Positions 1-64,000 of a stretch of DNA of 64,000 bases are shown piece by piece. The position numbers and the translations under genes were made by a program. Each line of letters starts with the position of its first letter. The first letter of the stretch is position 1. This DNA comes from an uncultured Treponema sp. (GTDB lineage: Bacteria; Spirochaetota; Spirochaetia; Treponematales; Treponemataceae), in contig NZ_CAMHSK010000011.1 in assembly GCF_946187725.1 (NCBI RefSeq), forward strand, positions 1 through 64,000, written 5' to 3'. The notes under the pieces were generated by a model that was not told where the DNA came from, searched no databases, and saw nothing but the letters and a program-made list of their open reading frames with translations.

Positions 1-197
1 TTTTCAGGCAAAACCTTTGCAGTGAGCTGAATTTCGCCTTCAACTTCAACAGTGTTTTCGCCCGAAATTTCAACCGATTTTACGGCAACAGTTTCTTTTT
101 CATCGCCGGTGCTGTCAGCATCACAAGAAAACAGCAGGCCGCTCAGAATAAAAGACAATGATGCCAGTACGGCAAATGCCTTTCCAAACTTTTTCAT
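1..197 (-). CDS. Partial lipoprotein with Ig-like (Big_2-type) domain, cut by the window edge
   Basis: Reverse-strand ATG at 197; translation MKKFGKAFAVLASLSFILSGLLFSCDADSTGDEKETVAVKSVEISGENTVEVEGEIQLTAKVLPEK: lipobox then Big_2-like start. Confidence 0.6.
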   Translation of the reverse strand, partial: MKKFGKAFAVLASLSFILSGLLFSCDADSTGDEKETVAVKSVEISGENTVEVEGEIQLTAKVLPE

Positions 198-277
198 ATG
201 AATCCCCTTTTTTAGATAGTTGGAAGCAAGAAAGCGCTGATTAACATTTTCGCGATTAACCAGCACTTTCCTTCAAA

Positions 278-3109
278 TTATTCTCCGATTACGATTACAC
301 CGATTGCAGCTTTGTCACCTTTTGAAATTACATCATTTCCTGTCGCAGTAAATGATTGTTCAAAGGTCGTGACAGCAGTTGCTTTTGCAGCAAGTTTTAC
401 ATCTTTATCGTTCACTTTGAAACATTTCTGACTTCCGCTTGGCAGCGAGCCGATTACGGTAATTGTAGTTCCCGCAGCCGCTTTTACAGTAATTTGAGAA
501 GCAGATTCCATTTTCAAAGTCGGGTATTCTTTTCCATTATATTGAATCGTGAGTGCACCATTCTTTACATCCCCATTAACCTTGCATGAAGTCAATGTTA
601 CGCGCGAATCGCTTGAAACAGCCTTTCCGTCAGAAACAAGTGAAACGACAGCAGCGCCGGTCACAGGTGCAGGCTCTGGAGTTCCAGATTCATTTCCATT
701 TCCGTTACCTGATTCACCTTCGTTTCCATTATCTGATTCGCTTTTGCCCTCGCCACTTTCTTTTTCTTCTGTACCAGAACTTGTTCCGCTTCCCTGAATC
801 TTTGTCAGGCTTGTTTTATAAGCGACAACAATTTCCTTGAGTTCTGAAATCACATCGTCGTCCTTGTCGTCCTTTGCATTATTGAAAGTATAAGCAAAAT
901 CAGGCTCATGACGGCCGGCAAATTTCATTACATCAGCCTTTGCCTGAAGAGGATTTGAAGGAACACCAGAAAGACCAAGACCAGAAAGCCCCAGTTCAGT
1001 GTCGAAGTTAGAATAACTCGTACCGCCAGCCTTAGTCACAACAGAAGCAGGAACGGTCTCAGAGCGTGAATCGACTTCATAAGCGTCAATGTCATCGAGG
1101 GCAACACCTGTCGAATAAGTTGTTGTCCATGCAGTTGGAGCGTAAACCTTAATCGACTTGATGTTGATTGAGCCTTCTTTTCCTGCAACGATTGCAAGTG
1201 ATGTAGATGAATCAGAGCTTACATCAAAGGTGTATGCTGGATAGTTCGCATCAGTAACAGACTGGCTCACACTGCCGACTTTAACTGTTGCAGAAGAAAC
1301 ATTTTTTGAAGCCGATTTTGCAGTAATCACAACCTTGCTTGCATTTGAAGGAACCTTGAGCGTAAATCCTGTTTTTTCATTTGCGAACTGATAATAAGGC
1401 TTTGTTGAATCACTTGCGCCTTTATCAGAGGCATCATTTTTCGAGATGAATGAAGGAAGCTCTTCACCATAAGTCCATGAATAAAGAAGCCAGCCATCTT
1501 CGGTTTCAGTTCCAATCGTCTCGCTTGCAGTGCCAGAGCCGCCAAGAGCAGTCTTTGTTGCCTCGCCAGAAGCATTGTTTCCGTAGCGGTATTTATTTGT
1601 AACAAAATGAACAGTATTAGCCGTGTTGTAGCCGATGAAGTTATTCCATGCCTTGATTATGCCGCCGTCTTCTCCAGAGAAAGTTCCGGCTCCAGTAGCG
1701 TCAGTTCCCTGTTTGCTTGACATCATCGGGTCATTTGCATCACGGAAGAAATTTCCTTCAACAAGGGCAGATGCTCCGGTCGTAATGCCGACTCCATATT
1801 TTGCATTTCCGTCGTAGTAATTGTTGTAAACATGAACGGCACTTGCATTTCTGATGCGCGGATGTCGTGAATCAGAATGGTCATACCAGTTATGGTGATA
1901 AGAAAGATAGTTTGAACCGCCAGATGCATGCTCAGAAGCGTCCAGAAGATTACATTTTCCTGAATCCCAGAAATGATTGTATGAAAGAGTGCTGTAAGTA
2001 GATTTTTTCAAGTCCAGAGAACCGTCACCTTTCGCCTGGTCAGCATCACTGCCTTTTCCGCCATATGAAATATCGTTGTTATGAATCCAGAGATAAGAAT
2101 TGTTCGTATCGATTGAAACGCCGTCATCCATGAAGTTGTAGATTCCGAGGTTAGAAACTTCAACATATTTTGCCTCACGGATAAGGAATCCGAATCCAGA
2201 AATTGCCGCATCATGACCGACACCCTCAATCGTAATGCCGCTTGCAGTCGTGCTCTTAATCTGAAGACCTTCAGCACTTGAACCGAGTGAATCCATCTGG
2301 TCTTTTGAAATCGTTCCGACAATTCGGATATCAAGAGGAACAGAAAGATTTTTAAGGGAAGTCTCGCTCAAAATATCCTGCAAACCAGTGTATGTCGCAG
2401 CCTTTTTGCCACTTGATGAATAAGAAACAGTTTTTGCAGTATCGCCAGTCACATAAATAACGATTGCACCGTCTTTAAGCGTTCCGTCAGCCTTGTAAGC
2501 ACCCGGTGTGTCAGAGCTTGTAAAAGCAAAACCTGAACGGTCATGATCAACGACCTTCATTGTTGCACTTGAATATGCCGAAGTTGTGCCGCCAGAAACA
2601 GCCGCAACCTTGATTGTATGCTCACCAGCAGCAAGACCAAGTGCATCAGCGCGGACAACCTTTGAAAGAGTCTTTTTAGTCCAGCTTACCTGAAGGCTTT
2701 CACTCTCTGACTGCTCGTAATAAACATATTCGTTATAATATCTGATAAGGGATTCATCGATTTCTTTATCATCACAGAGGACTTTATACGAAGCACCGTC
2801 AACCTGCTCAAAAATAACATATGCACTATTGAGCCAACCTTCACCCTTTACGATGTTGACAGACGCATTTGACACATCTGCCTCCGAAGGCTCATCAAGC
2901 TTTGCTTCGTTTTCATTATCATCGCCTTTTGCAGGATTATTGTTATTGTCTTCTTTTCCCTGCTCTTTTTCCTTTTCCTGATTCTGATTTTCAGGAGCCG
3001 CAGGCTTGCTTATGTCATTAGAAGAACTGTCCGAATCAGTCGAACAAGACGCAAACACGAATGTCGCAAGGACACCCGCCATAAAGATTTTTTTCAACAG
3101 GCTTTTCAA
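278..3109 (-). CDS. Pectate lyase (PL1-like) lipoprotein
   Basis: Lipobox (FVFASC) and PL1-type core YHHNWYDHSDSRHPRIRNASAVHVYNNYYDG; DGSLDLKKSTYSTLSYNHFWD. Confidence 0.85.
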   Translation of the reverse strand: MKSLLKKIFMAGVLATFVFASCSTDSDSSSNDISKPAAPENQNQEKEKEQGKEDNNNNPAKGDDNENEAKLDEPSEADVSNASVNIVKGEGWLNSAYVIFEQVDGASYKVLCDDKEIDESLIRYYNEYVYYEQSESESLQVSWTKKTLSKVVRADALGLAAGEHTIKVAAVSGGTTSAYSSATMKVVDHDRSGFAFTSSDTPGAYKADGTLKDGAIVIYVTGDTAKTVSYSSSGKKAATYTGLQDILSETSLKNLSVPLDIRIVGTISKDQMDSLGSSAEGLQIKSTTASGITIEGVGHDAAISGFGFLIREAKYVEVSNLGIYNFMDDGVSIDTNNSYLWIHNNDISYGGKGSDADQAKGDGSLDLKKSTYSTLSYNHFWDSGKCNLLDASEHASGGSNYLSYHHNWYDHSDSRHPRIRNASAVHVYNNYYDGNAKYGVGITTGASALVEGNFFRDANDPMMSSKQGTDATGAGTFSGEDGGIIKAWNNFIGYNTANTVHFVTNKYRYGNNASGEATKTALGGSGTASETIGTETEDGWLLYSWTYGEELPSFISKNDASDKGASDSTKPYYQFANEKTGFTLKVPSNASKVVITAKSASKNVSSATVKVGSVSQSVTDANYPAYTFDVSSDSSTSLAIVAGKEGSINIKSIKVYAPTAWTTTYSTGVALDDIDAYEVDSRSETVPASVVTKAGGTSYSNFDTELGLSGLGLSGVPSNPLQAKADVMKFAGRHEPDFAYTFNNAKDDKDDDVISELKEIVVAYKTSLTKIQGSGTSSGTEEKESGEGKSESDNGNEGESGNGNGNESGTPEPAPVTGAAVVSLVSDGKAVSSDSRVTLTSCKVNGDVKNGALTIQYNGKEYPTLKMESASQITVKAAAGTTITVIGSLPSGSQKCFKVNDKDVKLAAKATAVTTFEQSFTATGNDVISKGDKAAIGVIVIGE

Positions 3110-3254
3110 AATTTCCCCCTTTTTGATATAGCGCGTTTTAATATGTCGTCATTGTAACAAGTTCGGAAAAGTACATTCATGGCACAATTTGCACTTTTCC
3201 GAACTATTTTCAAAATATAGGATTTTATGCTATCTTTATGCTTGGGAGATTTTT

Positions 3255-5072
3255 ATGGGATTCGACATCACAACGAACAATACAGAGACTGACCCGCAGA
3301 TTTTGCTGTCTCAGTTTTTCAAGACTTTCGATAATTTTTCTGATGACGAAAAAGCGCGTTTCACCTCGGCATGGGATTTTCTTTGCAAAAAGACCGATGG
3401 CATCAAACGAAACTGCGGACTCCCCTACATTCTCCATCCAATGCGTGTTGCCGCAATCCTCGCCGAAGCACAAATGGACATTGACTGCCTCATTTCCGGC
3501 CTGCTCCACTCAATTTTTGAAGTTGACGGCATTTCCGAAGCAGAAGTCAAGGCACAGTTCGGAGACACGGTTTTCAAAATCGTAAAAGACACTTCCAAAA
3601 TCACGGGCATGAAAATCAATGCGACCACAATCGCACAGGCGGATTCAATCCGAAAAATGCTGTTTGCGATGATTGATGATGTCCGCGTCATTCTTGTCAA
3701 ACTCGCAGACCGTCTCGACCGAATGCGAAACCTCAAATCAATCGAAGAAAAAAAGCAAAGGCTCGTCTCATCCGAAGTCATAGACATCTGGGCACCGCTT
3801 GCCGACCGGCTTGGTATGCAGAGCGTCAAATCCGAACTTGAAGATTTGAGCCTCAAATACTCTAACCCCGATGTCTTCCAGCAGATTAAGGCAATTGTCG
3901 CACAAAAAAAAGACGAACGGGCCGCTTACCTCGAAAAAGCAGTCAACGCAATCTACAAGTCTTCCGAAAAGCTCGGAATCAAAGTCAGCATCTCAAGCCG
4001 CGCAAAGCATTTCTATTCAATCTACAAAAAAATGCAGAAAAGGAATGTTCCTGCATCCTCTCTCTATGATTTGCTCGCACTGCGCATAATCTGCCAGACA
4101 AACGCTGAATGTTACACATTGATTGGAATCGTTCACGGTCTATGGAAGCCAATGGACGGCCGTTTTAAAGATTACATTGCCATGCCAAAAGCAAACGGAT
4201 ATCAATCGCTGCACACCACGGTTGTTTGCGAAGGAAAGCCGCTTGAAATCCAAATCAGAACGAGCGAAATGCACAACATGGCAGAACACGGTGTCGCTTC
4301 GCACTGGCTCTACAAAAAGGGCATGAATCATGACAAAGTTGATGTCAATTCACTCGGAATCTTCAATCAGCTGCAGAATCTCAAAAACGAAGATTTGAGC
4401 AACGAGAATTTCTTTGCAGAGCTCAAGGGCGAACTTTTGGGCGATGAAATTTATGTCTTCACTCCAAAAGGCGATGTAATTCAGCTGCCACAGGGAAGCA
4501 ATGCAATCGACTTCGCATATCATGTTCACTCAGCAGTTGGCGAAAAAATCGTCGGTGCAAAAGCTGACGGAAAAATCATCCCGATTACAACCCCGCTCAA
4601 AAACACTCAGATTATCGAAATCATCACGAATCCGCAGGCTCACCCTACAGAAAATCAGCTCAAGGTCGTAAAAACAAGCAAGGCTCGTCAGCGAATCCAT
4701 TCATGGCTTCTGTCAAACGACCCGACCTTTGAAGACAAGGCAGCCGCAGAACAGCGTGCACGAGATTTGGACGCTCAAAACGAGAGAAGCCGTGCCATCC
4801 AGGAAGAAAAACGCAAAAAACGCTCCGCAAAAGGCACAAATCCCGACTACGCCGAAAAAAGCCTCTACACCGGTAAAATCACCGTCGAAAATACAAAAAA
4901 TGTCGTCTACACGCTGGCCGGATGCTGCAATCCTCAGCCCGGTGACCCAATCGTAGGCTACATGAACAAAAACAAAGGCCTCAAAGTCCACAAAGCGACC
5001 TGCATGACCTTCCAGCGCATTCCGAACATCGAAAACCGAATGATTGAAGTGACCTGGGAAAAAAAGATTTAA
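3255..5072 (+). CDS. relA: RelA/SpoT family (p)ppGpp synthetase/hydrolase
   Basis: HD domain, synthetase domain (KANGYQSLHTTV), TGS domain (EIYVFTPKGDVIQLPQGSNAIDFAYHVH). Likely start MGFDITT at 3255, not 3189. Confidence 0.9.
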   Translation: MGFDITTNNTETDPQILLSQFFKTFDNFSDDEKARFTSAWDFLCKKTDGIKRNCGLPYILHPMRVAAILAEAQMDIDCLISGLLHSIFEVDGISEAEVKAQFGDTVFKIVKDTSKITGMKINATTIAQADSIRKMLFAMIDDVRVILVKLADRLDRMRNLKSIEEKKQRLVSSEVIDIWAPLADRLGMQSVKSELEDLSLKYSNPDVFQQIKAIVAQKKDERAAYLEKAVNAIYKSSEKLGIKVSISSRAKHFYSIYKKMQKRNVPASSLYDLLALRIICQTNAECYTLIGIVHGLWKPMDGRFKDYIAMPKANGYQSLHTTVVCEGKPLEIQIRTSEMHNMAEHGVASHWLYKKGMNHDKVDVNSLGIFNQLQNLKNEDLSNENFFAELKGELLGDEIYVFTPKGDVIQLPQGSNAIDFAYHVHSAVGEKIVGAKADGKIIPITTPLKNTQIIEIITNPQAHPTENQLKVVKTSKARQRIHSWLLSNDPTFEDKAAAEQRARDLDAQNERSRAIQEEKRKKRSAKGTNPDYAEKSLYTGKITVENTKNVVYTLAGCCNPQPGDPIVGYMNKNKGLKVHKATCMTFQRIPNIENRMIEVTWEKKI

Positions 5073-5088
5073 CAAACCACCGTCTCAT

Positions 5089-5143
5089 ACCCATTGACCA
5101 ACTAGGCAATTCCCGTTAATATAAACCTATCAAGGTACTAGGT
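5089..5143 (+). promoter_or_regulatory. Promoter with tandem operator pair upstream of nifB-like gene
   Basis: O1 ACCCATTGACCAACTAGGC (5089-5107), O2 ACCTATCAAGGTACTAGGT (5125-5143); TTGACC-N17-TAATAT between and over them. Confidence 0.75.
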
Positions 5144-5165
5144 ATTATATTAAAAGGAAACAGTT

Positions 5166-6038
5166 ATGGCATTGGACGAACAGACAATCTACCGCGAGCA
5201 TCCGTGCTTCGGGCCGCACAAACACAATAAAGGGCGAATTCATCTGCCGGTCGCACCTGGCTGCAACATCGAATGCCGCTTCTGCGACAGAAAAATTAAT
5301 GAGAGCGAGAACAGGCCGGGCGTTACAAGCACCGTAATCAAACCCGAAGAAGCCTGTGAATATATCCGCCGCGCACTCGAACGATGCCCGGAGCTTACAG
5401 TAGTTGGAATCGCGGGACCGGGCGACACACTTGCCACAAATTACGCGCTTGAAACATTCCGGCTCGTCAAAAAAGAATTTCCTCAGCTTATCCGCTGTAT
5501 GAGCACCAACGGACTCTTGCTTTCAGAGCGTGCCGAAGAACTGATTGAAGTCGGAATTGACACGCTCACGGTTACAGTCAATGCCGTAGAACCAGAAATC
5601 GAAGCTCAGCTCAACAACAGAATTATTTATCACGGAAAGATTTACACAGGAGTTGAGGCAGCAGAAATTCTGATTCACAATCAGCTGGAAGGAATCAGAA
5701 AAGTCGCCGATTCAGGAATGCTGATTAAAGTGAACACAGTCCTCTGCCCCGGAATCAACGACAAACATATAGAAGAAATCGCCTACACCGTAAAAGATGC
5801 GGGCGCACACATTTACAACATCATTCCGCTGATTCCGCAGAACGAGCTAAAACACCTCGAAGCCCCGACATTCAAGCAGCTCGATGATGCCCGAAAAGCC
5901 GCTTACCCGTACATCAATATTTTCACCCACTGTGCGCATTGCCGAGCCGACGCAATCGGAGTGCCGGGCGAGTACGACATCGGAAGCGAAATCTACATGG
6001 GGCGTGTGAACACGAAGGAGACCTTCAGCCACGGGTGA
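5166..6038 (+). CDS. nifB: NifB-like radical SAM protein (cofactor maturation)
   Basis: EHPCFGPHKHNKGRIHLPVAPGCNIECRFC...CDRKINESENRPGVTS matches the NifB signature; no C-terminal NifX domain. Confidence 0.85.
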   Translation: MALDEQTIYREHPCFGPHKHNKGRIHLPVAPGCNIECRFCDRKINESENRPGVTSTVIKPEEACEYIRRALERCPELTVVGIAGPGDTLATNYALETFRLVKKEFPQLIRCMSTNGLLLSERAEELIEVGIDTLTVTVNAVEPEIEAQLNNRIIYHGKIYTGVEAAEILIHNQLEGIRKVADSGMLIKVNTVLCPGINDKHIEEIAYTVKDAGAHIYNIIPLIPQNELKHLEAPTFKQLDDARKAAYPYINIFTHCAHCRADAIGVPGEYDIGSEIYMGRVNTKETFSHG

Positions 6039-6093
6039 TTTTCAGCATACGCGCAGCAATGGACATTGCCGGTCAGACATTATATGATAAATC

Positions 6094-7125
6094 ATGCTGT
6101 CATTTGAAAGTGATTATATCGAAGGTGCACACCCGCTGATTTTGGATGCACTCATTAAAAGTAATATGGAACAACTTTCCGGTTATGGTGCAGACAAATA
6201 CACAGAATCGGCAAAGAAAAAACTCGCCGACCTTTGCGGATTGCCGGACTGTCAGATTCAGTTTTTGACTGGAGGAACGCAGACCAATCAGATTGTAATT
6301 GATACTATGCTCCGCCAGTTTGAGGGAGTTGTTGCCGCACAAACGGGTCATGTGAGCGTTCATGAAGCCGGCGCAATTGAATACACTGGCAGAAAAGTCC
6401 TTACGCTGCCATCACATGACGGAAAGATGAAGGCAGACGAACTAGCTTCTTTCATTTCTGATTTTTATGCTGACGGCAACTGCGAGCATATGGTTTTTCC
6501 AGGAATGGTTTACATCTCGCATCCAACTGAATACGGAACGCTTTACTCATTGAAAGAACTTGAAGAACTGAGCGCCGTATGCCAGAAAAACAAGATTCCG
6601 CTTTTTATGGACGGTGCACGACTGGCCTATGCCCTTGCAAGTCACAGCACGGATGTAACTTTAAAAGATATCGCCAGACTTTGTGATGTCTTTTATGTTG
6701 GCGGAACTAAAGCAGGTGCTCTATGCGGTGAAGCAGTCGTTTTTACGCGAAACAATATGCCACTTCATTTCGAGCATCTTGTAAAAAAACATGGCGCACT
6801 TTTGGCAAAAGGCCGACTTCTGGGAATTCAATTCGATACGCTATTCACAGATGATTTGTACCTCAAACTTGGAAAAAATGCCATCGACCGTGCCGAAGAG
6901 CTAAAATCGCTGTTTAAAGAAAAAGGATTCCACTTTTACCTGGATTCGCCCACAAACCAGCAATTCATAATCCTCGAAAACGCACAGATTGAAACCCTCA
7001 AAGCAAAAGTCAAGTTCAGTTTCTGGGAAAAATACGATGACACCCACTCAGTAGTACGCTTTGCAACCAGCTGGGCAACCACAACAGAAAAAATCGCAAT
7101 GCTGCGAGAGATTCTTTCGGAATAA
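6094..7125 (+). CDS. Low-specificity threonine aldolase family (PLP)
   Basis: FLTGGTQTNQIVID, FMDGARLAYAL, YVGGTKAGALCGEAVVF. Confidence 0.8.
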   Translation: MLSFESDYIEGAHPLILDALIKSNMEQLSGYGADKYTESAKKKLADLCGLPDCQIQFLTGGTQTNQIVIDTMLRQFEGVVAAQTGHVSVHEAGAIEYTGRKVLTLPSHDGKMKADELASFISDFYADGNCEHMVFPGMVYISHPTEYGTLYSLKELEELSAVCQKNKIPLFMDGARLAYALASHSTDVTLKDIARLCDVFYVGGTKAGALCGEAVVFTRNNMPLHFEHLVKKHGALLAKGRLLGIQFDTLFTDDLYLKLGKNAIDRAEELKSLFKEKGFHFYLDSPTNQQFIILENAQIETLKAKVKFSFWEKYDDTHSVVRFATSWATTTEKIAMLREILSE

Positions 7126-7250
7126 AAAACAAAAAGAGAGCCGTAGCTCCCTTTTTTCATTTGTTCTGTTTATATTCAAAAAGAATATAAAAGCATTTTG
7201 CGGAGTCAAAAGACTCCTTGTTAGCAGGTTGACCGGATAAATTAATCAGT
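7125..7250 (-). ncRNA. tracrRNA
   Basis: Anti-repeat 7220-7250 (GTTaGCAGGTTGACCGGATAAATTAATCAGT on +) matches the CRISPR repeat with one mismatch and one inserted base. Downstream on - strand: hairpin GGAGTC-TTTT-GACTCC (7202-7217), hairpin TTTATATTC/GAATATAAA (7169-7191), hairpin plus T-tract (7125-7157). Confidence 0.88.
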
Positions 7251-7256
7251 AATTTC

Positions 7257-7285
7257 ATAATATTGCATCAAACTTTTTATGTCAA
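7257..7285 (-). promoter_or_regulatory. tracrRNA promoter
   Basis: On - strand: TTGACA (7280-7285) - N17 - TATTAT (7257-7262); expected start near 7250, the first base of the anti-repeat. Confidence 0.8.
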
Positions 7286-7291
7286 ATTATT

Positions 7292-7320
7292 TTTACATAT
7301 TCTCTTAATCATGATACAAT
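7292..7320 (+). promoter_or_regulatory. cas9 promoter (predicted leaderless)
   Basis: TTTACA (7292-7297) - N17 - TACAAT (7315-7320); ATG at 7327 is about +1. Confidence 0.6.
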
Positions 7321-7326
7321 TTTTTT

Positions 7327-10300
7327 ATGAAATATCGATTGGGGCTCGATTTAGGTACAAATTCTATTGGTTGGGCTGTGTATTCTTTGGATAATCAGAA
7401 TACACCTTTGAATCTTGAAGATATGGGTGTCCGTATTTTTTCAGACGGGCGGGATCCAAAAACGAAAGAACCTCTGGCCGTTGCGCGAAGAATCGCCAGA
7501 GGGCAACGAAAAATAATCTATAGAAGAAAACTTCGTCGAAAAGCAACTTTCAGACTTTTACAAGAACAAGGCTTGTTCCCAAAAACAAAAGAAGAAACTC
7601 AAAAATTAAAGTCGTTAAATCCTTATGAGCTTCGTATCAAAGCATTAGATGAAAAACTAGAACCATCTGAACTTGCTCGTGTTCTATTTAATCTTTCTGT
7701 CCGTAGAGGCTTTAAAAGCAACCGAAAAGATACTGAGAATAACGAGCAAGAAACTTCAAATTCAAAAGAAAAACTATCTCAAAAGGATATGTGCACAGAA
7801 CTTGCAAATGCAATAAAGGACTCTGGCTGCCGAACTATCGGCGAATTCTTGTGGAAAAATCAGAATCAAAATCATGGTATAAGATTTGTTCCTGGAAGAA
7901 TGAAATACTATCCTCTTCGACAAATGTATATTGATGAATTCAATGCAATTCACTCAGTTCAAGAACAATTCTTCAAAAATATTAAGTGGGATGAAATCTA
8001 TAATGCAATTTTCTTTCAACGCCCATTAAAAGCACAAGAAAGAGGCCGTTGTCAATACATTCCAGAAAACGAAAGAACCTTCAAAGCTCTTCCTTGTGCT
8101 CAAAAACTTAGAATTCTGCAAGAAGTAAGAAATTTAAATTATCAGAATGCAGAAGGAAAAACTCTTCCGATTTCGAATGTGAGTAAACTTTCTCTTTTTT
8201 CCGAATCAGGCGAAGATACTCTCTTAAAACTCTTGGATACAAAAGAAAAAGTTACTTTTGATGCATTCCGAAAAGCACTGGGGCTTAGTCCTGCCTGTAC
8301 ATTTAATCTCGAACGAGGCGGAAGAACTTTCTTGCAGGGAAATACCACAGCTGTAAAAATGAGGAGCAAAAATCGATTTGGTTCTTTGTGGGATACACTT
8401 TCGCTTGAGGAACAGGATTTTATCGTTGAAAAATTGATAACGGCAGATGAGGATTCTGAAATTCTTGAGACTCTCGAAAAATACAGTCTTACAGATGAAC
8501 AAAAAGATTCCATATTAAAATTGCAACTTCAAACTGGTACTACGATGCTTTGTAAAGAAGTTTCCGAAAAACTTGTTCATAAAATGGAATCTGATAGCGC
8601 CGATACATACACGGTTGCTGTTGAATCTTTGGGATATAAATATGCTGACCAAACTGTGGAAAAGTGTGATGAATTGCCATATTACGGAAAAGTCCTTGTC
8701 GGCTCAACAATGGGCTCTGATCCGTCTGCTGATGAAAGCAAGCCTGAGAAAAAATATGGAAAAATCAGCAACCCCACTGTTCATGTATCTTTGAATCAGA
8801 CTCGGGTTGTCGTCAACGCTCTTATCAAACAGTACGGAAAGCCCGCTCAGATAGCCCTTGAACTTTCACGAGATTTAAAGGCAAGCCGGGAAGCAAAAGA
8901 GGCGATTCAGAAAAAGCAGAACGAAAACAAAAAGCGAAATGAAATCACAAATAAAAACATTCGTGATGCAAATCCAAATATTCCTTATCCCAACCGCAAC
9001 GACCGCTTAAAGTGGCGCTTGTGGGAAGAACTTGGAGCAGAAGGGCTTCCACGAAAATGTCTTTATTGCGGAAAGAATATATCCGGTGGGGAACTGTTCA
9101 GCAAGAACATTGAAATTGAGCATATTCTGCCATACAGCCGAACCTTGCTTGACGCAGAGTCGAATCTGACTGTGGCACATGCAAGCTGCAATGCCTTTAA
9201 AAAAGAGCGTTCTCCCTACGAAGCTTTTGGCACAAATCCCAAGGGCTTTAATTGGGAAGAAATTCTTATGCGGGCAAACCAACTGAAAAATCCTGCCAAG
9301 CGCAGGCGTTTTGCCGTAGATGCAATGGAGACTTTTGAAAAAGACAGCGGATTTATTGCCCGACAACTGACGGATAATGCCTATCTTTCAAAAATGGCAA
9401 TGAAATACCTGAAGTCTGTCTGCGACGATATCTGGTCGGTAAACGGCGGAATGACAAAATTGCTTCGTGACAAATGGGAAATTGATTCTATTTTAAAGCG
9501 TAAAATAGATGACAGGGAAATTGCCCATTTTGAATTAAAAGAAGAGCAAATCGGTGAATACAAAAAGAACCGCTATGACCACCGCCACCATGCTTTGGAT
9601 GCTTCTGTAATTGCCTTGATTGACCGTTCGCTTGTAAAGGAAATTTCTACGCTTAATGCTCGCTCACAAAACCACAGAATTGAAGTTCCGCCAATGGCTG
9701 TTCCTAGACTGGAATTGCAGGAAAAAGTGAAAAATATTGTTGTAAGCTTTAAGCCTGACCACGGTGCGGAAGGAAAACTTTCAAAAGAGACTTTGCTTGG
9801 CAAAATCAAGCGTGAAGAATTGCTGGAAATTTCAAAAATTGAGGAGGCGGACATTCCTCTTATAAAAAGTGATAAAGTCCGTAAGGATTTTGAGGAAAAA
9901 TTTGCAGAAACAAAGGACATCAAGCAAGTCCGAAAAGAATTTAAGGATGTCTATCCGCAGATAAAAGTTTTCAAAGAATATTTTGTTGTCCGTACAGCGG
10001 TAATGAGTTTGAAAGAAAACAACATTGAGGACATTGTTGATAATAAAATTCGAACGAAACTGCAAGAATTTATTGTGCTCCACAAGGGTGAAAAATTTGA
10101 AGATGTTTTGGAGCGATTCAGCGAACAGACTAGAATAAAAAAAGTCCGCTGTTTGAATCGTGACCAAAATCCAATTGTTATTAAAGGCTGTGTTCCCCGA
10201 TACTATGAAACTAAAGATTATTGTGCAGCTATAATTTGGAAAACCCCTCCCAAAAAAGAAGGGGCAAAACCGACTTTTGAAGCACAATATTTCCTTAGGA

Positions 10301-10668
10301 CGGAAATCGATAAAAACAACAAACCAAAAAAAGAAATAATAGAAGCATGGAAAAAGCAACACCATCCAGCTGCAAAACGTTTACCATTTCTTTTACACAA
10401 AGATGATTATTTGGAATTCTGCGATGGCGGGAAATGGTATAAGTGTAGAATAGCAGGATTGCAAGCTGCTGCGAATAGATTTGATATACGTCCAATTTTT
10501 TCGGTTACCGATTGTAAAGACTGGATAATTGCTACTGAAGAAAACCAACTGGAAGGATATTGGAAGCCGCAAAAAGGTCAGAATTACATCTCCGTCAATG
10601 TCCTCTTTGGCGAAAAAGAGGCAAGATTCATCACGGTAAATCCAATCGGCCGTGTATTCAGAAAATAA
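7327..10668 (+). CDS. cas9: Cas9 endonuclease, type II-C
   Basis: RuvC-I GLDLGTNSIGWAV; Arg-rich bridge helix RRIARGQRKIIYRRKLRRKATFRLL; HNH CLYCGKN...IEIEHILPYSRT...N; RuvC-III HHALDASVIAL; followed by cas1, cas2 only. Confidence 0.97.
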   Translation: MKYRLGLDLGTNSIGWAVYSLDNQNTPLNLEDMGVRIFSDGRDPKTKEPLAVARRIARGQRKIIYRRKLRRKATFRLLQEQGLFPKTKEETQKLKSLNPYELRIKALDEKLEPSELARVLFNLSVRRGFKSNRKDTENNEQETSNSKEKLSQKDMCTELANAIKDSGCRTIGEFLWKNQNQNHGIRFVPGRMKYYPLRQMYIDEFNAIHSVQEQFFKNIKWDEIYNAIFFQRPLKAQERGRCQYIPENERTFKALPCAQKLRILQEVRNLNYQNAEGKTLPISNVSKLSLFSESGEDTLLKLLDTKEKVTFDAFRKALGLSPACTFNLERGGRTFLQGNTTAVKMRSKNRFGSLWDTLSLEEQDFIVEKLITADEDSEILETLEKYSLTDEQKDSILKLQLQTGTTMLCKEVSEKLVHKMESDSADTYTVAVESLGYKYADQTVEKCDELPYYGKVLVGSTMGSDPSADESKPEKKYGKISNPTVHVSLNQTRVVVNALIKQYGKPAQIALELSRDLKASREAKEAIQKKQNENKKRNEITNKNIRDANPNIPYPNRNDRLKWRLWEELGAEGLPRKCLYCGKNISGGELFSKNIEIEHILPYSRTLLDAESNLTVAHASCNAFKKERSPYEAFGTNPKGFNWEEILMRANQLKNPAKRRRFAVDAMETFEKDSGFIARQLTDNAYLSKMAMKYLKSVCDDIWSVNGGMTKLLRDKWEIDSILKRKIDDREIAHFELKEEQIGEYKKNRYDHRHHALDASVIALIDRSLVKEISTLNARSQNHRIEVPPMAVPRLELQEKVKNIVVSFKPDHGAEGKLSKETLLGKIKREELLEISKIEEADIPLIKSDKVRKDFEEKFAETKDIKQVRKEFKDVYPQIKVFKEYFVVRTAVMSLKENNIEDIVDNKIRTKLQEFIVLHKGEKFEDVLERFSEQTRIKKVRCLNRDQNPIVIKGCVPRYYETKDYCAAIIWKTPPKKEGAKPTFEAQYFLRTEIDKNNKPKKEIIEAWKKQHHPAAKRLPFLLHKDDYLEFCDGGKWYKCRIAGLQAAANRFDIRPIFSVTDCKDWIIATEENQLEGYWKPQKGQNYISVNVLFGEKEARFITVNPIGRVFRK

Positions 10669-10703
10669 TGGCTAACTCTGTTCAGTATGCCGATATTTAA
10701 AAT

Positions 10704-11624
10704 ATGCTGAACAGAGTTTTAGAGATTTATGAAGAAAATCGATATCTGTCTCTCAGTCGTGGCTTTATCGTCATACAGCATGGTTCAGAAGAACTGGGGC
10801 GTGTTCCTCTTGACGATATAGGCGTACTCTTACTTTCAGCTCAAAGCGTAACATTCTCCAAAAACATATTAAATGCTCTTGCAGAGCGAGGCTGCGTTAC
10901 CGTCCTCTGTGGCAAAAACTATTCACCGCAAAGTATGGTTCTTCCTGTCTACTCACATTATCTTTTTGCAAAAATCCTGAAAAAACAGATTGATGCTTCT
11001 TTACCTCTTAAAAAAAGAATATGGCAGCAGATTGTTATCCAAAAAATTAAGAATCAGGCCTTGAATTTAAAACTTTGTGGCAAGGAAGAAGAATCAAAAC
11101 GGATTGAAACCATAGCGGCTCTGGTAAAGTCAGGAGACCCCGACAATCGTGAAGCATACGCGGCCAGAATGTACTGGAAATATTTGTTCGGAAAAGATTT
11201 TACAAGAGATAAAGAAAAGGAAGGAATAAATTCTTTTTTGAATTATGGCTATGCAATCATGCGCTCCTCTATGGCACGGGCAGTTTGTGCCAGCGGACTT
11301 CTTCCTTCCCTTGGTCTTCATCACGACAATCATCTTAATCAGTTTTGTCTTGCGGACGATTTATTTGAGATTTACCGTCCTTTAGTTGACTGTGTAGTAT
11401 TTCATCTTGGAATAAAAGATGATTCTGAGTTAACTCCCGAATATAAAACTAAACTTACAGAAACACTATGGATAAAGGTTCATACTTCGGAAGGCAATTC
11501 CCCTGCATTTCAGAGTATGCAATATCTGACGGCTTCTTATGTTCACGCATTGGAAGATGGAAAACCTGTCATTGATTTGCCTGTATGGGCAGGAGATGAA
11601 TATGGCAATGCCAGAACTGAATAG
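10704..11624 (+). CDS. cas1: Cas1, type II CRISPR integrase
   Basis: Cas1 fold motifs (LGLHHDNHLNQFCLADDLFEIYRPLVD). Confidence 0.95.
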   Translation: MLNRVLEIYEENRYLSLSRGFIVIQHGSEELGRVPLDDIGVLLLSAQSVTFSKNILNALAERGCVTVLCGKNYSPQSMVLPVYSHYLFAKILKKQIDASLPLKKRIWQQIVIQKIKNQALNLKLCGKEEESKRIETIAALVKSGDPDNREAYAARMYWKYLFGKDFTRDKEKEGINSFLNYGYAIMRSSMARAVCASGLLPSLGLHHDNHLNQFCLADDLFEIYRPLVDCVVFHLGIKDDSELTPEYKTKLTETLWIKVHTSEGNSPAFQSMQYLTASYVHALEDGKPVIDLPVWAGDEYGNARTE

Positions 11625-11937
11625 GTATGAGCTTATGTGGATGCTTGTTTTATTTGATTTACCTGTGGTTGAGAAGAAAGAGCGCAAAGCAGCAACAGAT
11701 TTCAGAAATTTTTTGCTCGATCACGGATTTGCAATGGTGCAATATTCAATTTATACTAAGCTTTTTTCCGGTAAGGATGCTTGTGAAAAATATTATCGCC
11801 TGATAAAGCAAAACTTGCCGGAAGAAGGTAAAGTTGATATTATCACGATAACGGATAAGCAATATGAAAACATTATCAGTTATTCATCCTGTAAAAAAAT
11901 CGAAAAAAAAGAGCCTCAACAACTGCTTTTATTCTAG
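11602..11937 (+). CDS. cas2: Cas2
   Basis: LMWMLVLFDLPVVEKKERKAATDFRNFLLDHGFAMVQYSIYTKLF; ATG at 11602 overlaps the cas1 end (the longer ORF start at 11539 is unlikely). Confidence 0.95.
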   Translation: MAMPELNRYELMWMLVLFDLPVVEKKERKAATDFRNFLLDHGFAMVQYSIYTKLFSGKDACEKYYRLIKQNLPEEGKVDIITITDKQYENIISYSSCKKIEKKEPQQLLLF

Positions 11938-11946
11938 TTTTCCCTC

Positions 11947-12006
11947 AAAAAAAATACGTCCGATGCACTCTATTTCTTTATATAAAATAGAATTACATCG
12001 GATGTA
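11947..12006 (-). terminator. Leftward Rho-independent terminator in the CRISPR leader
   Basis: Imperfect ~21-bp inverted repeat TACGTCCGATGCACTCTATTT / AAATAGAATTACATCGGATGTA (11955-12006) with an 8-A run at 11947-11954, i.e. U8 for leftward transcripts. Confidence 0.75.
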
Positions 12007-13599
12007 TTATAACTGATTAATTTGTCCGGTCAACCTGCAACATATTCATACCGCAAGCGTTACACATTTCAATTATAACTGATTAATTTGTCCGGTCAAC
12101 CTGCAACCTTTTCAGCCTGCTGGATAACGGCATTCGAATTATAACTGATTAATTTGTCCGGTCAACCTGCAACGCTTTTGAGCCTCAAAGGCTTATTCCT
12201 TTGATTATAACTGATTAATTTGTCCGGTCAACCTGCAACGCCTTTGTTTTAGTATGGCTTGCTGTAATAATTATAACTGATTAATTTGTCCGGTCAACCT
12301 GCAACGACTGGAGTCATAATATTGAAGTAGATTTTTATTATAACTGATTAATTTGTCCGGTCAACCTGCAACATACAGATTCTCTTTATACAATATTTGT
12401 GAATTATAACTGATTAATTTGTCCGGTCAACCTGCAACCACTTTTAATTGTCCAAATCGTAACAATGAATTATAACTGATTAATTTGTCCGGTCAACCTG
12501 CAACCTTGCGAGCGTTGCTTCAAGAATCGGAAGCATTATAACTGATTAATTTGTCCGGTCAACCTGCAACAAAGGCTACTACAAGGGGGTTGTAGACGCT
12601 ATTATAACTGATTAATTTGTCCGGTCAACCTGCAACCCGCCGTGGCCGTTGGGCGTTCCGAATTAAATTATAACTGATTAATTTGTCCGGTCAACCTGCA
12701 ACTTTTTTGACTATTGGTTACTAGATGAACGGATTATAACTGATTAATTTGTCCGGTCAACCTGCAACAATGGTAACGACCTTTGTCGGGCTTTTGCTAT
12801 TATAACTGATTAATTTGTCCGGTCAACCTGCAACGTAGGAATCGGCACTAACTCACTGTTGATTATTATAACTGATTAATTTGTCCGGTCAACCTGCAAC
12901 ATCTATTTGGGAGATGAGAACGGCACCGTAATTATAACTGATTAATTTGTCCGGTCAACCTGCAACAATTTTTTTTATCGGGTATAACAAAGACTGATTA
13001 TAACTGATTAATTTGTCCGGTCAACCTGCAACCGGGAATGTAATATTATTGTCCAACATTGTATTATAACTGATTAATTTGTCCGGTCAACCTGCAACGG
13101 CAAACATCACACAGAATACACATTATTTATTATAACTGATTAATTTGTCCGGTCAACCTGCAACCTTCACGTTGATGAGGGGGAACGGCTTTGAATTATA
13201 ACTGATTAATTTGTCCGGTCAACCTGCAACATTTCTGGTTCTGATGTCTCAAAGCGTATTATTATAACTGATTAATTTGTCCGGTCAACCTGCAACATAG
13301 CGGTCGGTGGTCAGTGGGCAAAAAGAATTATAACTGATTAATTTGTCCGGTCAACCTGCAACGATTTGTCAACTCTTGAAGCAGATGCGGCAATTATAAC
13401 TGATTAATTTGTCCGGTCAACCTGCAACAAAGTTGCAACGTTTACTCCAAATATGATTATTATAACTGATTAATTTGTCCGGTCAACCTGCAACTCGCCG
13501 CGGTCGTTGGGCCTTTCGCATAAATTATAACTGATTAATTTGTCCGGTCAACCTGCAACGGAATCAAGGTAAAGACGGCACTGCTTGGCATTATAACTG
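12006..13599 (-). CRISPR. CRISPR array, 24 identical 36-bp repeats plus a degenerate terminal repeat (10 bp retained at 13590-13599)
   Basis: Repeat ATTATAACTGATTAATTTGTCCGGTCAACCTGCAAC; spacers 30 bp except one of 31 bp (12306-12336) and one of 29 bp (13495-13523). crRNA sense is - strand (complementary to the tracr anti-repeat). Confidence 0.98.
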
Positions 13600-13705
13600 T
13601 TTTATTTATTCAAATTTCCCCATTCCCGAAGTCTTTCCAACAGACTTGGTAGATTTCTGACTGCTTGCGCTTTCTCGCTCTTTCAAAGGTTTTTTTAACC
13701 ACCAA

Positions 13706-13732
13706 TTGACTAGTATAATAATATAGTATAAA
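13706..13732 (+). promoter_or_regulatory. Candidate promoter of the small toxin mRNA
   Basis: TTGACT - N15 - TATAAA; spacing slightly short. Confidence 0.45.
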
Positions 13733-13803
13733 TTTAAATCATAGGAACACCAAAGCAAGGTGGGCTGTCTCCTAATCTTAACGAATGGGAGACTCGTGCA
13801 GAT

Positions 13804-13881
13804 ATGACGAATTACGAAAAAGCGATGCTTGTCATTTCGATTGTAACTTTGCTTATAGAAGCACTCGCTCTCTTCAAGTAA
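13804..13881 (+). CDS. Hol_Tox-like small hydrophobic peptide (putative type I toxin), 25 aa
   Basis: MTNYEKAMLVISIVTLLIEALALFK*; GGGAG at 13787-13791 as possible SD; single TM-like segment; family resemblance by recall. Confidence 0.65.
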   Translation: MTNYEKAMLVISIVTLLIEALALFK

Positions 13882-13893
13882 TCTTGTAAGAAG

Positions 13894-13985
13894 CAAAAAA
13901 TATAGCCTACCCCAGTGGTCAAGACTGAGTAGGCTATTCAATCAGCTGAAAGGAGACAGCCACACTGCGACGGTGTTCCTTTCTT
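13894..13985 (-). ncRNA. Putative antisense antitoxin RNA (~90 nt)
   Basis: - strand promoter TTGACT (14013-14018) - N16 - TATATT (13991-13996); terminator stem ATAGCCTAC/GTAGGCTAT (13902-13937) followed by T6. Confidence 0.65.
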
Positions 13986-14096
13986 GTTTTAATATAGCAT
14001 ATTTCGAGCAAAAGTCAAGGCAATCGTATTATAACTTTCACTCACTTTCTGTCACACCATCTTACCCATCTCCACTTTTCCTGCTACAATATCCTC

Positions 14097-14594
14097 ATGA
14101 ATTCATATTGCACTGAATGTGGTAGGCTTCTTGTCGAAAAGGAGCTTGAGGGCGAAGGGATTGTTCCTTATTGCGAAAAATGTGGTCAGTATCGGTTTCC
14201 GCTTTATAATGTGGCTGTCAGCATGATTGTGATTGACGAGTCAACTGGAAAGATTCTTCTGATTCAGCAGTACGGAAGGCCTGTTTATATTCTTGTTGCG
14301 GGATATGTGAACCGTGGCGAGAGGATTGAAGATGCCGCCGTTCGTGAAATCAAGGAAGAGACTGGCATGACCGCACGCAAGGTTCATTTCAACCGAACGA
14401 ATTTCTTTGAAAAATCAAACACGCTTATGTGCAATTTTACGGCTTTCGTAAAAGATGCAAGCGAACTGAACCCGAACAAGGAAATCGATTCTTTCAAATG
14501 GTTCACTCCTGATGAAGCGCGAAAGAATATTCTTCCAGACAGCCTTGCTTCCAGATTTTTGAACGCTTATCTTGATGAGCAGAATGATTCCTAA
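14097..14594 (+). CDS. NUDIX hydrolase with N-terminal zinc ribbon
   Basis: Nudix box GYVNRGERIEDAAVREIKEETG; CTEC...CEKC. Confidence 0.85.
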   Translation: MNSYCTECGRLLVEKELEGEGIVPYCEKCGQYRFPLYNVAVSMIVIDESTGKILLIQQYGRPVYILVAGYVNRGERIEDAAVREIKEETGMTARKVHFNRTNFFEKSNTLMCNFTAFVKDASELNPNKEIDSFKWFTPDEARKNILPDSLASRFLNAYLDEQNDS

Positions 14595-14657
14595 AAATCT
14601 AAACAATTCACTTTCGCCCACCAGAATACTATGTTATACTGATGGGAGAGGTGAATC

Positions 14658-15056
14658 ATGAACGAAATCTACGAATTTATCAAAAAATGCGGAACTTATT
14701 TTCTTGCAACAGTTGAGGACGGTCAGCCACGAAACCGCCCTTTTGGTACGGTAAATATATTTGACGGCAAGCTCTACATCCAGACCGGAAAGAGCAAGTC
14801 TGTTTCAAAGCAAATTCAGAAGAATCCAAAAGTCGAACTCTGCTGTTTTGACGGCTCCACAGGCCAGTGGCTCCGGCTTTCAGGAGAACTTGTGCGCGAT
14901 GACAGGCGCGAAGCCAAGGCCGATATGCTTGAGCACTACCCTGATTTAAAGAGAATGTACTCTGCCGATGACGACAACACTGAAGTCCTCTACTTCAAAA
15001 ACGCAAAGGCAACAATTTCAAGTTTTACGGCTGCTCCAAAAACAATCGAATTCTAA
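14658..15056 (+). CDS. Pyridoxamine 5'-phosphate oxidase-like flavin-binding protein
   Basis: FLATVEDGQPRNRPFGTVNIFDGKLYIQTGKSKSVSKQIQKNPKVELC. Confidence 0.75.
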   Translation: MNEIYEFIKKCGTYFLATVEDGQPRNRPFGTVNIFDGKLYIQTGKSKSVSKQIQKNPKVELCCFDGSTGQWLRLSGELVRDDRREAKADMLEHYPDLKRMYSADDDNTEVLYFKNAKATISSFTAAPKTIEF

Positions 15057-15068
15057 TCTCTCAAAGCA

Positions 15069-15102
15069 GGCGGTCTTCATTTCTATAGACCGCCCCTTTT
15101 TT
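15069..15102 (+). terminator. Rho-independent terminator
   Basis: GGCGGTCT...AGACCGCC followed by T-run. Confidence 0.8.
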
Positions 15103-15161
15103 CCCCTTTCCATTCCATTTTCATATTATTTTAGCAATTAGCTGTGCTGTTTCTACCATAA

Positions 15162-15220
15162 ACCTATTGATTAAATAGGTTAAATCCTTTACGATATATT
15201 TACCTACTACAACAATAGGT
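15162..15220 (+). promoter_or_regulatory. Tandem operator pair upstream of the nifX/K/D-like operon
   Basis: O1 ACCTATTGATTAAATAGGT (15162-15180), O2 ACCTACTACAACAATAGGT (15202-15220). Confidence 0.75.
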
Positions 15221-15236
15221 TTTACAAGGGTACTAA

Positions 15237-15677
15237 ATGAAATATAAAGTTGCGGTCGCTACAAGCGATGGAAAAACAGTTGACTCTCACTTCGGTCATG
15301 CACAGAGCTTTTTAATTTATGAAGTTGATGAAGAAAGCGGTGCATTCGAAGACATTGAAGAGCGTGATGTTACGTCTGCCTGCTCAGGCGGTGAATGTGG
15401 CGGAAAACCGGCTGAATCGGCGGAGGCAGAAACTGCGGGCTGCGGCGGTCACAACGGAGCAGGAACAGGCTCATCTCCTATGGACGAAATTGCGAAAGCC
15501 CTGAGCGATGTGGATTATGTTCTCGTCGCAAGAATCGGGCCACACGCAATCCGTGCACTGGCGAAATACAATGTAACCGCCTACGACATCGTTCTCCCGA
15601 TAGACGAGGCAATTGCAAAAATCAATGATTTCAGAAGAAAAATAAAAGAAAGAAAACAAAATTATAAAACTAACTAG
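15237..15677 (+). CDS. NifX/NifB-type dinitrogenase iron-molybdenum cofactor domain protein
   Basis: KVAVATSDGKTVDSHFGHAQSFLIYEVDE ... DYVLVARIGPHAIRALAKYNVTAYD. Confidence 0.8.
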   Translation: MKYKVAVATSDGKTVDSHFGHAQSFLIYEVDEESGAFEDIEERDVTSACSGGECGGKPAESAEAETAGCGGHNGAGTGSSPMDEIAKALSDVDYVLVARIGPHAIRALAKYNVTAYDIVLPIDEAIAKINDFRRKIKERKQNYKTN

Positions 15678-15740
15678 ACGCGGATGAACGCTGATAAACG
15701 CTGATAAAAAAATCCGCGTCCATCTGTGTGTATCTGCGTC
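15676..15740 (+). repeat. Dispersed imperfect palindromic repeat (GACGCGGATGAACGCTGAT... ATCCGCGTCCATCTGTGT)
   Basis: Inverted GACGCGGAT/ATCCGCGTC with tandem subunits; resembles dispersed intergenic repeats seen in other genomes. Confidence 0.55.
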
Positions 15741-15758
15741 AAATAAGAGGTATTGAGT

Positions 15759-17087
15759 ATGGCGAAAATTCTTGATCAGCCGCGTTACAAGTGTGCGCTG
15801 GCTGCTATGCAGACTGTTCAGTCGATTCCGGGGGCAATTCCGGTTCTTCATTCGGGACCGGGATGTGCTTCAAAACTGAACGACAACAACGGAACCAGCG
15901 GACGATACAGCCCGAACATCTTCCCTTGTACTTCGATTTCGGAGAAGGAAGTTGTATTCGGTGGTGCTGAAAAATTGCGCTCAACGATTCACAATGCGCT
16001 GCGTGTCATTGACGCTGACTTGTTCGTGGTGCTTTCTGGATGTACGGGTGAGATTATCGGAGACGACATCAAGGAAGTTGCTCAGGAATTTGAGGACGAA
16101 GAAAAGCCTGTAATCTGGGCAAAGACTCCTGGCTTCAAGGGTAACAACTACGTCGGCCATGACTGGATTTTGAAGTCAATCTTCGAGCAGTACCTTAACC
16201 GTCCGGAAATCCGCGATGAGCGTGAAGAAGCCGGCGGAACAATAAAAGGTCTGGTCAACATTTTCGCAGGCCCGCCTCAGCAGGATCCTTACTGGCTCGG
16301 AAACTTGCGTGAAATTGAGAGCCTGATTTCTGCAATCGGACTCAAGCCGAACACAATCTTTGGCTTTGGCCGTGGAATCGAGAATATCAAGAATGCAGCA
16401 CGCGCACAGTTCACAATTTTGATTTCGCCGTGGGTTGGTTTGGAAAGCGCAAAATATCTTGAGACAAAATTCAAGGTTCCGCTTTTGCATTATCCAATCC
16501 TGCCGATTGGAGCGAGCGAGACAACGAAATTCCTTCGGGCTGTGCAGGAGTTCACCGGAGCGGACAAAGATCTGGTTGAAAAGGTAATCACCGAAAAAGA
16601 AGCTGAATTCTACTATTATATCGAGCGATTTGCGGATACTTTGCTTGAAACCCGAATCCTGGGCAAGCGTTTTACGGTTGCAAGCGACAGCCAGTACACC
16701 ATGGCAGTCACAAAATTCCTTGTAAACGACATGGGCTTATTCCCGGAGAAAGTCTTTATCACTGACGATGCGCCGGAAGCTTTCCGCACACAGATTGCCA
16801 ATGAGATTTCAAACCTCAACTACGGAATTCAGGCAGAAGTTCAGTTTACGACAGACGGACACGACATTCACGAGCAGATTAAAAAGACTGACTTTGCGGG
16901 CACTCCGCTGATTATCGGTTCCAACTGGGAGAAAAAGCTTGCCGCTGAAATCGGTGCGCATTATGTGAACGTAAGCTATCCGATGCTTGAAAAGCTCGTA
17001 ATCAACGACCACATCGCAGGCTACTCAGGCGGACTTCATCTGCTTGAGCAGATCTTCTCAGCTGCAATGAGCAAATTGAAACTTTAG
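15759..17087 (+). CDS. Nitrogenase-like component 1, NifK-type subunit
   Basis: RYKCALAAMQTVQSIPGAIPVLHSGPGC; LSGCTGEIIGDD (three P-cluster-type Cys); ATG at 15759 (ORF track begins at TTG 15753). Confidence 0.8.
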   Translation: MAKILDQPRYKCALAAMQTVQSIPGAIPVLHSGPGCASKLNDNNGTSGRYSPNIFPCTSISEKEVVFGGAEKLRSTIHNALRVIDADLFVVLSGCTGEIIGDDIKEVAQEFEDEEKPVIWAKTPGFKGNNYVGHDWILKSIFEQYLNRPEIRDEREEAGGTIKGLVNIFAGPPQQDPYWLGNLREIESLISAIGLKPNTIFGFGRGIENIKNAARAQFTILISPWVGLESAKYLETKFKVPLLHYPILPIGASETTKFLRAVQEFTGADKDLVEKVITEKEAEFYYYIERFADTLLETRILGKRFTVASDSQYTMAVTKFLVNDMGLFPEKVFITDDAPEAFRTQIANEISNLNYGIQAEVQFTTDGHDIHEQIKKTDFAGTPLIIGSNWEKKLAAEIGAHYVNVSYPMLEKLVINDHIAGYSGGLHLLEQIFSAAMSKLKL

Positions 17088-17096
17088 GAGATAACC

Positions 17097-18569
17097 ATGC
17101 CATATAACTTTAAAAACGCAAATCTCGCCGTTCGTGAAAACCGACTCGGCTCAATTACAGGTTTTGTGGGCAACCTTGAAACGCTCGTCTACCGCTCAGA
17201 ATGCGGCTCACTCAAAAACCGCGAGCGATGCTTCTCACAGTCAAGCTCATGTCTTTCGGGCTGTGCCTTGAACGCCCTTGCCGCAATCAGAAACGTGGCC
17301 GTTGTTTACCACGCACCGGCAGGCTGTACCGCAATGGCCTCAAACGACAACGTAAAATTCGGCCAGATTGCAGCCAGAATCAACAAAACCACAAATTCGG
17401 TCTTTGTCTGCACGGACTTGAACGAAAAGGACACGGTTTTCGGTGCGATGAACGACCTTCGAAAAATCGTCGAGCACACTTACAACACATACAAGCCGGA
17501 CGCAATTTTCATCTCGACTTCATGCGTTTCTGGCGTTATCGGTGAGGACGTTGACGGCTTGGCCGACGAAATCAACGAGGAACTTCCGATTCCTGTGATT
17601 CCGGTTCACTGCGAAGGCTTTAAGAGCCGAATCTGGGCAAGTGGTTTTGATATTTCCGACCACGCCGTTTTGCAGGGAATCGTAAAACCGCCGAAAGAAA
17701 AACGTAGAATCATCAACATCAAGAACTTCTACGAGAGCGCACGCCCTCAGATTACAAAGATTTTCAACGAAGTTTTTGACGCTGAGCCGCAGTTTCTTTA
17801 CTGTAACTCGACAATCGAAGAGCTTAGTCATTTGAGCGAGGCTCTGGCAACGGTCTGTATCTGCGGTACTCTGGGAACTTATCTTGGAAACGCTTTGGAA
17901 GAAACTTACGGCGTTCCTTACGTGCGGACAATCAACCATTCTGGAGTCACAGGCTTTGAAACATGGCTCCGTGGAATCGGGGATGCGATTGGCCGCCGCG
18001 AGCAGGTTGAAGCCTACATCAAAAAACAGCGCGAAATTTACATTCCGCAGATTGAAGAAGCAATCAAGCCGCTTCGTGGTCTTCGGGCTGTAATCGGAAT
18101 GGGACCAGGCTTTACTTACGAGATTGCCCGCGTTTTGCAGGAATTCGGCATGACAATCGATTACGCCCTTGCATGGCACTATGATTACAAGTACGACAAC
18201 GGCCAAGTTCCGCCGGCACTGGAGCATCTGCTCAAAAACAGCCCTAAGGACATGAAGGTTGCCGTCGCCGACCAGCAGAACTACGAGGTTTTGAACATCC
18301 TCAACCGCTACAAGCCTGACGTGTACTTTAGCCGACACCCGGGAACTACTGTCTGGGCAATCAAGCAGGGCTATGCCGCAGTCTTCGTTGCCGACGAGTA
18401 CACTGTCTTTGGTTACGAAGGAACTTTGAGCTTTGCAAAACTGATTCGCGACACCGTTACAAACCGCTCGTTCGAGAAAAACCTTGCCGCCCGAATCAAG
18501 CTTCCATACACAAAATGGTGGTACGAGCAGAGCAACGAAAAGTTCATCAACGCGGAGAGCAAGAGGTAG
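17097..18569 (+). CDS. Nitrogenase-like component 1, NifD-type subunit
   Basis: CLSGCALNALAAIRNVAVVYHAPAGC; TSCVSGVIGEDV; PVIPVHCEGFKSRIWASGFDISDHAV. Confidence 0.8.
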   Translation: MPYNFKNANLAVRENRLGSITGFVGNLETLVYRSECGSLKNRERCFSQSSSCLSGCALNALAAIRNVAVVYHAPAGCTAMASNDNVKFGQIAARINKTTNSVFVCTDLNEKDTVFGAMNDLRKIVEHTYNTYKPDAIFISTSCVSGVIGEDVDGLADEINEELPIPVIPVHCEGFKSRIWASGFDISDHAVLQGIVKPPKEKRRIINIKNFYESARPQITKIFNEVFDAEPQFLYCNSTIEELSHLSEALATVCICGTLGTYLGNALEETYGVPYVRTINHSGVTGFETWLRGIGDAIGRREQVEAYIKKQREIYIPQIEEAIKPLRGLRAVIGMGPGFTYEIARVLQEFGMTIDYALAWHYDYKYDNGQVPPALEHLLKNSPKDMKVAVADQQNYEVLNILNRYKPDVYFSRHPGTTVWAIKQGYAAVFVADEYTVFGYEGTLSFAKLIRDTVTNRSFEKNLAARIKLPYTKWWYEQSNEKFINAESKR

Positions 18570-18734
18570 TGAGCAGGTAGCAGTGAGCAGTTTTCAGTGG
18601 ACGTTACCCGCCTTTGACGGGTCGGGCTTTTCGTGAGCACTCTCGTTGTCGTGCTCATTTGGGTTCCGCTATCGCTCTATTGCTCACTGCGTTTCGCAAC
18701 GGCTATCGCCGCCACTACAATCCCTAACGCTTGG
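18566..18734. repeat. Dispersed repeat-like intergenic block
   Basis: GTGAGCAGGTAGCAGTGAGCAG unit plus GACGGGTCGGGCTTTTCG...CTACAATCCCTAACGC, a pattern typical of dispersed non-coding repeats. Confidence 0.4.
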
Positions 18735-21686
18735 CTATTTTGCTAATTTTTCGTAAAGCTTAAATAATTCTCCGACTATTTCCGATTCTGTGATGTCAGG
18801 GGGAAATCCGTAGGCCGCTATTACAGCCTTGTCGTTGGCTTGGTGGGCTTTTCGCAATTCTTGGGGCATGAAAGTCTCATCGTATAAATCTGCGAGCGTA
18901 CTGTCGGGGAAGTTTGCGCGGGTATCCAAAATTGCCTGTGCGGTTTGTTCGATTTTTGCTTTCTGCTCGGCTGTTGGATTGCACCAAACAAAATTGTTGT
19001 AGACAATATCATTTGAGTAACGATAATCGCTTTTCAATCTTCCGCAAACTACACGCATCCATGCGTTATGAATAGAACTTGTAAGTATACCAAATTCATA
19101 TAAACTTGCATTTGGAACAATTTGTACAGCATCACTTGCAATTATATCGGATGAAACATACCCTATTGGAATATAACTACGTTTTTCTGACGAGACTCGA
19201 GGAATCAAGAGATAATTTCCACTTTCGGGCTGACGGTTCTCGGTAAACAGATATGGATATGCGGCCCAATTCTGAGTTGATTCTTTGGAACTTGAAAGCC
19301 GCATTTCTTTTACAGCGGCTACTCTTTGTGCTACAAGTGACATTTTGCGTAATTCGGCAGGACTTGCATTTACGAGCCATAGGCAATATCGTTTTTTCCC
19401 ATTTATGAATTCTTCTGCTCCTAAAAACTCTCGGATAAATTTTTTTGCAGCAGGTTCCTTTTTTATGAATTCGTCGTATTCTTCCGCTTCAATTATAAGA
19501 TTGCCACCATCTGTAGGCTGGCTTCCTTTGTTAATTTTAGAAACTTTGCAAAGCGGATTCTTTCTTTTTTCAACAAAAACATTCGGTGCATCAATTAAGT
19601 AAGGAGAGATATTACTTGCTATAGTCTTATTTCCATTCTCATCGAAGATAATTTTTTCCTTTTGATTGCTGTTTTTGTCACTGAATCCAAGAATTACACA
19701 ATGAACATGAGCTTTTTGAGAGCTTTCAGAATCCCAAACAAATGTTTTATATGCAAAATCAAATTGAATATTGTTTTCCTCAAAAAGTGGCTTCCATACT
19801 TCTGCGACTTGCTCACCTTGAATAATCGAGTTTGTAGAAACAAAAGCGCATTTTGTCTGACTTCCATGAATAAGTCTGCTTGCTTTAATATACCACCCGA
19901 CAACATAATCGATATTTTTCCCAATGTTTTTTACAACAAGTGCCAAGTCTTTCTTTTGCTGTTCAGATTGGAATGCATATCCAACAAAAGGGGGATTCCC
20001 GATGATGTAATCATAAACAATAGGCTTTGAAATTGATTTTGTATGGTCTATTTTGAACTCGACTTCTTTTGCAACTACATTAAGTTCTTTAAAATACTTC
20101 TGTGATAAGGCAGATTCTTCAATTTCTGAATCATGGATTTCAATCGTTGCCCCAGATAAATCTTTGTAAATGTTGAGCTTTTCGGCATAAAGAGCGTTAA
20201 GTTTCTGATTCTGCGAAAGTGTCGCCCAGTCAAGCTGCAGTGCGTTTCCTTCAATGATATTAGCACCTGTTTTGAGTGGTAGAAAATCAATTGTCTGACT
20301 CAAAATTGCCTCGGTTTCTGCAACCATCTGGCTTTCCGCAATCCACAAGGCGGTTTTTGCGACTGTTACGGCAAAATCGTTTATTTCAATTCCATAGAAC
20401 TGGTTGATGTGAACTTTGATAAATTCATCGAATCCTAATTTTTTGTGGCCTTCGTTAAGGATTGAAAGAACTTTGTTTTCAAGCCGTCGGAGCGAAAGAT
20501 ATGTTTCTGTCAAAAAGTTTCCGGAGCCACATGCTGGGTCAAGAAATTTGAGTGAGCCGAGTTTTTCTTGAAAATCATAAAGTTTATCGATTTTTTGCTT
20601 GGCCGCTTTTGTCGCGCAAATCTGTTCAAACTCAGAATTTAACTCGTCCATAAAGAGCGGGTCGATTACCTTGTGAATGTTCTGAATCGAAGTGTAGTGC
20701 ATTCCGCCCTTTCGGCGTGTGTCTGGATTCAATGTACTTTCAAAAACTGCACCAAAAATTGTTGGGGAAATCTCTGACCAGTTGAACGGAGCGCAGTGAT
20801 TTACGATAACATCGACAATCTCTTGTGTGAAATTTGGAATTTCAATCTTTTCATCTCGGAATAATCCGCCGTTCACATAGGGGAAAGGCTTTAGTTTGAG
20901 GTCGTATTTGTCTCGGTCTGAAAGTTTTGTATCGAGACTCTTGAAAAGCTTGATGATTCCGTCACGCAGATTTTCAATGGCAAATGATTTTATATAATCT
21001 TCAAAAGAACTTTTGGTTTCAAAAAGCCCCGCATCTTCGGCATAAAGGCAAAAAACGATTCTGACGCAGAGAATGTTGAGTGAACGAAGACTGTTTTCTT
21101 CTGGTTCAATGTACTCTTTGTATAAAGCATCGTAAAGTTTTCCTACAAGTTCTCCAGCTTTTAAAGAAATTTCTTCTTCACGACGGATATTCTCGTTTTT
21201 TGTGTCCGAAAGAAATTGCAGACGATAAAAATCTTTTTCCAAGTCTTTCAAGAAAATCTGCTCTGGCTCGCCGCTTGGATTTTCCATGTCATACACAAGA
21301 AATTCATCAAAATTGCAAGTAACAATCCACTTTGGATGCTGGCTCAAAGGCAAGTCTGCAACATATTTTTTTGCCTGTTGGTATGGAGTGAGAAAAGATC
21401 CATCGCTCTGCTTGATAGGTTCACGCAAGTCCTTGTGGCTTGACTTTTGCTCAATCATAACTCGGGTGGAAGGAATATAGGCATCGATAAAATTCGTGAT
21501 TGTTTTGTTCTGAATCTTGTCTTTTACCTGCTCTTCAAAGAAGATGAAATTCGCAATGTCTGCCACACCGAACACGCAAGTCAGAAGGTCAATCCAAAAT
21601 TTCTGGGATTCGCCTTTTTCGTAGCCGTGTCCAAGCCAGTTTTCCGCGAACTTTTTAGCATTCTTTGTTTGTTCTGCCCTTGTCAT
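18735..21686 (-). CDS. MmeI-like (type IIL) restriction-modification enzyme / DNA adenine methyltransferase
   Basis: N-terminal nuclease FIDAYIPSTRVMIEQKS (D...ExK), FLDPACGSGNFLTETYLSLR, IGNPPFVGY (NPPF), C-terminal target-recognition-like region. Confidence 0.85.
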   Translation of the reverse strand: MTRAEQTKNAKKFAENWLGHGYEKGESQKFWIDLLTCVFGVADIANFIFFEEQVKDKIQNKTITNFIDAYIPSTRVMIEQKSSHKDLREPIKQSDGSFLTPYQQAKKYVADLPLSQHPKWIVTCNFDEFLVYDMENPSGEPEQIFLKDLEKDFYRLQFLSDTKNENIRREEEISLKAGELVGKLYDALYKEYIEPEENSLRSLNILCVRIVFCLYAEDAGLFETKSSFEDYIKSFAIENLRDGIIKLFKSLDTKLSDRDKYDLKLKPFPYVNGGLFRDEKIEIPNFTQEIVDVIVNHCAPFNWSEISPTIFGAVFESTLNPDTRRKGGMHYTSIQNIHKVIDPLFMDELNSEFEQICATKAAKQKIDKLYDFQEKLGSLKFLDPACGSGNFLTETYLSLRRLENKVLSILNEGHKKLGFDEFIKVHINQFYGIEINDFAVTVAKTALWIAESQMVAETEAILSQTIDFLPLKTGANIIEGNALQLDWATLSQNQKLNALYAEKLNIYKDLSGATIEIHDSEIEESALSQKYFKELNVVAKEVEFKIDHTKSISKPIVYDYIIGNPPFVGYAFQSEQQKKDLALVVKNIGKNIDYVVGWYIKASRLIHGSQTKCAFVSTNSIIQGEQVAEVWKPLFEENNIQFDFAYKTFVWDSESSQKAHVHCVILGFSDKNSNQKEKIIFDENGNKTIASNISPYLIDAPNVFVEKRKNPLCKVSKINKGSQPTDGGNLIIEAEEYDEFIKKEPAAKKFIREFLGAEEFINGKKRYCLWLVNASPAELRKMSLVAQRVAAVKEMRLSSSKESTQNWAAYPYLFTENRQPESGNYLLIPRVSSEKRSYIPIGYVSSDIIASDAVQIVPNASLYEFGILTSSIHNAWMRVVCGRLKSDYRYSNDIVYNNFVWCNPTAEQKAKIEQTAQAILDTRANFPDSTLADLYDETFMPQELRKAHQANDKAVIAAYGFPPDITESEIVGELFKLYEKLAK

Positions 21687-21743
21687 ACTTTGATTATATC
21701 AGACAATGGGAACTTTGTATAAGGAAATGTTTTTATCCTATTT

Positions 21744-21798
21744 ATCTATTGACTTAGTAGGTAATAATCGCTATTATATACCTACCTTACAACTAGGT
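21744..21798 (+). promoter_or_regulatory. Promoter with tandem operator pair upstream of the ABC transporter operon
   Basis: O1 ATCTATTGACTTAGTAGGT (21744-21762), O2 ACCTACCTTACAACTAGGT (21780-21798); TTGACT-N17-TATTAT. Confidence 0.8.
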
Positions 21799-21814
21799 AT
21801 TAAAAGAGGTACGA

Positions 21815-22774
21815 ATGCTTAATTTAAAAAATGTTCTATATCGTGCTTTACCTGTACTTGGCGTGCTTTTTGCACTTTTGGTGCAGAGTGTTTTTCCTGA
21901 TAGTCCGCTTCACCCGGCTTCAACGAAACATTATTACAACTTTCTTCTATATATATTGCTTTCGGTCACGGTTGTGTTGTTTGCGCTTTCTTTTTTCATC
22001 AAAAGGATTCATGACTCGCTTTCTGAAAAGGGAGCTTTTTTCGCTGGAAGCGGCATTCTGATTGCGATTTTGAATCTTGTGACCGCAAAATTGGCCTTGC
22101 TTCCGGTGATTTTCTTTCCGAGCTATGACAACATTCTGGCGGTATTCGTAGAACAAACTTCCCTGCTTTTGAAGTGCATTGGCTTTTCGTTCAGACTTTT
22201 GATTCTGGGCGTAATTTGGGGCGTAATTACAGGATTTATCACGGGCGTTTTTCTTGGCTTTTCAAAAAAGGTCTACTACTGGATTAATCCGTACATAAAG
22301 CTGATTGGTCCGATTCCTGCTACGGCATGGATTCCGCTCGTGCTGACCACTTTTCCGACGCCACTTGGGGCAAGCATTTTCATCATCGCGCTTGCGGTTT
22401 GGTTCCCGGTTCAGCTGATGACAAGCTCCGGAATACAGAATACAAGCAAGGTTTATTTTGAAGTGAGCAAGACGCTTGGAGCGGGAACCTTTTATCAGGT
22501 GTTCAAAGTCGCAGTTCCGGCCGCCCTTCCGAACATCTTTCAGGGCGTTTTCAACGGAATCTGTGCGGCATTCATCGCGCTCATGACGGCAGAAATGTTC
22601 GGTGCAAAATACGGAATCGGCTGGTACATAAGCTATCAGAAAGCGATGATGCTCTATTCAGGTGTCTACGCCGGTCTGATTATGATTGCGGTCTTCTGTA
22701 CAGTAATCATCACCGCCCTATTCAAAGTGCGAACCCGCCTATTAAGCTGGCAGAAAGGACTTATCAAATGGTAA
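21815..22774 (+). CDS. ABC transporter permease, SsuC/TauC type
   Basis: Multi-TM; inner-membrane EAA-like region SKTLGAGTFYQVFKVAVPAALPNIFQGVFNGICAAF. Confidence 0.8.
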   Translation: MLNLKNVLYRALPVLGVLFALLVQSVFPDSPLHPASTKHYYNFLLYILLSVTVVLFALSFFIKRIHDSLSEKGAFFAGSGILIAILNLVTAKLALLPVIFFPSYDNILAVFVEQTSLLLKCIGFSFRLLILGVIWGVITGFITGVFLGFSKKVYYWINPYIKLIGPIPATAWIPLVLTTFPTPLGASIFIIALAVWFPVQLMTSSGIQNTSKVYFEVSKTLGAGTFYQVFKVAVPAALPNIFQGVFNGICAAFIALMTAEMFGAKYGIGWYISYQKAMMLYSGVYAGLIMIAVFCTVIITALFKVRTRLLSWQKGLIKW

Positions 22775-22799
22775 AAATACAAAAAAAACGGAGGTAAAA

Positions 22800-23882
22800 A
22801 TGAAAAAAGTTTTTACAGCAATTGTCTTTGCAGCTATCGTATTTACTGGCTGTGAAAAGAAATCGTCGTCTCAGAAGGTCGTACGAATCAACTTCCAAAC
22901 AGGCACTCTCTGTGCGGCTCCTGTTCATGTCGCAATGAAAATGGGGCTTTTTGATGAGGAACTTGCCGCAATCGGGCAGAAAGCGGAATATGTTCAGGTC
23001 GTTGAAGGCGGAGCAACTCTTGCAGAAATGATTGCTTCGGGCAAAGTCGATGCAGGATATGGCTTGTATGCGACCCAGCTTCAGGCAATGGAAAACGGTC
23101 TTCCAATCTCCTACACTTCGGGAATTCATGTCGGCTGTACGAAATATTATGTCCGTGCAGACTCAAACATTTATTCTGCAAAAGACTTGCGCGGAAAGAA
23201 AATCGGTGTTCCAGGCCTTGCTGATTCGAGCGTCATGAACCTCAAACGAAAACTCATGGATGAAGGAATCGGAGTTACTGCTGATAACAACGAAGTCGAA
23301 TTTCTGGCTTATGCTTCATCTGACCTTGCAATCGCTTTGAATAACGGTGCGGTTGATGTAATCGGTGCGCACGATCCAGTCGCAACAAAAGGCGAACGAG
23401 CTTACAAATTCCGAAAAATTCTTGATACGGGAATTGATGAAAAATTCGTAAACGAGTATTGCTGCCAGCAGTTCGTAACGCACAAACTCTTAAAGGAAAA
23501 TCCCGAAGGAGCAGCCGCTGTAACACGGGCTTTGCAGAAAGCAAGTGCCTTTGTCGAAGCAGAACCAAGAATTGCGGCACAGCTTCAGATTGAAAACAAT
23601 CTCGTTGCTGGAGACCTGGATTTCAATGCAGAACTTCTCGACGAGCTAAACTTCATCCCAAGCCGCTCATTGGGCAAAAAGACCTTTGATTCTGCGGCGC
23701 GACAGCTTCAGGAAGCAGGAATCCTTAAAAAGACAACGGACATCGAAAAGTTTATTGCACAAGGATATATCGAGCTTTTTGGAGTTCCAGACGGCTATTC
23801 GTATGATTCAGCAACACAAACTTATAAAGAGATCAACGGAACAAGAACTAGTTTCAATTTAAAAAAATATCGGAGAAAATAA
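22800..23882 (+). CDS. ABC transporter substrate-binding lipoprotein, SsuA/NMT1 type
   Basis: Lipobox VFTGC; VEGGATLAEMIASGKVDAG; DLRGKKIGVPG. Confidence 0.8.
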   Translation: MKKVFTAIVFAAIVFTGCEKKSSSQKVVRINFQTGTLCAAPVHVAMKMGLFDEELAAIGQKAEYVQVVEGGATLAEMIASGKVDAGYGLYATQLQAMENGLPISYTSGIHVGCTKYYVRADSNIYSAKDLRGKKIGVPGLADSSVMNLKRKLMDEGIGVTADNNEVEFLAYASSDLAIALNNGAVDVIGAHDPVATKGERAYKFRKILDTGIDEKFVNEYCCQQFVTHKLLKENPEGAAAVTRALQKASAFVEAEPRIAAQLQIENNLVAGDLDFNAELLDELNFIPSRSLGKKTFDSAARQLQEAGILKKTTDIEKFIAQGYIELFGVPDGYSYDSATQTYKEINGTRTSFNLKKYRRK

Positions 23883-23883
23883 A

Positions 23884-24087
23884 ATGAAAAAGCTAAATCT
23901 TATTCTGGCATCAGTAAGTGCACTTTTTGGACTGCTCGTAGCACTGGCCCCATACACCTTCGCAAAGGTCTGTTCAATGCCAAAAATGCACTGCCACGCA
24001 GTAACCGCACCGACTGAATTTGTCCTTGGAATCTTGATTTTCGCATTTTCTGCCTTTCAGGCGGCACTTCTATGGAAAAAACGCTGA
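23884..24087 (+). CDS. DUF4418-like small membrane protein
   Basis: Two TM segments with CSMPKMHCHAVTAPTE between them. Confidence 0.6.
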   Translation: MKKLNLILASVSALFGLLVALAPYTFAKVCSMPKMHCHAVTAPTEFVLGILIFAFSAFQAALLWKKR

Positions 24088-25286
24088 TTGAAAAACTGCC
24101 GGAAGGATTTTCTCTGGCGCTTTCAAATCTTTCAAAGAAGATTTACAGAACAGTTTCGCTTATCTTCCTTGCAGCTATTTCTTCTGCTGTTCTGTTCGCT
24201 TCGCTGATTCTCTCTTCAAGCCTGAAATCTGGAATCACAGGCCTTCGTTCCCGACTGGGCGCAGACCTGCTGGTAGTTCCAGAAGGCTATGAACAGGGAG
24301 CAGAGAATGTTCTTCTTACTGGTGAACCAAATTATTTCTACATGGACAAATCCGTTCTGGAATCAATTCGGGGCCTTGAGGGAATTGAAAATGCCACTGC
24401 TCAGTTTTACCTTACAAGCCTTGCTGAATCCTGCTGCGACTTTCCTATACAGATAATCGGATTCGACAGAAAAAGCGATTTTATCGTTCAGAATTGGGCA
24501 CGCACGAAACTGGGCGAAAACAGCTCAACTGAAGACTTTCTTCTTTCGGGCAGCAATGTAAGCCTGACACACGGAAAAGTCAAATTTTTCGGTGAAGAGC
24601 ACACAATTTCCGGAAGACTTTCAAAAAGCGGAACAGGAATGGACAATACAATCTTTTGTGATTTGGAAAGCCTTCAAAAAATTTTCGAAAGCGCAAAATC
24701 AAAAGGCTTCGGCTTCATTTCTGACGGCGATACAAAGAATAAAATCAGCACGGTTTTAATCAAAGTATCAGACGGCTCTTCAACAGATTCCGTCGCGCTC
24801 AGAATAAAAAATGCTGTGAAAGGAATACAGGTACTTACCGGCGAGAAATTCCTTAAATCTTTTTCGGAAAGGATTTCATCATTTCTCGTATTCTTTTATT
24901 CAATTTCGGCCCTGGTTCTCTTAATCAGCATTTTTTCACTCGGAATTGTATTTTCGTTAACAATCAATGAGCGGCAGCGTGAATTTTCAATTCTTCGTGT
25001 GCTCGGAGCAAACAGAAGACAGCTCAGGCAAATTCTTTTAGCAGAAGCGGCTTTTTTGGGCGGAAGCGGAGCTGTCACAGGAATTGCATTATCAGCACTG
25101 ATTGTGATTCCATTCAACGCCATCATAGCAGAAAAAATCTCACTTCCTTTTGCGATGAGCAGTGCAGGCGAGATTCTGATTTTTGCCCTTCTCACCTTCG
25201 CCTTATGTACAGCTTCAAGCGTTTTTGCCGCATTAAACGGCGCATTCAGAATCTCAAAAATTGAACCTTATGGAGGAATAAAATGA
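24072..25286 (+). CDS. FtsX/LolC-like ABC transporter permease
   Basis: N-terminal TM + large extracytoplasmic domain + three C-terminal TMs; SLTINERQREFSILRVLGANRRQL. Confidence 0.8.
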   Translation: MEKTLIEKLPEGFSLALSNLSKKIYRTVSLIFLAAISSAVLFASLILSSSLKSGITGLRSRLGADLLVVPEGYEQGAENVLLTGEPNYFYMDKSVLESIRGLEGIENATAQFYLTSLAESCCDFPIQIIGFDRKSDFIVQNWARTKLGENSSTEDFLLSGSNVSLTHGKVKFFGEEHTISGRLSKSGTGMDNTIFCDLESLQKIFESAKSKGFGFISDGDTKNKISTVLIKVSDGSSTDSVALRIKNAVKGIQVLTGEKFLKSFSERISSFLVFFYSISALVLLISIFSLGIVFSLTINERQREFSILRVLGANRRQLRQILLAEAAFLGGSGAVTGIALSALIVIPFNAIIAEKISLPFAMSSAGEILIFALLTFALCTASSVFAALNGAFRISKIEPYGGIK

Positions 25287-25939
25287 TTCAAATCGAAAAA
25301 CTGTCAAAATCATTCAAAACTCCGCGGGGAATAAAAAAAGTCTTTTCAGATTTTTCATTAACGGTGAAAGATGGAAGTTTTCTCGGAATCGCAGGTGAAT
25401 CAGGAACAGGAAAAAGCACGCTCCTTTCAATCATTACCGGCCTTCAAAAGCCAGATTCTGGAAAAGTATGCGTCAACGGAACGGAACTTTTGTCGCTCAA
25501 TGATGATGAGATGTGCACTTTCCGAAATGAGAACATTGGATTTGTTTCGCAGGAGCAGAGTTTCCTTGAAAATCTTTCAGTTCTCGACAATGTGACACTT
25601 CCGGCTTTGCTTTCAAAAACAGGCAAAACCAAAAAGAGCGAAGTTATCGGACGGGCAAAAAAACTCCTTTCAGATTTCGGAATAGAAAGCCTTGCTGAAA
25701 TGGGTCCATCAGCTCTTTCCGGCGGGGAAAACCGAAGACTGCTGATTGCACGGGCGCTGATTAATGACCCGCAGATTATTGTAGCCGATGAACCGACTGA
25801 TGCCGTGAGCAAAAAGCAGGCCGAAGAAATCATCGGCATATTCAAGGCACTTTCAAAACGCGGAAAGACGGTAATTTTAGTCACCCACGATGAAAACGCA
25901 CTGAAAAAATGCAGCAGCGTTTTTTATTTAGACAAATAA
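25283..25939 (+). CDS. ABC transporter ATPase, LolD/MacB-like
   Basis: GESGTGKST, LSGGENRRLLIARALI, IIVADEPTD. Confidence 0.85.
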   Translation: MIQIEKLSKSFKTPRGIKKVFSDFSLTVKDGSFLGIAGESGTGKSTLLSIITGLQKPDSGKVCVNGTELLSLNDDEMCTFRNENIGFVSQEQSFLENLSVLDNVTLPALLSKTGKTKKSEVIGRAKKLLSDFGIESLAEMGPSALSGGENRRLLIARALINDPQIIVADEPTDAVSKKQAEEIIGIFKALSKRGKTVILVTHDENALKKCSSVFYLDK

Positions 25940-25957
25940 CCTAGTCAAAATATAGGC
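25939..25957 (+). promoter_or_regulatory. Single copy of the ACCTA-N9-TAGG operator inside the operon
   Basis: ACCTAGTCAAAATATAGGC between ATPase stop and cysK start. Confidence 0.55.
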
Positions 25958-25975
25958 AAAAAAAAGGAGAAACTA

Positions 25976-26968
25976 ATGGCAAAAAAGATTCACGATTCAC
26001 TTACCGAGCTTGTAGGACACACTCCCCTCGTTCGGCTTCACGGATATGAAAAAAAACTCGGCTTAAAGGCACATCTTCTGGCAAAAGTTGAATATTTCAA
26101 TCCAATCGGAAGCATTAAAGACAGGATTGTTCTGCGCATAATCGAAGATGCAGAAAAAGCAGGAAAAATTCAGCCCGGAAAAACCACCTTGATTGAATAC
26201 ACCAGCGGAAACACAGGAATTGCAGTAAGCGCAATCGGAGCGATGAAAGGCTACAAAGTCCGCATTTTCCTTCAGGAAGGTGTCAGCAAGGAACGCTTGC
26301 AGGTGATGAAAGCATTCGGCGCAAATGTAACAAAAATCGGTGATGTTCCAGAATTACAAGATGCACTCAAAGCAACGAACAATGATTTCGTAGCGGCAAC
26401 AAACATATTAAAACAGCATATTCGTGACCGCCAGGCCGCAGGTGATGATATTTATTTCGTTGATCAGATGATTAATCCTCTGAATCCGCAGGCTCATCAC
26501 GATACGACTGGAAAGGAAATCTGGGAAGACACGGAAGGCGAACTTGCGGCCGTAGTTGCTTCGGTCGGAACGGCCGGAACCATCCGTGGAATCGCTGACT
26601 ACCTTCATGGGCAGACAAAAAATGTAAAAATCTTTGCCGTAGAACCGGGCGAAAAAGACACGAAACTTACGGGAATTCATAATTTTACAGAAGTGCCAGT
26701 TGAACGAGTTCCGCCAAGCATCAAGGAAAACAATGAAATCACTAAAAAAGTCTTTGATGAAGTGTTTGTCGCTGACACAGACGGCGCATTTGAAGCGGCA
26801 AGAACTGTTGCAAAAACAGACGGCGTTCTGGTAGGAAATTCAAGCGGAGCGGCCCTCTGGGGAGCAACACAGATTGCCCAAAAAGAAGAATTCGCCGGAA
26901 AAAATATCGTAGTGATTTTCCCTGACACAGGACTTCGATATTTGAGCACAAATCTTTTTGAAGACTAA
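25976..26968 (+). CDS. cysK: Cysteine synthase family (PLP)
   Basis: VGHTPLVRL, NPIGSIKDRI, EYTSGNTGIAVS, VGTAGTIRGIADYL. Confidence 0.9.
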   Translation: MAKKIHDSLTELVGHTPLVRLHGYEKKLGLKAHLLAKVEYFNPIGSIKDRIVLRIIEDAEKAGKIQPGKTTLIEYTSGNTGIAVSAIGAMKGYKVRIFLQEGVSKERLQVMKAFGANVTKIGDVPELQDALKATNNDFVAATNILKQHIRDRQAAGDDIYFVDQMINPLNPQAHHDTTGKEIWEDTEGELAAVVASVGTAGTIRGIADYLHGQTKNVKIFAVEPGEKDTKLTGIHNFTEVPVERVPPSIKENNEITKKVFDEVFVADTDGAFEAARTVAKTDGVLVGNSSGAALWGATQIAQKEEFAGKNIVVIFPDTGLRYLSTNLFED

Positions 26969-27002
26969 ACGCAATATAAAGCAAAAGCGATAAGGGGGCA
27001 TT

Positions 27003-27767
27003 ATGCCGGGAAACATAAATATTCAGAAAGTTAACAAAAGTTTCGGAGATATTAAGGTACTGAACGATTTCTCACTGGATATAAAAGAAGGTTCTTTCGT
27101 AAGTTTGATTGGTCCGTCTGGATGCGGAAAATCAACACTTTTAAGAATCATCGGAGGTCTTGAAAAAGCAACAACAGGTTCTGTAAGTCTGGACGGCGAA
27201 ACAATTACAAAGGCTGGAAGTGACAGAGGCTTTGCTTTTCAGGGCTCGAATCTGTTCCCCTGGCTTTCGGTAAAGGATAATGTTTCATTCGGCCTAAAAG
27301 CACGAAAAATCTACCACGAAAAAAAGCAGGATGTAAGCGATATCATCAATCTTGTCGGCTTAAAAGGATTTGAAAATTCCTATCCGCATCAGATTTCAGG
27401 CGGAATGCAGCAGAGAGCGTCCTTAGCACGAGCACTCGTCGGTCATCCAAAAGTCCTTCTTCTTGACGAACCTCTTGGCGCTTTGGATGCCTTTACGCGA
27501 ATGAATTTGCAGGATGAAATTCTCCGCATAAAGAAAGAAAATGAAATGACTATGCTCATGGTAACTCATGATGTAGATGAAGCGATTTACATGAGCGACA
27601 GAGTTGTGGTAATGAGCGCACGGCCAAGTCGTGTTGAAGCAGTTATCGATATAAATCTTCCTCATCCGCGAATTCGGGTGCAGGATACCTTCACTCTTTA
27701 CCGCAATAAGATTCTTGAATACCTGGATTTTGGCGGCAAAGTTCAGGATATTGAATATGTAATTTAA
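27003..27767 (+). CDS. ABC transporter ATPase, SsuB/TauB type
   Basis: GPSGCGKSTLLRIIGGLE, FQGSNLFPWLSV, SGGMQQRASLARALV, LLLDEPLGALDAFTR. Confidence 0.85.
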   Translation: MPGNINIQKVNKSFGDIKVLNDFSLDIKEGSFVSLIGPSGCGKSTLLRIIGGLEKATTGSVSLDGETITKAGSDRGFAFQGSNLFPWLSVKDNVSFGLKARKIYHEKKQDVSDIINLVGLKGFENSYPHQISGGMQQRASLARALVGHPKVLLLDEPLGALDAFTRMNLQDEILRIKKENEMTMLMVTHDVDEAIYMSDRVVVMSARPSRVEAVIDINLPHPRIRVQDTFTLYRNKILEYLDFGGKVQDIEYVI

Positions 27768-27797
27768 CAAGTCGGTTTTTAAAGACTTAAAAATAAA

Positions 27798-28235
27798 ATG
27801 GAAGAGAATATGTACAAAATTTCAACCAGAGGACAGTATGCACTTTTGATTATGGAAGATTTGGCGGAAAACGCAGAAGATTCTTTTGTTCCGCTGCGAC
27901 TTCTTTCTCACAGACGAAATCTTTCAGTAAAATACCTCGAACAGATTCTTTCAAAACTGGTTGCGGCAAATCTCGTTGAAGGTTCAAGAGGAATTAACGG
28001 CGGCTACAGACTTACGAAACCCGCAGATAATTACACGGCAGGCGAAATCCTTCGAGTCATGGAAGGCGACCTTTCCCCGCGAAATACAAACGAAGGAAAT
28101 ACAATTGAATCAGCAGGCAGCGACGAGTTTTGGAAAGGCTTTGAGAATGTAATCAATAATTTTGTGGATTCCATAACGCTCGACACGCTGGTTCATAAAA
28201 ATAAAGAATTCGTTGGCTTTGAATACTGCATCTAA
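27798..28235 (+). CDS. Rrf2 family transcriptional regulator
   Basis: MYKISTRGQYALLIMEDLAEN...LSVKYLEQILSKLVAANLVEGSRGINGGYRLTKP; no IscR-like Cys triad. Confidence 0.9.
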   Translation: MEENMYKISTRGQYALLIMEDLAENAEDSFVPLRLLSHRRNLSVKYLEQILSKLVAANLVEGSRGINGGYRLTKPADNYTAGEILRVMEGDLSPRNTNEGNTIESAGSDEFWKGFENVINNFVDSITLDTLVHKNKEFVGFEYCI

Positions 28236-28303
28236 ACGCGCGCTGAATAAAGCCATTTGCGAATTTTTCAAAGTTAAACCGAGTTTCCTTAAATTTTCTT
28301 AAA

Positions 28304-28358
28304 TCCTATTGACATAGTAGGTAATTAAATGTATATTAAACCTACCAGTTAACTAGGT
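28304..28358 (+). promoter_or_regulatory. Promoter with tandem operator pair upstream of LanC-like gene
   Basis: O1 TCCTATTGACATAGTAGGT (28304-28322), O2 ACCTACCAGTTAACTAGGT (28340-28358); TTGACA-N17-TATATT. Confidence 0.8.
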
Positions 28359-28372
28359 TTAGGAGAAAAAAT

Positions 28373-29803
28373 ATGGCAGAAAATGTACTTTTCAGTGACT
28401 ACTCTGCTTCCGATTACATAAAATTTGCGGAACAGAGCGCGGCATGGATAAAATCCACAAAGCAGGCAGGAAAATTCGGTGCACGATGGATTCAAAGCCC
28501 GGATTCAAAAGAAGATTTTACTGATTACCCGATGCTCACACCGAAATCCCTTTACGGTGGCTCAGCTGGAGTCGGACTTTTTTACCTTCGATTATATCAG
28601 TCGACAAAAAATGCTGAATATCTTGAGGAAGCAAAATCAGCGGCAAAAGAGATAATCGAAACCGATGAAGGGGCGGCTTTTTACGAGCGGACTTTGAATG
28701 CAAAGGCAAGCGGGGCTTCAAAACTTGTTCATGTAAAAAATATGCCTGGCTGGGCTGCAGGATACTACAACGGTCCTACTGGAAGTGCATATCTCGTGCT
28801 CAAACTTTATGAACTTACAGGTGATGAATCTTACAAAAACTATGCCGTCAAAGTTGCTGATGATTTGCTTGCGGCTGCAAAAAAATCTGATGCTGGCATT
28901 TACTGGAGCGAACAGAATGATTTGTGCGGCGATGCAGGATTCGTGACCTATCTTTCTGCAATCTACGAGCTTACAAAAGATTCAAAATATCTTGATGCAG
29001 AAAAAAGTTTCGGGAACTTCCTTTTGAGCAAAGGAAAACCTGCTCCAAAGGGCGGAACTTACTGGAATGTAGTTGATTTGACAATCATCGACTTTCCGAA
29101 AGATGTTTTCTGGGTAAATAATGCTCACGGAACAAGCGGAATCGGCTGGATTTTCACGATTCTTTACAAAACGACAAAAGACGAAAGATTTTTGAACGCG
29201 GCAAAAGAAGCTGCAAAATATATCGAAGGAATTGCGGTCGGTGACGAAAATGCTGTTCTTGTTCCATATCTCGACAGTTTGGAACGCGGTCCATCAACTG
29301 AGTTCTATTATCTGAGCACATGCCACGGACCTGCAGGAACTTCACTGCTCTTCCATGCGCTTTATAAAATCACCAGCGAAAAGCATTATCTGGATTGGGT
29401 TTTGAGGCTGAGCCGTGGAATCATTAAGGCGGGTGCACCGGAGAATTTCAGCCGCGGTTACTGGCAGAGTCAGGCTTTGTGCTGCGGAACTCCGGGCTTG
29501 CTTGAACATTTCGTTTCGGTTTACAAGCTCACGAAAAATCAGGAATTCCTTGAATATGCTAAACGGGCGGCAAAAACTGTTGTTGGGCAGTCATTTGTTC
29601 CTGATGCAGACGGTGATATTTATCATCAGAAAGCATTGCGAAGATGGAGCGGTGCATGGTGGCGAACGATTCCGACCGATGTTCACTCTTACACAGGTCT
29701 TTACATCGGAACGGCAGGAAACGCATGGTCGCTTCTTTCACTTGCGGCAGCCGAAAAGAACGAAAATCTTATCGAGCTGATTGAATACAACTATTTTAAC
29801 TAA
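28373..29803 (+). CDS. Stand-alone LanC-like (lanthionine synthetase C-like) protein
   Basis: (alpha/alpha)-barrel G-rich repeats: SLYGGSAGVGLFYL, YNGPTGSAYLVL, NNAHGTSGIGWIF, STCHGPAGTSLLF, ALCCGTPGLLEHF, YIGTAGNAWSLLSL. Confidence 0.75.
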   Translation: MAENVLFSDYSASDYIKFAEQSAAWIKSTKQAGKFGARWIQSPDSKEDFTDYPMLTPKSLYGGSAGVGLFYLRLYQSTKNAEYLEEAKSAAKEIIETDEGAAFYERTLNAKASGASKLVHVKNMPGWAAGYYNGPTGSAYLVLKLYELTGDESYKNYAVKVADDLLAAAKKSDAGIYWSEQNDLCGDAGFVTYLSAIYELTKDSKYLDAEKSFGNFLLSKGKPAPKGGTYWNVVDLTIIDFPKDVFWVNNAHGTSGIGWIFTILYKTTKDERFLNAAKEAAKYIEGIAVGDENAVLVPYLDSLERGPSTEFYYLSTCHGPAGTSLLFHALYKITSEKHYLDWVLRLSRGIIKAGAPENFSRGYWQSQALCCGTPGLLEHFVSVYKLTKNQEFLEYAKRAAKTVVGQSFVPDADGDIYHQKALRRWSGAWWRTIPTDVHSYTGLYIGTAGNAWSLLSLAAAEKNENLIELIEYNYFN

Positions 29804-29827
29804 AAAAAACATAGAGGAGAAAATATT

Positions 29828-30808
29828 ATGGCTAAAATTTACGATTCAATTACAGAACTTGTTGGGGACACACCGCTTGTCCGTCTTCATCGATATGAAA
29901 AATCTGAGAACCTTGAGGCAAACATTCTCGGAAAATTTGAGTACTTCAATCCTTCGGGCAGTGTCAAAGACCGAGCGGCATTGAACATCATCGAAGAAGC
30001 AGAAAAACGCGGCGACATTCATCCTGGAATGACTTTGATTGATTATACGAGCGGCAACACTGGAATCGGTGAGGCAACTTTCGCAAATGCAAAGGGATAT
30101 AAATTCGTTGCCGTCATTCAGCCACTTGTTTCGCAGGAACGATCGCAGATTCTCAAGGCTTTGGGAGCAGAGCTTTTGCAGGTAACGGATGTTCCGGGAT
30201 TCCCTGAGCTTTTGAAAAACGGCCTTACAATGACCGCACTCGAAAAACTCTTCAAAGATTTTGCCGCATCAAAAGGCTGGTATTACTTGAATCAGTGCGC
30301 GGACATTAATAACTCGCTTGCTCATGTAAAATCAACTGGTCCTGAGATTTGGGAAGCAACAGGCGGAAAAGTCGATTATGTTGTTCAGCTCGTAGGAACA
30401 GGCGGCACGCTTTCAGGCCTTTCAAAATACTTCCGTGAGAAAAATCCAAATGTAAAGATTATCGGAGCACAGCCTGCCGAACAGTCAAAGAAAAACCCTA
30501 ACTTCCCGGAGCGAAACACAATCGACGGTGTTTTGAACTTTGACGGCGTTCCACAGGAAAATTATCCGCCACTTTTCACAAGTTTCGACACCAAATACGA
30601 TGAATGTTTCAATGTCGTTGCCGAAGACGCTTATGAGACAGGCCGAAAACTCGTAAAACAGGAAGGATTCTTCGTTGGCCAGTCAGCAGGCGCGGCCCTT
30701 TGGACAGCAACCCAAATTGCAAAACGCCCGGAAGCAAAAGGCAAGAACATCATCGTGATTCTCGCCGACAACGCGTTCAAATATCTTTCAACAAATATGT
30801 ATAAATAA
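29828..30808 (+). CDS. Second cysteine synthase family protein (PLP)
   Basis: VGDTPLVRLHRYE, NPSGSVKDRAALN, DYTSGNTGIGEA, VGTGGTLSGLSKYF. Confidence 0.88.
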   Translation: MAKIYDSITELVGDTPLVRLHRYEKSENLEANILGKFEYFNPSGSVKDRAALNIIEEAEKRGDIHPGMTLIDYTSGNTGIGEATFANAKGYKFVAVIQPLVSQERSQILKALGAELLQVTDVPGFPELLKNGLTMTALEKLFKDFAASKGWYYLNQCADINNSLAHVKSTGPEIWEATGGKVDYVVQLVGTGGTLSGLSKYFREKNPNVKIIGAQPAEQSKKNPNFPERNTIDGVLNFDGVPQENYPPLFTSFDTKYDECFNVVAEDAYETGRKLVKQEGFFVGQSAGAALWTATQIAKRPEAKGKNIIVILADNAFKYLSTNMYK

Positions 30809-30857
30809 CGAAAAAGGGGGAACGGCACCTTTCAAAGCAAGGTTCCTTTCCCCCTTT
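30808..30857 (+). terminator. Probable terminator
   Basis: AAAGGGGGAAC...GTTCCTTTCCCCCTTTC inverted repeat. Confidence 0.5.
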
Positions 30858-30897
30858 CAATCCCCTAATCTTCCAAAGTTAAAAATGAGGTGCGAAT

Positions 30898-32073
30898 ATG
30901 TCTTTATCCTTTGAATCCAAATGTCTTCACATAGAAGATGAATCCGCTCCCGCGGGTGGTATAACTGCAGGGCACTGTACTCACTATGGTGCGATAAGTT
31001 TCCCGATTTATCAGACTGCAACTTACGCTCATCCCGCTGTCGGTCAGAGCACAGGCTTTGATTACAGCCGTCTGCAAAATCCGACAAGAGAGCATCTTGA
31101 AAAAGTAATTGCCCAACTCGAAGGAGGAATAGACGCATTCGCACTTTCAAGCGGAATGGCCGCTATCACTTTGCTTATGGAGCTTTTTTCACCGGGTGAC
31201 CACATAATTGCAGATTCAGACCTTTACGGAGGTTCAATCCGCCTGTTTGACAATGTATCAAAAAAAAATGGAATTCAGTTCACCCGCCAAAATATTGCAG
31301 AACTTGGCGAATCAGAATTGGAAAGTCTTGTCACATCAAAAACAAAGGCAATCTATATCGAAACCCCGACAAACCCGATGATGAATGTTACCGACATTGC
31401 AAAAACAGCGGAAATTGCAAAGAAACACGGACTTCTTTTAATAGTAGACAATACATTTATGTCCCCATATTTTCAGAATCCACTTGCACTCGGTGCCGAC
31501 ATCGTGGTTCATTCAGGTACAAAATATCTGGCTGGCCACAATGACACCCTTGCAGGCTTCATAGTGACAAATCGGCCGGACATTCAGGAAAAACTTCGCT
31601 TCCTCATAAAAACCACGGGAGCAGGCCTTTCACCTTTTGACAGCTGGCTCACCCTGCGCGGAATCAAGACGCTCGCAATCCGCATGGAAAAGGCACAGCA
31701 AAACGCTGTAAAAATCGTTGAATGGCTCAAAAATCAAAAGGAAGTCACAAAAGTCCTGTATCCGGGGCTTCCAGAACATCCGGGCTTTGAAATTCAAAAA
31801 AAGCAAGCCCGTGGATTCGGCGCGATGATTACATTCAATGTCACCGATGAAGCAAAGGCCAAGTCAATTTTGAACAAGGTCAAGCTGATTCAGTTTGCAG
31901 AAAGTCTCGGTGGAGTGGAAACGCTCATCACCTATCCGGTAACGCAAACTCACGCAGATGTTCCTGAAGAAATCCGTCTCAAAAACGGAATCACAACCTC
32001 AACGCTCCGACTTTCAACAGGCATTGAAAATCCAGACGATTTAATAGAAGATTTAAGGCAGGCAATAAAGTAA
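30898..32073 (+). CDS. Cys/Met metabolism PLP enzyme (cystathionine gamma-synthase/lyase or O-acetylhomoserine sulfhydrylase family)
   Basis: YSRLQNPTREHLEK, SSGMAAITLLMELF, GTKYLAGHNDTLAGF, LSTGIENPDDLIEDL. Confidence 0.85.
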   Translation: MSLSFESKCLHIEDESAPAGGITAGHCTHYGAISFPIYQTATYAHPAVGQSTGFDYSRLQNPTREHLEKVIAQLEGGIDAFALSSGMAAITLLMELFSPGDHIIADSDLYGGSIRLFDNVSKKNGIQFTRQNIAELGESELESLVTSKTKAIYIETPTNPMMNVTDIAKTAEIAKKHGLLLIVDNTFMSPYFQNPLALGADIVVHSGTKYLAGHNDTLAGFIVTNRPDIQEKLRFLIKTTGAGLSPFDSWLTLRGIKTLAIRMEKAQQNAVKIVEWLKNQKEVTKVLYPGLPEHPGFEIQKKQARGFGAMITFNVTDEAKAKSILNKVKLIQFAESLGGVETLITYPVTQTHADVPEEIRLKNGITTSTLRLSTGIENPDDLIEDLRQAIK

Positions 32074-32107
32074 AGGGGAAAGCCTTAAAACCCAAAAGGA
32101 GAATCAA

Positions 32108-33274
32108 ATGTACGATTTCAACAAAATTACAGACCGTCATAACACCAACGCGATAAAATTCGACCTTGCAGTTGCACGCGGAAAGCCCGCCGATGTACTT
32201 CCTCTTTGGGTTGCCGACATGGACTTTCCTACTTCGCCAGCAATTATTGAAGCACTTCATTCTAAAGTAAATCACGGAATTTTCGGATATTCTGTTCCTG
32301 ATGAGCGATTTTATGACGCCGTCAAAAAATGGCAGAAAACAGAGCACGATTTTGAAATCAACAGAAACTGGGTTGTGACCACACCGGGAGTCGTTTTTGC
32401 AATCGCCACGGCAATCAGGGCCTTTACAAATGAAGGGGATGCCGTAATCATTCAGACTCCGGTTTACTATCCATTCAAGAACATGATTGAAGCAAATAAC
32501 CGTAAACTCGTCACATCTTCGCTTTTTGAAAAAGACGGCAAGTGGCAAATCGATTTTGATGACTTTGAGCGAAAAATCGAAGAAAACGCCGTAAAGCTCT
32601 TCATTTTATGCAGCCCGCACAATCCAGTCGGCAGAGTCTGGACGCGCGAAGAACTGACCCGTCTTTCAGAAATCTGCCTTAAGCACAATGTTCTTGTTTT
32701 TGCCGATGAAATTCACAACGATTTTGTATTTGAGCCGAACAAGCACACAGTTTTTTCGACGATTTCTAAAGAGACCGCATTGAATTGTATCGTCTCTACT
32801 TCCGCGAGCAAAACTTTCAACCTTGCGGGCCTTCAGTTCTCAATCAATTTCATTCAGAATCCTCAGTTAAAAAGAAAATTCCATGATGAACGCGACAAAA
32901 CCGGCTACGATGAACCGAGTCTTATGGGATTCGTTGCAACGCAGGCAGCTTATGAACAGGGCAAAGAATGGCTTACCGAACTGAAAGCACACCTTGTATC
33001 AAATCTTGATTTTGTACGGAAATTTGTTAAAGAAAATCTCCAAAAAGCACGGTTGATTGAACCAGAAGGAACTTATCTTCTGTGGCTGGATTTTTCGGCT
33101 TACGGGTATTCAGATGCTGAACTCGATGATTTAATCGTAAATAAGGCAAAAGTCTGGCTTGACCGTGGAACGATGTTTGGAGCGGAAGGAAATTGCTATC
33201 AGAGAATCAACATAGCAACTCCCCTCCCGATTTTAAAAGAAGCCCTCGAAAGAATATCGAAGGCTTTATCGTAA
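32108..33274 (+). CDS. MalY/PatB-type aminotransferase / cystathionine beta-lyase
   Basis: LPLWVADMDFPTSPAI, CSPHNPVGRVW, FADEIHNDFVF, STSASKTFNLAGLQ. Confidence 0.88.
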   Translation: MYDFNKITDRHNTNAIKFDLAVARGKPADVLPLWVADMDFPTSPAIIEALHSKVNHGIFGYSVPDERFYDAVKKWQKTEHDFEINRNWVVTTPGVVFAIATAIRAFTNEGDAVIIQTPVYYPFKNMIEANNRKLVTSSLFEKDGKWQIDFDDFERKIEENAVKLFILCSPHNPVGRVWTREELTRLSEICLKHNVLVFADEIHNDFVFEPNKHTVFSTISKETALNCIVSTSASKTFNLAGLQFSINFIQNPQLKRKFHDERDKTGYDEPSLMGFVATQAAYEQGKEWLTELKAHLVSNLDFVRKFVKENLQKARLIEPEGTYLLWLDFSAYGYSDAELDDLIVNKAKVWLDRGTMFGAEGNCYQRINIATPLPILKEALERISKALS

Positions 33275-33278
33275 AAAA

Positions 33279-34460
33279 CTATTCGCTTAAAAGAACATCT
33301 TTGAGAATCGCAAGGCCCTCATCGATTTCTTTGTAAGAAATGTTGAGTGGCGGCACGATTCTGAGAGTGTTTGCACCGGCTGTTGAGGTAAGAAGCCCCT
33401 TTGCAAGAAGCTTTTTCTCAACCTCAACAGCAACGGCTCCGTTAATCATATCAACGCCAATCATCAGACCCTTTCCACGGATTTCGCCAACGCATTTTGC
33501 CCCGAAAGAAGCAATGGTCTTCCGCATATATTCGCCTTTTTCAACGACTGATTCAAGGAATCCCGGTTTTGTAAGCTCTTTAAGAACGACAAGACCTGCG
33601 GCACAAGCCAATGGGTTTCCACCGAATGTTGACTGATGATCACCAGCCTTGAACACATCAGCTGCCTTTCCGCGAATCAAAATACCACCGAACGGCACGC
33701 CACCGGCGACGCCTTTCGCAAAAGAAACAACTTCCGGCTCAAAATCAAGTGCATCGCTTGCAAGCAAAGTGCCTGTGCGGCCAAAACCAGTCTGAACTTC
33801 ATCGGCCATTACGATTGCACCAGCTTTTCGGGCAGCATCTGCAGCAGCTTTTGCCCATTCAGCATCAACGATGTTTACACCACCCTCGCCCTGAACGCAT
33901 TCAATCATAAGGGCTGCAGTTGTGTCATCGAAAGCCGTTTTAATTGCTTCCCAGTCGTTTGCTTTGATAGTCTTAAAGCAGTCAACATAAGGAGCAAAGC
34001 AGGCAGGATGGAATTTGTCCTGACCTGTTGCAGTCAGAGTTGCCAAAGTGCGGCCATGGAAAGAACTTTCCAAAGTGTAGATTACGCGGCGTTTTTCTCC
34101 ACCATTGAGATAGCCGTATTTTCGAGCCAGTTTGATTGCAGCTTCATTTCCTTCTGCACCAGAATTTCCGAAGTAAACGGCATCAAAGCCTGTCTGTCCG
34201 AGAAGTTCTGTTGCATACTCGATTCCGACATCACTCGTAAAATAATTGCAGACATGAATCTGCTTTTTTGCCTGTTCAGAAATGGCCTTTACGAGAGGCT
34301 TAAAATTGTGACCGAGGCAGTTGACGGCAATTCCCGCCAGAAAATCAATGTATTTTTTGCCGTTGATGTCGTAGCAGGTTGAGCCTTTACCCTTTACCAT
34401 TGTGACATCGAACGAGCCGTAATTATTTACAACAATTTTTGAACCCATAATTTTCTCCAA
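33279..34460 (-). CDS. argD: Acetylornithine aminotransferase
   Basis: Class-III aminotransferase motifs; adjacent to argB and argJ. Confidence 0.9.
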   Translation of the reverse strand: MEKIMGSKIVVNNYGSFDVTMVKGKGSTCYDINGKKYIDFLAGIAVNCLGHNFKPLVKAISEQAKKQIHVCNYFTSDVGIEYATELLGQTGFDAVYFGNSGAEGNEAAIKLARKYGYLNGGEKRRVIYTLESSFHGRTLATLTATGQDKFHPACFAPYVDCFKTIKANDWEAIKTAFDDTTAALMIECVQGEGGVNIVDAEWAKAAADAARKAGAIVMADEVQTGFGRTGTLLASDALDFEPEVVSFAKGVAGGVPFGGILIRGKAADVFKAGDHQSTFGGNPLACAAGLVVLKELTKPGFLESVVEKGEYMRKTIASFGAKCVGEIRGKGLMIGVDMINGAVAVEVEKKLLAKGLLTSTAGANTLRIVPPLNISYKEIDEGLAILKDVLLSE

Positions 34461-34464
34461 GATT

Positions 34465-35373
34465 TTAGTAAATCATCGTGCCAATACCACGGTCACTGAA
34501 CATCTCGATAAGAAGCGAATGTGGTACGCGGCCGTCGATGATGTGGGTGCGTGGAACACCGCCTTTTCGCGCCATCATGCAGCACTCGATTTTTGGAATC
34601 ATTCCGCCAGCGATTGTGCCGTCATCAAAGTATTTCTGAACATCTTCAATGTGAATCCGCTGAATCAATGATTTTGGATCGTTTATGTCACGGAGCACGC
34701 CCGGAACATTCGTGAGCTGAACGAATTTTTCGGCCTGCAAGGCAATTGCAAGTTTAGCTGCGGCTGTATCAGCATTGATGTTGTAACGGGCACTGTCACC
34801 AGATTCTCCAAGCGCAACAGTTGAAACGACAGGAATAAAGCCCTTGTCCAAAAGCGACTGAACGATTTCAGGATGAACTTCGGTTACTTCACCGACAAAG
34901 CCCAAATCAGCGCCGTCTTTATCAATCTTCTTTGCACGGAGCAAGCCTGAATCAACGCCCGAAAGACCGACTGCCTTTCCGCCTTCCTGAAGGATAAGAC
35001 CAACAATGTCCTTGTTGAGTTTACCAGTCAAAACCATCTGAACGATTTCCATTGTTTCGGCATCGGTGTATCGAAGACCATTGATGAATTTTGATTCCTT
35101 TCCAACGCGCTCAAGCATGTTGTTGATTTCAGGACCGCCGCCATGCACGAGCACGACCTTGATTCCGATTGTATTCAAAAGAACCAAATCCTTCATTACT
35201 GCGGCTTTGAGTTCTTCATTGAGCATGGCATTTCCGCCATATTTTACAACGACAGTTTTTCCAACCCAATGGCGGAAATAAGGCAAAACCTGCACCAGAA
35301 CATCCGACCAGTGAGCGTTGTCAACACGCGGATCAATTTTCTCACGAGTTTCGTTTTCATTATTTTCAGACAT
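34465..35373 (-). CDS. argB: Acetylglutamate kinase
   Basis: VVKYGGNAM, VLVHGGGPEI, NVPGVL, GTIAGGMIPKIECC. Confidence 0.93.
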   Translation of the reverse strand: MSENNENETREKIDPRVDNAHWSDVLVQVLPYFRHWVGKTVVVKYGGNAMLNEELKAAVMKDLVLLNTIGIKVVLVHGGGPEINNMLERVGKESKFINGLRYTDAETMEIVQMVLTGKLNKDIVGLILQEGGKAVGLSGVDSGLLRAKKIDKDGADLGFVGEVTEVHPEIVQSLLDKGFIPVVSTVALGESGDSARYNINADTAAAKLAIALQAEKFVQLTNVPGVLRDINDPKSLIQRIHIEDVQKYFDDGTIAGGMIPKIECCMMARKGGVPRTHIIDGRVPHSLLIEMFSDRGIGTMIY

Positions 35374-35382
35374 AATTTTCTC

Positions 35383-36660
35383 CTAAGTTCGATAATCTCC
35401 GTTGATTTTTACATAATCGTATGTGAGGTCACAGCCCCATGCGGTGCCTTTGGCATTTCCGTCTTCAAGTTCAACGAGGATGTCAACAGCTTCTTCGGTG
35501 AGAATTTTCTTTGCCAAGTCTTCATCGAAATTGAGCGGAACTCCGTGCTCGAACACTTTAATAGAAGATTCTTTACCACCGTTCTGACTTCCGTCCTCGA
35601 AATAGCGTTTTGCACCTTCGCGGCTCAAGAATGAAACCGAAGTTTTTTCTGGTGTGAAGAAGAATCCTGAATAGCCCATTGCGTCCAAGATTCGGCCCCA
35701 GTTTGCGTCAGCACCAAAGAATGCGGCTTTTACGAGATTTGAGCAGATTACGGCTTTTGCAAGACCACGGGCATTCTCTACAGTGTCAGCACCGACTACA
35801 TTACAGGTGACAAGGCGGGTTGCACCTTCACCGTCAGCGGCGATTTTCTTTGCCATCTGGGTGTTGAGTGCGTTCAAAGCCTCAACGAAAGCGTCAAAAT
35901 CAGCTCCTTCGCCAGTGATTTCAGCGTTTCCGGCCATTCCGTTTGCAAGAATAAGAAGAGAATCGTTTGTTGAAGTGTCACCGTCGATTGAAACGCAGTT
36001 GTAAGTGCCTGCCGCAGAAATTCGGAGTGCCTTTTCGAGCATTTCTGAAGAAATTGCACAGTCAGTCGTGATGAAGCCGAGCATTGTTCCCAAATTGATG
36101 TGAATCATGCCGCTGCCTTTAGCCATTGTTCCCATGCGGACAGTTTTGCCGCCAATCTGAGTTTCAAGGGCAACTTCTTTATACTGAGTGTCAGTCGTCA
36201 TGATTGCGATTCGGGCTTCCTTGTGGCCTTCTTTTGAAAGACCGTCAGCAAGCTTGTCCAGACCGTTAAGGATTTTATCAACAGGAAGCTGCTGACCGAT
36301 TACACCAGTCGAAAGAACGAGAACATCATCGGAATTAATGTTCATTTTTGCTGCGACTGCAACAGCCTCTTTATTTGCGTTGTCATAACCTTCTTTTCCA
36401 GTACAGGCATTTGCGTTTCCAGAGTTGGCGATTATGGCCTGAGCCTTGCCGTTTGCAATGTGATCACGAGTAAGTTTAACACACTCTGCCTTTACCCGGT
36501 TCTGTGTGAATACGCCGGCTGCATTGCAGACCTTTTCGCTGAAAATAAGAGCCGTGTCGTTAGTCGTTCGGCTTGATTTGATTTTGTTCAAAACACCGTT
36601 TGCAGTGAATCCCTGGGCTGCAGTAACGCCGCCGTCAATGAAATTACAAGAAAATGCCAT
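35383..36660 (-). CDS. argJ: Bifunctional glutamate N-acetyltransferase/ornithine acetyltransferase
   Basis: MAKGSGMIHINLGTMLGFITTD, the ArgJ autoproteolysis-type region, and operon context. Confidence 0.93.
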   Translation of the reverse strand: MAFSCNFIDGGVTAAQGFTANGVLNKIKSSRTTNDTALIFSEKVCNAAGVFTQNRVKAECVKLTRDHIANGKAQAIIANSGNANACTGKEGYDNANKEAVAVAAKMNINSDDVLVLSTGVIGQQLPVDKILNGLDKLADGLSKEGHKEARIAIMTTDTQYKEVALETQIGGKTVRMGTMAKGSGMIHINLGTMLGFITTDCAISSEMLEKALRISAAGTYNCVSIDGDTSTNDSLLILANGMAGNAEITGEGADFDAFVEALNALNTQMAKKIAADGEGATRLVTCNVVGADTVENARGLAKAVICSNLVKAAFFGADANWGRILDAMGYSGFFFTPEKTSVSFLSREGAKRYFEDGSQNGGKESSIKVFEHGVPLNFDEDLAKKILTEEAVDILVELEDGNAKGTAWGCDLTYDYVKINGDYRT

Positions 36661-36684
36661 AATTTTCTCCTGTATGCAAAAAAA

Positions 36685-36754
36685 AATGAATATTTATGCA
36701 AATTTATTACATAAATATTCATTAAGTATACGATAATGTGAATAAATATTCAAG
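36685..36754 (-). promoter_or_regulatory. Three ARG-box-like ArgR operators over the argJBD promoter
   Basis: AATGAATATTTATGCA (36685-36700), TACATAAATATTCATT (36708-36723), TGTGAATAAATATTCAAG (36737-36754); - strand TTGAAT-N17-TATACT. Confidence 0.75.
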
Positions 36755-36771
36755 GTGAATGAGAGACAGCC

Positions 36772-37710
36772 TTATTCCTGTGATTCAATCACAACATCTT
36801 CTTTTTTGACTTTCTGCCAGTCAAAGGCACTTACGGCCTCTTCAAGCGACAGTTTCTCTTCTTTTTCGAGGCAGCCGCAGAGAAATAGGATTTTTCCAAT
36901 CAATTGTTCACTGGTAAAATTCTCTCGCAAAAAGCCCATGTCAGTGTCCTTGTCACGCTTGGAAAGACGGCGACCGTCAGCACTCAGCAAAAGAGGAAGA
37001 TGAAAAAATTGCGGGAGCTGATGGAAATCGAGTTTTTCATAAAGATAAAGCTGATTGAAGGTCGAAGAAATCAAATCCCGGCCGCGAACAACCTGATTCA
37101 CGCCCATAAGAGCATCATCAACCACGACGGCAAGCTGATATGAAAAGTTTCCGTCAGAACGGCGGATTATAAAGTCGCCCAAATCACGAGAGAGGTCGCA
37201 ATTCTGATTTCCATAATGGCCGTCAAAAAAAGAACAAGTCCTGTCTTCAACAATGATTCTTTTTGCCGGAAGACGCACACTGTATAAAAGAGATTTTTCG
37301 GATTCTGAAAGGTTGCGGCACTTCCCTGAATAGACTGATTTTCCGTCACTTGCGTGCGGCGCTGATGATGAAAGCAAATCGGCACGAGTGCAAAAACAAT
37401 CGTAAACAAGGCCTTTTTCACAAAGCAAATCGAAAGCTCTTATATAGAAAGAATCGCGATTCGACTGGTAAAACTCGCCGGAAAGTCCACCCTCGCTCGC
37501 TGAAAAATTATCCCATTTGAGGCCGAGCCAGAGCAAATCTTCAATAAGCTGAGAGGAATACTCTTTTTTACAGCGCTGACGGTCAAGATCTTCGATTCGT
37601 AAAATCCACTCGCCGCCAGTTTTTTTTGCAGAAAGATATGAAAGCAAGGCAGAATACACATTTCCCAAGTGCATTCGCCCGCTTGGAGAAGGAGCAAAGC
37701 GTCCACGCAT
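36772..37710 (-). CDS. gluQ: Glutamyl-Q tRNA(Asp) synthetase
   Basis: RFAPSPSGRMHLGNVYSALLSYLSAK, RIEDLD; short GluRS paralogue. Confidence 0.88.
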   Translation of the reverse strand: MRGRFAPSPSGRMHLGNVYSALLSYLSAKKTGGEWILRIEDLDRQRCKKEYSSQLIEDLLWLGLKWDNFSASEGGLSGEFYQSNRDSFYIRAFDLLCEKGLVYDCFCTRADLLSSSAPHASDGKSVYSGKCRNLSESEKSLLYSVRLPAKRIIVEDRTCSFFDGHYGNQNCDLSRDLGDFIIRRSDGNFSYQLAVVVDDALMGVNQVVRGRDLISSTFNQLYLYEKLDFHQLPQFFHLPLLLSADGRRLSKRDKDTDMGFLRENFTSEQLIGKILFLCGCLEKEEKLSLEEAVSAFDWQKVKKEDVVIESQE

Positions 37711-38018
37711 TATTTTGAACTTTTTCCGTGAACTTTTTCGACTTCATCAAAGAACTTAGAACCGCCCTTTCCTCTTCCACGGTGAGGTCCAAGAACTTTT
37801 GACTGAACTTCGCCAGTTTTTTTCATTGAAGTCGCCATTCCCTTTCCAGGAACAGAAAGACGGTTGTAATTCATCTCATACATGACAGGATTTGATTCAC
37901 TGAATTTGAAGATTTTGTTTGAACCGATTAGAAAAGAAAAAACCGCTGCAATCACGAGCAAAATCGAAACGCTCTTAACATTCTGAACGATTTTAGATTC
38001 ATCAATAACGATAGTCAT
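37710..38018 (-). CDS. Hypothetical membrane-anchored protein
   Basis: Small ORF with one TM; start MTIVIDESK preferred. Confidence 0.5.
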   Translation of the reverse strand: MTIVIDESKIVQNVKSVSILLVIAAVFSFLIGSNKIFKFSESNPVMYEMNYNRLSVPGKGMATSMKKTGEVQSKVLGPHRGRGKGGSKFFDEVEKVHGKSSK

Positions 38019-38126
38019 TTTATCCCCCTTGCGCATTAAACGCCCCAATAAAAATCACCCGTTTATATTTTCGGAAAGTTTTTGGCACTTCTTTATTTTT
38101 CATTTCCATTATAGAATAATCACAAT

Positions 38127-39563
38127 ATGTTTCCACCACTTCCACAAGAAAAAGCAGCCGCAGTTTTAAAAGATTTAATTCAGTCGCTCGAAGAAGGCAA
38201 AATTGAACTTGTACAGGTAGCCCGACCGAGTGAAGAACGAAAGAATCAGGGGGTGATGCTGGGCGCGCTCGTCTGTAAAAATAAAAACGGCGATGAAGTC
38301 AATTTGGTGACAAACTCTGGGAACGCAAAACAGTTTAGAATTAGCAGTGAGCAATTAGCAGTTAGCAGTGAGCAATTAGCAGTTAGCAATTATAACGGGA
38401 CATTGTTCGCTTCGCTCACTCGTCCTAGTGTTTTGGGGGGAGTTGTTTTTGTAGGGCCGATTGTTTCGGCAGGGCAGATTGAAGCTGCACTTTCTGAGAA
38501 TGATAGAGAAATTCATGAAATAACGAAAAAAATTAACAATGAGCAATTAGCAATGAGCAATGAGCAATTGAAAGAATTGCGTAAACAGCGAGAAAAATTG
38601 TGTGATGAGTCTTTGTCAAAAGTTCATGCACTTTATAAGTTTCATTGCATTGATGGGAAGGTTCGGTCGCTCAAAGAGATTTGCGGAATTTATAACGGCG
38701 GCAAATTGCCTCCGACTGGAACTGGTGACTGTTGCGCACCGAAACTCTTAGATTATGCCTTTTCGCACGAATTGATTCCTATTTCACTGGCAGAAACTCC
38801 TCACTCAACTTCTCACTGCTCACCGCTAACTGCTAACTTAACTCCCCCTTGCGATGAACGATGCGGAATCCTGCTTCCTGCCATGCTGGGCTTGCGGATT
38901 TTATATCGTGACGAGGCGATTTGCGTTGTGAACAAGCAGTCTGGGCTTTTGAGCGTTCCCGGTCGTGGAGAAGACAAGCAGGACTGTATTGAGTCTCGAT
39001 TTAAGCGGCTTTTCGGCGACAAAGTTGAAATCGCACAGTGTGCAGTTCACCGTCTCGACCTGGAAACCAGCGGCGTGATGATTCTTGCATTTACAAAAGA
39101 GACACATCACAAACTTATGCAGCAATTTGAGGCAAAAACCGTTCAAAAAGAATATGTCGCACTGCTTGACGGCGTGCTTGCCAAAAAAGGAATTGCACAG
39201 CACGGTCAGATGGAGCTTTTTTTCAGGCTTGATGTCGAAAACCGTCCGCACCAGATTTGGGATGCAGAAAACGGCAAAAGTGCGGTCACTGAATGGGAAA
39301 TTTTGGGCGTTGAGCGGTATCATGCGCCAGACGGCTCAACACGGAATGCCACGCGGGTACTTTTTATGCCGCACACAGGGCGCACTCATCAGCTTAGGCT
39401 TGCAAGCGCGGACGCTCACGGCTTTGGCGTGCCGATTATAGGAGACACTCTCTACGGAAAATGCGATGAAGGTGAGCGGCTCATGCTCCACGCACGGAAA
39501 GTCACTTTCACGCACCCAGTCACAGCCGAGCCAATGACGATTGAGTGCAATCCGGAGTTTTAA
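38127..39563 (+). CDS. RluA family pseudouridine synthase with in-frame repeat expansions
   Basis: ILYRDEAICVVNKQSGLLSVPG, HRLDLETSGVMILA, TGRTHQLRLASA; N-terminal part contains SEQLAVSSEQLAVS. Confidence 0.88.
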   Translation: MFPPLPQEKAAAVLKDLIQSLEEGKIELVQVARPSEERKNQGVMLGALVCKNKNGDEVNLVTNSGNAKQFRISSEQLAVSSEQLAVSNYNGTLFASLTRPSVLGGVVFVGPIVSAGQIEAALSENDREIHEITKKINNEQLAMSNEQLKELRKQREKLCDESLSKVHALYKFHCIDGKVRSLKEICGIYNGGKLPPTGTGDCCAPKLLDYAFSHELIPISLAETPHSTSHCSPLTANLTPPCDERCGILLPAMLGLRILYRDEAICVVNKQSGLLSVPGRGEDKQDCIESRFKRLFGDKVEIAQCAVHRLDLETSGVMILAFTKETHHKLMQQFEAKTVQKEYVALLDGVLAKKGIAQHGQMELFFRLDVENRPHQIWDAENGKSAVTEWEILGVERYHAPDGSTRNATRVLFMPHTGRTHQLRLASADAHGFGVPIIGDTLYGKCDEGERLMLHARKVTFTHPVTAEPMTIECNPEF

Positions 39564-40516
39564 GATTTTTTTATCTCGCTCACGAAGAGGCCGGCAATCG
39601 TAAGCACGGCACCAATTGCGCCCATCAACGAGATTTTTTCGCCGAGTGCAAAAAACGCAAACACAATCGTGACGACAGGAATCAAATAAATGCCGACGGT
39701 TGCGCGCACTGTTCCGAGTTTCTCACAGGCAACATTCCATGCGGCAAAACAGAAGGCACTCGCCCCCAGACCTAAAAAGCACAGATTGAGCCAGTTAAGC
39801 GGATTAAAAAAACGGCTCTTATTAAAGAAAGAATCAAAAATCACGGAAATGCTGCCAGGAATCTGAAAATCTGGGGCTGAAGGAACGAATGCACCGAAAC
39901 GAGCAAGTGAGAAAATCCCGATTGGGAGCATGAAAATTATAGCCCAGAAGAAAATACGCCGGGTCACCTGAATTGAATCGAGTTGCAGGGCATTGATTTT
40001 TGACACGCACAACGAGTAAACACCCCAGCTCAAGGCCGCCGCAAGGGCAAGGAAGTCACCCTTTGGATTGAGATTGAATTCCACGACGCCGTTAAAGCTA
40101 ACCAGTGCGACTCCTAAAATCGCGAGCAGAAAACCGATGATAAAACACCCTGTCAGATGGTGCTCTTTCAAAAAAATCTGCGCAAAAATAGCTGTAAAAA
40201 TCGGGCAGATAGAAACAATAATGCTGACATTCGATGCTGATGTATACGAAATCGCCATGTTTTCCATGAACTGATAAGCCGTGACGCCAGAAAATCCCGC
40301 GAGCATAAAATAAAGCTCCTGTTTTTTCGCAGACAGTTTGAGCAGCCCCGGCTTTAAAACCCAAAGCCCAATATATGCAAGAAGAAACCTGATAACGAGG
40401 ATTTCATAAGACGAAAAGGAACGCAAAAGATATTTTGTCGAAACAAATGTGATTCCCCAGATGAACACGGAAATAGAAGCGAAGAAAAGCCCGGTGATGT
40501 TAATTTTTTTTGTCAT
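39560..40516 (-). CDS. DMT family (EamA) transporter
   Basis: Ten TM segments, EamA repeats; start MTKKINITG preferred. Confidence 0.85.
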   Translation of the reverse strand: MTKKINITGLFFASISVFIWGITFVSTKYLLRSFSSYEILVIRFLLAYIGLWVLKPGLLKLSAKKQELYFMLAGFSGVTAYQFMENMAISYTSASNVSIIVSICPIFTAIFAQIFLKEHHLTGCFIIGFLLAILGVALVSFNGVVEFNLNPKGDFLALAAALSWGVYSLCVSKINALQLDSIQVTRRIFFWAIIFMLPIGIFSLARFGAFVPSAPDFQIPGSISVIFDSFFNKSRFFNPLNWLNLCFLGLGASAFCFAAWNVACEKLGTVRATVGIYLIPVVTIVFAFFALGEKISLMGAIGAVLTIAGLFVSEIKKS

Positions 40517-40643
40517 GGAGAAGATTGTAGCAAAAAACACGGATTGAAGCCACAATTCTATAAAAAGGAAGAAAGCCATCGGTTTTCATAAAGTTTCGTT
40601 TAAGAAATTGTATTTTTTTTTGATTTCTGATATTCTCTACATC

Positions 40644-41816
40644 ATGAAAGAATTCGAACTTAAATACGGATGCAATCCAAACCAGAAGCCTGCAAAGGTT
40701 TATGTAGATGAAGGCGATCTTCCAATCACAGTTTTGAATGGAAGACCGGGATATATCAACCTGCTCGACGCATTGAACGGATGGCAGCTTGTAAAGGAAC
40801 TTAAAGAAGCAACAGGTCTTCCTGCCGCAACAAGTTTCAAGCATGTAAGTCCGGCCGGAGCCGCTGTCGGAAAGCCTCTTTCAGACACACTTAAATCAAT
40901 TTACTTTACAGACGGTGTTGAACTTACACCACTCGCTTCGGCTTATGCACGCGCCCGTGGAGCAGACCGTATGAGCTCTTTCGGAGATTTCATTTCTTTG
41001 AGCGATGAATGTGACGAGGCCACAGCCCTTTTGATTAAAAAAGAAGTTTCTGACGGAATCGTTGCACCTTCATATTCACCAAAAGCACTTGAAATCCTCA
41101 AGGCAAAAAAGAACGGAAATTACTGCATTATTCAGATTGACCCGAACTATGTACCGCCTGCAACAGAAGTAAAACAGGTTTTCGGCGTTAAATTCGAGCA
41201 GGGACACAATTTCCTCAAAATTGACGAGTCTTGCCTTTCAAACATCGTTACGAAAAACAAAACTCTGAGCGAAGATGACAAGCACAACCTTATCATCGCG
41301 CTGATTACACTTAAATACACTCAGTCAAATTCAGTCTGCTATGTAAAAGACGGTCAGGCAATCGGTATCGGTGCAGGCCAGCAGAGCCGCGTTCACTGTA
41401 CACGTCTCGCAGGTCAGAAAGCCGACAACTGGTGGTTGCGCCAGTCTCCGAAAGTTCTTGGCTTGCAGTTCGTTGACGGAATCAAACGAGCAGACCGCGA
41501 CAACGCAATTGACGTTTACATTGGTGATGAGTACGAGGATGTTCTTGCTGAAGGCAAATGGCAGAATATTTTCAAAGTTAAGCCAGAAGTTTTCACACGC
41601 GAAGAAAAACGCGCTTGGCTCGACAAAAACACAAATGTAGCCGTAGGAAGTGACGCATTCTTCCCATTCGGAGACAACATCGAGCGGGCAAGAAAGAGCG
41701 GCGTTACAGTTGTAGCACAGCCAGGCGGAAGCGTCCGTGACGATCAGGTTATCGAAACCGCAGACAAGTACAACATGGTAATGTGCTTCAACGGAATCCG
41801 CCTCTTTCATCACTAG
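40644..41816 (+). CDS. purH: AICAR transformylase (PurH C-terminal-like)
   Basis: ELKYGCNPNQKPAKVY, SFKHVSPAGAAVGKPLS, IGIGAGQQSRVHCTRLAG, VAQPGGSVRDDQVIE. Confidence 0.92.
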   Translation: MKEFELKYGCNPNQKPAKVYVDEGDLPITVLNGRPGYINLLDALNGWQLVKELKEATGLPAATSFKHVSPAGAAVGKPLSDTLKSIYFTDGVELTPLASAYARARGADRMSSFGDFISLSDECDEATALLIKKEVSDGIVAPSYSPKALEILKAKKNGNYCIIQIDPNYVPPATEVKQVFGVKFEQGHNFLKIDESCLSNIVTKNKTLSEDDKHNLIIALITLKYTQSNSVCYVKDGQAIGIGAGQQSRVHCTRLAGQKADNWWLRQSPKVLGLQFVDGIKRADRDNAIDVYIGDEYEDVLAEGKWQNIFKVKPEVFTREEKRAWLDKNTNVAVGSDAFFPFGDNIERARKSGVTVVAQPGGSVRDDQVIETADKYNMVMCFNGIRLFHH

Positions 41817-41859
41817 TTTGTAAGATAATGCCCGCATGGAGGCGGGTGATAAGCACAGA

Positions 41860-41923
41860 GAGAATTTTCGCAAGAAAATTCTCGTACGAATCAAAAATTA
41901 CATGGATGTAATTTTTGTTCGAG
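41860..41923. repeat. Double-hairpin element A
   Basis: GAGAATTTTC-GCAA-GAAAATTCTC (41860-41883) then CGAATCAAAAATTACAT-GG-ATGTAATTTTTGTTCG (41887-41921). Confidence 0.6.
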
Positions 41924-42115
41924 TGTTCCATCATTAATATAAATGCAAAATGCCCGCACGGAAGCGGGCACACAGCAAAAAAATGGCCACACAGAGCGAA
42001 ACTGTGTGGCTTTTCATTTTATGCCGCTCCGCTATGGAGCCCCGCAGTTGCCGTTTACGGCAATGAGCGTGAGCGAAGGGCGGAACAGCGGCAGAGAGTT
42101 GATTTGCACCAAATC

Positions 42116-43306
42116 TTATGCGTAAATCGGGCGAACTTTGATTACGCCTTCGATTGACTCGAATGCTTTGAGTGTTTCGCCTTCAACTTTTCCGTCAACA
42201 TCGATGAGTGCATAAGCCAAATCGTTCTTGTTCTGGTCAACCATGCTTGCAATGTTGAGTTTTGCGTTACCAAGAACTGTTGTGAACTGAGCAATCATGT
42301 TCGGAACATTTTTGTGTGCAATACAAAGTCGTGTTCCGTTTGCAGGAATCACATTGTTCAAGAATGTCTTCGGGAAGTTGACTGAATTGCGAATTTCGCC
42401 GAGTTCGAGGAAGTCACGAAGCTCTTTTACTGCCATTATTGCACAGTTGTCTTCTGCTTCTGGAGTTGAAGCACCCAAGTGTGGCAAGCAGATTACTTTG
42501 TCGCATTTAAGAAGTTCTTCGTCTGCGAAATCAGTGATGAGAGCTGCAACTTTACCTGAGTTCAAAGCTGCAAGTACATCAGCGTTGTTAACCAAGCCAC
42601 CACGAGCAAAGTTTACGATGCGAACGCCGTCTTTCATTGTTTTGATTGAAGAAGCGTTAATCATGCCCTTTGTGTCGTTTGTCTGTGGAACATGAACTGT
42701 GATGTAGTCAGATTTTGTGTAAACGCCTTCGAGTGTGTCAGAGATTTTTACATTGCGGTCGAGGGCGAGAGCTGCTTTTACAGAAAGGAATGGATCGTAG
42801 CCGATTACGTTCATTCCCAAAGCAATTGCTGTGTTTGCAACCATTGCACCGATTGCACCCAAACCGATAACGCCCAAAGTTTTTCCTTTAAGCTCTGGTC
42901 CAACGAACTGAGATTTGCCTTTTTCTGCGAGGGCAGGAATCTCATCACCTTTACCAGCCAAGCCTGCAACCCATTTGTTTGCGGCAACTGCCGGGCGACT
43001 AGAAAGCAAAAGGCCGAGGATAACAAGCTCTTTTACAGCGTTTGCGTTTGCACCCGGTGTATTGAATACTACGACGCCTTTTGCAGCGAGTTCTTCGCAA
43101 GGAATATTGTTTACACCAGCACCAGCTCGTCCTACAGCCTTAACTGACTCCCCAAGCTCCATTCCATGCATTTCAGCAGAGCGAACAAGAATTGCGTCCG
43201 GGTTATTAATGTCAGTAGCGATTTCATAGTCATCGCGAGGAAAGTTTTCCAAGCCGATTGCACTGATTTTATTTAAAGTCTGAATCTTGTACATTTTATT
43301 CTCCAA
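42116..43306 (-). CDS. serA: Phosphoglycerate dehydrogenase with ACT domain
   Basis: GKTLGVIGLGAIGAMVAN, NFARGGLVNNADVL, HLGASTPEAEDNCA. Confidence 0.93.
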   Translation of the reverse strand: MENKMYKIQTLNKISAIGLENFPRDDYEIATDINNPDAILVRSAEMHGMELGESVKAVGRAGAGVNNIPCEELAAKGVVVFNTPGANANAVKELVILGLLLSSRPAVAANKWVAGLAGKGDEIPALAEKGKSQFVGPELKGKTLGVIGLGAIGAMVANTAIALGMNVIGYDPFLSVKAALALDRNVKISDTLEGVYTKSDYITVHVPQTNDTKGMINASSIKTMKDGVRIVNFARGGLVNNADVLAALNSGKVAALITDFADEELLKCDKVICLPHLGASTPEAEDNCAIMAVKELRDFLELGEIRNSVNFPKTFLNNVIPANGTRLCIAHKNVPNMIAQFTTVLGNAKLNIASMVDQNKNDLAYALIDVDGKVEGETLKAFESIEGVIKVRPIYA

Positions 43307-43307
43307 A

Positions 43308-44483
43308 TTATGCGTTCTCTTTTGCGAATTTCTTCATGAACTCAACGAGAGCTTTAACTCCGTCCAAAGTCATTGCGTTGTAGATTGATGCTCGCATACC
43401 ACCTACGAGGCGATGACCTTTGAGGTTTACGAGGCCGGCTGCGGCAGCTTCTTTAACGAACTTGTCGTTGATTTCCTTTTCTTTTGCGAGTGCTGCTTTT
43501 TCTGCGTCTGTGCGGTCAGCTTCGTCTTTCTTTCCGGCAGCAGCAGTTTCTGCAGTTGAGTATTTTGTGAGGAAAGGAACATTCATCAAAGAGCGGCTAC
43601 CCTTTTCTGTTGTGGCATGGTAGAAATTGCCCTCGTTGTTGTCGAGGTAGTTGTAAAGGTATTCAGCCTTTTCCTTGTTGCGTTTGAGCATTCCATCTGC
43701 ACCGCCGTTCTTTTCAATCCAGTGAAGAACCTTGTCCAAAACATAGATTGTATAGCATGGTGGTGTATTGTACATTGAGCCGTTGTCAGCGTGTGTTTTG
43801 TAAGCGAGCATTGTCGGTGTTCCTGGCAAGCAATCAGCGGCTTCAGGAATCAAGTCTTCGCGGACGATTACGAGTGTAACGCCAGCTGGAGCCAGGTTTT
43901 TCTGAGCACCTGCGAAAAGCAAACCGAATTTTGTTACATCAAGTGGCTCACTCAAAACGCATGAAGAAATGTCGGCAACCAATGGAATGTCGCCAGTCTC
44001 AGGGATGTACTCGTAGTGAGTTCCCATGATTGTGTTGTTGAAACAGATGTAAACGTAGTCGTAGTCGCCAGTTACTTTCTCAACTTTTGGAATGTAAGAA
44101 TAATTCTTGTCTTTTGAAGAAGCGATTACATCAACTGCGATTCCGAGTTTTTTTGCCTCAGCAGCAGCTTTTTTTGCCCAAACACCAGTCTCGATGTAAG
44201 CAGCTTTTTTATTTTTGATACCCAAGTTCTGAGCAACCATTGCGAACTGTGTAGAACCGCCGCCCTGAACAAAAAGAACTTTGTAGTTCTCAGGAACATT
44301 CATCAATTTGCGGACCATTTTCTCTGCATCTTCGATGATTGGCTCATAAGCCTTCGAGCGGTGACTCATTTCCATTACGGACTGACCTGTTCCGTTGTAA
44401 TCAAGCATTTCTGCCGCACACTCTTTCAAAACCTCTTCCGGCAAGCAAGAAGGACCCGCACTAAAATTGTAGACTCGTGCCAT
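43308..44483 (-). CDS. serC: Phosphoserine aminotransferase
   Basis: NFSAGPSCLPEEVL, GAQKNLAPAGVTLVI. Confidence 0.93.
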   Translation of the reverse strand: MARVYNFSAGPSCLPEEVLKECAAEMLDYNGTGQSVMEMSHRSKAYEPIIEDAEKMVRKLMNVPENYKVLFVQGGGSTQFAMVAQNLGIKNKKAAYIETGVWAKKAAAEAKKLGIAVDVIASSKDKNYSYIPKVEKVTGDYDYVYICFNNTIMGTHYEYIPETGDIPLVADISSCVLSEPLDVTKFGLLFAGAQKNLAPAGVTLVIVREDLIPEAADCLPGTPTMLAYKTHADNGSMYNTPPCYTIYVLDKVLHWIEKNGGADGMLKRNKEKAEYLYNYLDNNEGNFYHATTEKGSRSLMNVPFLTKYSTAETAAAGKKDEADRTDAEKAALAKEKEINDKFVKEAAAAGLVNLKGHRLVGGMRASIYNAMTLDGVKALVEFMKKFAKENA

Positions 44484-44587
44484 TTTTTTCTCCTATTGAG
44501 GGGGAAAGCCTTCCCCCTGCGTCGCACTTCGTTGCGCCGACACCCCCTTCGCCTAGGGCTACGCCCTAAAACCCGGTATCAGCGTTT

Positions 44588-44692
44588 CAGTGAAATATTT
44601 CACAGAATTTATGACTAGAGTTTAAAGATTTGCAGGAACAAGGTCAATGAAAGTGGCGAAATTTGTGCAATTTATTGTGAAATATTTCACAG
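44588..44692. promoter_or_regulatory. Two Rex operators upstream of serC-serA
   Basis: CAGTGAAATATTTCACAG (44588-44605) and TTGTGAAATATTTCACAG (44675-44692), matching TTGTGAA-N4-TTCACAA. Confidence 0.85.
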
Positions 44693-44694
44693 TA

Positions 44695-45384
44695 TTACTG
44701 TTTTGCGGCCATTCCGGTCAGGACAATTACTGTATTCACATTTTCTACTCTTATATCTTTTGGGAGAGAGAGAACAACATTTGTATAATTGACAATTCCT
44801 TTTACACCAGCTTCCACCAACCTTTCTGCCATAAACTGGGCTTTTTCGTCCGGCACGGCAAGAACGGCATATTCAATTTTGAGAGAGTGAATCTTTTTTT
44901 CTAAATCAAGGGTCGGAAAAAGAGGAATGGCTGACTTCATGATTTCAATTTTATTCATATTTGTATCAAAACCCGCCGCAAGCTCAAAGGAAGTTCCTTC
45001 GAAAACCGAAGATTCAAGTAGTGCCGCTCCAAGCTTGCCCAGTCCAACGATGCAGCACCGGTGCTTTTCCTGTTCATTATATTCTATTCCAAAAGCCTGC
45101 CGGATCGCGTCCTGCAAAATTTTTATATCGTAGCCGTTGCTCACCCCATTATGAAGCTCAAGCAAGGAAATGTCTCGGCGAATCGTAGCTTTACCCCAGC
45201 CAGTCAACGCGCTCAATTCAACAGAAGTCACCTTTTCTTTTTCAAGCTGAGAGAGAAGTCTTTCAAGAACAATGAGTCTTTTTTTGGACGGCGCAGGAAT
45301 TTTTTTCATATAACTTTTATATCTTAAATCGCTCAGTCTGTCATCCGAAAAAAGTCTTTTTAAAATTTTGGAGTTTTCTGACAT
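44695..45384 (-). CDS. rex: Redox-sensing transcriptional repressor Rex
   Basis: Winged helix GWGKATIRRDISLL; Rossmann CCIVGLGKLGAALL; Rex boxes next to the gene. Confidence 0.9.
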   Translation of the reverse strand: MSENSKILKRLFSDDRLSDLRYKSYMKKIPAPSKKRLIVLERLLSQLEKEKVTSVELSALTGWGKATIRRDISLLELHNGVSNGYDIKILQDAIRQAFGIEYNEQEKHRCCIVGLGKLGAALLESSVFEGTSFELAAGFDTNMNKIEIMKSAIPLFPTLDLEKKIHSLKIEYAVLAVPDEKAQFMAERLVEAGVKGIVNYTNVVLSLPKDIRVENVNTVIVLTGMAAKQ

Positions 45385-45511
45385 ATTTTTTAGAGAAAAA
45401 ACCGCAAAAATGTCAGAATATTACAAATTCTACAAAGAAAAATGCAGAGATTTACATTTGATACTGTTTATAAGAATTATCTTACTTTTTACATTCAAAA
45501 AGGGGGAATGT

Positions 45512-45781
45512 ATGAAAAAATGTTTGAAGACAATTATGGGTGCTGGTCTTGCTGCTGCGCTCGTTTTGTCAGGATGCTCAGAAATTGCCGACATCAATGA
45601 AGGTGATTCAAACACAACAAGCGGAACCTTTACAATTCTCGCAAACTCATCAAAAACTGTAAAAGTTTCAAAGAGCTCTCTCACCTACAACACAAACAAT
45701 TACAAACAGGCTTTCGATTTGGGTGGCGGTGCTGACGGAGTAAAACCGACTTACAGAGCGATTAAATTCGGATTCAGCTGA
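45512..45781 (+). CDS. Small lipoprotein
   Basis: MKKCLKTIMGAGLAAALVLSGCSE lipobox; start at 45512 preferred over 45368. Confidence 0.65.
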   Translation: MKKCLKTIMGAGLAAALVLSGCSEIADINEGDSNTTSGTFTILANSSKTVKVSKSSLTYNTNNYKQAFDLGGGADGVKPTYRAIKFGFS

Positions 45782-45916
45782 ACGAACATCGGAGATTTTC
45801 CGCCGTCAATTTGAAGTACGCTTCATTCTGACGGCGGATTTTTTTTCAGAATATTACTTCTCTTGTATACTTTTTTTAAAATCATGCTATAATGGAATAA
45901 CTTTTTGGAGCAAAAC

Positions 45917-46906
45917 ATGATTAGTTGTGTAAAATGCAAAACATCCCTCCCTGATGAAGCAAATTTCTGCAGCCACTGCGGTTTTCCTGTCGGCTCGCTT
46001 AAAATTTGCCGTTCTTGCACGGAATGTGGAGCAAATTTAAGTGCAATCGACAGATTCTGCTCTCAATGCGGCAAACCAGTTCGCGTCGTTAAATCAACCG
46101 ATGTTAATCCTTTTGTAAACTCAAAGTCAAATGCCGCAAACAACGATGTTCCAAAAATGATTGCTATTGAAGGCGGAGAATTCCTCATGGGCGGTGCAGC
46201 CTCAAATTGCGTCGTCAATCTTACAAGTTTCTTCCTTTCAGAAACCCCTGTCACGCAAAGGCAATACTTTCATATTACAGGCCAAAATCCGTCCAAACTT
46301 CAAGGCGAAGACAAGCCTGTCGAAATGGTAAACTGGTGCGAAGCCGTAATCTTCTGCAACATTCTCAGCGCACGCAAAAATCTTACTCCGTGTTACAGCA
46401 TCGGTACAATCACTGACCTCAGAGCATTTGATTCAACAAGCCCGGTCTGGAAGCGTATCAGCTGCAACTTCCTTGCAAATGGTTTTCGTCTGCCCACAGA
46501 AGCAGAATGGGAATTCGCAGCCCGTGGTGGCAAAAACTGTGATCCATTCTCTTTTGCAGGCAATTCAGACATCGATAAAGTGGCATGGTACGGAGAAAAC
46601 AGCAACATTAACTCTCACACGGTCGGCACAAAAGCCCCCAACTCACTTGGACTGTTCGACATGTGCGGTAATGTTACCGAATGGTGCTGGGATTACTTTG
46701 AAAATGATTTTCCCACAAAGTCTCAGCTAAATCCGCATGGTCCGCAAATCGGCAACATGCATGTAAAACGAGGCGGAAGCTGGCTCGACGATGCCCCGCA
46801 ATGCACCGTCTTCTACAGGAGTGCAAGTGCTCCTGCAGGCAAAAGCAGCAGTCTTGGCTTCAGAATCTGCCAGACAAATCTTAACGACCCAAATTTAAAG
46901 AGATAG
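45917..46906 (+). CDS. Formylglycine-generating-enzyme-like (SUMF1) protein with N-terminal double zinc ribbon
   Basis: CVKCKTSLPDEANFCSHCG, CTECGANLSAIDRFCSQCG; RLPTEAEWEFAARGG, VKRGGSWLDD, RSASAPAGKSSSLGFRI. Confidence 0.85.
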   Translation: MISCVKCKTSLPDEANFCSHCGFPVGSLKICRSCTECGANLSAIDRFCSQCGKPVRVVKSTDVNPFVNSKSNAANNDVPKMIAIEGGEFLMGGAASNCVVNLTSFFLSETPVTQRQYFHITGQNPSKLQGEDKPVEMVNWCEAVIFCNILSARKNLTPCYSIGTITDLRAFDSTSPVWKRISCNFLANGFRLPTEAEWEFAARGGKNCDPFSFAGNSDIDKVAWYGENSNINSHTVGTKAPNSLGLFDMCGNVTEWCWDYFENDFPTKSQLNPHGPQIGNMHVKRGGSWLDDAPQCTVFYRSASAPAGKSSSLGFRICQTNLNDPNLKR

Positions 46907-46944
46907 TCATAATAAGCACAACAAGGATATATAAGGAAGAAAAT

Positions 46945-47244
46945 ATGACAATAACACAGAACAAAACTTCAGATGGACTTGAACTGGTAGTTGCCGGCCG
47001 ACTGGATACAAACACAGCTCCTGAACTCGAAATGGCCCTCAAAGCAATCGAACCTGCAAAACAAACACTTCATCTCAACCTGAAGGATATTGAATATGTG
47101 TCCAGTGCAGGTCTTCGGGTTATTCTCCTTGCGCACAAAATCATGCTTCCAACTGGCGGCAAAATGGTCATCAAAGAACCGTCAGAATTCTGCCGTCAGG
47201 TGCTCAGTGCAACCGGCATGGATTCAATCCTTATATTCGAATAA
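46945..47244 (+). CDS. STAS-domain anti-sigma factor antagonist
   Basis: GRLDTNTAPELE, LNLKDIEYVSSAGLRVILLAHK. Confidence 0.9.
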   Translation: MTITQNKTSDGLELVVAGRLDTNTAPELEMALKAIEPAKQTLHLNLKDIEYVSSAGLRVILLAHKIMLPTGGKMVIKEPSEFCRQVLSATGMDSILIFE

Positions 47245-47366
47245 GATTTGGGGATGAGCAAAAAATGTGGTGGTTGAGCTTGTCGAAACCACCATGTATC
47301 AAGTGAATGCTCATTTCTGCAAATTCACAGCCCCACGCGCACCATTTAACCGAACGCTCCCCTGCT

Positions 47367-49412
47367 CTATTCAATTGCTTTTTTAATCGTCAGAATATTC
47401 TGTCCGTCGGCATATTCGTATTCAACGATGTCCATAAATTTCTTCGTCAAAAAGATTCCAAGACCACCGATTTCACGCTCTTCGGCACTCAGGCTTAAAT
47501 CAGGATCCTGCTTTGCAATCGGATTGAAAGGCTTACCTTTATCTTTAAAAATCATGGTCAGCACATTGTCAGCAAAAGCGGCAGAAACGCGTGCTTCTCC
47601 GACCTCTGGAGTGTAAGCATAATGGGCTATATTCACGAAAATTTCTTCAACGGCAAGATCTATCTTATTTATCAAAATCGGCGAACAATTTTCTGGCAGG
47701 CATGAATGTATAAAATCATTGACTTTTTCGATATTACAGTCTTCAGCAGTGATTGTCAGTTCACTCATCTTTGCAGCCCCTCCATTTTCATTTTTTAAAT
47801 CAGGATTTCCAATAAACTCCATTTCGAGCATGGTAATATCATCAAACTGGTCAGCTCCATTTACAAAGCCATCGATGTCTTTACGAACAAAATCAACAAT
47901 TTCCTTAGGACTCATTTTAAAAGCCTCATCCCGCTTCAAAACCGAAAGAAGCCGTTCTTCACCGTAAAGCTGATTGGCACTGTCAGTTGCTTCAGTAACA
48001 CCGTCCGTATAGAGGAAAAGTTTATCGCCAGGAAGAATTGAAATTTCATGATTTTGATACGGGATTCCTTCCATCGCCGCAAGCATGAGATTCGGCTTAG
48101 ATTCAAGATAAGAAACCTCGCCGCCTTTGCAGATTACCGGGGCTGTATGACCTGCATTTGAAAAAGTCAGTTTGCCGGTGGAAAGTTCAAGAATCGCCAT
48201 CCAGCAGGTGACAAAAAGCCCGGACTCATTGCCCTCGCAAAGTGCCCTGTTCACATGGTCGAATATTTCAGCTGGTGTCTTAAAGCGGAAAGCTGCTTCT
48301 TTTAAAAGAGTTTTTGCAACGACCATGAAAAGAGCGGCAGGAACTCCCTTACCAGAAACATCTGCCACAACAACAGTAAAATGATCATCGTCAATCATGA
48401 AAAAATCATAGAAATCACCGCCGACTTCCTTTGCCGGTGACATAGAAGCAAAAAGGGAGATTTCAGGATGATTTTTATATGGAGGGAAAACGCGCGGCAA
48501 CATTTCAGCCTGAATCTTTGTGGCGACATTTAGCTCAGCTCCGATTCGTTCCCGTTCTGCAGTGGCTTGAGTCAAATCAGAAATATAACGGTTCATGTCC
48601 CCGCTCATCTTTTCGACGGATTTCGCAAGCAGCCCCAGTTCATCCCGATTTTTGATTTTTTTCAATACGCCGGAAAGTTCACCGTGATGCTCCGCAAAAT
48701 GAGTGGTTTCATCGATTATAAGCATGAGTGGCTTGATTACACTGAGCAAAAGCGAAAGGGCGTACAGCAAGATGAACAAAAGCGTAAATACAAGAGCCGC
48801 TATGAGAGTTGGACGCAGATAATTATGAATGTATGCCTCAACTTCCTTCATTGGCTTTACAACACTCAGAACGGCAACAACCTTTCCTGTAAAATCACGC
48901 ACAGGAACAGAAGTCGTGACATGGCCGCCAGATTTTTTGTAAGAAAAGAAACTTAATGATTCGCCGTTTTCTATAATGCGCCTGAGATTTTCAATATACA
49001 CAGCATTTTTTTTGGCAAGTGATTCAACATAACCGAGAGGATAAGGCTCACTCGCAACAAGACTGTTGACCGTATCAAAAATGTAAGTCCGCGAAGTGTA
49101 ATCAGGAGCAACAACTGTAAGATAGATGAAAGCGATTTCAGCCGTTTCGGTAAGTTCGTTTAATCGCTGATTCGTTGAATCCCAAAGACCGTCATTTCCT
49201 TCAGTGAGCCAGTAAGAAATTCGTTCGCTATCAACATAAGAAATGGCTGTCTGAGCAAACTGCTTTGTACTGTCACCGTAAACGCCTTCAAGTTGCTTTT
49301 TAAATTCTTTATAACTCATGAAACTGATGATTGCAAACATGAAAATGCCAAACAGAGATGCAAAGGCAAGCAGCTTAACAGACAGGACAGACAAGTGAAT
49401 TTTTCGTTTCAT
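47367..49412 (-). CDS. HAMP - PP2C (SpoIIE/RsbU) phosphatase fused to RsbW-like HATPase
   Basis: Two TMs, HAMP, GGDFYDFFMIDDDHFTVVVADVSGKGVPAALFM, C-terminal NKIDLAVEEIFVNIAHYAY. Confidence 0.88.
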   Translation of the reverse strand: MKRKIHLSVLSVKLLAFASLFGIFMFAIISFMSYKEFKKQLEGVYGDSTKQFAQTAISYVDSERISYWLTEGNDGLWDSTNQRLNELTETAEIAFIYLTVVAPDYTSRTYIFDTVNSLVASEPYPLGYVESLAKKNAVYIENLRRIIENGESLSFFSYKKSGGHVTTSVPVRDFTGKVVAVLSVVKPMKEVEAYIHNYLRPTLIAALVFTLLFILLYALSLLLSVIKPLMLIIDETTHFAEHHGELSGVLKKIKNRDELGLLAKSVEKMSGDMNRYISDLTQATAERERIGAELNVATKIQAEMLPRVFPPYKNHPEISLFASMSPAKEVGGDFYDFFMIDDDHFTVVVADVSGKGVPAALFMVVAKTLLKEAAFRFKTPAEIFDHVNRALCEGNESGLFVTCWMAILELSTGKLTFSNAGHTAPVICKGGEVSYLESKPNLMLAAMEGIPYQNHEISILPGDKLFLYTDGVTEATDSANQLYGEERLLSVLKRDEAFKMSPKEIVDFVRKDIDGFVNGADQFDDITMLEMEFIGNPDLKNENGGAAKMSELTITAEDCNIEKVNDFIHSCLPENCSPILINKIDLAVEEIFVNIAHYAYTPEVGEARVSAAFADNVLTMIFKDKGKPFNPIAKQDPDLSLSAEEREIGGLGIFLTKKFMDIVEYEYADGQNILTIKKAIE

Positions 49413-49519
49413 AGGATTCCCCCTTATATTATAAAGCGGAATTAAAAAAAAATCGATTTTTTTCTATTTTTTTTGCCTTGAGATTGCCGAAAAGTGATTT
49501 TTAACTCTAATATATAGGT

Positions 49520-50647
49520 ATGAAGAAAATAAATTTTAAGAAGACATTTTTTAATCAGGGGCTTTTTGCCGCAATTTTCGCAGTGTTTTTGCTTTTATTC
49601 TCATGCTCTGAAAGCAAAGATTGGAAAACGGTTTCGCCCACCACGCAGGGCACGGAGCAGGAAAGTGAACAACAAGATGACGCTCAATCTGAGCAGCAGG
49701 AAGAGTCTCCCGGCGGTCAAACCGAACAAAAATCCGAATCTGAACCGCAGAGCCTTAAAATCATGAACTGGAACCTTCAGACTTTTTTTGACGCAGTTTA
49801 TGACGGAAATGAATATGACGAATACAAGAATGCAGATAGCGGCTGGACTGAAGAAAAATACAATGCCCGGCTTGAACGGCTCGCTTCAGTCATAAAGACC
49901 ATCGATGCGGATGTAATCACTTTCGAGGAACTTGAAAAAGAAGAACAGCTTCAAGATATCGCAAACAGGCTTGCCGGCAATTTTTCTTCATCAGCAAGCT
50001 ATAAAAAGGCATTCTTTGCGGCCAATTATGGAAGCTCACTTGGTTGTGCGGTAATTTCCCGCTACCCGATTGGTGAAACTTCAGTGCACGCGATTGATTA
50101 CGGCTCACCAAAATCAACTCGCCCGATTATTAAATTTTCTGTATACAAAGAAGGCCGAACCCTCACGATTTTTGTAAATCACTGGAACAGCAAACGAAAC
50201 GACAGCGCATTTTCAAAGACATGCCGTGAAAAACAGGAAAAACTGCTCGCAAAGCTCATGTCCGAAGCCAGTGCGGAAAACCAGCCGCTTCTTGCCACTG
50301 GAGATTTCAACATGGATATTTCGGAATTTGAACTGATTGAGGCAAGCATTAATAATTCTATAGAAAATGATGAAAACATTATGCTGAATGGGGAATCTGA
50401 TTTTGCGGTCTACTCACCGTGGATTCAGGAAAATGGCGAGTATCAGACACCCGGAAGTTACTGGTACAACAATGATTGGGAACGAATCGACCACTTCTTT
50501 GCAGCCGGAAACATTAAAATAGAAGATTTCTGCGCGGAAGGTTCAGGTGAATGGGTCTATTCAAACAATCATCCATATTACTACAGTTTGAAAAACAATC
50601 AGGGCTACTCAGACCATTTCCCAATCACCTGCAAAGTTACCTTCTAG
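49520..50647 (+). CDS. Endonuclease/exonuclease/phosphatase family lipoprotein
   Basis: Lipobox LFSC; MNWNLQTFFDA, TFEELEKEEQL, ATGDFNMD, YSDHFPI. Confidence 0.85.
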   Translation: MKKINFKKTFFNQGLFAAIFAVFLLLFSCSESKDWKTVSPTTQGTEQESEQQDDAQSEQQEESPGGQTEQKSESEPQSLKIMNWNLQTFFDAVYDGNEYDEYKNADSGWTEEKYNARLERLASVIKTIDADVITFEELEKEEQLQDIANRLAGNFSSSASYKKAFFAANYGSSLGCAVISRYPIGETSVHAIDYGSPKSTRPIIKFSVYKEGRTLTIFVNHWNSKRNDSAFSKTCREKQEKLLAKLMSEASAENQPLLATGDFNMDISEFELIEASINNSIENDENIMLNGESDFAVYSPWIQENGEYQTPGSYWYNNDWERIDHFFAAGNIKIEDFCAEGSGEWVYSNNHPYYYSLKNNQGYSDHFPITCKVTF

Positions 50648-51177
50648 CGGCAACCGATTTCTTCTTCATCGCCCACATCCCATGCATCAAAAAGGTTGTC
50701 GGGCGTGTTTTCATCCTCATCTTCGTCATCATCGCCGTTTTTCACTTCAGTCGAATCGTAGTCTCCGTGAGTTCCGTCGTCCTCATTTTGATCAAATTCC
50801 GGGGTGACTTCTTTATCTCCGATTTCATTCCTCATTTCAGCCACAAGAGCCTCATTTGCGGCAACGCGAGCTGCAATTTCTGGAGAGACAGAAGATTCGC
50901 TCGTTACGGTCGCAACATTACATTCTTCTTCCTCAGAAACACCACCGTGCAAATCATCTTCAAATTGGCTTTCACAAGCATTTTCTGACTTGCTCAGGTC
51001 TTCTCCACCGGCAGAATCTTCCGGGATTGCAACTTCAAACGGAAAACCTTTTCGTAAAAGAGCCTGCTTCAAAAAAATCGCGATTGCAACATCAATATCA
51101 GTTCCAAGAGTCTCAAAAAGTTCTGACGCTTTTTCGACGAGAGAATCTTCCAAATCAATTTCATAAGTCTTAATCAT
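50644..51177 (-). CDS. RelB/DinJ antitoxin-like N-terminus with long acidic tail
   Basis: EIDLEDSLVEKASELFETLGTDIDVAIAIFLKQALLRKGFPFEVAIPED followed by Glu/Asp-rich region. Confidence 0.6.
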   Translation of the reverse strand: MIKTYEIDLEDSLVEKASELFETLGTDIDVAIAIFLKQALLRKGFPFEVAIPEDSAGGEDLSKSENACESQFEDDLHGGVSEEEECNVATVTSESSVSPEIAARVAANEALVAEMRNEIGDKEVTPEFDQNEDDGTHGDYDSTEVKNGDDDEDEDENTPDNLFDAWDVGDEEEIGCR

Positions 51178-51273
51178 ATTTTTATTATCGGTGAAAAGCT
51201 GATAAATTTCAACGCAGCGAACAGGCGCGATGCTGTTTAATTTTCTGGCAGCATGGTATAATATCTGTCTTAT

Positions 51274-52656
51274 ATGAATACGACATTAGAACAAAAGCAG
51301 GAGTCTAAGCAGTTTTACCGCTCTCTTGCAAAAATCGTTACGCCAATTGCCCTTCAAAATCTTATTTCAGCGGCGGTCAGTTCTGCTGATGTCGTCATGC
51401 TTGGATATGTCGGGCAAAATGCTATCGCGGCTGTAAATCTTGCCTCCTACATTCAGTTCATTCTTTTCCTTTTTTTCATTGGATTTTCTTCCGGTGTCGT
51501 CATGCTTGCGGCTCAATACTGGGGGAAAAAAGACACTTACTCAATCGAAACGATATTTTCAATTGCGGTCAAGCTAGCAGGATTTGTCGGTCTCGTCTTT
51601 TCACTGCTGTCATTTTTCATTCCTCATCACCTGATGAAAATATTCACCGATGACAAAACTCTTATCGCAATCGGAAGCGACTACCTTAAAATCGCAGGAA
51701 TCGGGTTCTTCATCCTCGCTTTCTCGCAGATTTACCAGGCCGTCCTTAAAAGTATTGAGCATGTAAAAACAGTCACGGCAATCACAACGACAGCCCTTCT
51801 CATCAATATTTTCTTAAACGCCGTTTTCATTTTCGGTCTTTTCGGTGCACCAAAAATGGGAGTAAAAGGCGTCGCCCTTGCAACAAGCATTTCAAGATTT
51901 CTCGAATTCGCCATCTGCGTGTTTGTCTGCAGGAGAATCAAGGAAATCTCCTTCTCACCAAAACTTCTTTTCAGACGGAATTCCGTTCTTTTTAAAGATT
52001 TCGTTCATTTTTCCATGCCGGCAATCGGAAACGAAGCAATCTGGGGTGCGGGCTGGTCAATGTATGCGGTAATCATGGGGCATCTTGGAGCAGATTTGGT
52101 TGCAGCAAATTCGGTCGTCAGTGTAATAAGAAACCTCACGAGCGTTCTTGCATTCGGAATGGCTTACGGCGGTGCAATTCTTTTAGGAAAACAGATGGGA
52201 GCAAACCAAATGGCTCTGGTTTCGAGAAACGCTTCCAGGCTCGTAAAAAGCACAATTTTTGTCGGATTGCTTGAAGCTGTCGTACTCTTAGCGTGCAAGC
52301 CGCTTCTTTTTAAAATAGCAGATTTGAACGAGCAGGCCTCCGCATACCTCACGCCACTGCTGTACATAAACAGCATTTCGCTTGTTGGAGCCGTAATCAA
52401 TACGGTCCTGATTTGCGGAGTTTTCCGTGCCGGCGGAGATGCGAAATTCGGTCTTATCCTAGACACCTTTGCAATGTGGGCAGTTTCGGTTCCGCTCGGC
52501 TTTATCTGTGCCTTCGTCCTCCATCTTCCACCATTGACCGTTTACCTGATTATGTATCTCGATGAATGGGAAAAAATGATTTTCAACATCATACATTACA
52601 AAAACAAAAAATGGATAAAAAACATCACAAGGGATTTTACAAAAGAAAACAACTAA
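51274..52656 (+). CDS. MATE family efflux transporter
   Basis: Twelve-TM-like; MATE signature regions (VMLGYVGQNAIAAVNLA). Confidence 0.85.
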   Translation: MNTTLEQKQESKQFYRSLAKIVTPIALQNLISAAVSSADVVMLGYVGQNAIAAVNLASYIQFILFLFFIGFSSGVVMLAAQYWGKKDTYSIETIFSIAVKLAGFVGLVFSLLSFFIPHHLMKIFTDDKTLIAIGSDYLKIAGIGFFILAFSQIYQAVLKSIEHVKTVTAITTTALLINIFLNAVFIFGLFGAPKMGVKGVALATSISRFLEFAICVFVCRRIKEISFSPKLLFRRNSVLFKDFVHFSMPAIGNEAIWGAGWSMYAVIMGHLGADLVAANSVVSVIRNLTSVLAFGMAYGGAILLGKQMGANQMALVSRNASRLVKSTIFVGLLEAVVLLACKPLLFKIADLNEQASAYLTPLLYINSISLVGAVINTVLICGVFRAGGDAKFGLILDTFAMWAVSVPLGFICAFVLHLPPLTVYLIMYLDEWEKMIFNIIHYKNKKWIKNITRDFTKENN

Positions 52657-52694
52657 TTCAAAAAAATAATCACGATAAAAGGGATAAAAAAAAT

Positions 52695-52763
52695 AAACCA
52701 CAGATTACTCAGATTACACGGATTAAAAATCTAATCTGTGCAATCTGTGACATCTGTGGTTTT
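52695..52763. repeat. Dispersed palindromic repeat
   Basis: AAACCACAGATTACTCAGATTACACGGATT...AATCTGTGCAATCTGTGACATCTGTGGTTT. Confidence 0.6.
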
Positions 52764-52803
52764 AAATTAAACAGCTAAGTTTAACTTATTTGCTCAAGCG
52801 AGC

Positions 52804-54651
52804 TTATTTTGAAAGACGAGCTTCGAGGTCATCCAAGCAGGCTGTGAGCTCTTTTGGCAAGTGTTTGCCGAATTTTGGATAGTGGTTCTCGCGGATGTCT
52901 TTAACTTCCTTCAACCAGCCCTCTTTGTCCACATTGAGAATCTGTGGGAGAGTCTTTTTGTAGTACTCAGGCAATCCGTCTGTGTTGATAGCACCCTCTT
53001 TTGGCATGAAGCCGATTGGTGTGTCAACATAGTTGTCTTTTCCGTCGCAGCGGTCGAAAATCCATGCGAGAACGCGTGAGTTGTCGCCGTAGCCTGGCCA
53101 CATGAATCCGCCTGGAAGCTCTTTGTTGTTCTCGTCCTTGCGGAACCAGTTAACGTAGAAGATCTTTGGCAATTTGTCCTGATCAGCTTTTGCACCAACG
53201 TCAATCCAGTGCTGGAAGTAGTCGCCCATGTTGTATCCACAGAATGGGAGAATAGCGAATGGGTCACGGCGGATTTTACCAACCTGTGAAGCATCGATTG
53301 TAGATGCTGCTGTGATTTCTGAACCAACGATAGAACCCAAGAATACACCGTGATTCCAGTTGCGGCTCTGGTGTACGAGAGGTACAGTTGATGGGCGGCG
53401 ACCACCGAAGAGGATAGCAGAGATTGGAACGCCCTCTGGGTTTTCCCACTCTGGAGCGATACACGGACACTGTTTTGCAGGTGCTGTGAATCGTGCGTTT
53501 GGATGAGCGAATTCCTCGCCTTTTGGTGATTTGTCTTTTGGAAGAGCGTCACGAGTCTGGCCTTTCCAGTCAACGAGCTTGCCCTTAGCTGGGTAACCAA
53601 TCTGTTCCCACCAAACATCGCCGTCTTCTGTAAGAGCACAGTTTGTGAAGATTGTGTTCTTTGAAGCAGAGATAAGAGCGTTTTTGTTAGACTCAGCAGA
53701 AGTTCCTGGAGCAACGCCGAAGAAGCCTGCCTCTGGGTTGATAGCGTACAAGCGACCGTCTTTGCCGAATTTCATCCAAGCGATGTCGTCACCGATTGTC
53801 TCAACTTTCCAGCCTGGGATTGTTGGGATAAGCATAGCCAAGTTTGTTTTACCACAAGCTGATGGGAATGCGCCAGTAACGTATTTAACTTTGCCCTCTG
53901 GGTTTGTGAGCTTGAGGATGAGCATGTGCTCAGCGAGCCAGCCTTCTTCACGAGCCAGAACAGTAGCGATTCGGAGAGCGAAACATTTTTTGCCGAGCAA
54001 AGCGTTTCCGCCGTATCCTGAACCGTAAGACCAGATGAGGTGCTCTTCTGGGAACTGAGAGATGTATTTGTGCTCAACATCTGCACAAGGCCAAATGCCG
54101 TTGTCTTTTTCGCCGTTGTTGAGTGGTTTACCAACTGAGTGCAAACAAGGAACGAATTCACCGTCTGTACCGATGATGTCGAGAACTTTTTTGCCTGCGC
54201 GAGTCATGATGTCCATGTTGAGAACAACGTACTCAGAGTCAGTAAGCTCAATACCGTTCTTTGAGATTGGTGAGCCGAGTGGACCCATGCAGAATGGGAT
54301 TACGTACATTGTGCGGCCGTGCATACAACCTTTGTACAAACCTTTCATTGTTGCCTTGAGCTCAACCGGGTCAATCCAGTTGTTTGTTGGACCTGCATCT
54401 TCCTGTTTTACAGAAGAAATGAATGTTCGGCCCTCAACGCGAGCTACATCGCTTGGAAGTGAACGGAACAAGAAGCTGTTAGGCTTTTTTGCAAGTGGAG
54501 TAGCAAGACCTGCATCGACGCATTTTTTCATCAATCGGTCATACTCTTCAGTAGAACCATCACATACATAAACGCTGTCTGGTTCACACATCTTAACACA
54601 TTCTTCAACCCAAGCTTTGATTTTCGGGTTTTTGATTTCATCAAGTGTCAT
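52804..54651 (-). CDS. pckG: Phosphoenolpyruvate carboxykinase (GTP)
   Basis: [31 protein letters not shown]; start [10 protein letters not shown] at 54651 preferred. Confidence 0.93.
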
Positions 54652-54798
54652 TGTATCGCTCCTATAAAGTTCGATTTGAAAAAGATTATACCACGATTTT
54701 TGCGAATTGTGAATATGGAAGTGAAAAAAAAGCCGTGTGGACAAAAAAAATTGCCCGCACGGTTAAGTGCAGGCAATTCTTCTATTTAAGCCGATTTT

Positions 54799-56253
54799 TT
54801 AGTTTTCGTTGCGGGCTTTCAACTCAGCAGAAATCTCTTCGACTTTGCTATCTGTCAAAATGAATTTACTTCTGAAGATAATTACACCGACAATCAGAAC
54901 CAGGATTGGAACAAGTGTCATTACCATGCGCAAGCCCATTTTTGAAGCTGCATCAACGCCTTCTGAAAAATCAATTTTGACATAATCAGGAACATCGTCT
55001 GCAACATTCTTCAAATTAAGGACAGAAAGAGCGATTGAAGCGATGAATGCCGAAATTCCTGAAGCAAGTTTTACAACGAAAGTCTGCATAGAGAAGATAA
55101 CGCTTTCATCGCGGCGTTTATTCTTCAAATCACCATAATCAACTGTATTTGCAAGGAAGACAGTGATGATTACATTGTTTACACCTGCACTTGCCATTAC
55201 GAGCACACCAGGAATCAGGAATGGAACTACAGAATTTACACCGATTGAAGCCATTGCAAGCAAAGCGATATAGCCGATAATGCTCATTCCAACGCTAACA
55301 TAGAAAATCTTTGTATTGCTCAACTTCAAGCCACTTCTCAAGAGAGGATACAAAAGCATCATCGCAAGAATCTGTGTGCCGCCACCGACCATATTGAACA
55401 GTGCATAACCGTCATTCCAGTTTGTGCCGCCCAAATCATACTTGAAGAAGTAGATTACAAGGTTTGAAGTGATGTAAAGCGCAACATTGATAACAACAAT
55501 CGTAATAACAACAGTCATTGCCTGGTCATTTCGCAAAAGTGCACGGAACATTTCACCCATTGAAGGAGTTTTCATGTCAACAGTTGATTTTTCTTTGATT
55601 GCGATACAGAGAATCAAAGTGAAAATAACGAAAAGAACTGCAACACCAAGAGTGAAATATTTGAATCCGATGAATTCATGCCACTGAGAGCCTGGAAAAC
55701 GAGAGGCCTGTTCAGCAGTAGCATTGCCGCCAATCATTTTTCCAAGAAGAGGAACAATAATCATTGTGGCGATAGAAATGATTGCAGCACCGACACCAGC
55801 ACAGCTTCGAGCCAAAGTTGTAAGACCTTCGCGCTCTTTTCCGCCGTTAGTGAAAGCAGGAATCATTGACCAGTAAGGAATATCCATCATTGTGTAGGTA
55901 ATGCCCCAAACGATGTAAGTGACAGCAGCATAAGCTACAAGACCTTTTGCATCGATACAAGGTGGAGCAGAGAACATAAGGAAGAGAACGACAGCATTTG
56001 TAAGCGTACCGATTAAAAGCCACGGACGAAATTTGCCCCAGCGGGTTTTTGTTTTTGCAACAATAACACCCATAATCGGGTCATTGAATGCGTCAAAAAT
56101 TCGTGCAGCAAGCAGAATTATACCCATCGCAACGGCACTAACGCCCATGATATCCTGAAAATAATACAGAATATAGCTGGCAGAAAGCATGTAAACCATG
56201 TCTTTTCCAACAGCACCAAGACCATACGAAGCCTTTTCCTTTAGTCCTAACAT
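54799..56253 (-). CDS. GPH family (glycoside-pentoside-hexuronide) MFS transporter
   Basis: SYGLGAVGKDMVYML, FDAFNDPIMGVIVAKTKTRWGKFRPWLL. Confidence 0.88.
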   Translation of the reverse strand: MLGLKEKASYGLGAVGKDMVYMLSASYILYYFQDIMGVSAVAMGIILLAARIFDAFNDPIMGVIVAKTKTRWGKFRPWLLIGTLTNAVVLFLMFSAPPCIDAKGLVAYAAVTYIVWGITYTMMDIPYWSMIPAFTNGGKEREGLTTLARSCAGVGAAIISIATMIIVPLLGKMIGGNATAEQASRFPGSQWHEFIGFKYFTLGVAVLFVIFTLILCIAIKEKSTVDMKTPSMGEMFRALLRNDQAMTVVITIVVINVALYITSNLVIYFFKYDLGGTNWNDGYALFNMVGGGTQILAMMLLYPLLRSGLKLSNTKIFYVSVGMSIIGYIALLAMASIGVNSVVPFLIPGVLVMASAGVNNVIITVFLANTVDYGDLKNKRRDESVIFSMQTFVVKLASGISAFIASIALSVLNLKNVADDVPDYVKIDFSEGVDAASKMGLRMVMTLVPILVLIVGVIIFRSKFILTDSKVEEISAELKARNEN

Positions 56254-56281
56254 AGGATTCTCCTTTTTAAAATTTCCGTTT

Positions 56282-56974
56282 TTAATTCTTTAAGGCAACA
56301 AGAATTATGTTGATTAAAAGTTCAATCTGCTTTCTCGCTTCTACGCTTCTGTCCATGGTCAAAAGTTCTCCTGAAATTGAAAGCTTTTGCGCAAGGCAGA
56401 ACAGGGAATGCATCATCGTTACAAACATTTCCTGTGCAGTTGAAGCGGCAAGCACTTCATTTTTGGAACTGGAGAATGAAATCGAACCGTCCTTGATTCC
56501 TTTTTCCAGTGCCTGAACAACGATTGTATTTGTGATACCAATCGTTTTTTCGTATTCGAGGAGCTTTTCAGAACTCACCTTTTCCTTCTTAATGAAAGAA
56601 TCGAAATAGTAGATGAAGCTGAAAAAACTTCTCTGTGTTATGAGGGCATCAGCATAAACTTCAAGCAATTCCCTCATCTGCTCAAAGCCGCTCAACGAAT
56701 CGTACTTCTCAGAAGAAAATACTTCGCTGAACACTGCCGTCTCAAGATTCCATGCGTAAATCGCGACCTCAATTGCAAGTTCTTCCTTTGTCTGGAAATA
56801 TCTGTACAAAGAAGCAACTCCAATTTTGGAAGCTGCCGCAATGTCGTTCATTGAAATGTTTTCGATTCCGTTCTCAGAAAACAAACCGAAAGTACATTCA
56901 ATAATCGACTGGATTCTTCCGTCTTTTTTTTCTTTTCGGGTTTCGCTTTTAGTTACACTCGCCTGCCCACTCAT
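56282..56974 (-). CDS. TetR family transcriptional regulator
   Basis: IIECTFGLFSENGIENISMNDIAAASKIGVASLYRYFQTKEEL. Confidence 0.88.
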   Translation of the reverse strand: MSGQASVTKSETRKEKKDGRIQSIIECTFGLFSENGIENISMNDIAAASKIGVASLYRYFQTKEELAIEVAIYAWNLETAVFSEVFSSEKYDSLSGFEQMRELLEVYADALITQRSFFSFIYYFDSFIKKEKVSSEKLLEYEKTIGITNTIVVQALEKGIKDGSISFSSSKNEVLAASTAQEMFVTMMHSLFCLAQKLSISGELLTMDRSVEARKQIELLINIILVALKN

Positions 56975-58451
56975 AGATGCTCACCTCTTTGCCGACAGCT
57001 TTTTCAACAGCATGATATGCGCCATTGTAAATTCCGACTTTTTTATTAGACATAATCGCATGATTCATCTTTTCAAGCAAGTCGGGTGTCTCAACAAATG
57101 AACGAAGCATAAAGCAGGCATATTCAAGACTCGGACATTCCGGTGTTCCATCGCCCACTTCTGCAGCCCGTATTGCACCCCAGCATTCATGGCCTCCGAC
57201 ATGCTGAATCATCAGCTTTGGAACAGGATAGAATGCAAGCTCACTCGGTTTTGTAATCAGCACATCACAAGCACGAATAAGAATGTTTGTCGCATAAACG
57301 GCCGCAAAAATGTCTTTGTGGCAGAAAACATGAATTCCGTTTGACTCATCGCCAGCACAGGCAATGTCATTCAAAGCGTTTTCTGCAAATTTTCGTGTGA
57401 AAGACCAGTCATGGAAATGAGTCTTTGAATGTTCCTCAATTTCAGGGATTTTCTCCTTAAACATGTTCCACACATTCTCATAATCTCCGATGTTCAGATA
57501 CAGGGCAGCTTTCTTTTCCTTGATATAAGGAAGCAAAGTTTTGATAAGTCCTGCAAAGTAGTCTCCCTGAGCGCCCGCACCGCCAATTGTCAAAAGGAAG
57601 CGAAGCGGTTTTTTGCCAGAGATTCTTGCAAGTCGTTTTTTACAATCAGACTCAATGTTTCGAACCATTTCGTCGTCCATGTAGTGACCTGCATAGCAGA
57701 TATCTTTTTCGCTCATCGGTTTGAGGATATTTTCACCGTCAAAACCTTTGAGTGTTCTATATGAAAGATAAGAAGAAGGAGTCTGCACAAGATGAAGTGC
57801 ACCTTCGCTCAAATGAAGGCCCATTGCCCAGTTGTCAGGAATTGCGTTAACAACATGAGTGAAGCCAGCATGAACGGCAGCCTGACTTGGCCAGACATGA
57901 GTTGCGATATACGGTGTTTCGCGCGGCAAATCATGCAGGACAGGTGTCATAAGCTCAGCAGTTTTCTGGTCGCCCGCATTGTAAGAGAGCTTTTTGAAGC
58001 CTTCTGTGTTGAGCGGATCCCATACCAATTTATTGAAGAGTTTTGACTTCTGTGAAAGGCGGCTTGCCATTGAATAAAGCTTGTTCTGATAAGCAATGAT
58101 TTTTGTACAAGTCGTCTCCGGGAACGAATTCAAGTCGAGCCAGAGCGGAGTGTAGCCCATTGCGTGAGCGGCACTTGCCATTGCCATTGAAATTCTGTAG
58201 TGACCGAAGCCCATTCGGATGTTACCAATGATGATTGATTTTTCAGGAAGTTCGCCCATCGGCTCTTTTGAAAGCACGAGAACTTTAGCCCCGAAAGCTG
58301 GTGTCAAAACTTCATTGTCCACAGCAGCAAGATGATAAGGAGTATTCCTGTCATCACCAAATTTTTTAAGGAATTTTTTCTGCTGTGCCGATGCCTTGCG
58401 GAGTGTCTTTTTATCGATTACATTGCCAAAAATAACAGATGACTTGTCCAT
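56949..58451 (-). CDS. Uncharacterised glycosyltransferase-like (GT-B-like) protein
   Basis: IIIGNIRMGFGHYRISMAMASAA, LLTIGGAGAQGDYFAGLI; in the alpha-galactosidase operon. Confidence 0.5.
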   Translation of the reverse strand: MDKSSVIFGNVIDKKTLRKASAQQKKFLKKFGDDRNTPYHLAAVDNEVLTPAFGAKVLVLSKEPMGELPEKSIIIGNIRMGFGHYRISMAMASAAHAMGYTPLWLDLNSFPETTCTKIIAYQNKLYSMASRLSQKSKLFNKLVWDPLNTEGFKKLSYNAGDQKTAELMTPVLHDLPRETPYIATHVWPSQAAVHAGFTHVVNAIPDNWAMGLHLSEGALHLVQTPSSYLSYRTLKGFDGENILKPMSEKDICYAGHYMDDEMVRNIESDCKKRLARISGKKPLRFLLTIGGAGAQGDYFAGLIKTLLPYIKEKKAALYLNIGDYENVWNMFKEKIPEIEEHSKTHFHDWSFTRKFAENALNDIACAGDESNGIHVFCHKDIFAAVYATNILIRACDVLITKPSELAFYPVPKLMIQHVGGHECWGAIRAAEVGDGTPECPSLEYACFMLRSFVETPDLLEKMNHAIMSNKKVGIYNGAYHAVEKAVGKEVSIYEWAGECN

Positions 58452-58463
58452 AACTTTTTCTCC

Positions 58464-60350
58464 CTACTTTCTTTCATAAATCGAAATCGAATGTGGCTCA
58501 AAATGGAAGCCGTCAGTCATTCGTGTTCCGTAGTCAACTACTGATTCAAGATTCTCTGTTTTACCGCTGAATCTTGAAACCAGTTCAGTTCTTTCTATAT
58601 ATACAGGCTCGTCTCCAAGATTGATGAAGCCTGTGTATTTTTCATTTTTAGAGAAGATGAAATAACTTGTGGCATTTCTGTTTTCAACACCAAAATCTTC
58701 ATCCTCAAAGAGCTCATAAAGCTGCTCGATTTTCTTTGTAAATGCCCCTTCTTTTTCTGAATCAAAATGTACAGGGTCGTCTGAATGCATTGTCTGACTT
58801 GCAAACAGATAATTCACAAGTGCAATCAGGATTTTTTCTTTATCAGTCAAACTGATGTTCTCGTAGCGCAGGAATACAACATCCGGATCATTGATGTATA
58901 CGCCGTTATCCCAAAAAGCATGTCCAAGGGTATCCTGCATATTTACGAATGCACTCGGTCTTGAAGGATAGTTCGATTTTTTCATCCACGAAATATCCCA
59001 GTCTTCTTTAGTATCAGTTCCGATTCTTGAGAGCGGGAAGGCCTTAAAGCTTGACTCGAACGGCATTCCGCAGCCCAGGTAAGCTACCCTCTCTCCATTT
59101 TTGTTCATTGTTCTCTTTGTAAGAACTTTTACAGCACGGTCATACCATTCGTATGCAGCACCGCCATTTTTAAATTCACCACGAATAAGACCGGCAAAAA
59201 GGAAGTCCAATTTAAGGTAACGGAATCCCCATTCATTCACAGCCTTTTCAATCAGCGCATCAAGGTGTTCAAGAACATCATCACGGCTCAAATCAAGGCA
59301 GAAATATGAACCAGGGAAAGAAGGCTGATCCTTTCCAAAATTCGCGCCCCAAAGAGGATTGAATCCTGCTGTAACGGGTTTTCCTTTTTTATCACGCAAA
59401 AGCCAGTCGGTATGATTTTTTACAAGTTCGCTTCTCAAATCAACAATGAAAGGTGCAATCCAAAGACCTGGAACATAGCCCTTTTCTGCGATTGAAGAAG
59501 CAAGAGAGTTCATCCCCTGAGGGAAACGGTCAGTTCGGGCATCCCAGTCACCAAGGGAAATTTCCCATCCGTCATCAACCTGAAAGACACAAGGCTTTTT
59601 AGAATCAAGAAAATGTGTTTTGATGAGATTTTCTGTCTTACCAAGCCCTTCAAGGTCACCCTGAATAAGTTCGTTGTTGATGTCGGCATAGTGATTATAC
59701 CAAGATTCCCAGCCGCCGACAGAAATTTTACCTTTCTGCGGTGTAGAATTGAGGAAATTCAGCGTGCCGAAGCGCGCCTCCTTATCCTCTGCAAAGAGCT
59801 TCTGAGTTGTCTCGCGAAGCTCAAAAAAATCACCAGCGACAAACACGGCAAGTTCAGCGATTTTGTCGCCTTCGTGCCATGTCTTTCCGTCAGCATAGAC
59901 CGTGCATGTAATTTCACGCTTTTTACGGTCAACATAGAAACTAACTGGCGGAACCAATCCCTTAACATTACCCGTTGAAGCCACAGCAAGATACAGATTC
60001 TTACCGTTCATGTTCCAACGCAAATAGATAAAGAACGAGCCGACAAGCAGTTTTTTTGATTTCAATGATTTTGGAAGACGGCCTGGAACTGTGAAATAAT
60101 TTTTCCACTGCGGAACAACCGGGAAGTATTTTTTCTGATACTCACCAGGATTGATTTCACCGCCAAAGCCCCAGCCCTGCCAGCCCGAACCATAGAAAGC
60201 GAAGTCATTCTTTTTGCAGAATTCAGCCGCTTCCCCTCCAAGCTGTTTTTCAAGGAGCGAATCAACAGAAAGAGTTGCAAAGATTCTGTTTTCGCTATCA
60301 GTACAATCTGCACCGTGGTAAAAATACTCATTTCGATCCAACTCTTTCAT
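58464..60350 (-). CDS. Alpha-galactosidase-like glycoside hydrolase (GH36/GH27 clan)
   Basis: FQVDDGWEISLGDW, PGLWIAPFIVDLRSEL, FRYLKLDFLFAGLIRGE. Confidence 0.82.
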   Translation of the reverse strand: MKELDRNEYFYHGADCTDSENRIFATLSVDSLLEKQLGGEAAEFCKKNDFAFYGSGWQGWGFGGEINPGEYQKKYFPVVPQWKNYFTVPGRLPKSLKSKKLLVGSFFIYLRWNMNGKNLYLAVASTGNVKGLVPPVSFYVDRKKREITCTVYADGKTWHEGDKIAELAVFVAGDFFELRETTQKLFAEDKEARFGTLNFLNSTPQKGKISVGGWESWYNHYADINNELIQGDLEGLGKTENLIKTHFLDSKKPCVFQVDDGWEISLGDWDARTDRFPQGMNSLASSIAEKGYVPGLWIAPFIVDLRSELVKNHTDWLLRDKKGKPVTAGFNPLWGANFGKDQPSFPGSYFCLDLSRDDVLEHLDALIEKAVNEWGFRYLKLDFLFAGLIRGEFKNGGAAYEWYDRAVKVLTKRTMNKNGERVAYLGCGMPFESSFKAFPLSRIGTDTKEDWDISWMKKSNYPSRPSAFVNMQDTLGHAFWDNGVYINDPDVVFLRYENISLTDKEKILIALVNYLFASQTMHSDDPVHFDSEKEGAFTKKIEQLYELFEDEDFGVENRNATSYFIFSKNEKYTGFINLGDEPVYIERTELVSRFSGKTENLESVVDYGTRMTDGFHFEPHSISIYERK

Positions 60351-60386
60351 GATTTACGCTCCTGTTTTTAATTATTTTAGAACATC

Positions 60387-60493
60387 CCCCACAAGGATGT
60401 GGGGTTTCAGACCAGAGAGAAAATTCTGTTTACCTTTAGGTGAACAGAATTTTCTCGTACTAAGTCAAAATGCAAGGATGCATTTTGACTTAG
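60387..60493. repeat. Multi-hairpin element B between porin and alpha-galactosidase
   Basis: CCCCACA-AGGA-TGTGGGG (60387-60404); GAGAAAATTCTGTTTACC-TTTA-GGTGAACAGAATTTTCTC (60417-60456); CTAAGTCAAAATGC-AAGGAT-GCATTTTGACTTAG (60460-60493). Confidence 0.7.
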
Positions 60494-62457
60494 AAGAACA
60501 TTTCAACACCGATTGGCATGTAGAATCGGCTTGATTTTCCGTCATATTTGAGGTCAACAAGACCGTTTACATTACCTTCCATGCTCTGGAGTGTGAAGTC
60601 ACCTGCGATACCTGCGAACATGAAGTTGTTTGCAGCAAATGTTTTCTTGACATAGATTTCAGCAGCAATTTTGTGCTGGTTCAACTTCAAATCTTTTACA
60701 GAAAGACCTGATTTCATATCTCCGTCTGCACTAGCAGATGTGATGTTGTAGTTTCCAGAAAGACCTACGAAGAGATTCTGAGCACCGAAAGGATTTACAC
60801 AAACTTCTGTGAGGAAGTCTACACCAGCCATAATGATGTCAGCTCCGTTATCTTTTTTCATATCAACAAGACCGTAAGAATACTGGCTCAAGTTTGAAGT
60901 ACCCATTCCACCCCAAACATGACCTTTGTACATGATGAAGCCGTGCTCGATAACACCCATTGTTCCCAAACAACCGTACCAGTTGTAGAATTTCTCTGGG
61001 TCATAGTCACGCAAGTCTTTGTCGCCTACGAGTGGGAGTTTGAATCCCAATTCGATAAGGTTAGCATTCGGTGTTTTCTCAAGGTCAAGAGCCGGGTCAA
61101 GGAAGCTTGATGCACCGCCCATAAATCCGAGCCAGTCAATACCGAATTCCATTCGACCGTAGTAGTCGTTCATACCAAATCCAGCAGCACGAGCAGCTGC
61201 ATACTTTGATTTCTGATAGCGGTAGTTGCTTTCTGAAATTGAATCGCCCCAGTACTGAGCTTTAATCTGGAAGAGGCCTGGAAGTGTGTAACCTACACCA
61301 ATCTGTGAATCACGAACTGCATCGTAGAGGCGAACTGATTTTTCACTGTCTGTATCAACAGCGCTTTCACCACCCAAAACACCTGCCATATCAACAGCAC
61401 CGTTCAAGTAGAAGCCTTTGAGTGCTGAATCTTCGTTTCCTTTGATTGATGCGAAAAGACCAGTTGCAGTCCAGATTTCCTGGAAAATATCATCTTCTGA
61501 TTTTACATCGCTTGATTCACGCTGACCAAAGTCACCGATTGTACCGCGAAGTTCATTCTCTCTCATGCGGCCGAAAGCAACTTTTGTCTGGAAAAGAGAA
61601 TTGTCGAACAAGCCCCAGATTTTTGCCTGGTCACCGATTGCAACAGCATATTTTCCGTCTTCGTTGTAGTTAATATCATTCTGTGCTTCGTCAGAATCCC
61701 AGAGTTTGTGAACGAAGAGAGCGCGAGCGTCTGCGTCCAAGTTGAAGTCGAAACCGAATTTCTGATCCGGTGTGCGGCCGATAATCCAGAATCCAACTCG
61801 TGTACCGTAAGACCAGTCCGGTTCAAGACCTGCGTAATTGCGTGAGTTAGATTCATCTTTTTCCTGCGCTTTGAGCATTTTTGCAATAATTGTAGCGGCA
61901 GAAGCCTGACCAATTTGCGTGCCGTATTCTGTTCCAATTTTTGTTCCATATGCAGTGCAGTAAGCCTGAATTCCAGCAGCATCAGCAGTATATCCTGCAC
62001 CAGTTACTTCAGCAGCAGCAGCCTGCATTTTCGCAGGATCTCCAGAGGTCAAGGCAGCCTGAAGTTCAGCACCTTTTGCAGTACCAGCTTCGATACCTTT
62101 GGCATTTCCTGCATAAGTTCCAATAGCTGTTGCATAAGTCGCTGCATTGCTTCCGTCATCAGCAAGTGTTACAGAATCAACACTTCCCAATGAGTTTGTA
62201 GCCTTAGCAGCCTCGTAGGCAGCAATAGCCTCAGTTCCAACAGCAACAGCCTGCTCACCAGTTTTAGTCAAATCAGCCGTAATCTTAGTGCTTGTATTCT
62301 CTCGACCTACATTGAAAGTAGAGCGTCCCCAAGCGCCAAAAGAAATGTCACCAACACCTGTCTGCAAGGTGTGTGCCTTCAAAGTTTCATGGGCTTCTCC
62401 AAAAGCCAAGCCAGCAGTCAAAGCAAGTGCCGAAGCTGCAGCAACCAATTTTTTCAT
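60490..62457 (-). CDS. Outer-membrane porin-like beta-barrel protein
   Basis: Signal peptide MKKLVAAASALALTAGLAFGEAHE at 62457; aromatic-rich alternating strands; terminal FYMPIGVEMFF. Confidence 0.75.
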   Translation of the reverse strand: MKKLVAAASALALTAGLAFGEAHETLKAHTLQTGVGDISFGAWGRSTFNVGRENTSTKITADLTKTGEQAVAVGTEAIAAYEAAKATNSLGSVDSVTLADDGSNAATYATAIGTYAGNAKGIEAGTAKGAELQAALTSGDPAKMQAAAAEVTGAGYTADAAGIQAYCTAYGTKIGTEYGTQIGQASAATIIAKMLKAQEKDESNSRNYAGLEPDWSYGTRVGFWIIGRTPDQKFGFDFNLDADARALFVHKLWDSDEAQNDINYNEDGKYAVAIGDQAKIWGLFDNSLFQTKVAFGRMRENELRGTIGDFGQRESSDVKSEDDIFQEIWTATGLFASIKGNEDSALKGFYLNGAVDMAGVLGGESAVDTDSEKSVRLYDAVRDSQIGVGYTLPGLFQIKAQYWGDSISESNYRYQKSKYAAARAAGFGMNDYYGRMEFGIDWLGFMGGASSFLDPALDLEKTPNANLIELGFKLPLVGDKDLRDYDPEKFYNWYGCLGTMGVIEHGFIMYKGHVWGGMGTSNLSQYSYGLVDMKKDNGADIIMAGVDFLTEVCVNPFGAQNLFVGLSGNYNITSASADGDMKSGLSVKDLKLNQHKIAAEIYVKKTFAANNFMFAGIAGDFTLQSMEGNVNGLVDLKYDGKSSRFYMPIGVEMFF

Positions 62458-62490
62458 ATTTTCCTCCTTTTTTAACTCCGCGTTAGCGGC

Positions 62491-62575
62491 GTTGCAGGAA
62501 GCAACGGAATCGCAAGTTTTTACCAACGGTAAAAACTTGGCCGTGAAAAACCTTACATGGATGTAAGGTTTTTCA
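62491..62575. repeat. Multi-hairpin element C in the porin 5' UTR
   Basis: GTTGC-AGGAA-GCAAC; CAAGTTTTTACC-AAC-GGTAAAAACTTG (62513-62539); TGAAAAACCTTACAT-GG-ATGTAAGGTTTTTCA (62544-62575). Confidence 0.7.
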
Positions 62576-62618
62576 TGCCTCCTTTTTTTATAACCTTTCT
62601 GGAAGTTTGTTGTTATTA

Positions 62619-62680
62619 TGATAGTGTTACTATCACTCACTTTCAAAATTATGATAGTGGTACTATCACTTTTTGTCAAC
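62619..62680 (-). promoter_or_regulatory. Porin operon promoter with two palindromic operators
   Basis: TGATAGTGTTACTATCA (62619-62635) and TGATAGTGGTACTATCA (62652-62668); - strand TTGACA (62675-62680) - N17 - TATCAT. Confidence 0.75.
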
Positions 62681-62873
62681 AGATTAGAGCAAAAAAAGTT
62701 GAGATTTTAGGGGGAAATTTTGTACTAAAACGAAGAGTAAGCTGACATCGAAACTCATCTGAGACTCCGTTGCAACCTGTGGGAGAAAAAAATCTCCGCA
62801 TACTTTCCACTTTCAATTTCCAATTTTCCGTTTTCCACTTTCCGTTTGGCATTTTTCCGTCTATAATCTTCTC

Positions 62874-64000
62874 ATGCTAAAACGCTCTGGCCACGCGGAT
62901 TTGCCGCTCCATACAGGCACGGTCCCAAAATGGCTCGCCGACAGGATGAAACTTCTCGGAACTCAGATTATCGAGGCGATGCTCATCAATTTCGGAAAAA
63001 AAGAAGTTCTCACACGGCTTTCCGACCCGCTCTGGTTTCAGTCGCTTGGGGCAGTTCTGGGCATGGACTGGCATTCGAGCGGAATCACCACAAGCGTAAT
63101 GTACGCGCTCAAACGAGGAATCAACGAAAGAGCGCGTGAATTCGGTCTTTGCGTGTGCGGCGGGCGCGGAAAATACTCGCGAAAAACCCCCGACGAGCTT
63201 TTGTATCTTGCGGATGCGACCGGTCTCGACGGGGCTTCTCTTGTAAATGCAAGCAAACTCACGGCGAAGGTCGATGGATGTGCGGTTCAGGACGGATTTC
63301 AACTTTACATGCACAATTTTATTCTGAGCGACGAGGGCGATTGGGTTGTGGTCCAGCAGGGAATGAACACGGCAACAAAAACAGCACGCCGTTACCACTG
63401 GTCTTCTGAAAATCTGCGTTCGTTCGTGGAAGAGCCGCACGCCGGGGTCATGGGCGAAAATCAGGGAAAGATTCTCAATCTCACGGACTCCGCTGCCAAA
63501 GAAACGCGCGGCACAATCCTCACGCTCACCCACGAAAATCCAGACAGAATGATTCGGGAAATTGCAAAAATTTCAAATGAAAATTATGTAACAGAATTTG
63601 AACTCCGTAATGACAGGAATCTTGTGATGCCGGCGCATCATGAAGTGAGAGCTGAAGATGTTGATTTGAAACGGCTGGGTGCGGTGCTGGCTACGGCATA
63701 TGAGAGCGACAACAAGGATTTTGAGTCACTGTTGCTCACACCGGGGCTTGGCCCACGCACGCTGCAGAGCCTCACGCTTGTAAGCGAAGTGATTTACGGC
63801 ACGCCCAGCAGATTTTCTGACCCGGCGCGGTTCAGTTTTGCACACGGCGGAAAGGACGGCCATCCGTTCCCTGTTCCGTGCAAGATTTATGACGAATCAA
63901 TCCGTGTGCTCGGAGAAGCAATCGAAAAGTCAAAACTCGGCTACAACGACAAAAGCGAATGCATCCGCCGTCTCAACACAACCGCCCGCCAAATCGAAGC
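62874..64000 (+). CDS. DUF763 domain protein, cut by the right window edge
   Basis: MLKRSGHADLPLHTGTVPKWLADRMKLLGTQIIEAMLINFGKKEVLTRLSDPLWFQSLGAVLGMDWHSSGITTSVMYALKRGI; absent from the ORF track because it has no stop in the window. Confidence 0.8.
   Translation, partial: MLKRSGHADLPLHTGTVPKWLADRMKLLGTQIIEAMLINFGKKEVLTRLSDPLWFQSLGAVLGMDWHSSGITTSVMYALKRGINERAREFGLCVCGGRGKYSRKTPDELLYLADATGLDGASLVNASKLTAKVDGCAVQDGFQLYMHNFILSDEGDWVVVQQGMNTATKTARRYHWSSENLRSFVEEPHAGVMGENQGKILNLTDSAAKETRGTILTLTHENPDRMIREIAKISNENYVTEFELRNDRNLVMPAHHEVRAEDVDLKRLGAVLATAYESDNKDFESLLLTPGLGPRTLQSLTLVSEVIYGTPSRFSDPARFSFAHGGKDGHPFPVPCKIYDESIRVLGEAIEKSKLGYNDKSECIRRLNTTARQIE

Follow-up and report, generated by a model that had tools for sequence, protein, structure and literature searches.

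LanC enzymes form thioether rings in peptides, and in eukaryotes they add glutathione to dehydroamino-acid residues. The zinc site of ProcM, a bifunctional LanM enzyme acting on peptides, is composed of three cysteines and exhibits the motif CCG. In passages of PMC11667668, ProcM-like enzymes are described as possessing a unique set of zinc ligands, and ProcM itself is reported not to catalyse retro-Michael additions; for LanCL1, the roles of His219 and His277 are described in section 6 of PMC9934072. Concerning anaerobic sulfur metabolism, the isethionate reductase IsrBHDK, which occurs with SsuCAB, and the methylthio-alkane reductase MarBHDK are presented in sections of PMC11423573 as nitrogenase-like C-S reductases, and excerpts of PMC3464626 and PMC13067680 place a cysteine synthase beside nitrogenase-like genes. 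No paper joining LanC-like proteins with a cysteine synthase was found in the open PMC literature.

The locus described here is situated in a stretch of 64,000 nucleotides from an uncultured Treponema sp. (the window) and contains a stand-alone LanC-like gene that is followed by a cysteine-synthase paralogue, CysK2. The two-gene module formed by the LanC-like gene and its dedicated CysK2 is the new observation made here.

Organization of the sulfur gene set

The genes and regulatory sites of the set are arranged in the window as follows:

5125–5143 (+): operator before the NifB-like gene
5166–6038 (+): NifB-like radical SAM protein (TIGR01290, 275.9 bits, below the cut-off of 343.65)
15162–15180 and 15202–15220 (+): two operators before the nitrogenase-like operon
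15237–15677 (+): dinitrogenase-cofactor (NifX/NifB C-terminal) domain protein
15753–17087 (+): nitrogenase-like NflK
17097–18569 (+): nitrogenase-like NflD
21780–21798 (+): operator before the transporter operon
21815–22774 (+): SsuC/SaoP-type permease
22800–23882 (+): SsuA/SaoX-type solute-binding protein
25976–26968 (+): CysK1, a second CysK paralogue outside both the CysK2 clade and the canonical group
27003–27767 (+): SsuB/SaoA-type ABC ATPase
27798–28235 (+): Rrf2-family regulator; the nearest equivalog model is CymR, below its cut-off
28304–28322 (+): second operator copy with one mismatch, overlapping the -35 box
28309–28337 (+): sigma-70-like promoter TTGACA-17-TATATT, as read from the sequence
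28340–28358 (+): operator ACCTACCAGTTAACTAGGT, upstream of the LanC-like gene
28373–29803 (+): stand-alone LanC-like protein of 476 aa with seven GxxG repeats and CHG...CCG
29828–30808 (+): CysK2, dedicated cysteine-synthase paralogue and constant partner of the LanC-like gene
30898–32073 (+): cystathionine gamma-lyase/synthase-like PLP enzyme, CGL (PRK07671, 462.7 bits, below the cut-off of 594)
32108–33274 (+): PatB-family C-S lyase (TIGR04350, 476.8 bits, above the cut-off of 340)

The motif ACCTA-N9-TAGGT is found five times without mismatch (at 5125, 15162, 15202, 21780 and 28340) and three times with one mismatch (at 21744, 25939 and 28304), such that the window contains eight copies with at most one mismatch where shuffled sequences lead one to expect 0.41. 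These copies precede the NifB-like gene, the NifX/NflK/NflD genes, SsuC, CysK1 and the LanC-like gene, and their excess supports the initial annotation, which had placed a sulfur operator at the LanC-like promoter. By way of this common operator, the LanC-like gene appears to belong to one regulon with the NifB-like, NflDK and transporter genes. Because of its family and the position of its gene, the Rrf2 protein is the candidate for binding ACCTA-N9-TAGGT.

Among related loci (see below), 17 of 19 Treponemataceae loci carry the core CCTA-N9-TAGG in the 350 bp preceding lanC (shuffling would give 0.05 loci), and in some loci the core is also found before Rrf2, PatB, CGL or CysK1. Among the 17 close loci of Lachnospiraceae and other Eubacteriales, the operator is situated upstream of lanC in a single one (L035); the other 16 exhibit a different upstream sequence, and several of the close loci of these groups contain a LysR gene nearby.

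The nitrogenase-like system is split into a NifB-like gene (5166–6038), NifX/NflKD (15237–18569) and a NifH gene on another contig of the same genome (G000:C46:9450-10256), the parts within the window having the operator in common. In Treponema ruminis, NifH is oriented divergently from the Rrf2-CGL-PatB-LanC-CysK2 genes. Sulfite as an intermediate, as for isethionate reductase, is disfavoured: the sulfite/nitrite reductase model NIR_SIR (PF01077) found no match in three of four whole host genomes (G000, which is the window genome, G182 and G127) and one match in the fourth (G140), while its control search gave matches in 11 of 14 genomes, so that sulfite is an unlikely intermediate in those three hosts.

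Some further features were observed in the window. An FtsX-like permease and a LolD-like ATPase (24072–25939) are located within the sulfur operon and are kept in L015, L017 and L022. CysK1 is placed beside the CysK2 clade in the tree; among the loci, it was found only in the full Treponema operon (the window, L015, L017 and L022). A gene on the minus strand (18735–21686), which encodes an MmeI-like type IIG restriction-methylation enzyme, separates the nitrogenase-like genes from the transporter operon. The region 7327–13559, with a Cas9 gene (PADLOC Cas9 models), two ORFs resembling Cas1 and Cas2 and a repeat array with a period of 66 bp, is a putative type II CRISPR system, Cas1 and Cas2 being named by the look of their ORFs. 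At 38335–38568, a coding ORF contains short tandem repeats with units of 7 and 21 bp (TTAGCAA/TTAGCAG).

Fold of the LanC-like protein

The ORF 28373–29803 is complete, with an ATG start and a ribosome-binding-like stretch GGAG, and it passes the curated cut-off of the Pfam model LANC_like (PF05147; 2.5e-30, 105.7 bits, cut-off 23.2). In its AlphaFold model (pLDDT 91, pTM 0.92), the best 20 matches of a VIA structure comparison are all of LanC/LanCL type (Z 23.7–34.4 over 316–399 residues), and Foldseek agrees in placing LanCL2 and LanCL1 on top. The repeats with STCHGPAG and ALCCGTPG reported in the initial annotation are located at residues 315–322 and 368–375. The profile match and the predicted structure identify the ORF product as a true stand-alone LanC-like protein with a seven-repeat alpha barrel fold.

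A barrel of the glycosidase (alpha/alpha) kind, acting on a sugar or a thioglycoside with cysteines arranged as in GH127, would account for the matches to the Pfam models GH88 and GH127, which reach the cut-offs and are strongest through one repeat region, and for the GH47 and GH76 folds found at Z 18–22. However, all glycosidases score below the LanC and LanCL structures (the GH47 mannosidases rank after them, from Z 22.2 downward). The zinc site of GH127 is Cys-Cys-Cys-Glu, and no Glu stands two residues before Cys317; the neighbours, moreover, are PLP and sulfur genes and form no carbohydrate operon. A glycosidase was rejected as the primary reading on account of the higher-scoring LanC structures and the absent GH127-like Glu, and we consider it very improbable.

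Predicted zinc site and conserved residues

The predicted zinc ligands are encoded at two sites:

29321–29323 (+): Cys317 codon, within CHGPAG; the residue is the predicted first Zn ligand and does not vary among the 45 homologues
29480–29485 (+): codons for Cys370 and Cys371, within CCGTPG; these residues are the predicted second and third Zn ligands and likewise do not vary among the 45 homologues

An alignment of 33 LanC-like relatives was compared with one of nine ordinary CHG-type LanC proteins. The former did not include L035, L046 (broken gene) and L053 (fragment), nor the close Treponema loci L013, L016, L018, L019, L021, L024 and L026. The two profiles align in hhalign over almost their full length (396 columns, 99.5% probability). 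In this register, C317-H318 corresponds to the Cys-His of WCHG, C370-C371 to the Cys-His of LCHG, and H252 to a conserved His of repeat 4, such that the exchange of His for Cys is real and in register. The register rests on the profile-profile alignment and on the order of the seven GxxG repeats; a HMMER register setting the CHG at 317 on the second CHG of LanCL1/2 was one repeat off and was dropped.

Cys317, Cys370 and Cys371 are invariant in all 33 aligned relatives and in another 12 that are more divergent (identities among the 45 reach down to about 25%), so that no loss of the predicted zinc ligands, which the initial annotation had named as evidence against its reading, is seen. The zinc-ligand positions Cys and Cys-His of repeats 5 and 6 are thus kept, the third predicted ligand being Cys instead of His in each of the 45 homologues. 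Together with the profile alignment, this invariance bears out the claim that CCG replaces CHG. Concerning the likeness to ProcM that had also been proposed, the CCG motif fits the alignment; for a correspondence in print, passages of PMC11667668 support a unique ligand set of ProcM-like enzymes and go no further.

Position 187 is acidic (D or E) in 44 of the 45 family members, and R431 is also kept in 44 (32 of the 33 aligned and all 12 divergent relatives). H252 varies more: it is kept in 32 of 45 (28/33 and 4/12) and replaced by Y, M or F in the other 13. Since the predicted zinc-binding cysteines are invariant while H252 varies, the thiol-activating part of LanC is, as far as the alignments indicate, kept more strictly than the product-protonating acid of known LanC enzymes, and the reaction of the family may differ from thia-Michael addition or its reverse.

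By alignment position, His219 of LanCL1, whose counterpart in NisC is the catalytic His212, matches H252, and Cys276-His277 of LanCL1 match C317-H318. These correspondences, along with LanCL1 and LanCL2 among the nearest folds, are what a thiol conjugation similar to that of LanCL proteins would lead one to expect, in which cysteine or another thiol (via CysK2) is added to dehydroamino acids or Michael acceptors in repair or detoxification. The regulon and the neighbouring genes, however, concern sulfur import and C-S cleavage rather than damage repair, and H252 is lost in the 13 members mentioned. Furthermore, the gene family is sparse, with any match in 10 of 195 family genomes and in 6 of 392 Lachnospirales, which is odd for housekeeping repair. 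Such a conjugating role is regarded as unlikely.

Pairing of the LanC-like gene with CysK2

A scan of 84,980 species genomes led to 53 loci, 35 of which (L012–L046) contain close relatives of the LanC-like gene (66–90% identity) in Treponema, Lachnospiraceae and other Eubacteriales. CysK2 (58–99% identity to 29828–30808) follows directly after the LanC-like gene in 34 of these 35 loci, at L013 after 218 bp and at L046 after a broken lanC. The sole exception, L028, is cut off by the end of its contig, and in G152, the genome that matches it, CysK2 is found at the start of another contig. In the window, the cysteine synthase that the initial annotation had seen downstream is present, its distance being 24 bp (start at 29828) instead of the 25 bp given.

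Among the 195 family genomes, an intact close LanC and an intact CysK2 are found in the identical eight (Fisher 2e-14), a count from which G107, with a divergent gene, and G193, where a contig end leaves a fragment, were excluded; with fragments counted, the overlap is eight, of nine and nine. The distance matrices of LanC and CysK2 are correlated (r 0.87 over 34 loci, a value that none of 2000 permutations reached), also within Treponemataceae (0.73) and within the other close loci (0.64). A CysK-like neighbour occurs in none of ten ordinary CHG-type LanC loci used as controls (L054–L063), within the locus stretches examined (L064, a match of 45 residues, was left out). The complete genome of Treponema ruminis RU1 carries the pair as well. 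The LanC-like gene and CysK2 are a co-inherited two-gene module. In the genome G155, a CysK2 remnant with an internal deletion is found (contig C3; L072, 848–1549, minus strand) and no LanC match was obtained; a co-decay of the pair is possible there.

CysK2 possesses the PALP domain, and it stays below the cut-offs of the CysK and CysM equivalog models TIGR01139 (252.2 bits, cut-off 350.95) and TIGR01138 (245.4 bits, cut-off 394.2). In a tree, the 44 CysK2 proteins group together as a single clade (support 0.888) to which canonical CysK does not belong. The canonical CysK of the host genome is encoded on contig C37, at most 4 kb from a gene that reads as serine-acetyltransferase-like, and falls outside the CysK2 clade. 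The PLP lysine and the SGNTG loop of canonical CysK/CysM are kept in CysK2, whereas the GIGAGF region, a loop at the substrate entrance of CysK, is replaced by a DGVLNF-type loop, and the exchanges S274A and S302N (E. coli numbering) are present. Owing to these differences, CysK2 probably carries out a PLP beta-replacement with a nucleophile or a partner other than that of CysK.

Gene orders and carriers in divergent loci

More distant relatives were obtained as extra copies in two Lachnospiraceae host genomes and from the 392 Lachnospirales searched, six of which gave matches. The comparison of divergent members covers 17 loci (L047–L052, L074–L076 and L088–L095). A gene of the CysK2 clade is present in nine (L047, L048, L074, L075, L088, L090, L091, L093 and L095), and the examined stretch of the other eight (L049, L050, L051, L052, L076, L089, L092 and L094) contains none; L050 and L051 are cut by contig ends. 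Gene orders include CysK2-SsuCBA-LanC (L093), NflDK-LysR-LanC-CysK2 (L095), CysK2-LanC-CGL (L074) and PatB-CysK2-LanC (L075), and the close relatives L025 and L027 exhibit LanC-CysK2-SsuCBA, while the contig of L026 ends earlier. The Lachnospirales genome G527 possesses four LanC-like copies (L088, L091 and L095), of which two stand in tandem within a single operon that also contains CysK2 and CGL.

Different carriers are found beside the divergent members: NMT1/SsuA-type binding proteins adjoin L076 and L093, sodium:solute symporters are situated at L075 and L088, a CitMHS carrier at L089 and a cystine-type binding protein at L094. Nine of the ten neighbour genes scanned had been picked for their carrier-like look, such that these are examples and do not give a rate. 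NhaC-type antiporter genes lie beside or near the divergent CCG LanC genes of L052, L090 and L092 (L052 and L092 being without CysK2); these loci perhaps constitute a second sub-branch with another substrate. Transporter and NflDK genes are absent from most loci, and their link to the LanC-like gene thus appears looser than that of CysK2. Taken as the neighbourhood survey that the initial annotation had suggested, the loci strongly support a small-molecule sulfur role of the LanC-like gene.

A non-catalytic zinc/thiol protein that binds CysK2 as a scaffold, sulfide carrier or sulfur sensor, in a complex like those of CymR-CysK or CysE-CysK, would be consistent with the constancy of the partner, with the Rrf2/CymR-like regulator adjoining the LanC-like gene and with the loop that replaces the canonical GIGAGF in the CysK2 clade. 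The invariant predicted zinc ligands, the near-invariant R431 and the acidic residue 187, however, resemble a pocket under selection, and the members of L076 and L094 stand beside importers without CysK2. We consider a non-catalytic role of this kind improbable.

Search for lanthipeptide genes

The full LanC fold and its motifs would also suit a true lanthipeptide cyclase whose precursor and dehydratase are encoded elsewhere in the genome. Against this, the LanC-like gene possesses the only LanC domain of its genome, which excludes LanM, LanKC and LanL. Whole-genome searches of 14 further hosts likewise gave a single LanC domain in 12; the other two contain three and two LanC matches, the unbroken ones being of stand-alone size. 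Among the eight Treponemataceae hosts, G186 alone has an extra LanC-domain ORF (902 aa). LanB (PF04738) gave no match in any of the eight host genomes, the control search finding matches in 6 of 295 Lachnospirales. As the initial annotation had stated, no RiPP dehydratase, precursor or exporter peptidase is found near the LanC-like gene among the neighbouring genes scanned (a subset of the window ORFs). Clustering of 530 small intergenic ORFs near L012–L053 yielded no widespread precursor; the largest shared group comprises six loci and, among the matches listed, is restricted to Treponema. The combination of precursor and dehydratase that would contradict a small-molecule role was thus not encountered, no other LanC domain and no LanB (0/8) having been found, and no peptide exporter was seen. 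With no further LanC domain, LanB or precursor found, a lanthipeptide cyclase was rejected; we rate it as extremely improbable.

Proposed function

Alongside the computed fold and predicted ligands, the conservation and co-inheritance of the pair, the common operator and the absence of LanC-bearing lanthipeptide synthetases, the reading we prefer, with slightly more confidence than doubt, is that of a LanC-fold Zn(Cys)3 enzyme (C317, C370 and C371) which is not a lanthipeptide enzyme and forms a sulfur-scavenging couple with CysK2. Under sulfur shortage, an Rrf2-type repressor would leave the ACCTA-N9-TAGGT operators, and a carrier of the SsuABC type (elsewhere SSF, NhaC-type or cystine-type) would import a small organosulfur compound. 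The LanC-like enzyme may bind the sulfur of this compound at Zn(Cys)3 and so activate it as a thiolate (Arg431 being a candidate carboxylate anchor), and would then cleave a C-S bond, as in a thia-Michael addition run backwards, or, less likely, form one. The thiol or sulfide set free would be captured by CysK2 on its aminoacrylate intermediate, yielding cysteine or an S-substituted cysteine, and this product could be processed by PatB and CGL.

The activation of sulfur on zinc and its capture by CysK2 are proposed because the minimal conserved set consists of LanC and CysK2, sometimes with just an importer (L093), and the breaking of a C-S bond is considered likelier than its making because the regulon is one of scavenging; the direction of the reaction and the substrate are guesses. 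Concerning the initial annotation, its small-molecule sulfur role is borne out by the gene neighbourhoods, while the forming or breaking of a C-S bond is a step that we infer.

A wider reading, held tentatively and with somewhat more doubt than confidence, is that of a new metabolic branch of LanC, in which the Zn(Cys)3 'CCG' enzyme and CysK2 would together act in spirochaetes and Lachnospiraceae as a two-component C-S lyase/synthase, with imported organosulfur compounds as substrates, and would be wired into a nitrogenase-like sulfur-scavenging regulon. If true, there would be a bacterial LanC family outside peptide maturation, and, through a conserved LanC-CysK2 pair that belongs to a sulfur regulon, the superfamily would gain a metabolic branch acting on small molecules. 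The pair might serve as a simple system for how a three-Cys zinc site steers the making or breaking of C-S bonds. It would also name candidates for missing enzymes of anaerobic sulfur scavenging in the gut, where nitrogenase-like C-S reductases have just recently been assigned.

Comparison with known systems

The LanC-like protein has its barrel fold in common with class I LanC (NisC) and with MadC (Z 31.6 and 33.2), and differs from them in its CCG site and in the lack of a LanB match in its genome. Like LanCL1 and LanCL2 (VIA Z 31–33), it is a stand-alone LanC fold; the latter, however, are eukaryotic, glutathione-adding enzymes with His as the third ligand, whereas the window protein is bacterial, possesses Cys at this position, has a cysteine-synthase paralogue as its partner and belongs to a family in which H252 is not general. 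With the ProcM-type LanM enzymes it shares non-standard (predicted) zinc ligands; those enzymes are bifunctional and act on peptides, whereas the window protein, with 476 aa, consists of the LanC part only and is found in no precursor or peptide context.

As to the gene set, a NifB-like gene, NflDK and an SsuCAB-type transporter are present both in the Isr/Mar systems treated in sections of PMC11423573 and, as far as the genes alone are concerned, in the window regulon. No LanC is mentioned in those sections for the Isr/Mar systems, unlike in the gene set of the window, where the LanC-like gene and CysK2 stand behind the same operator.
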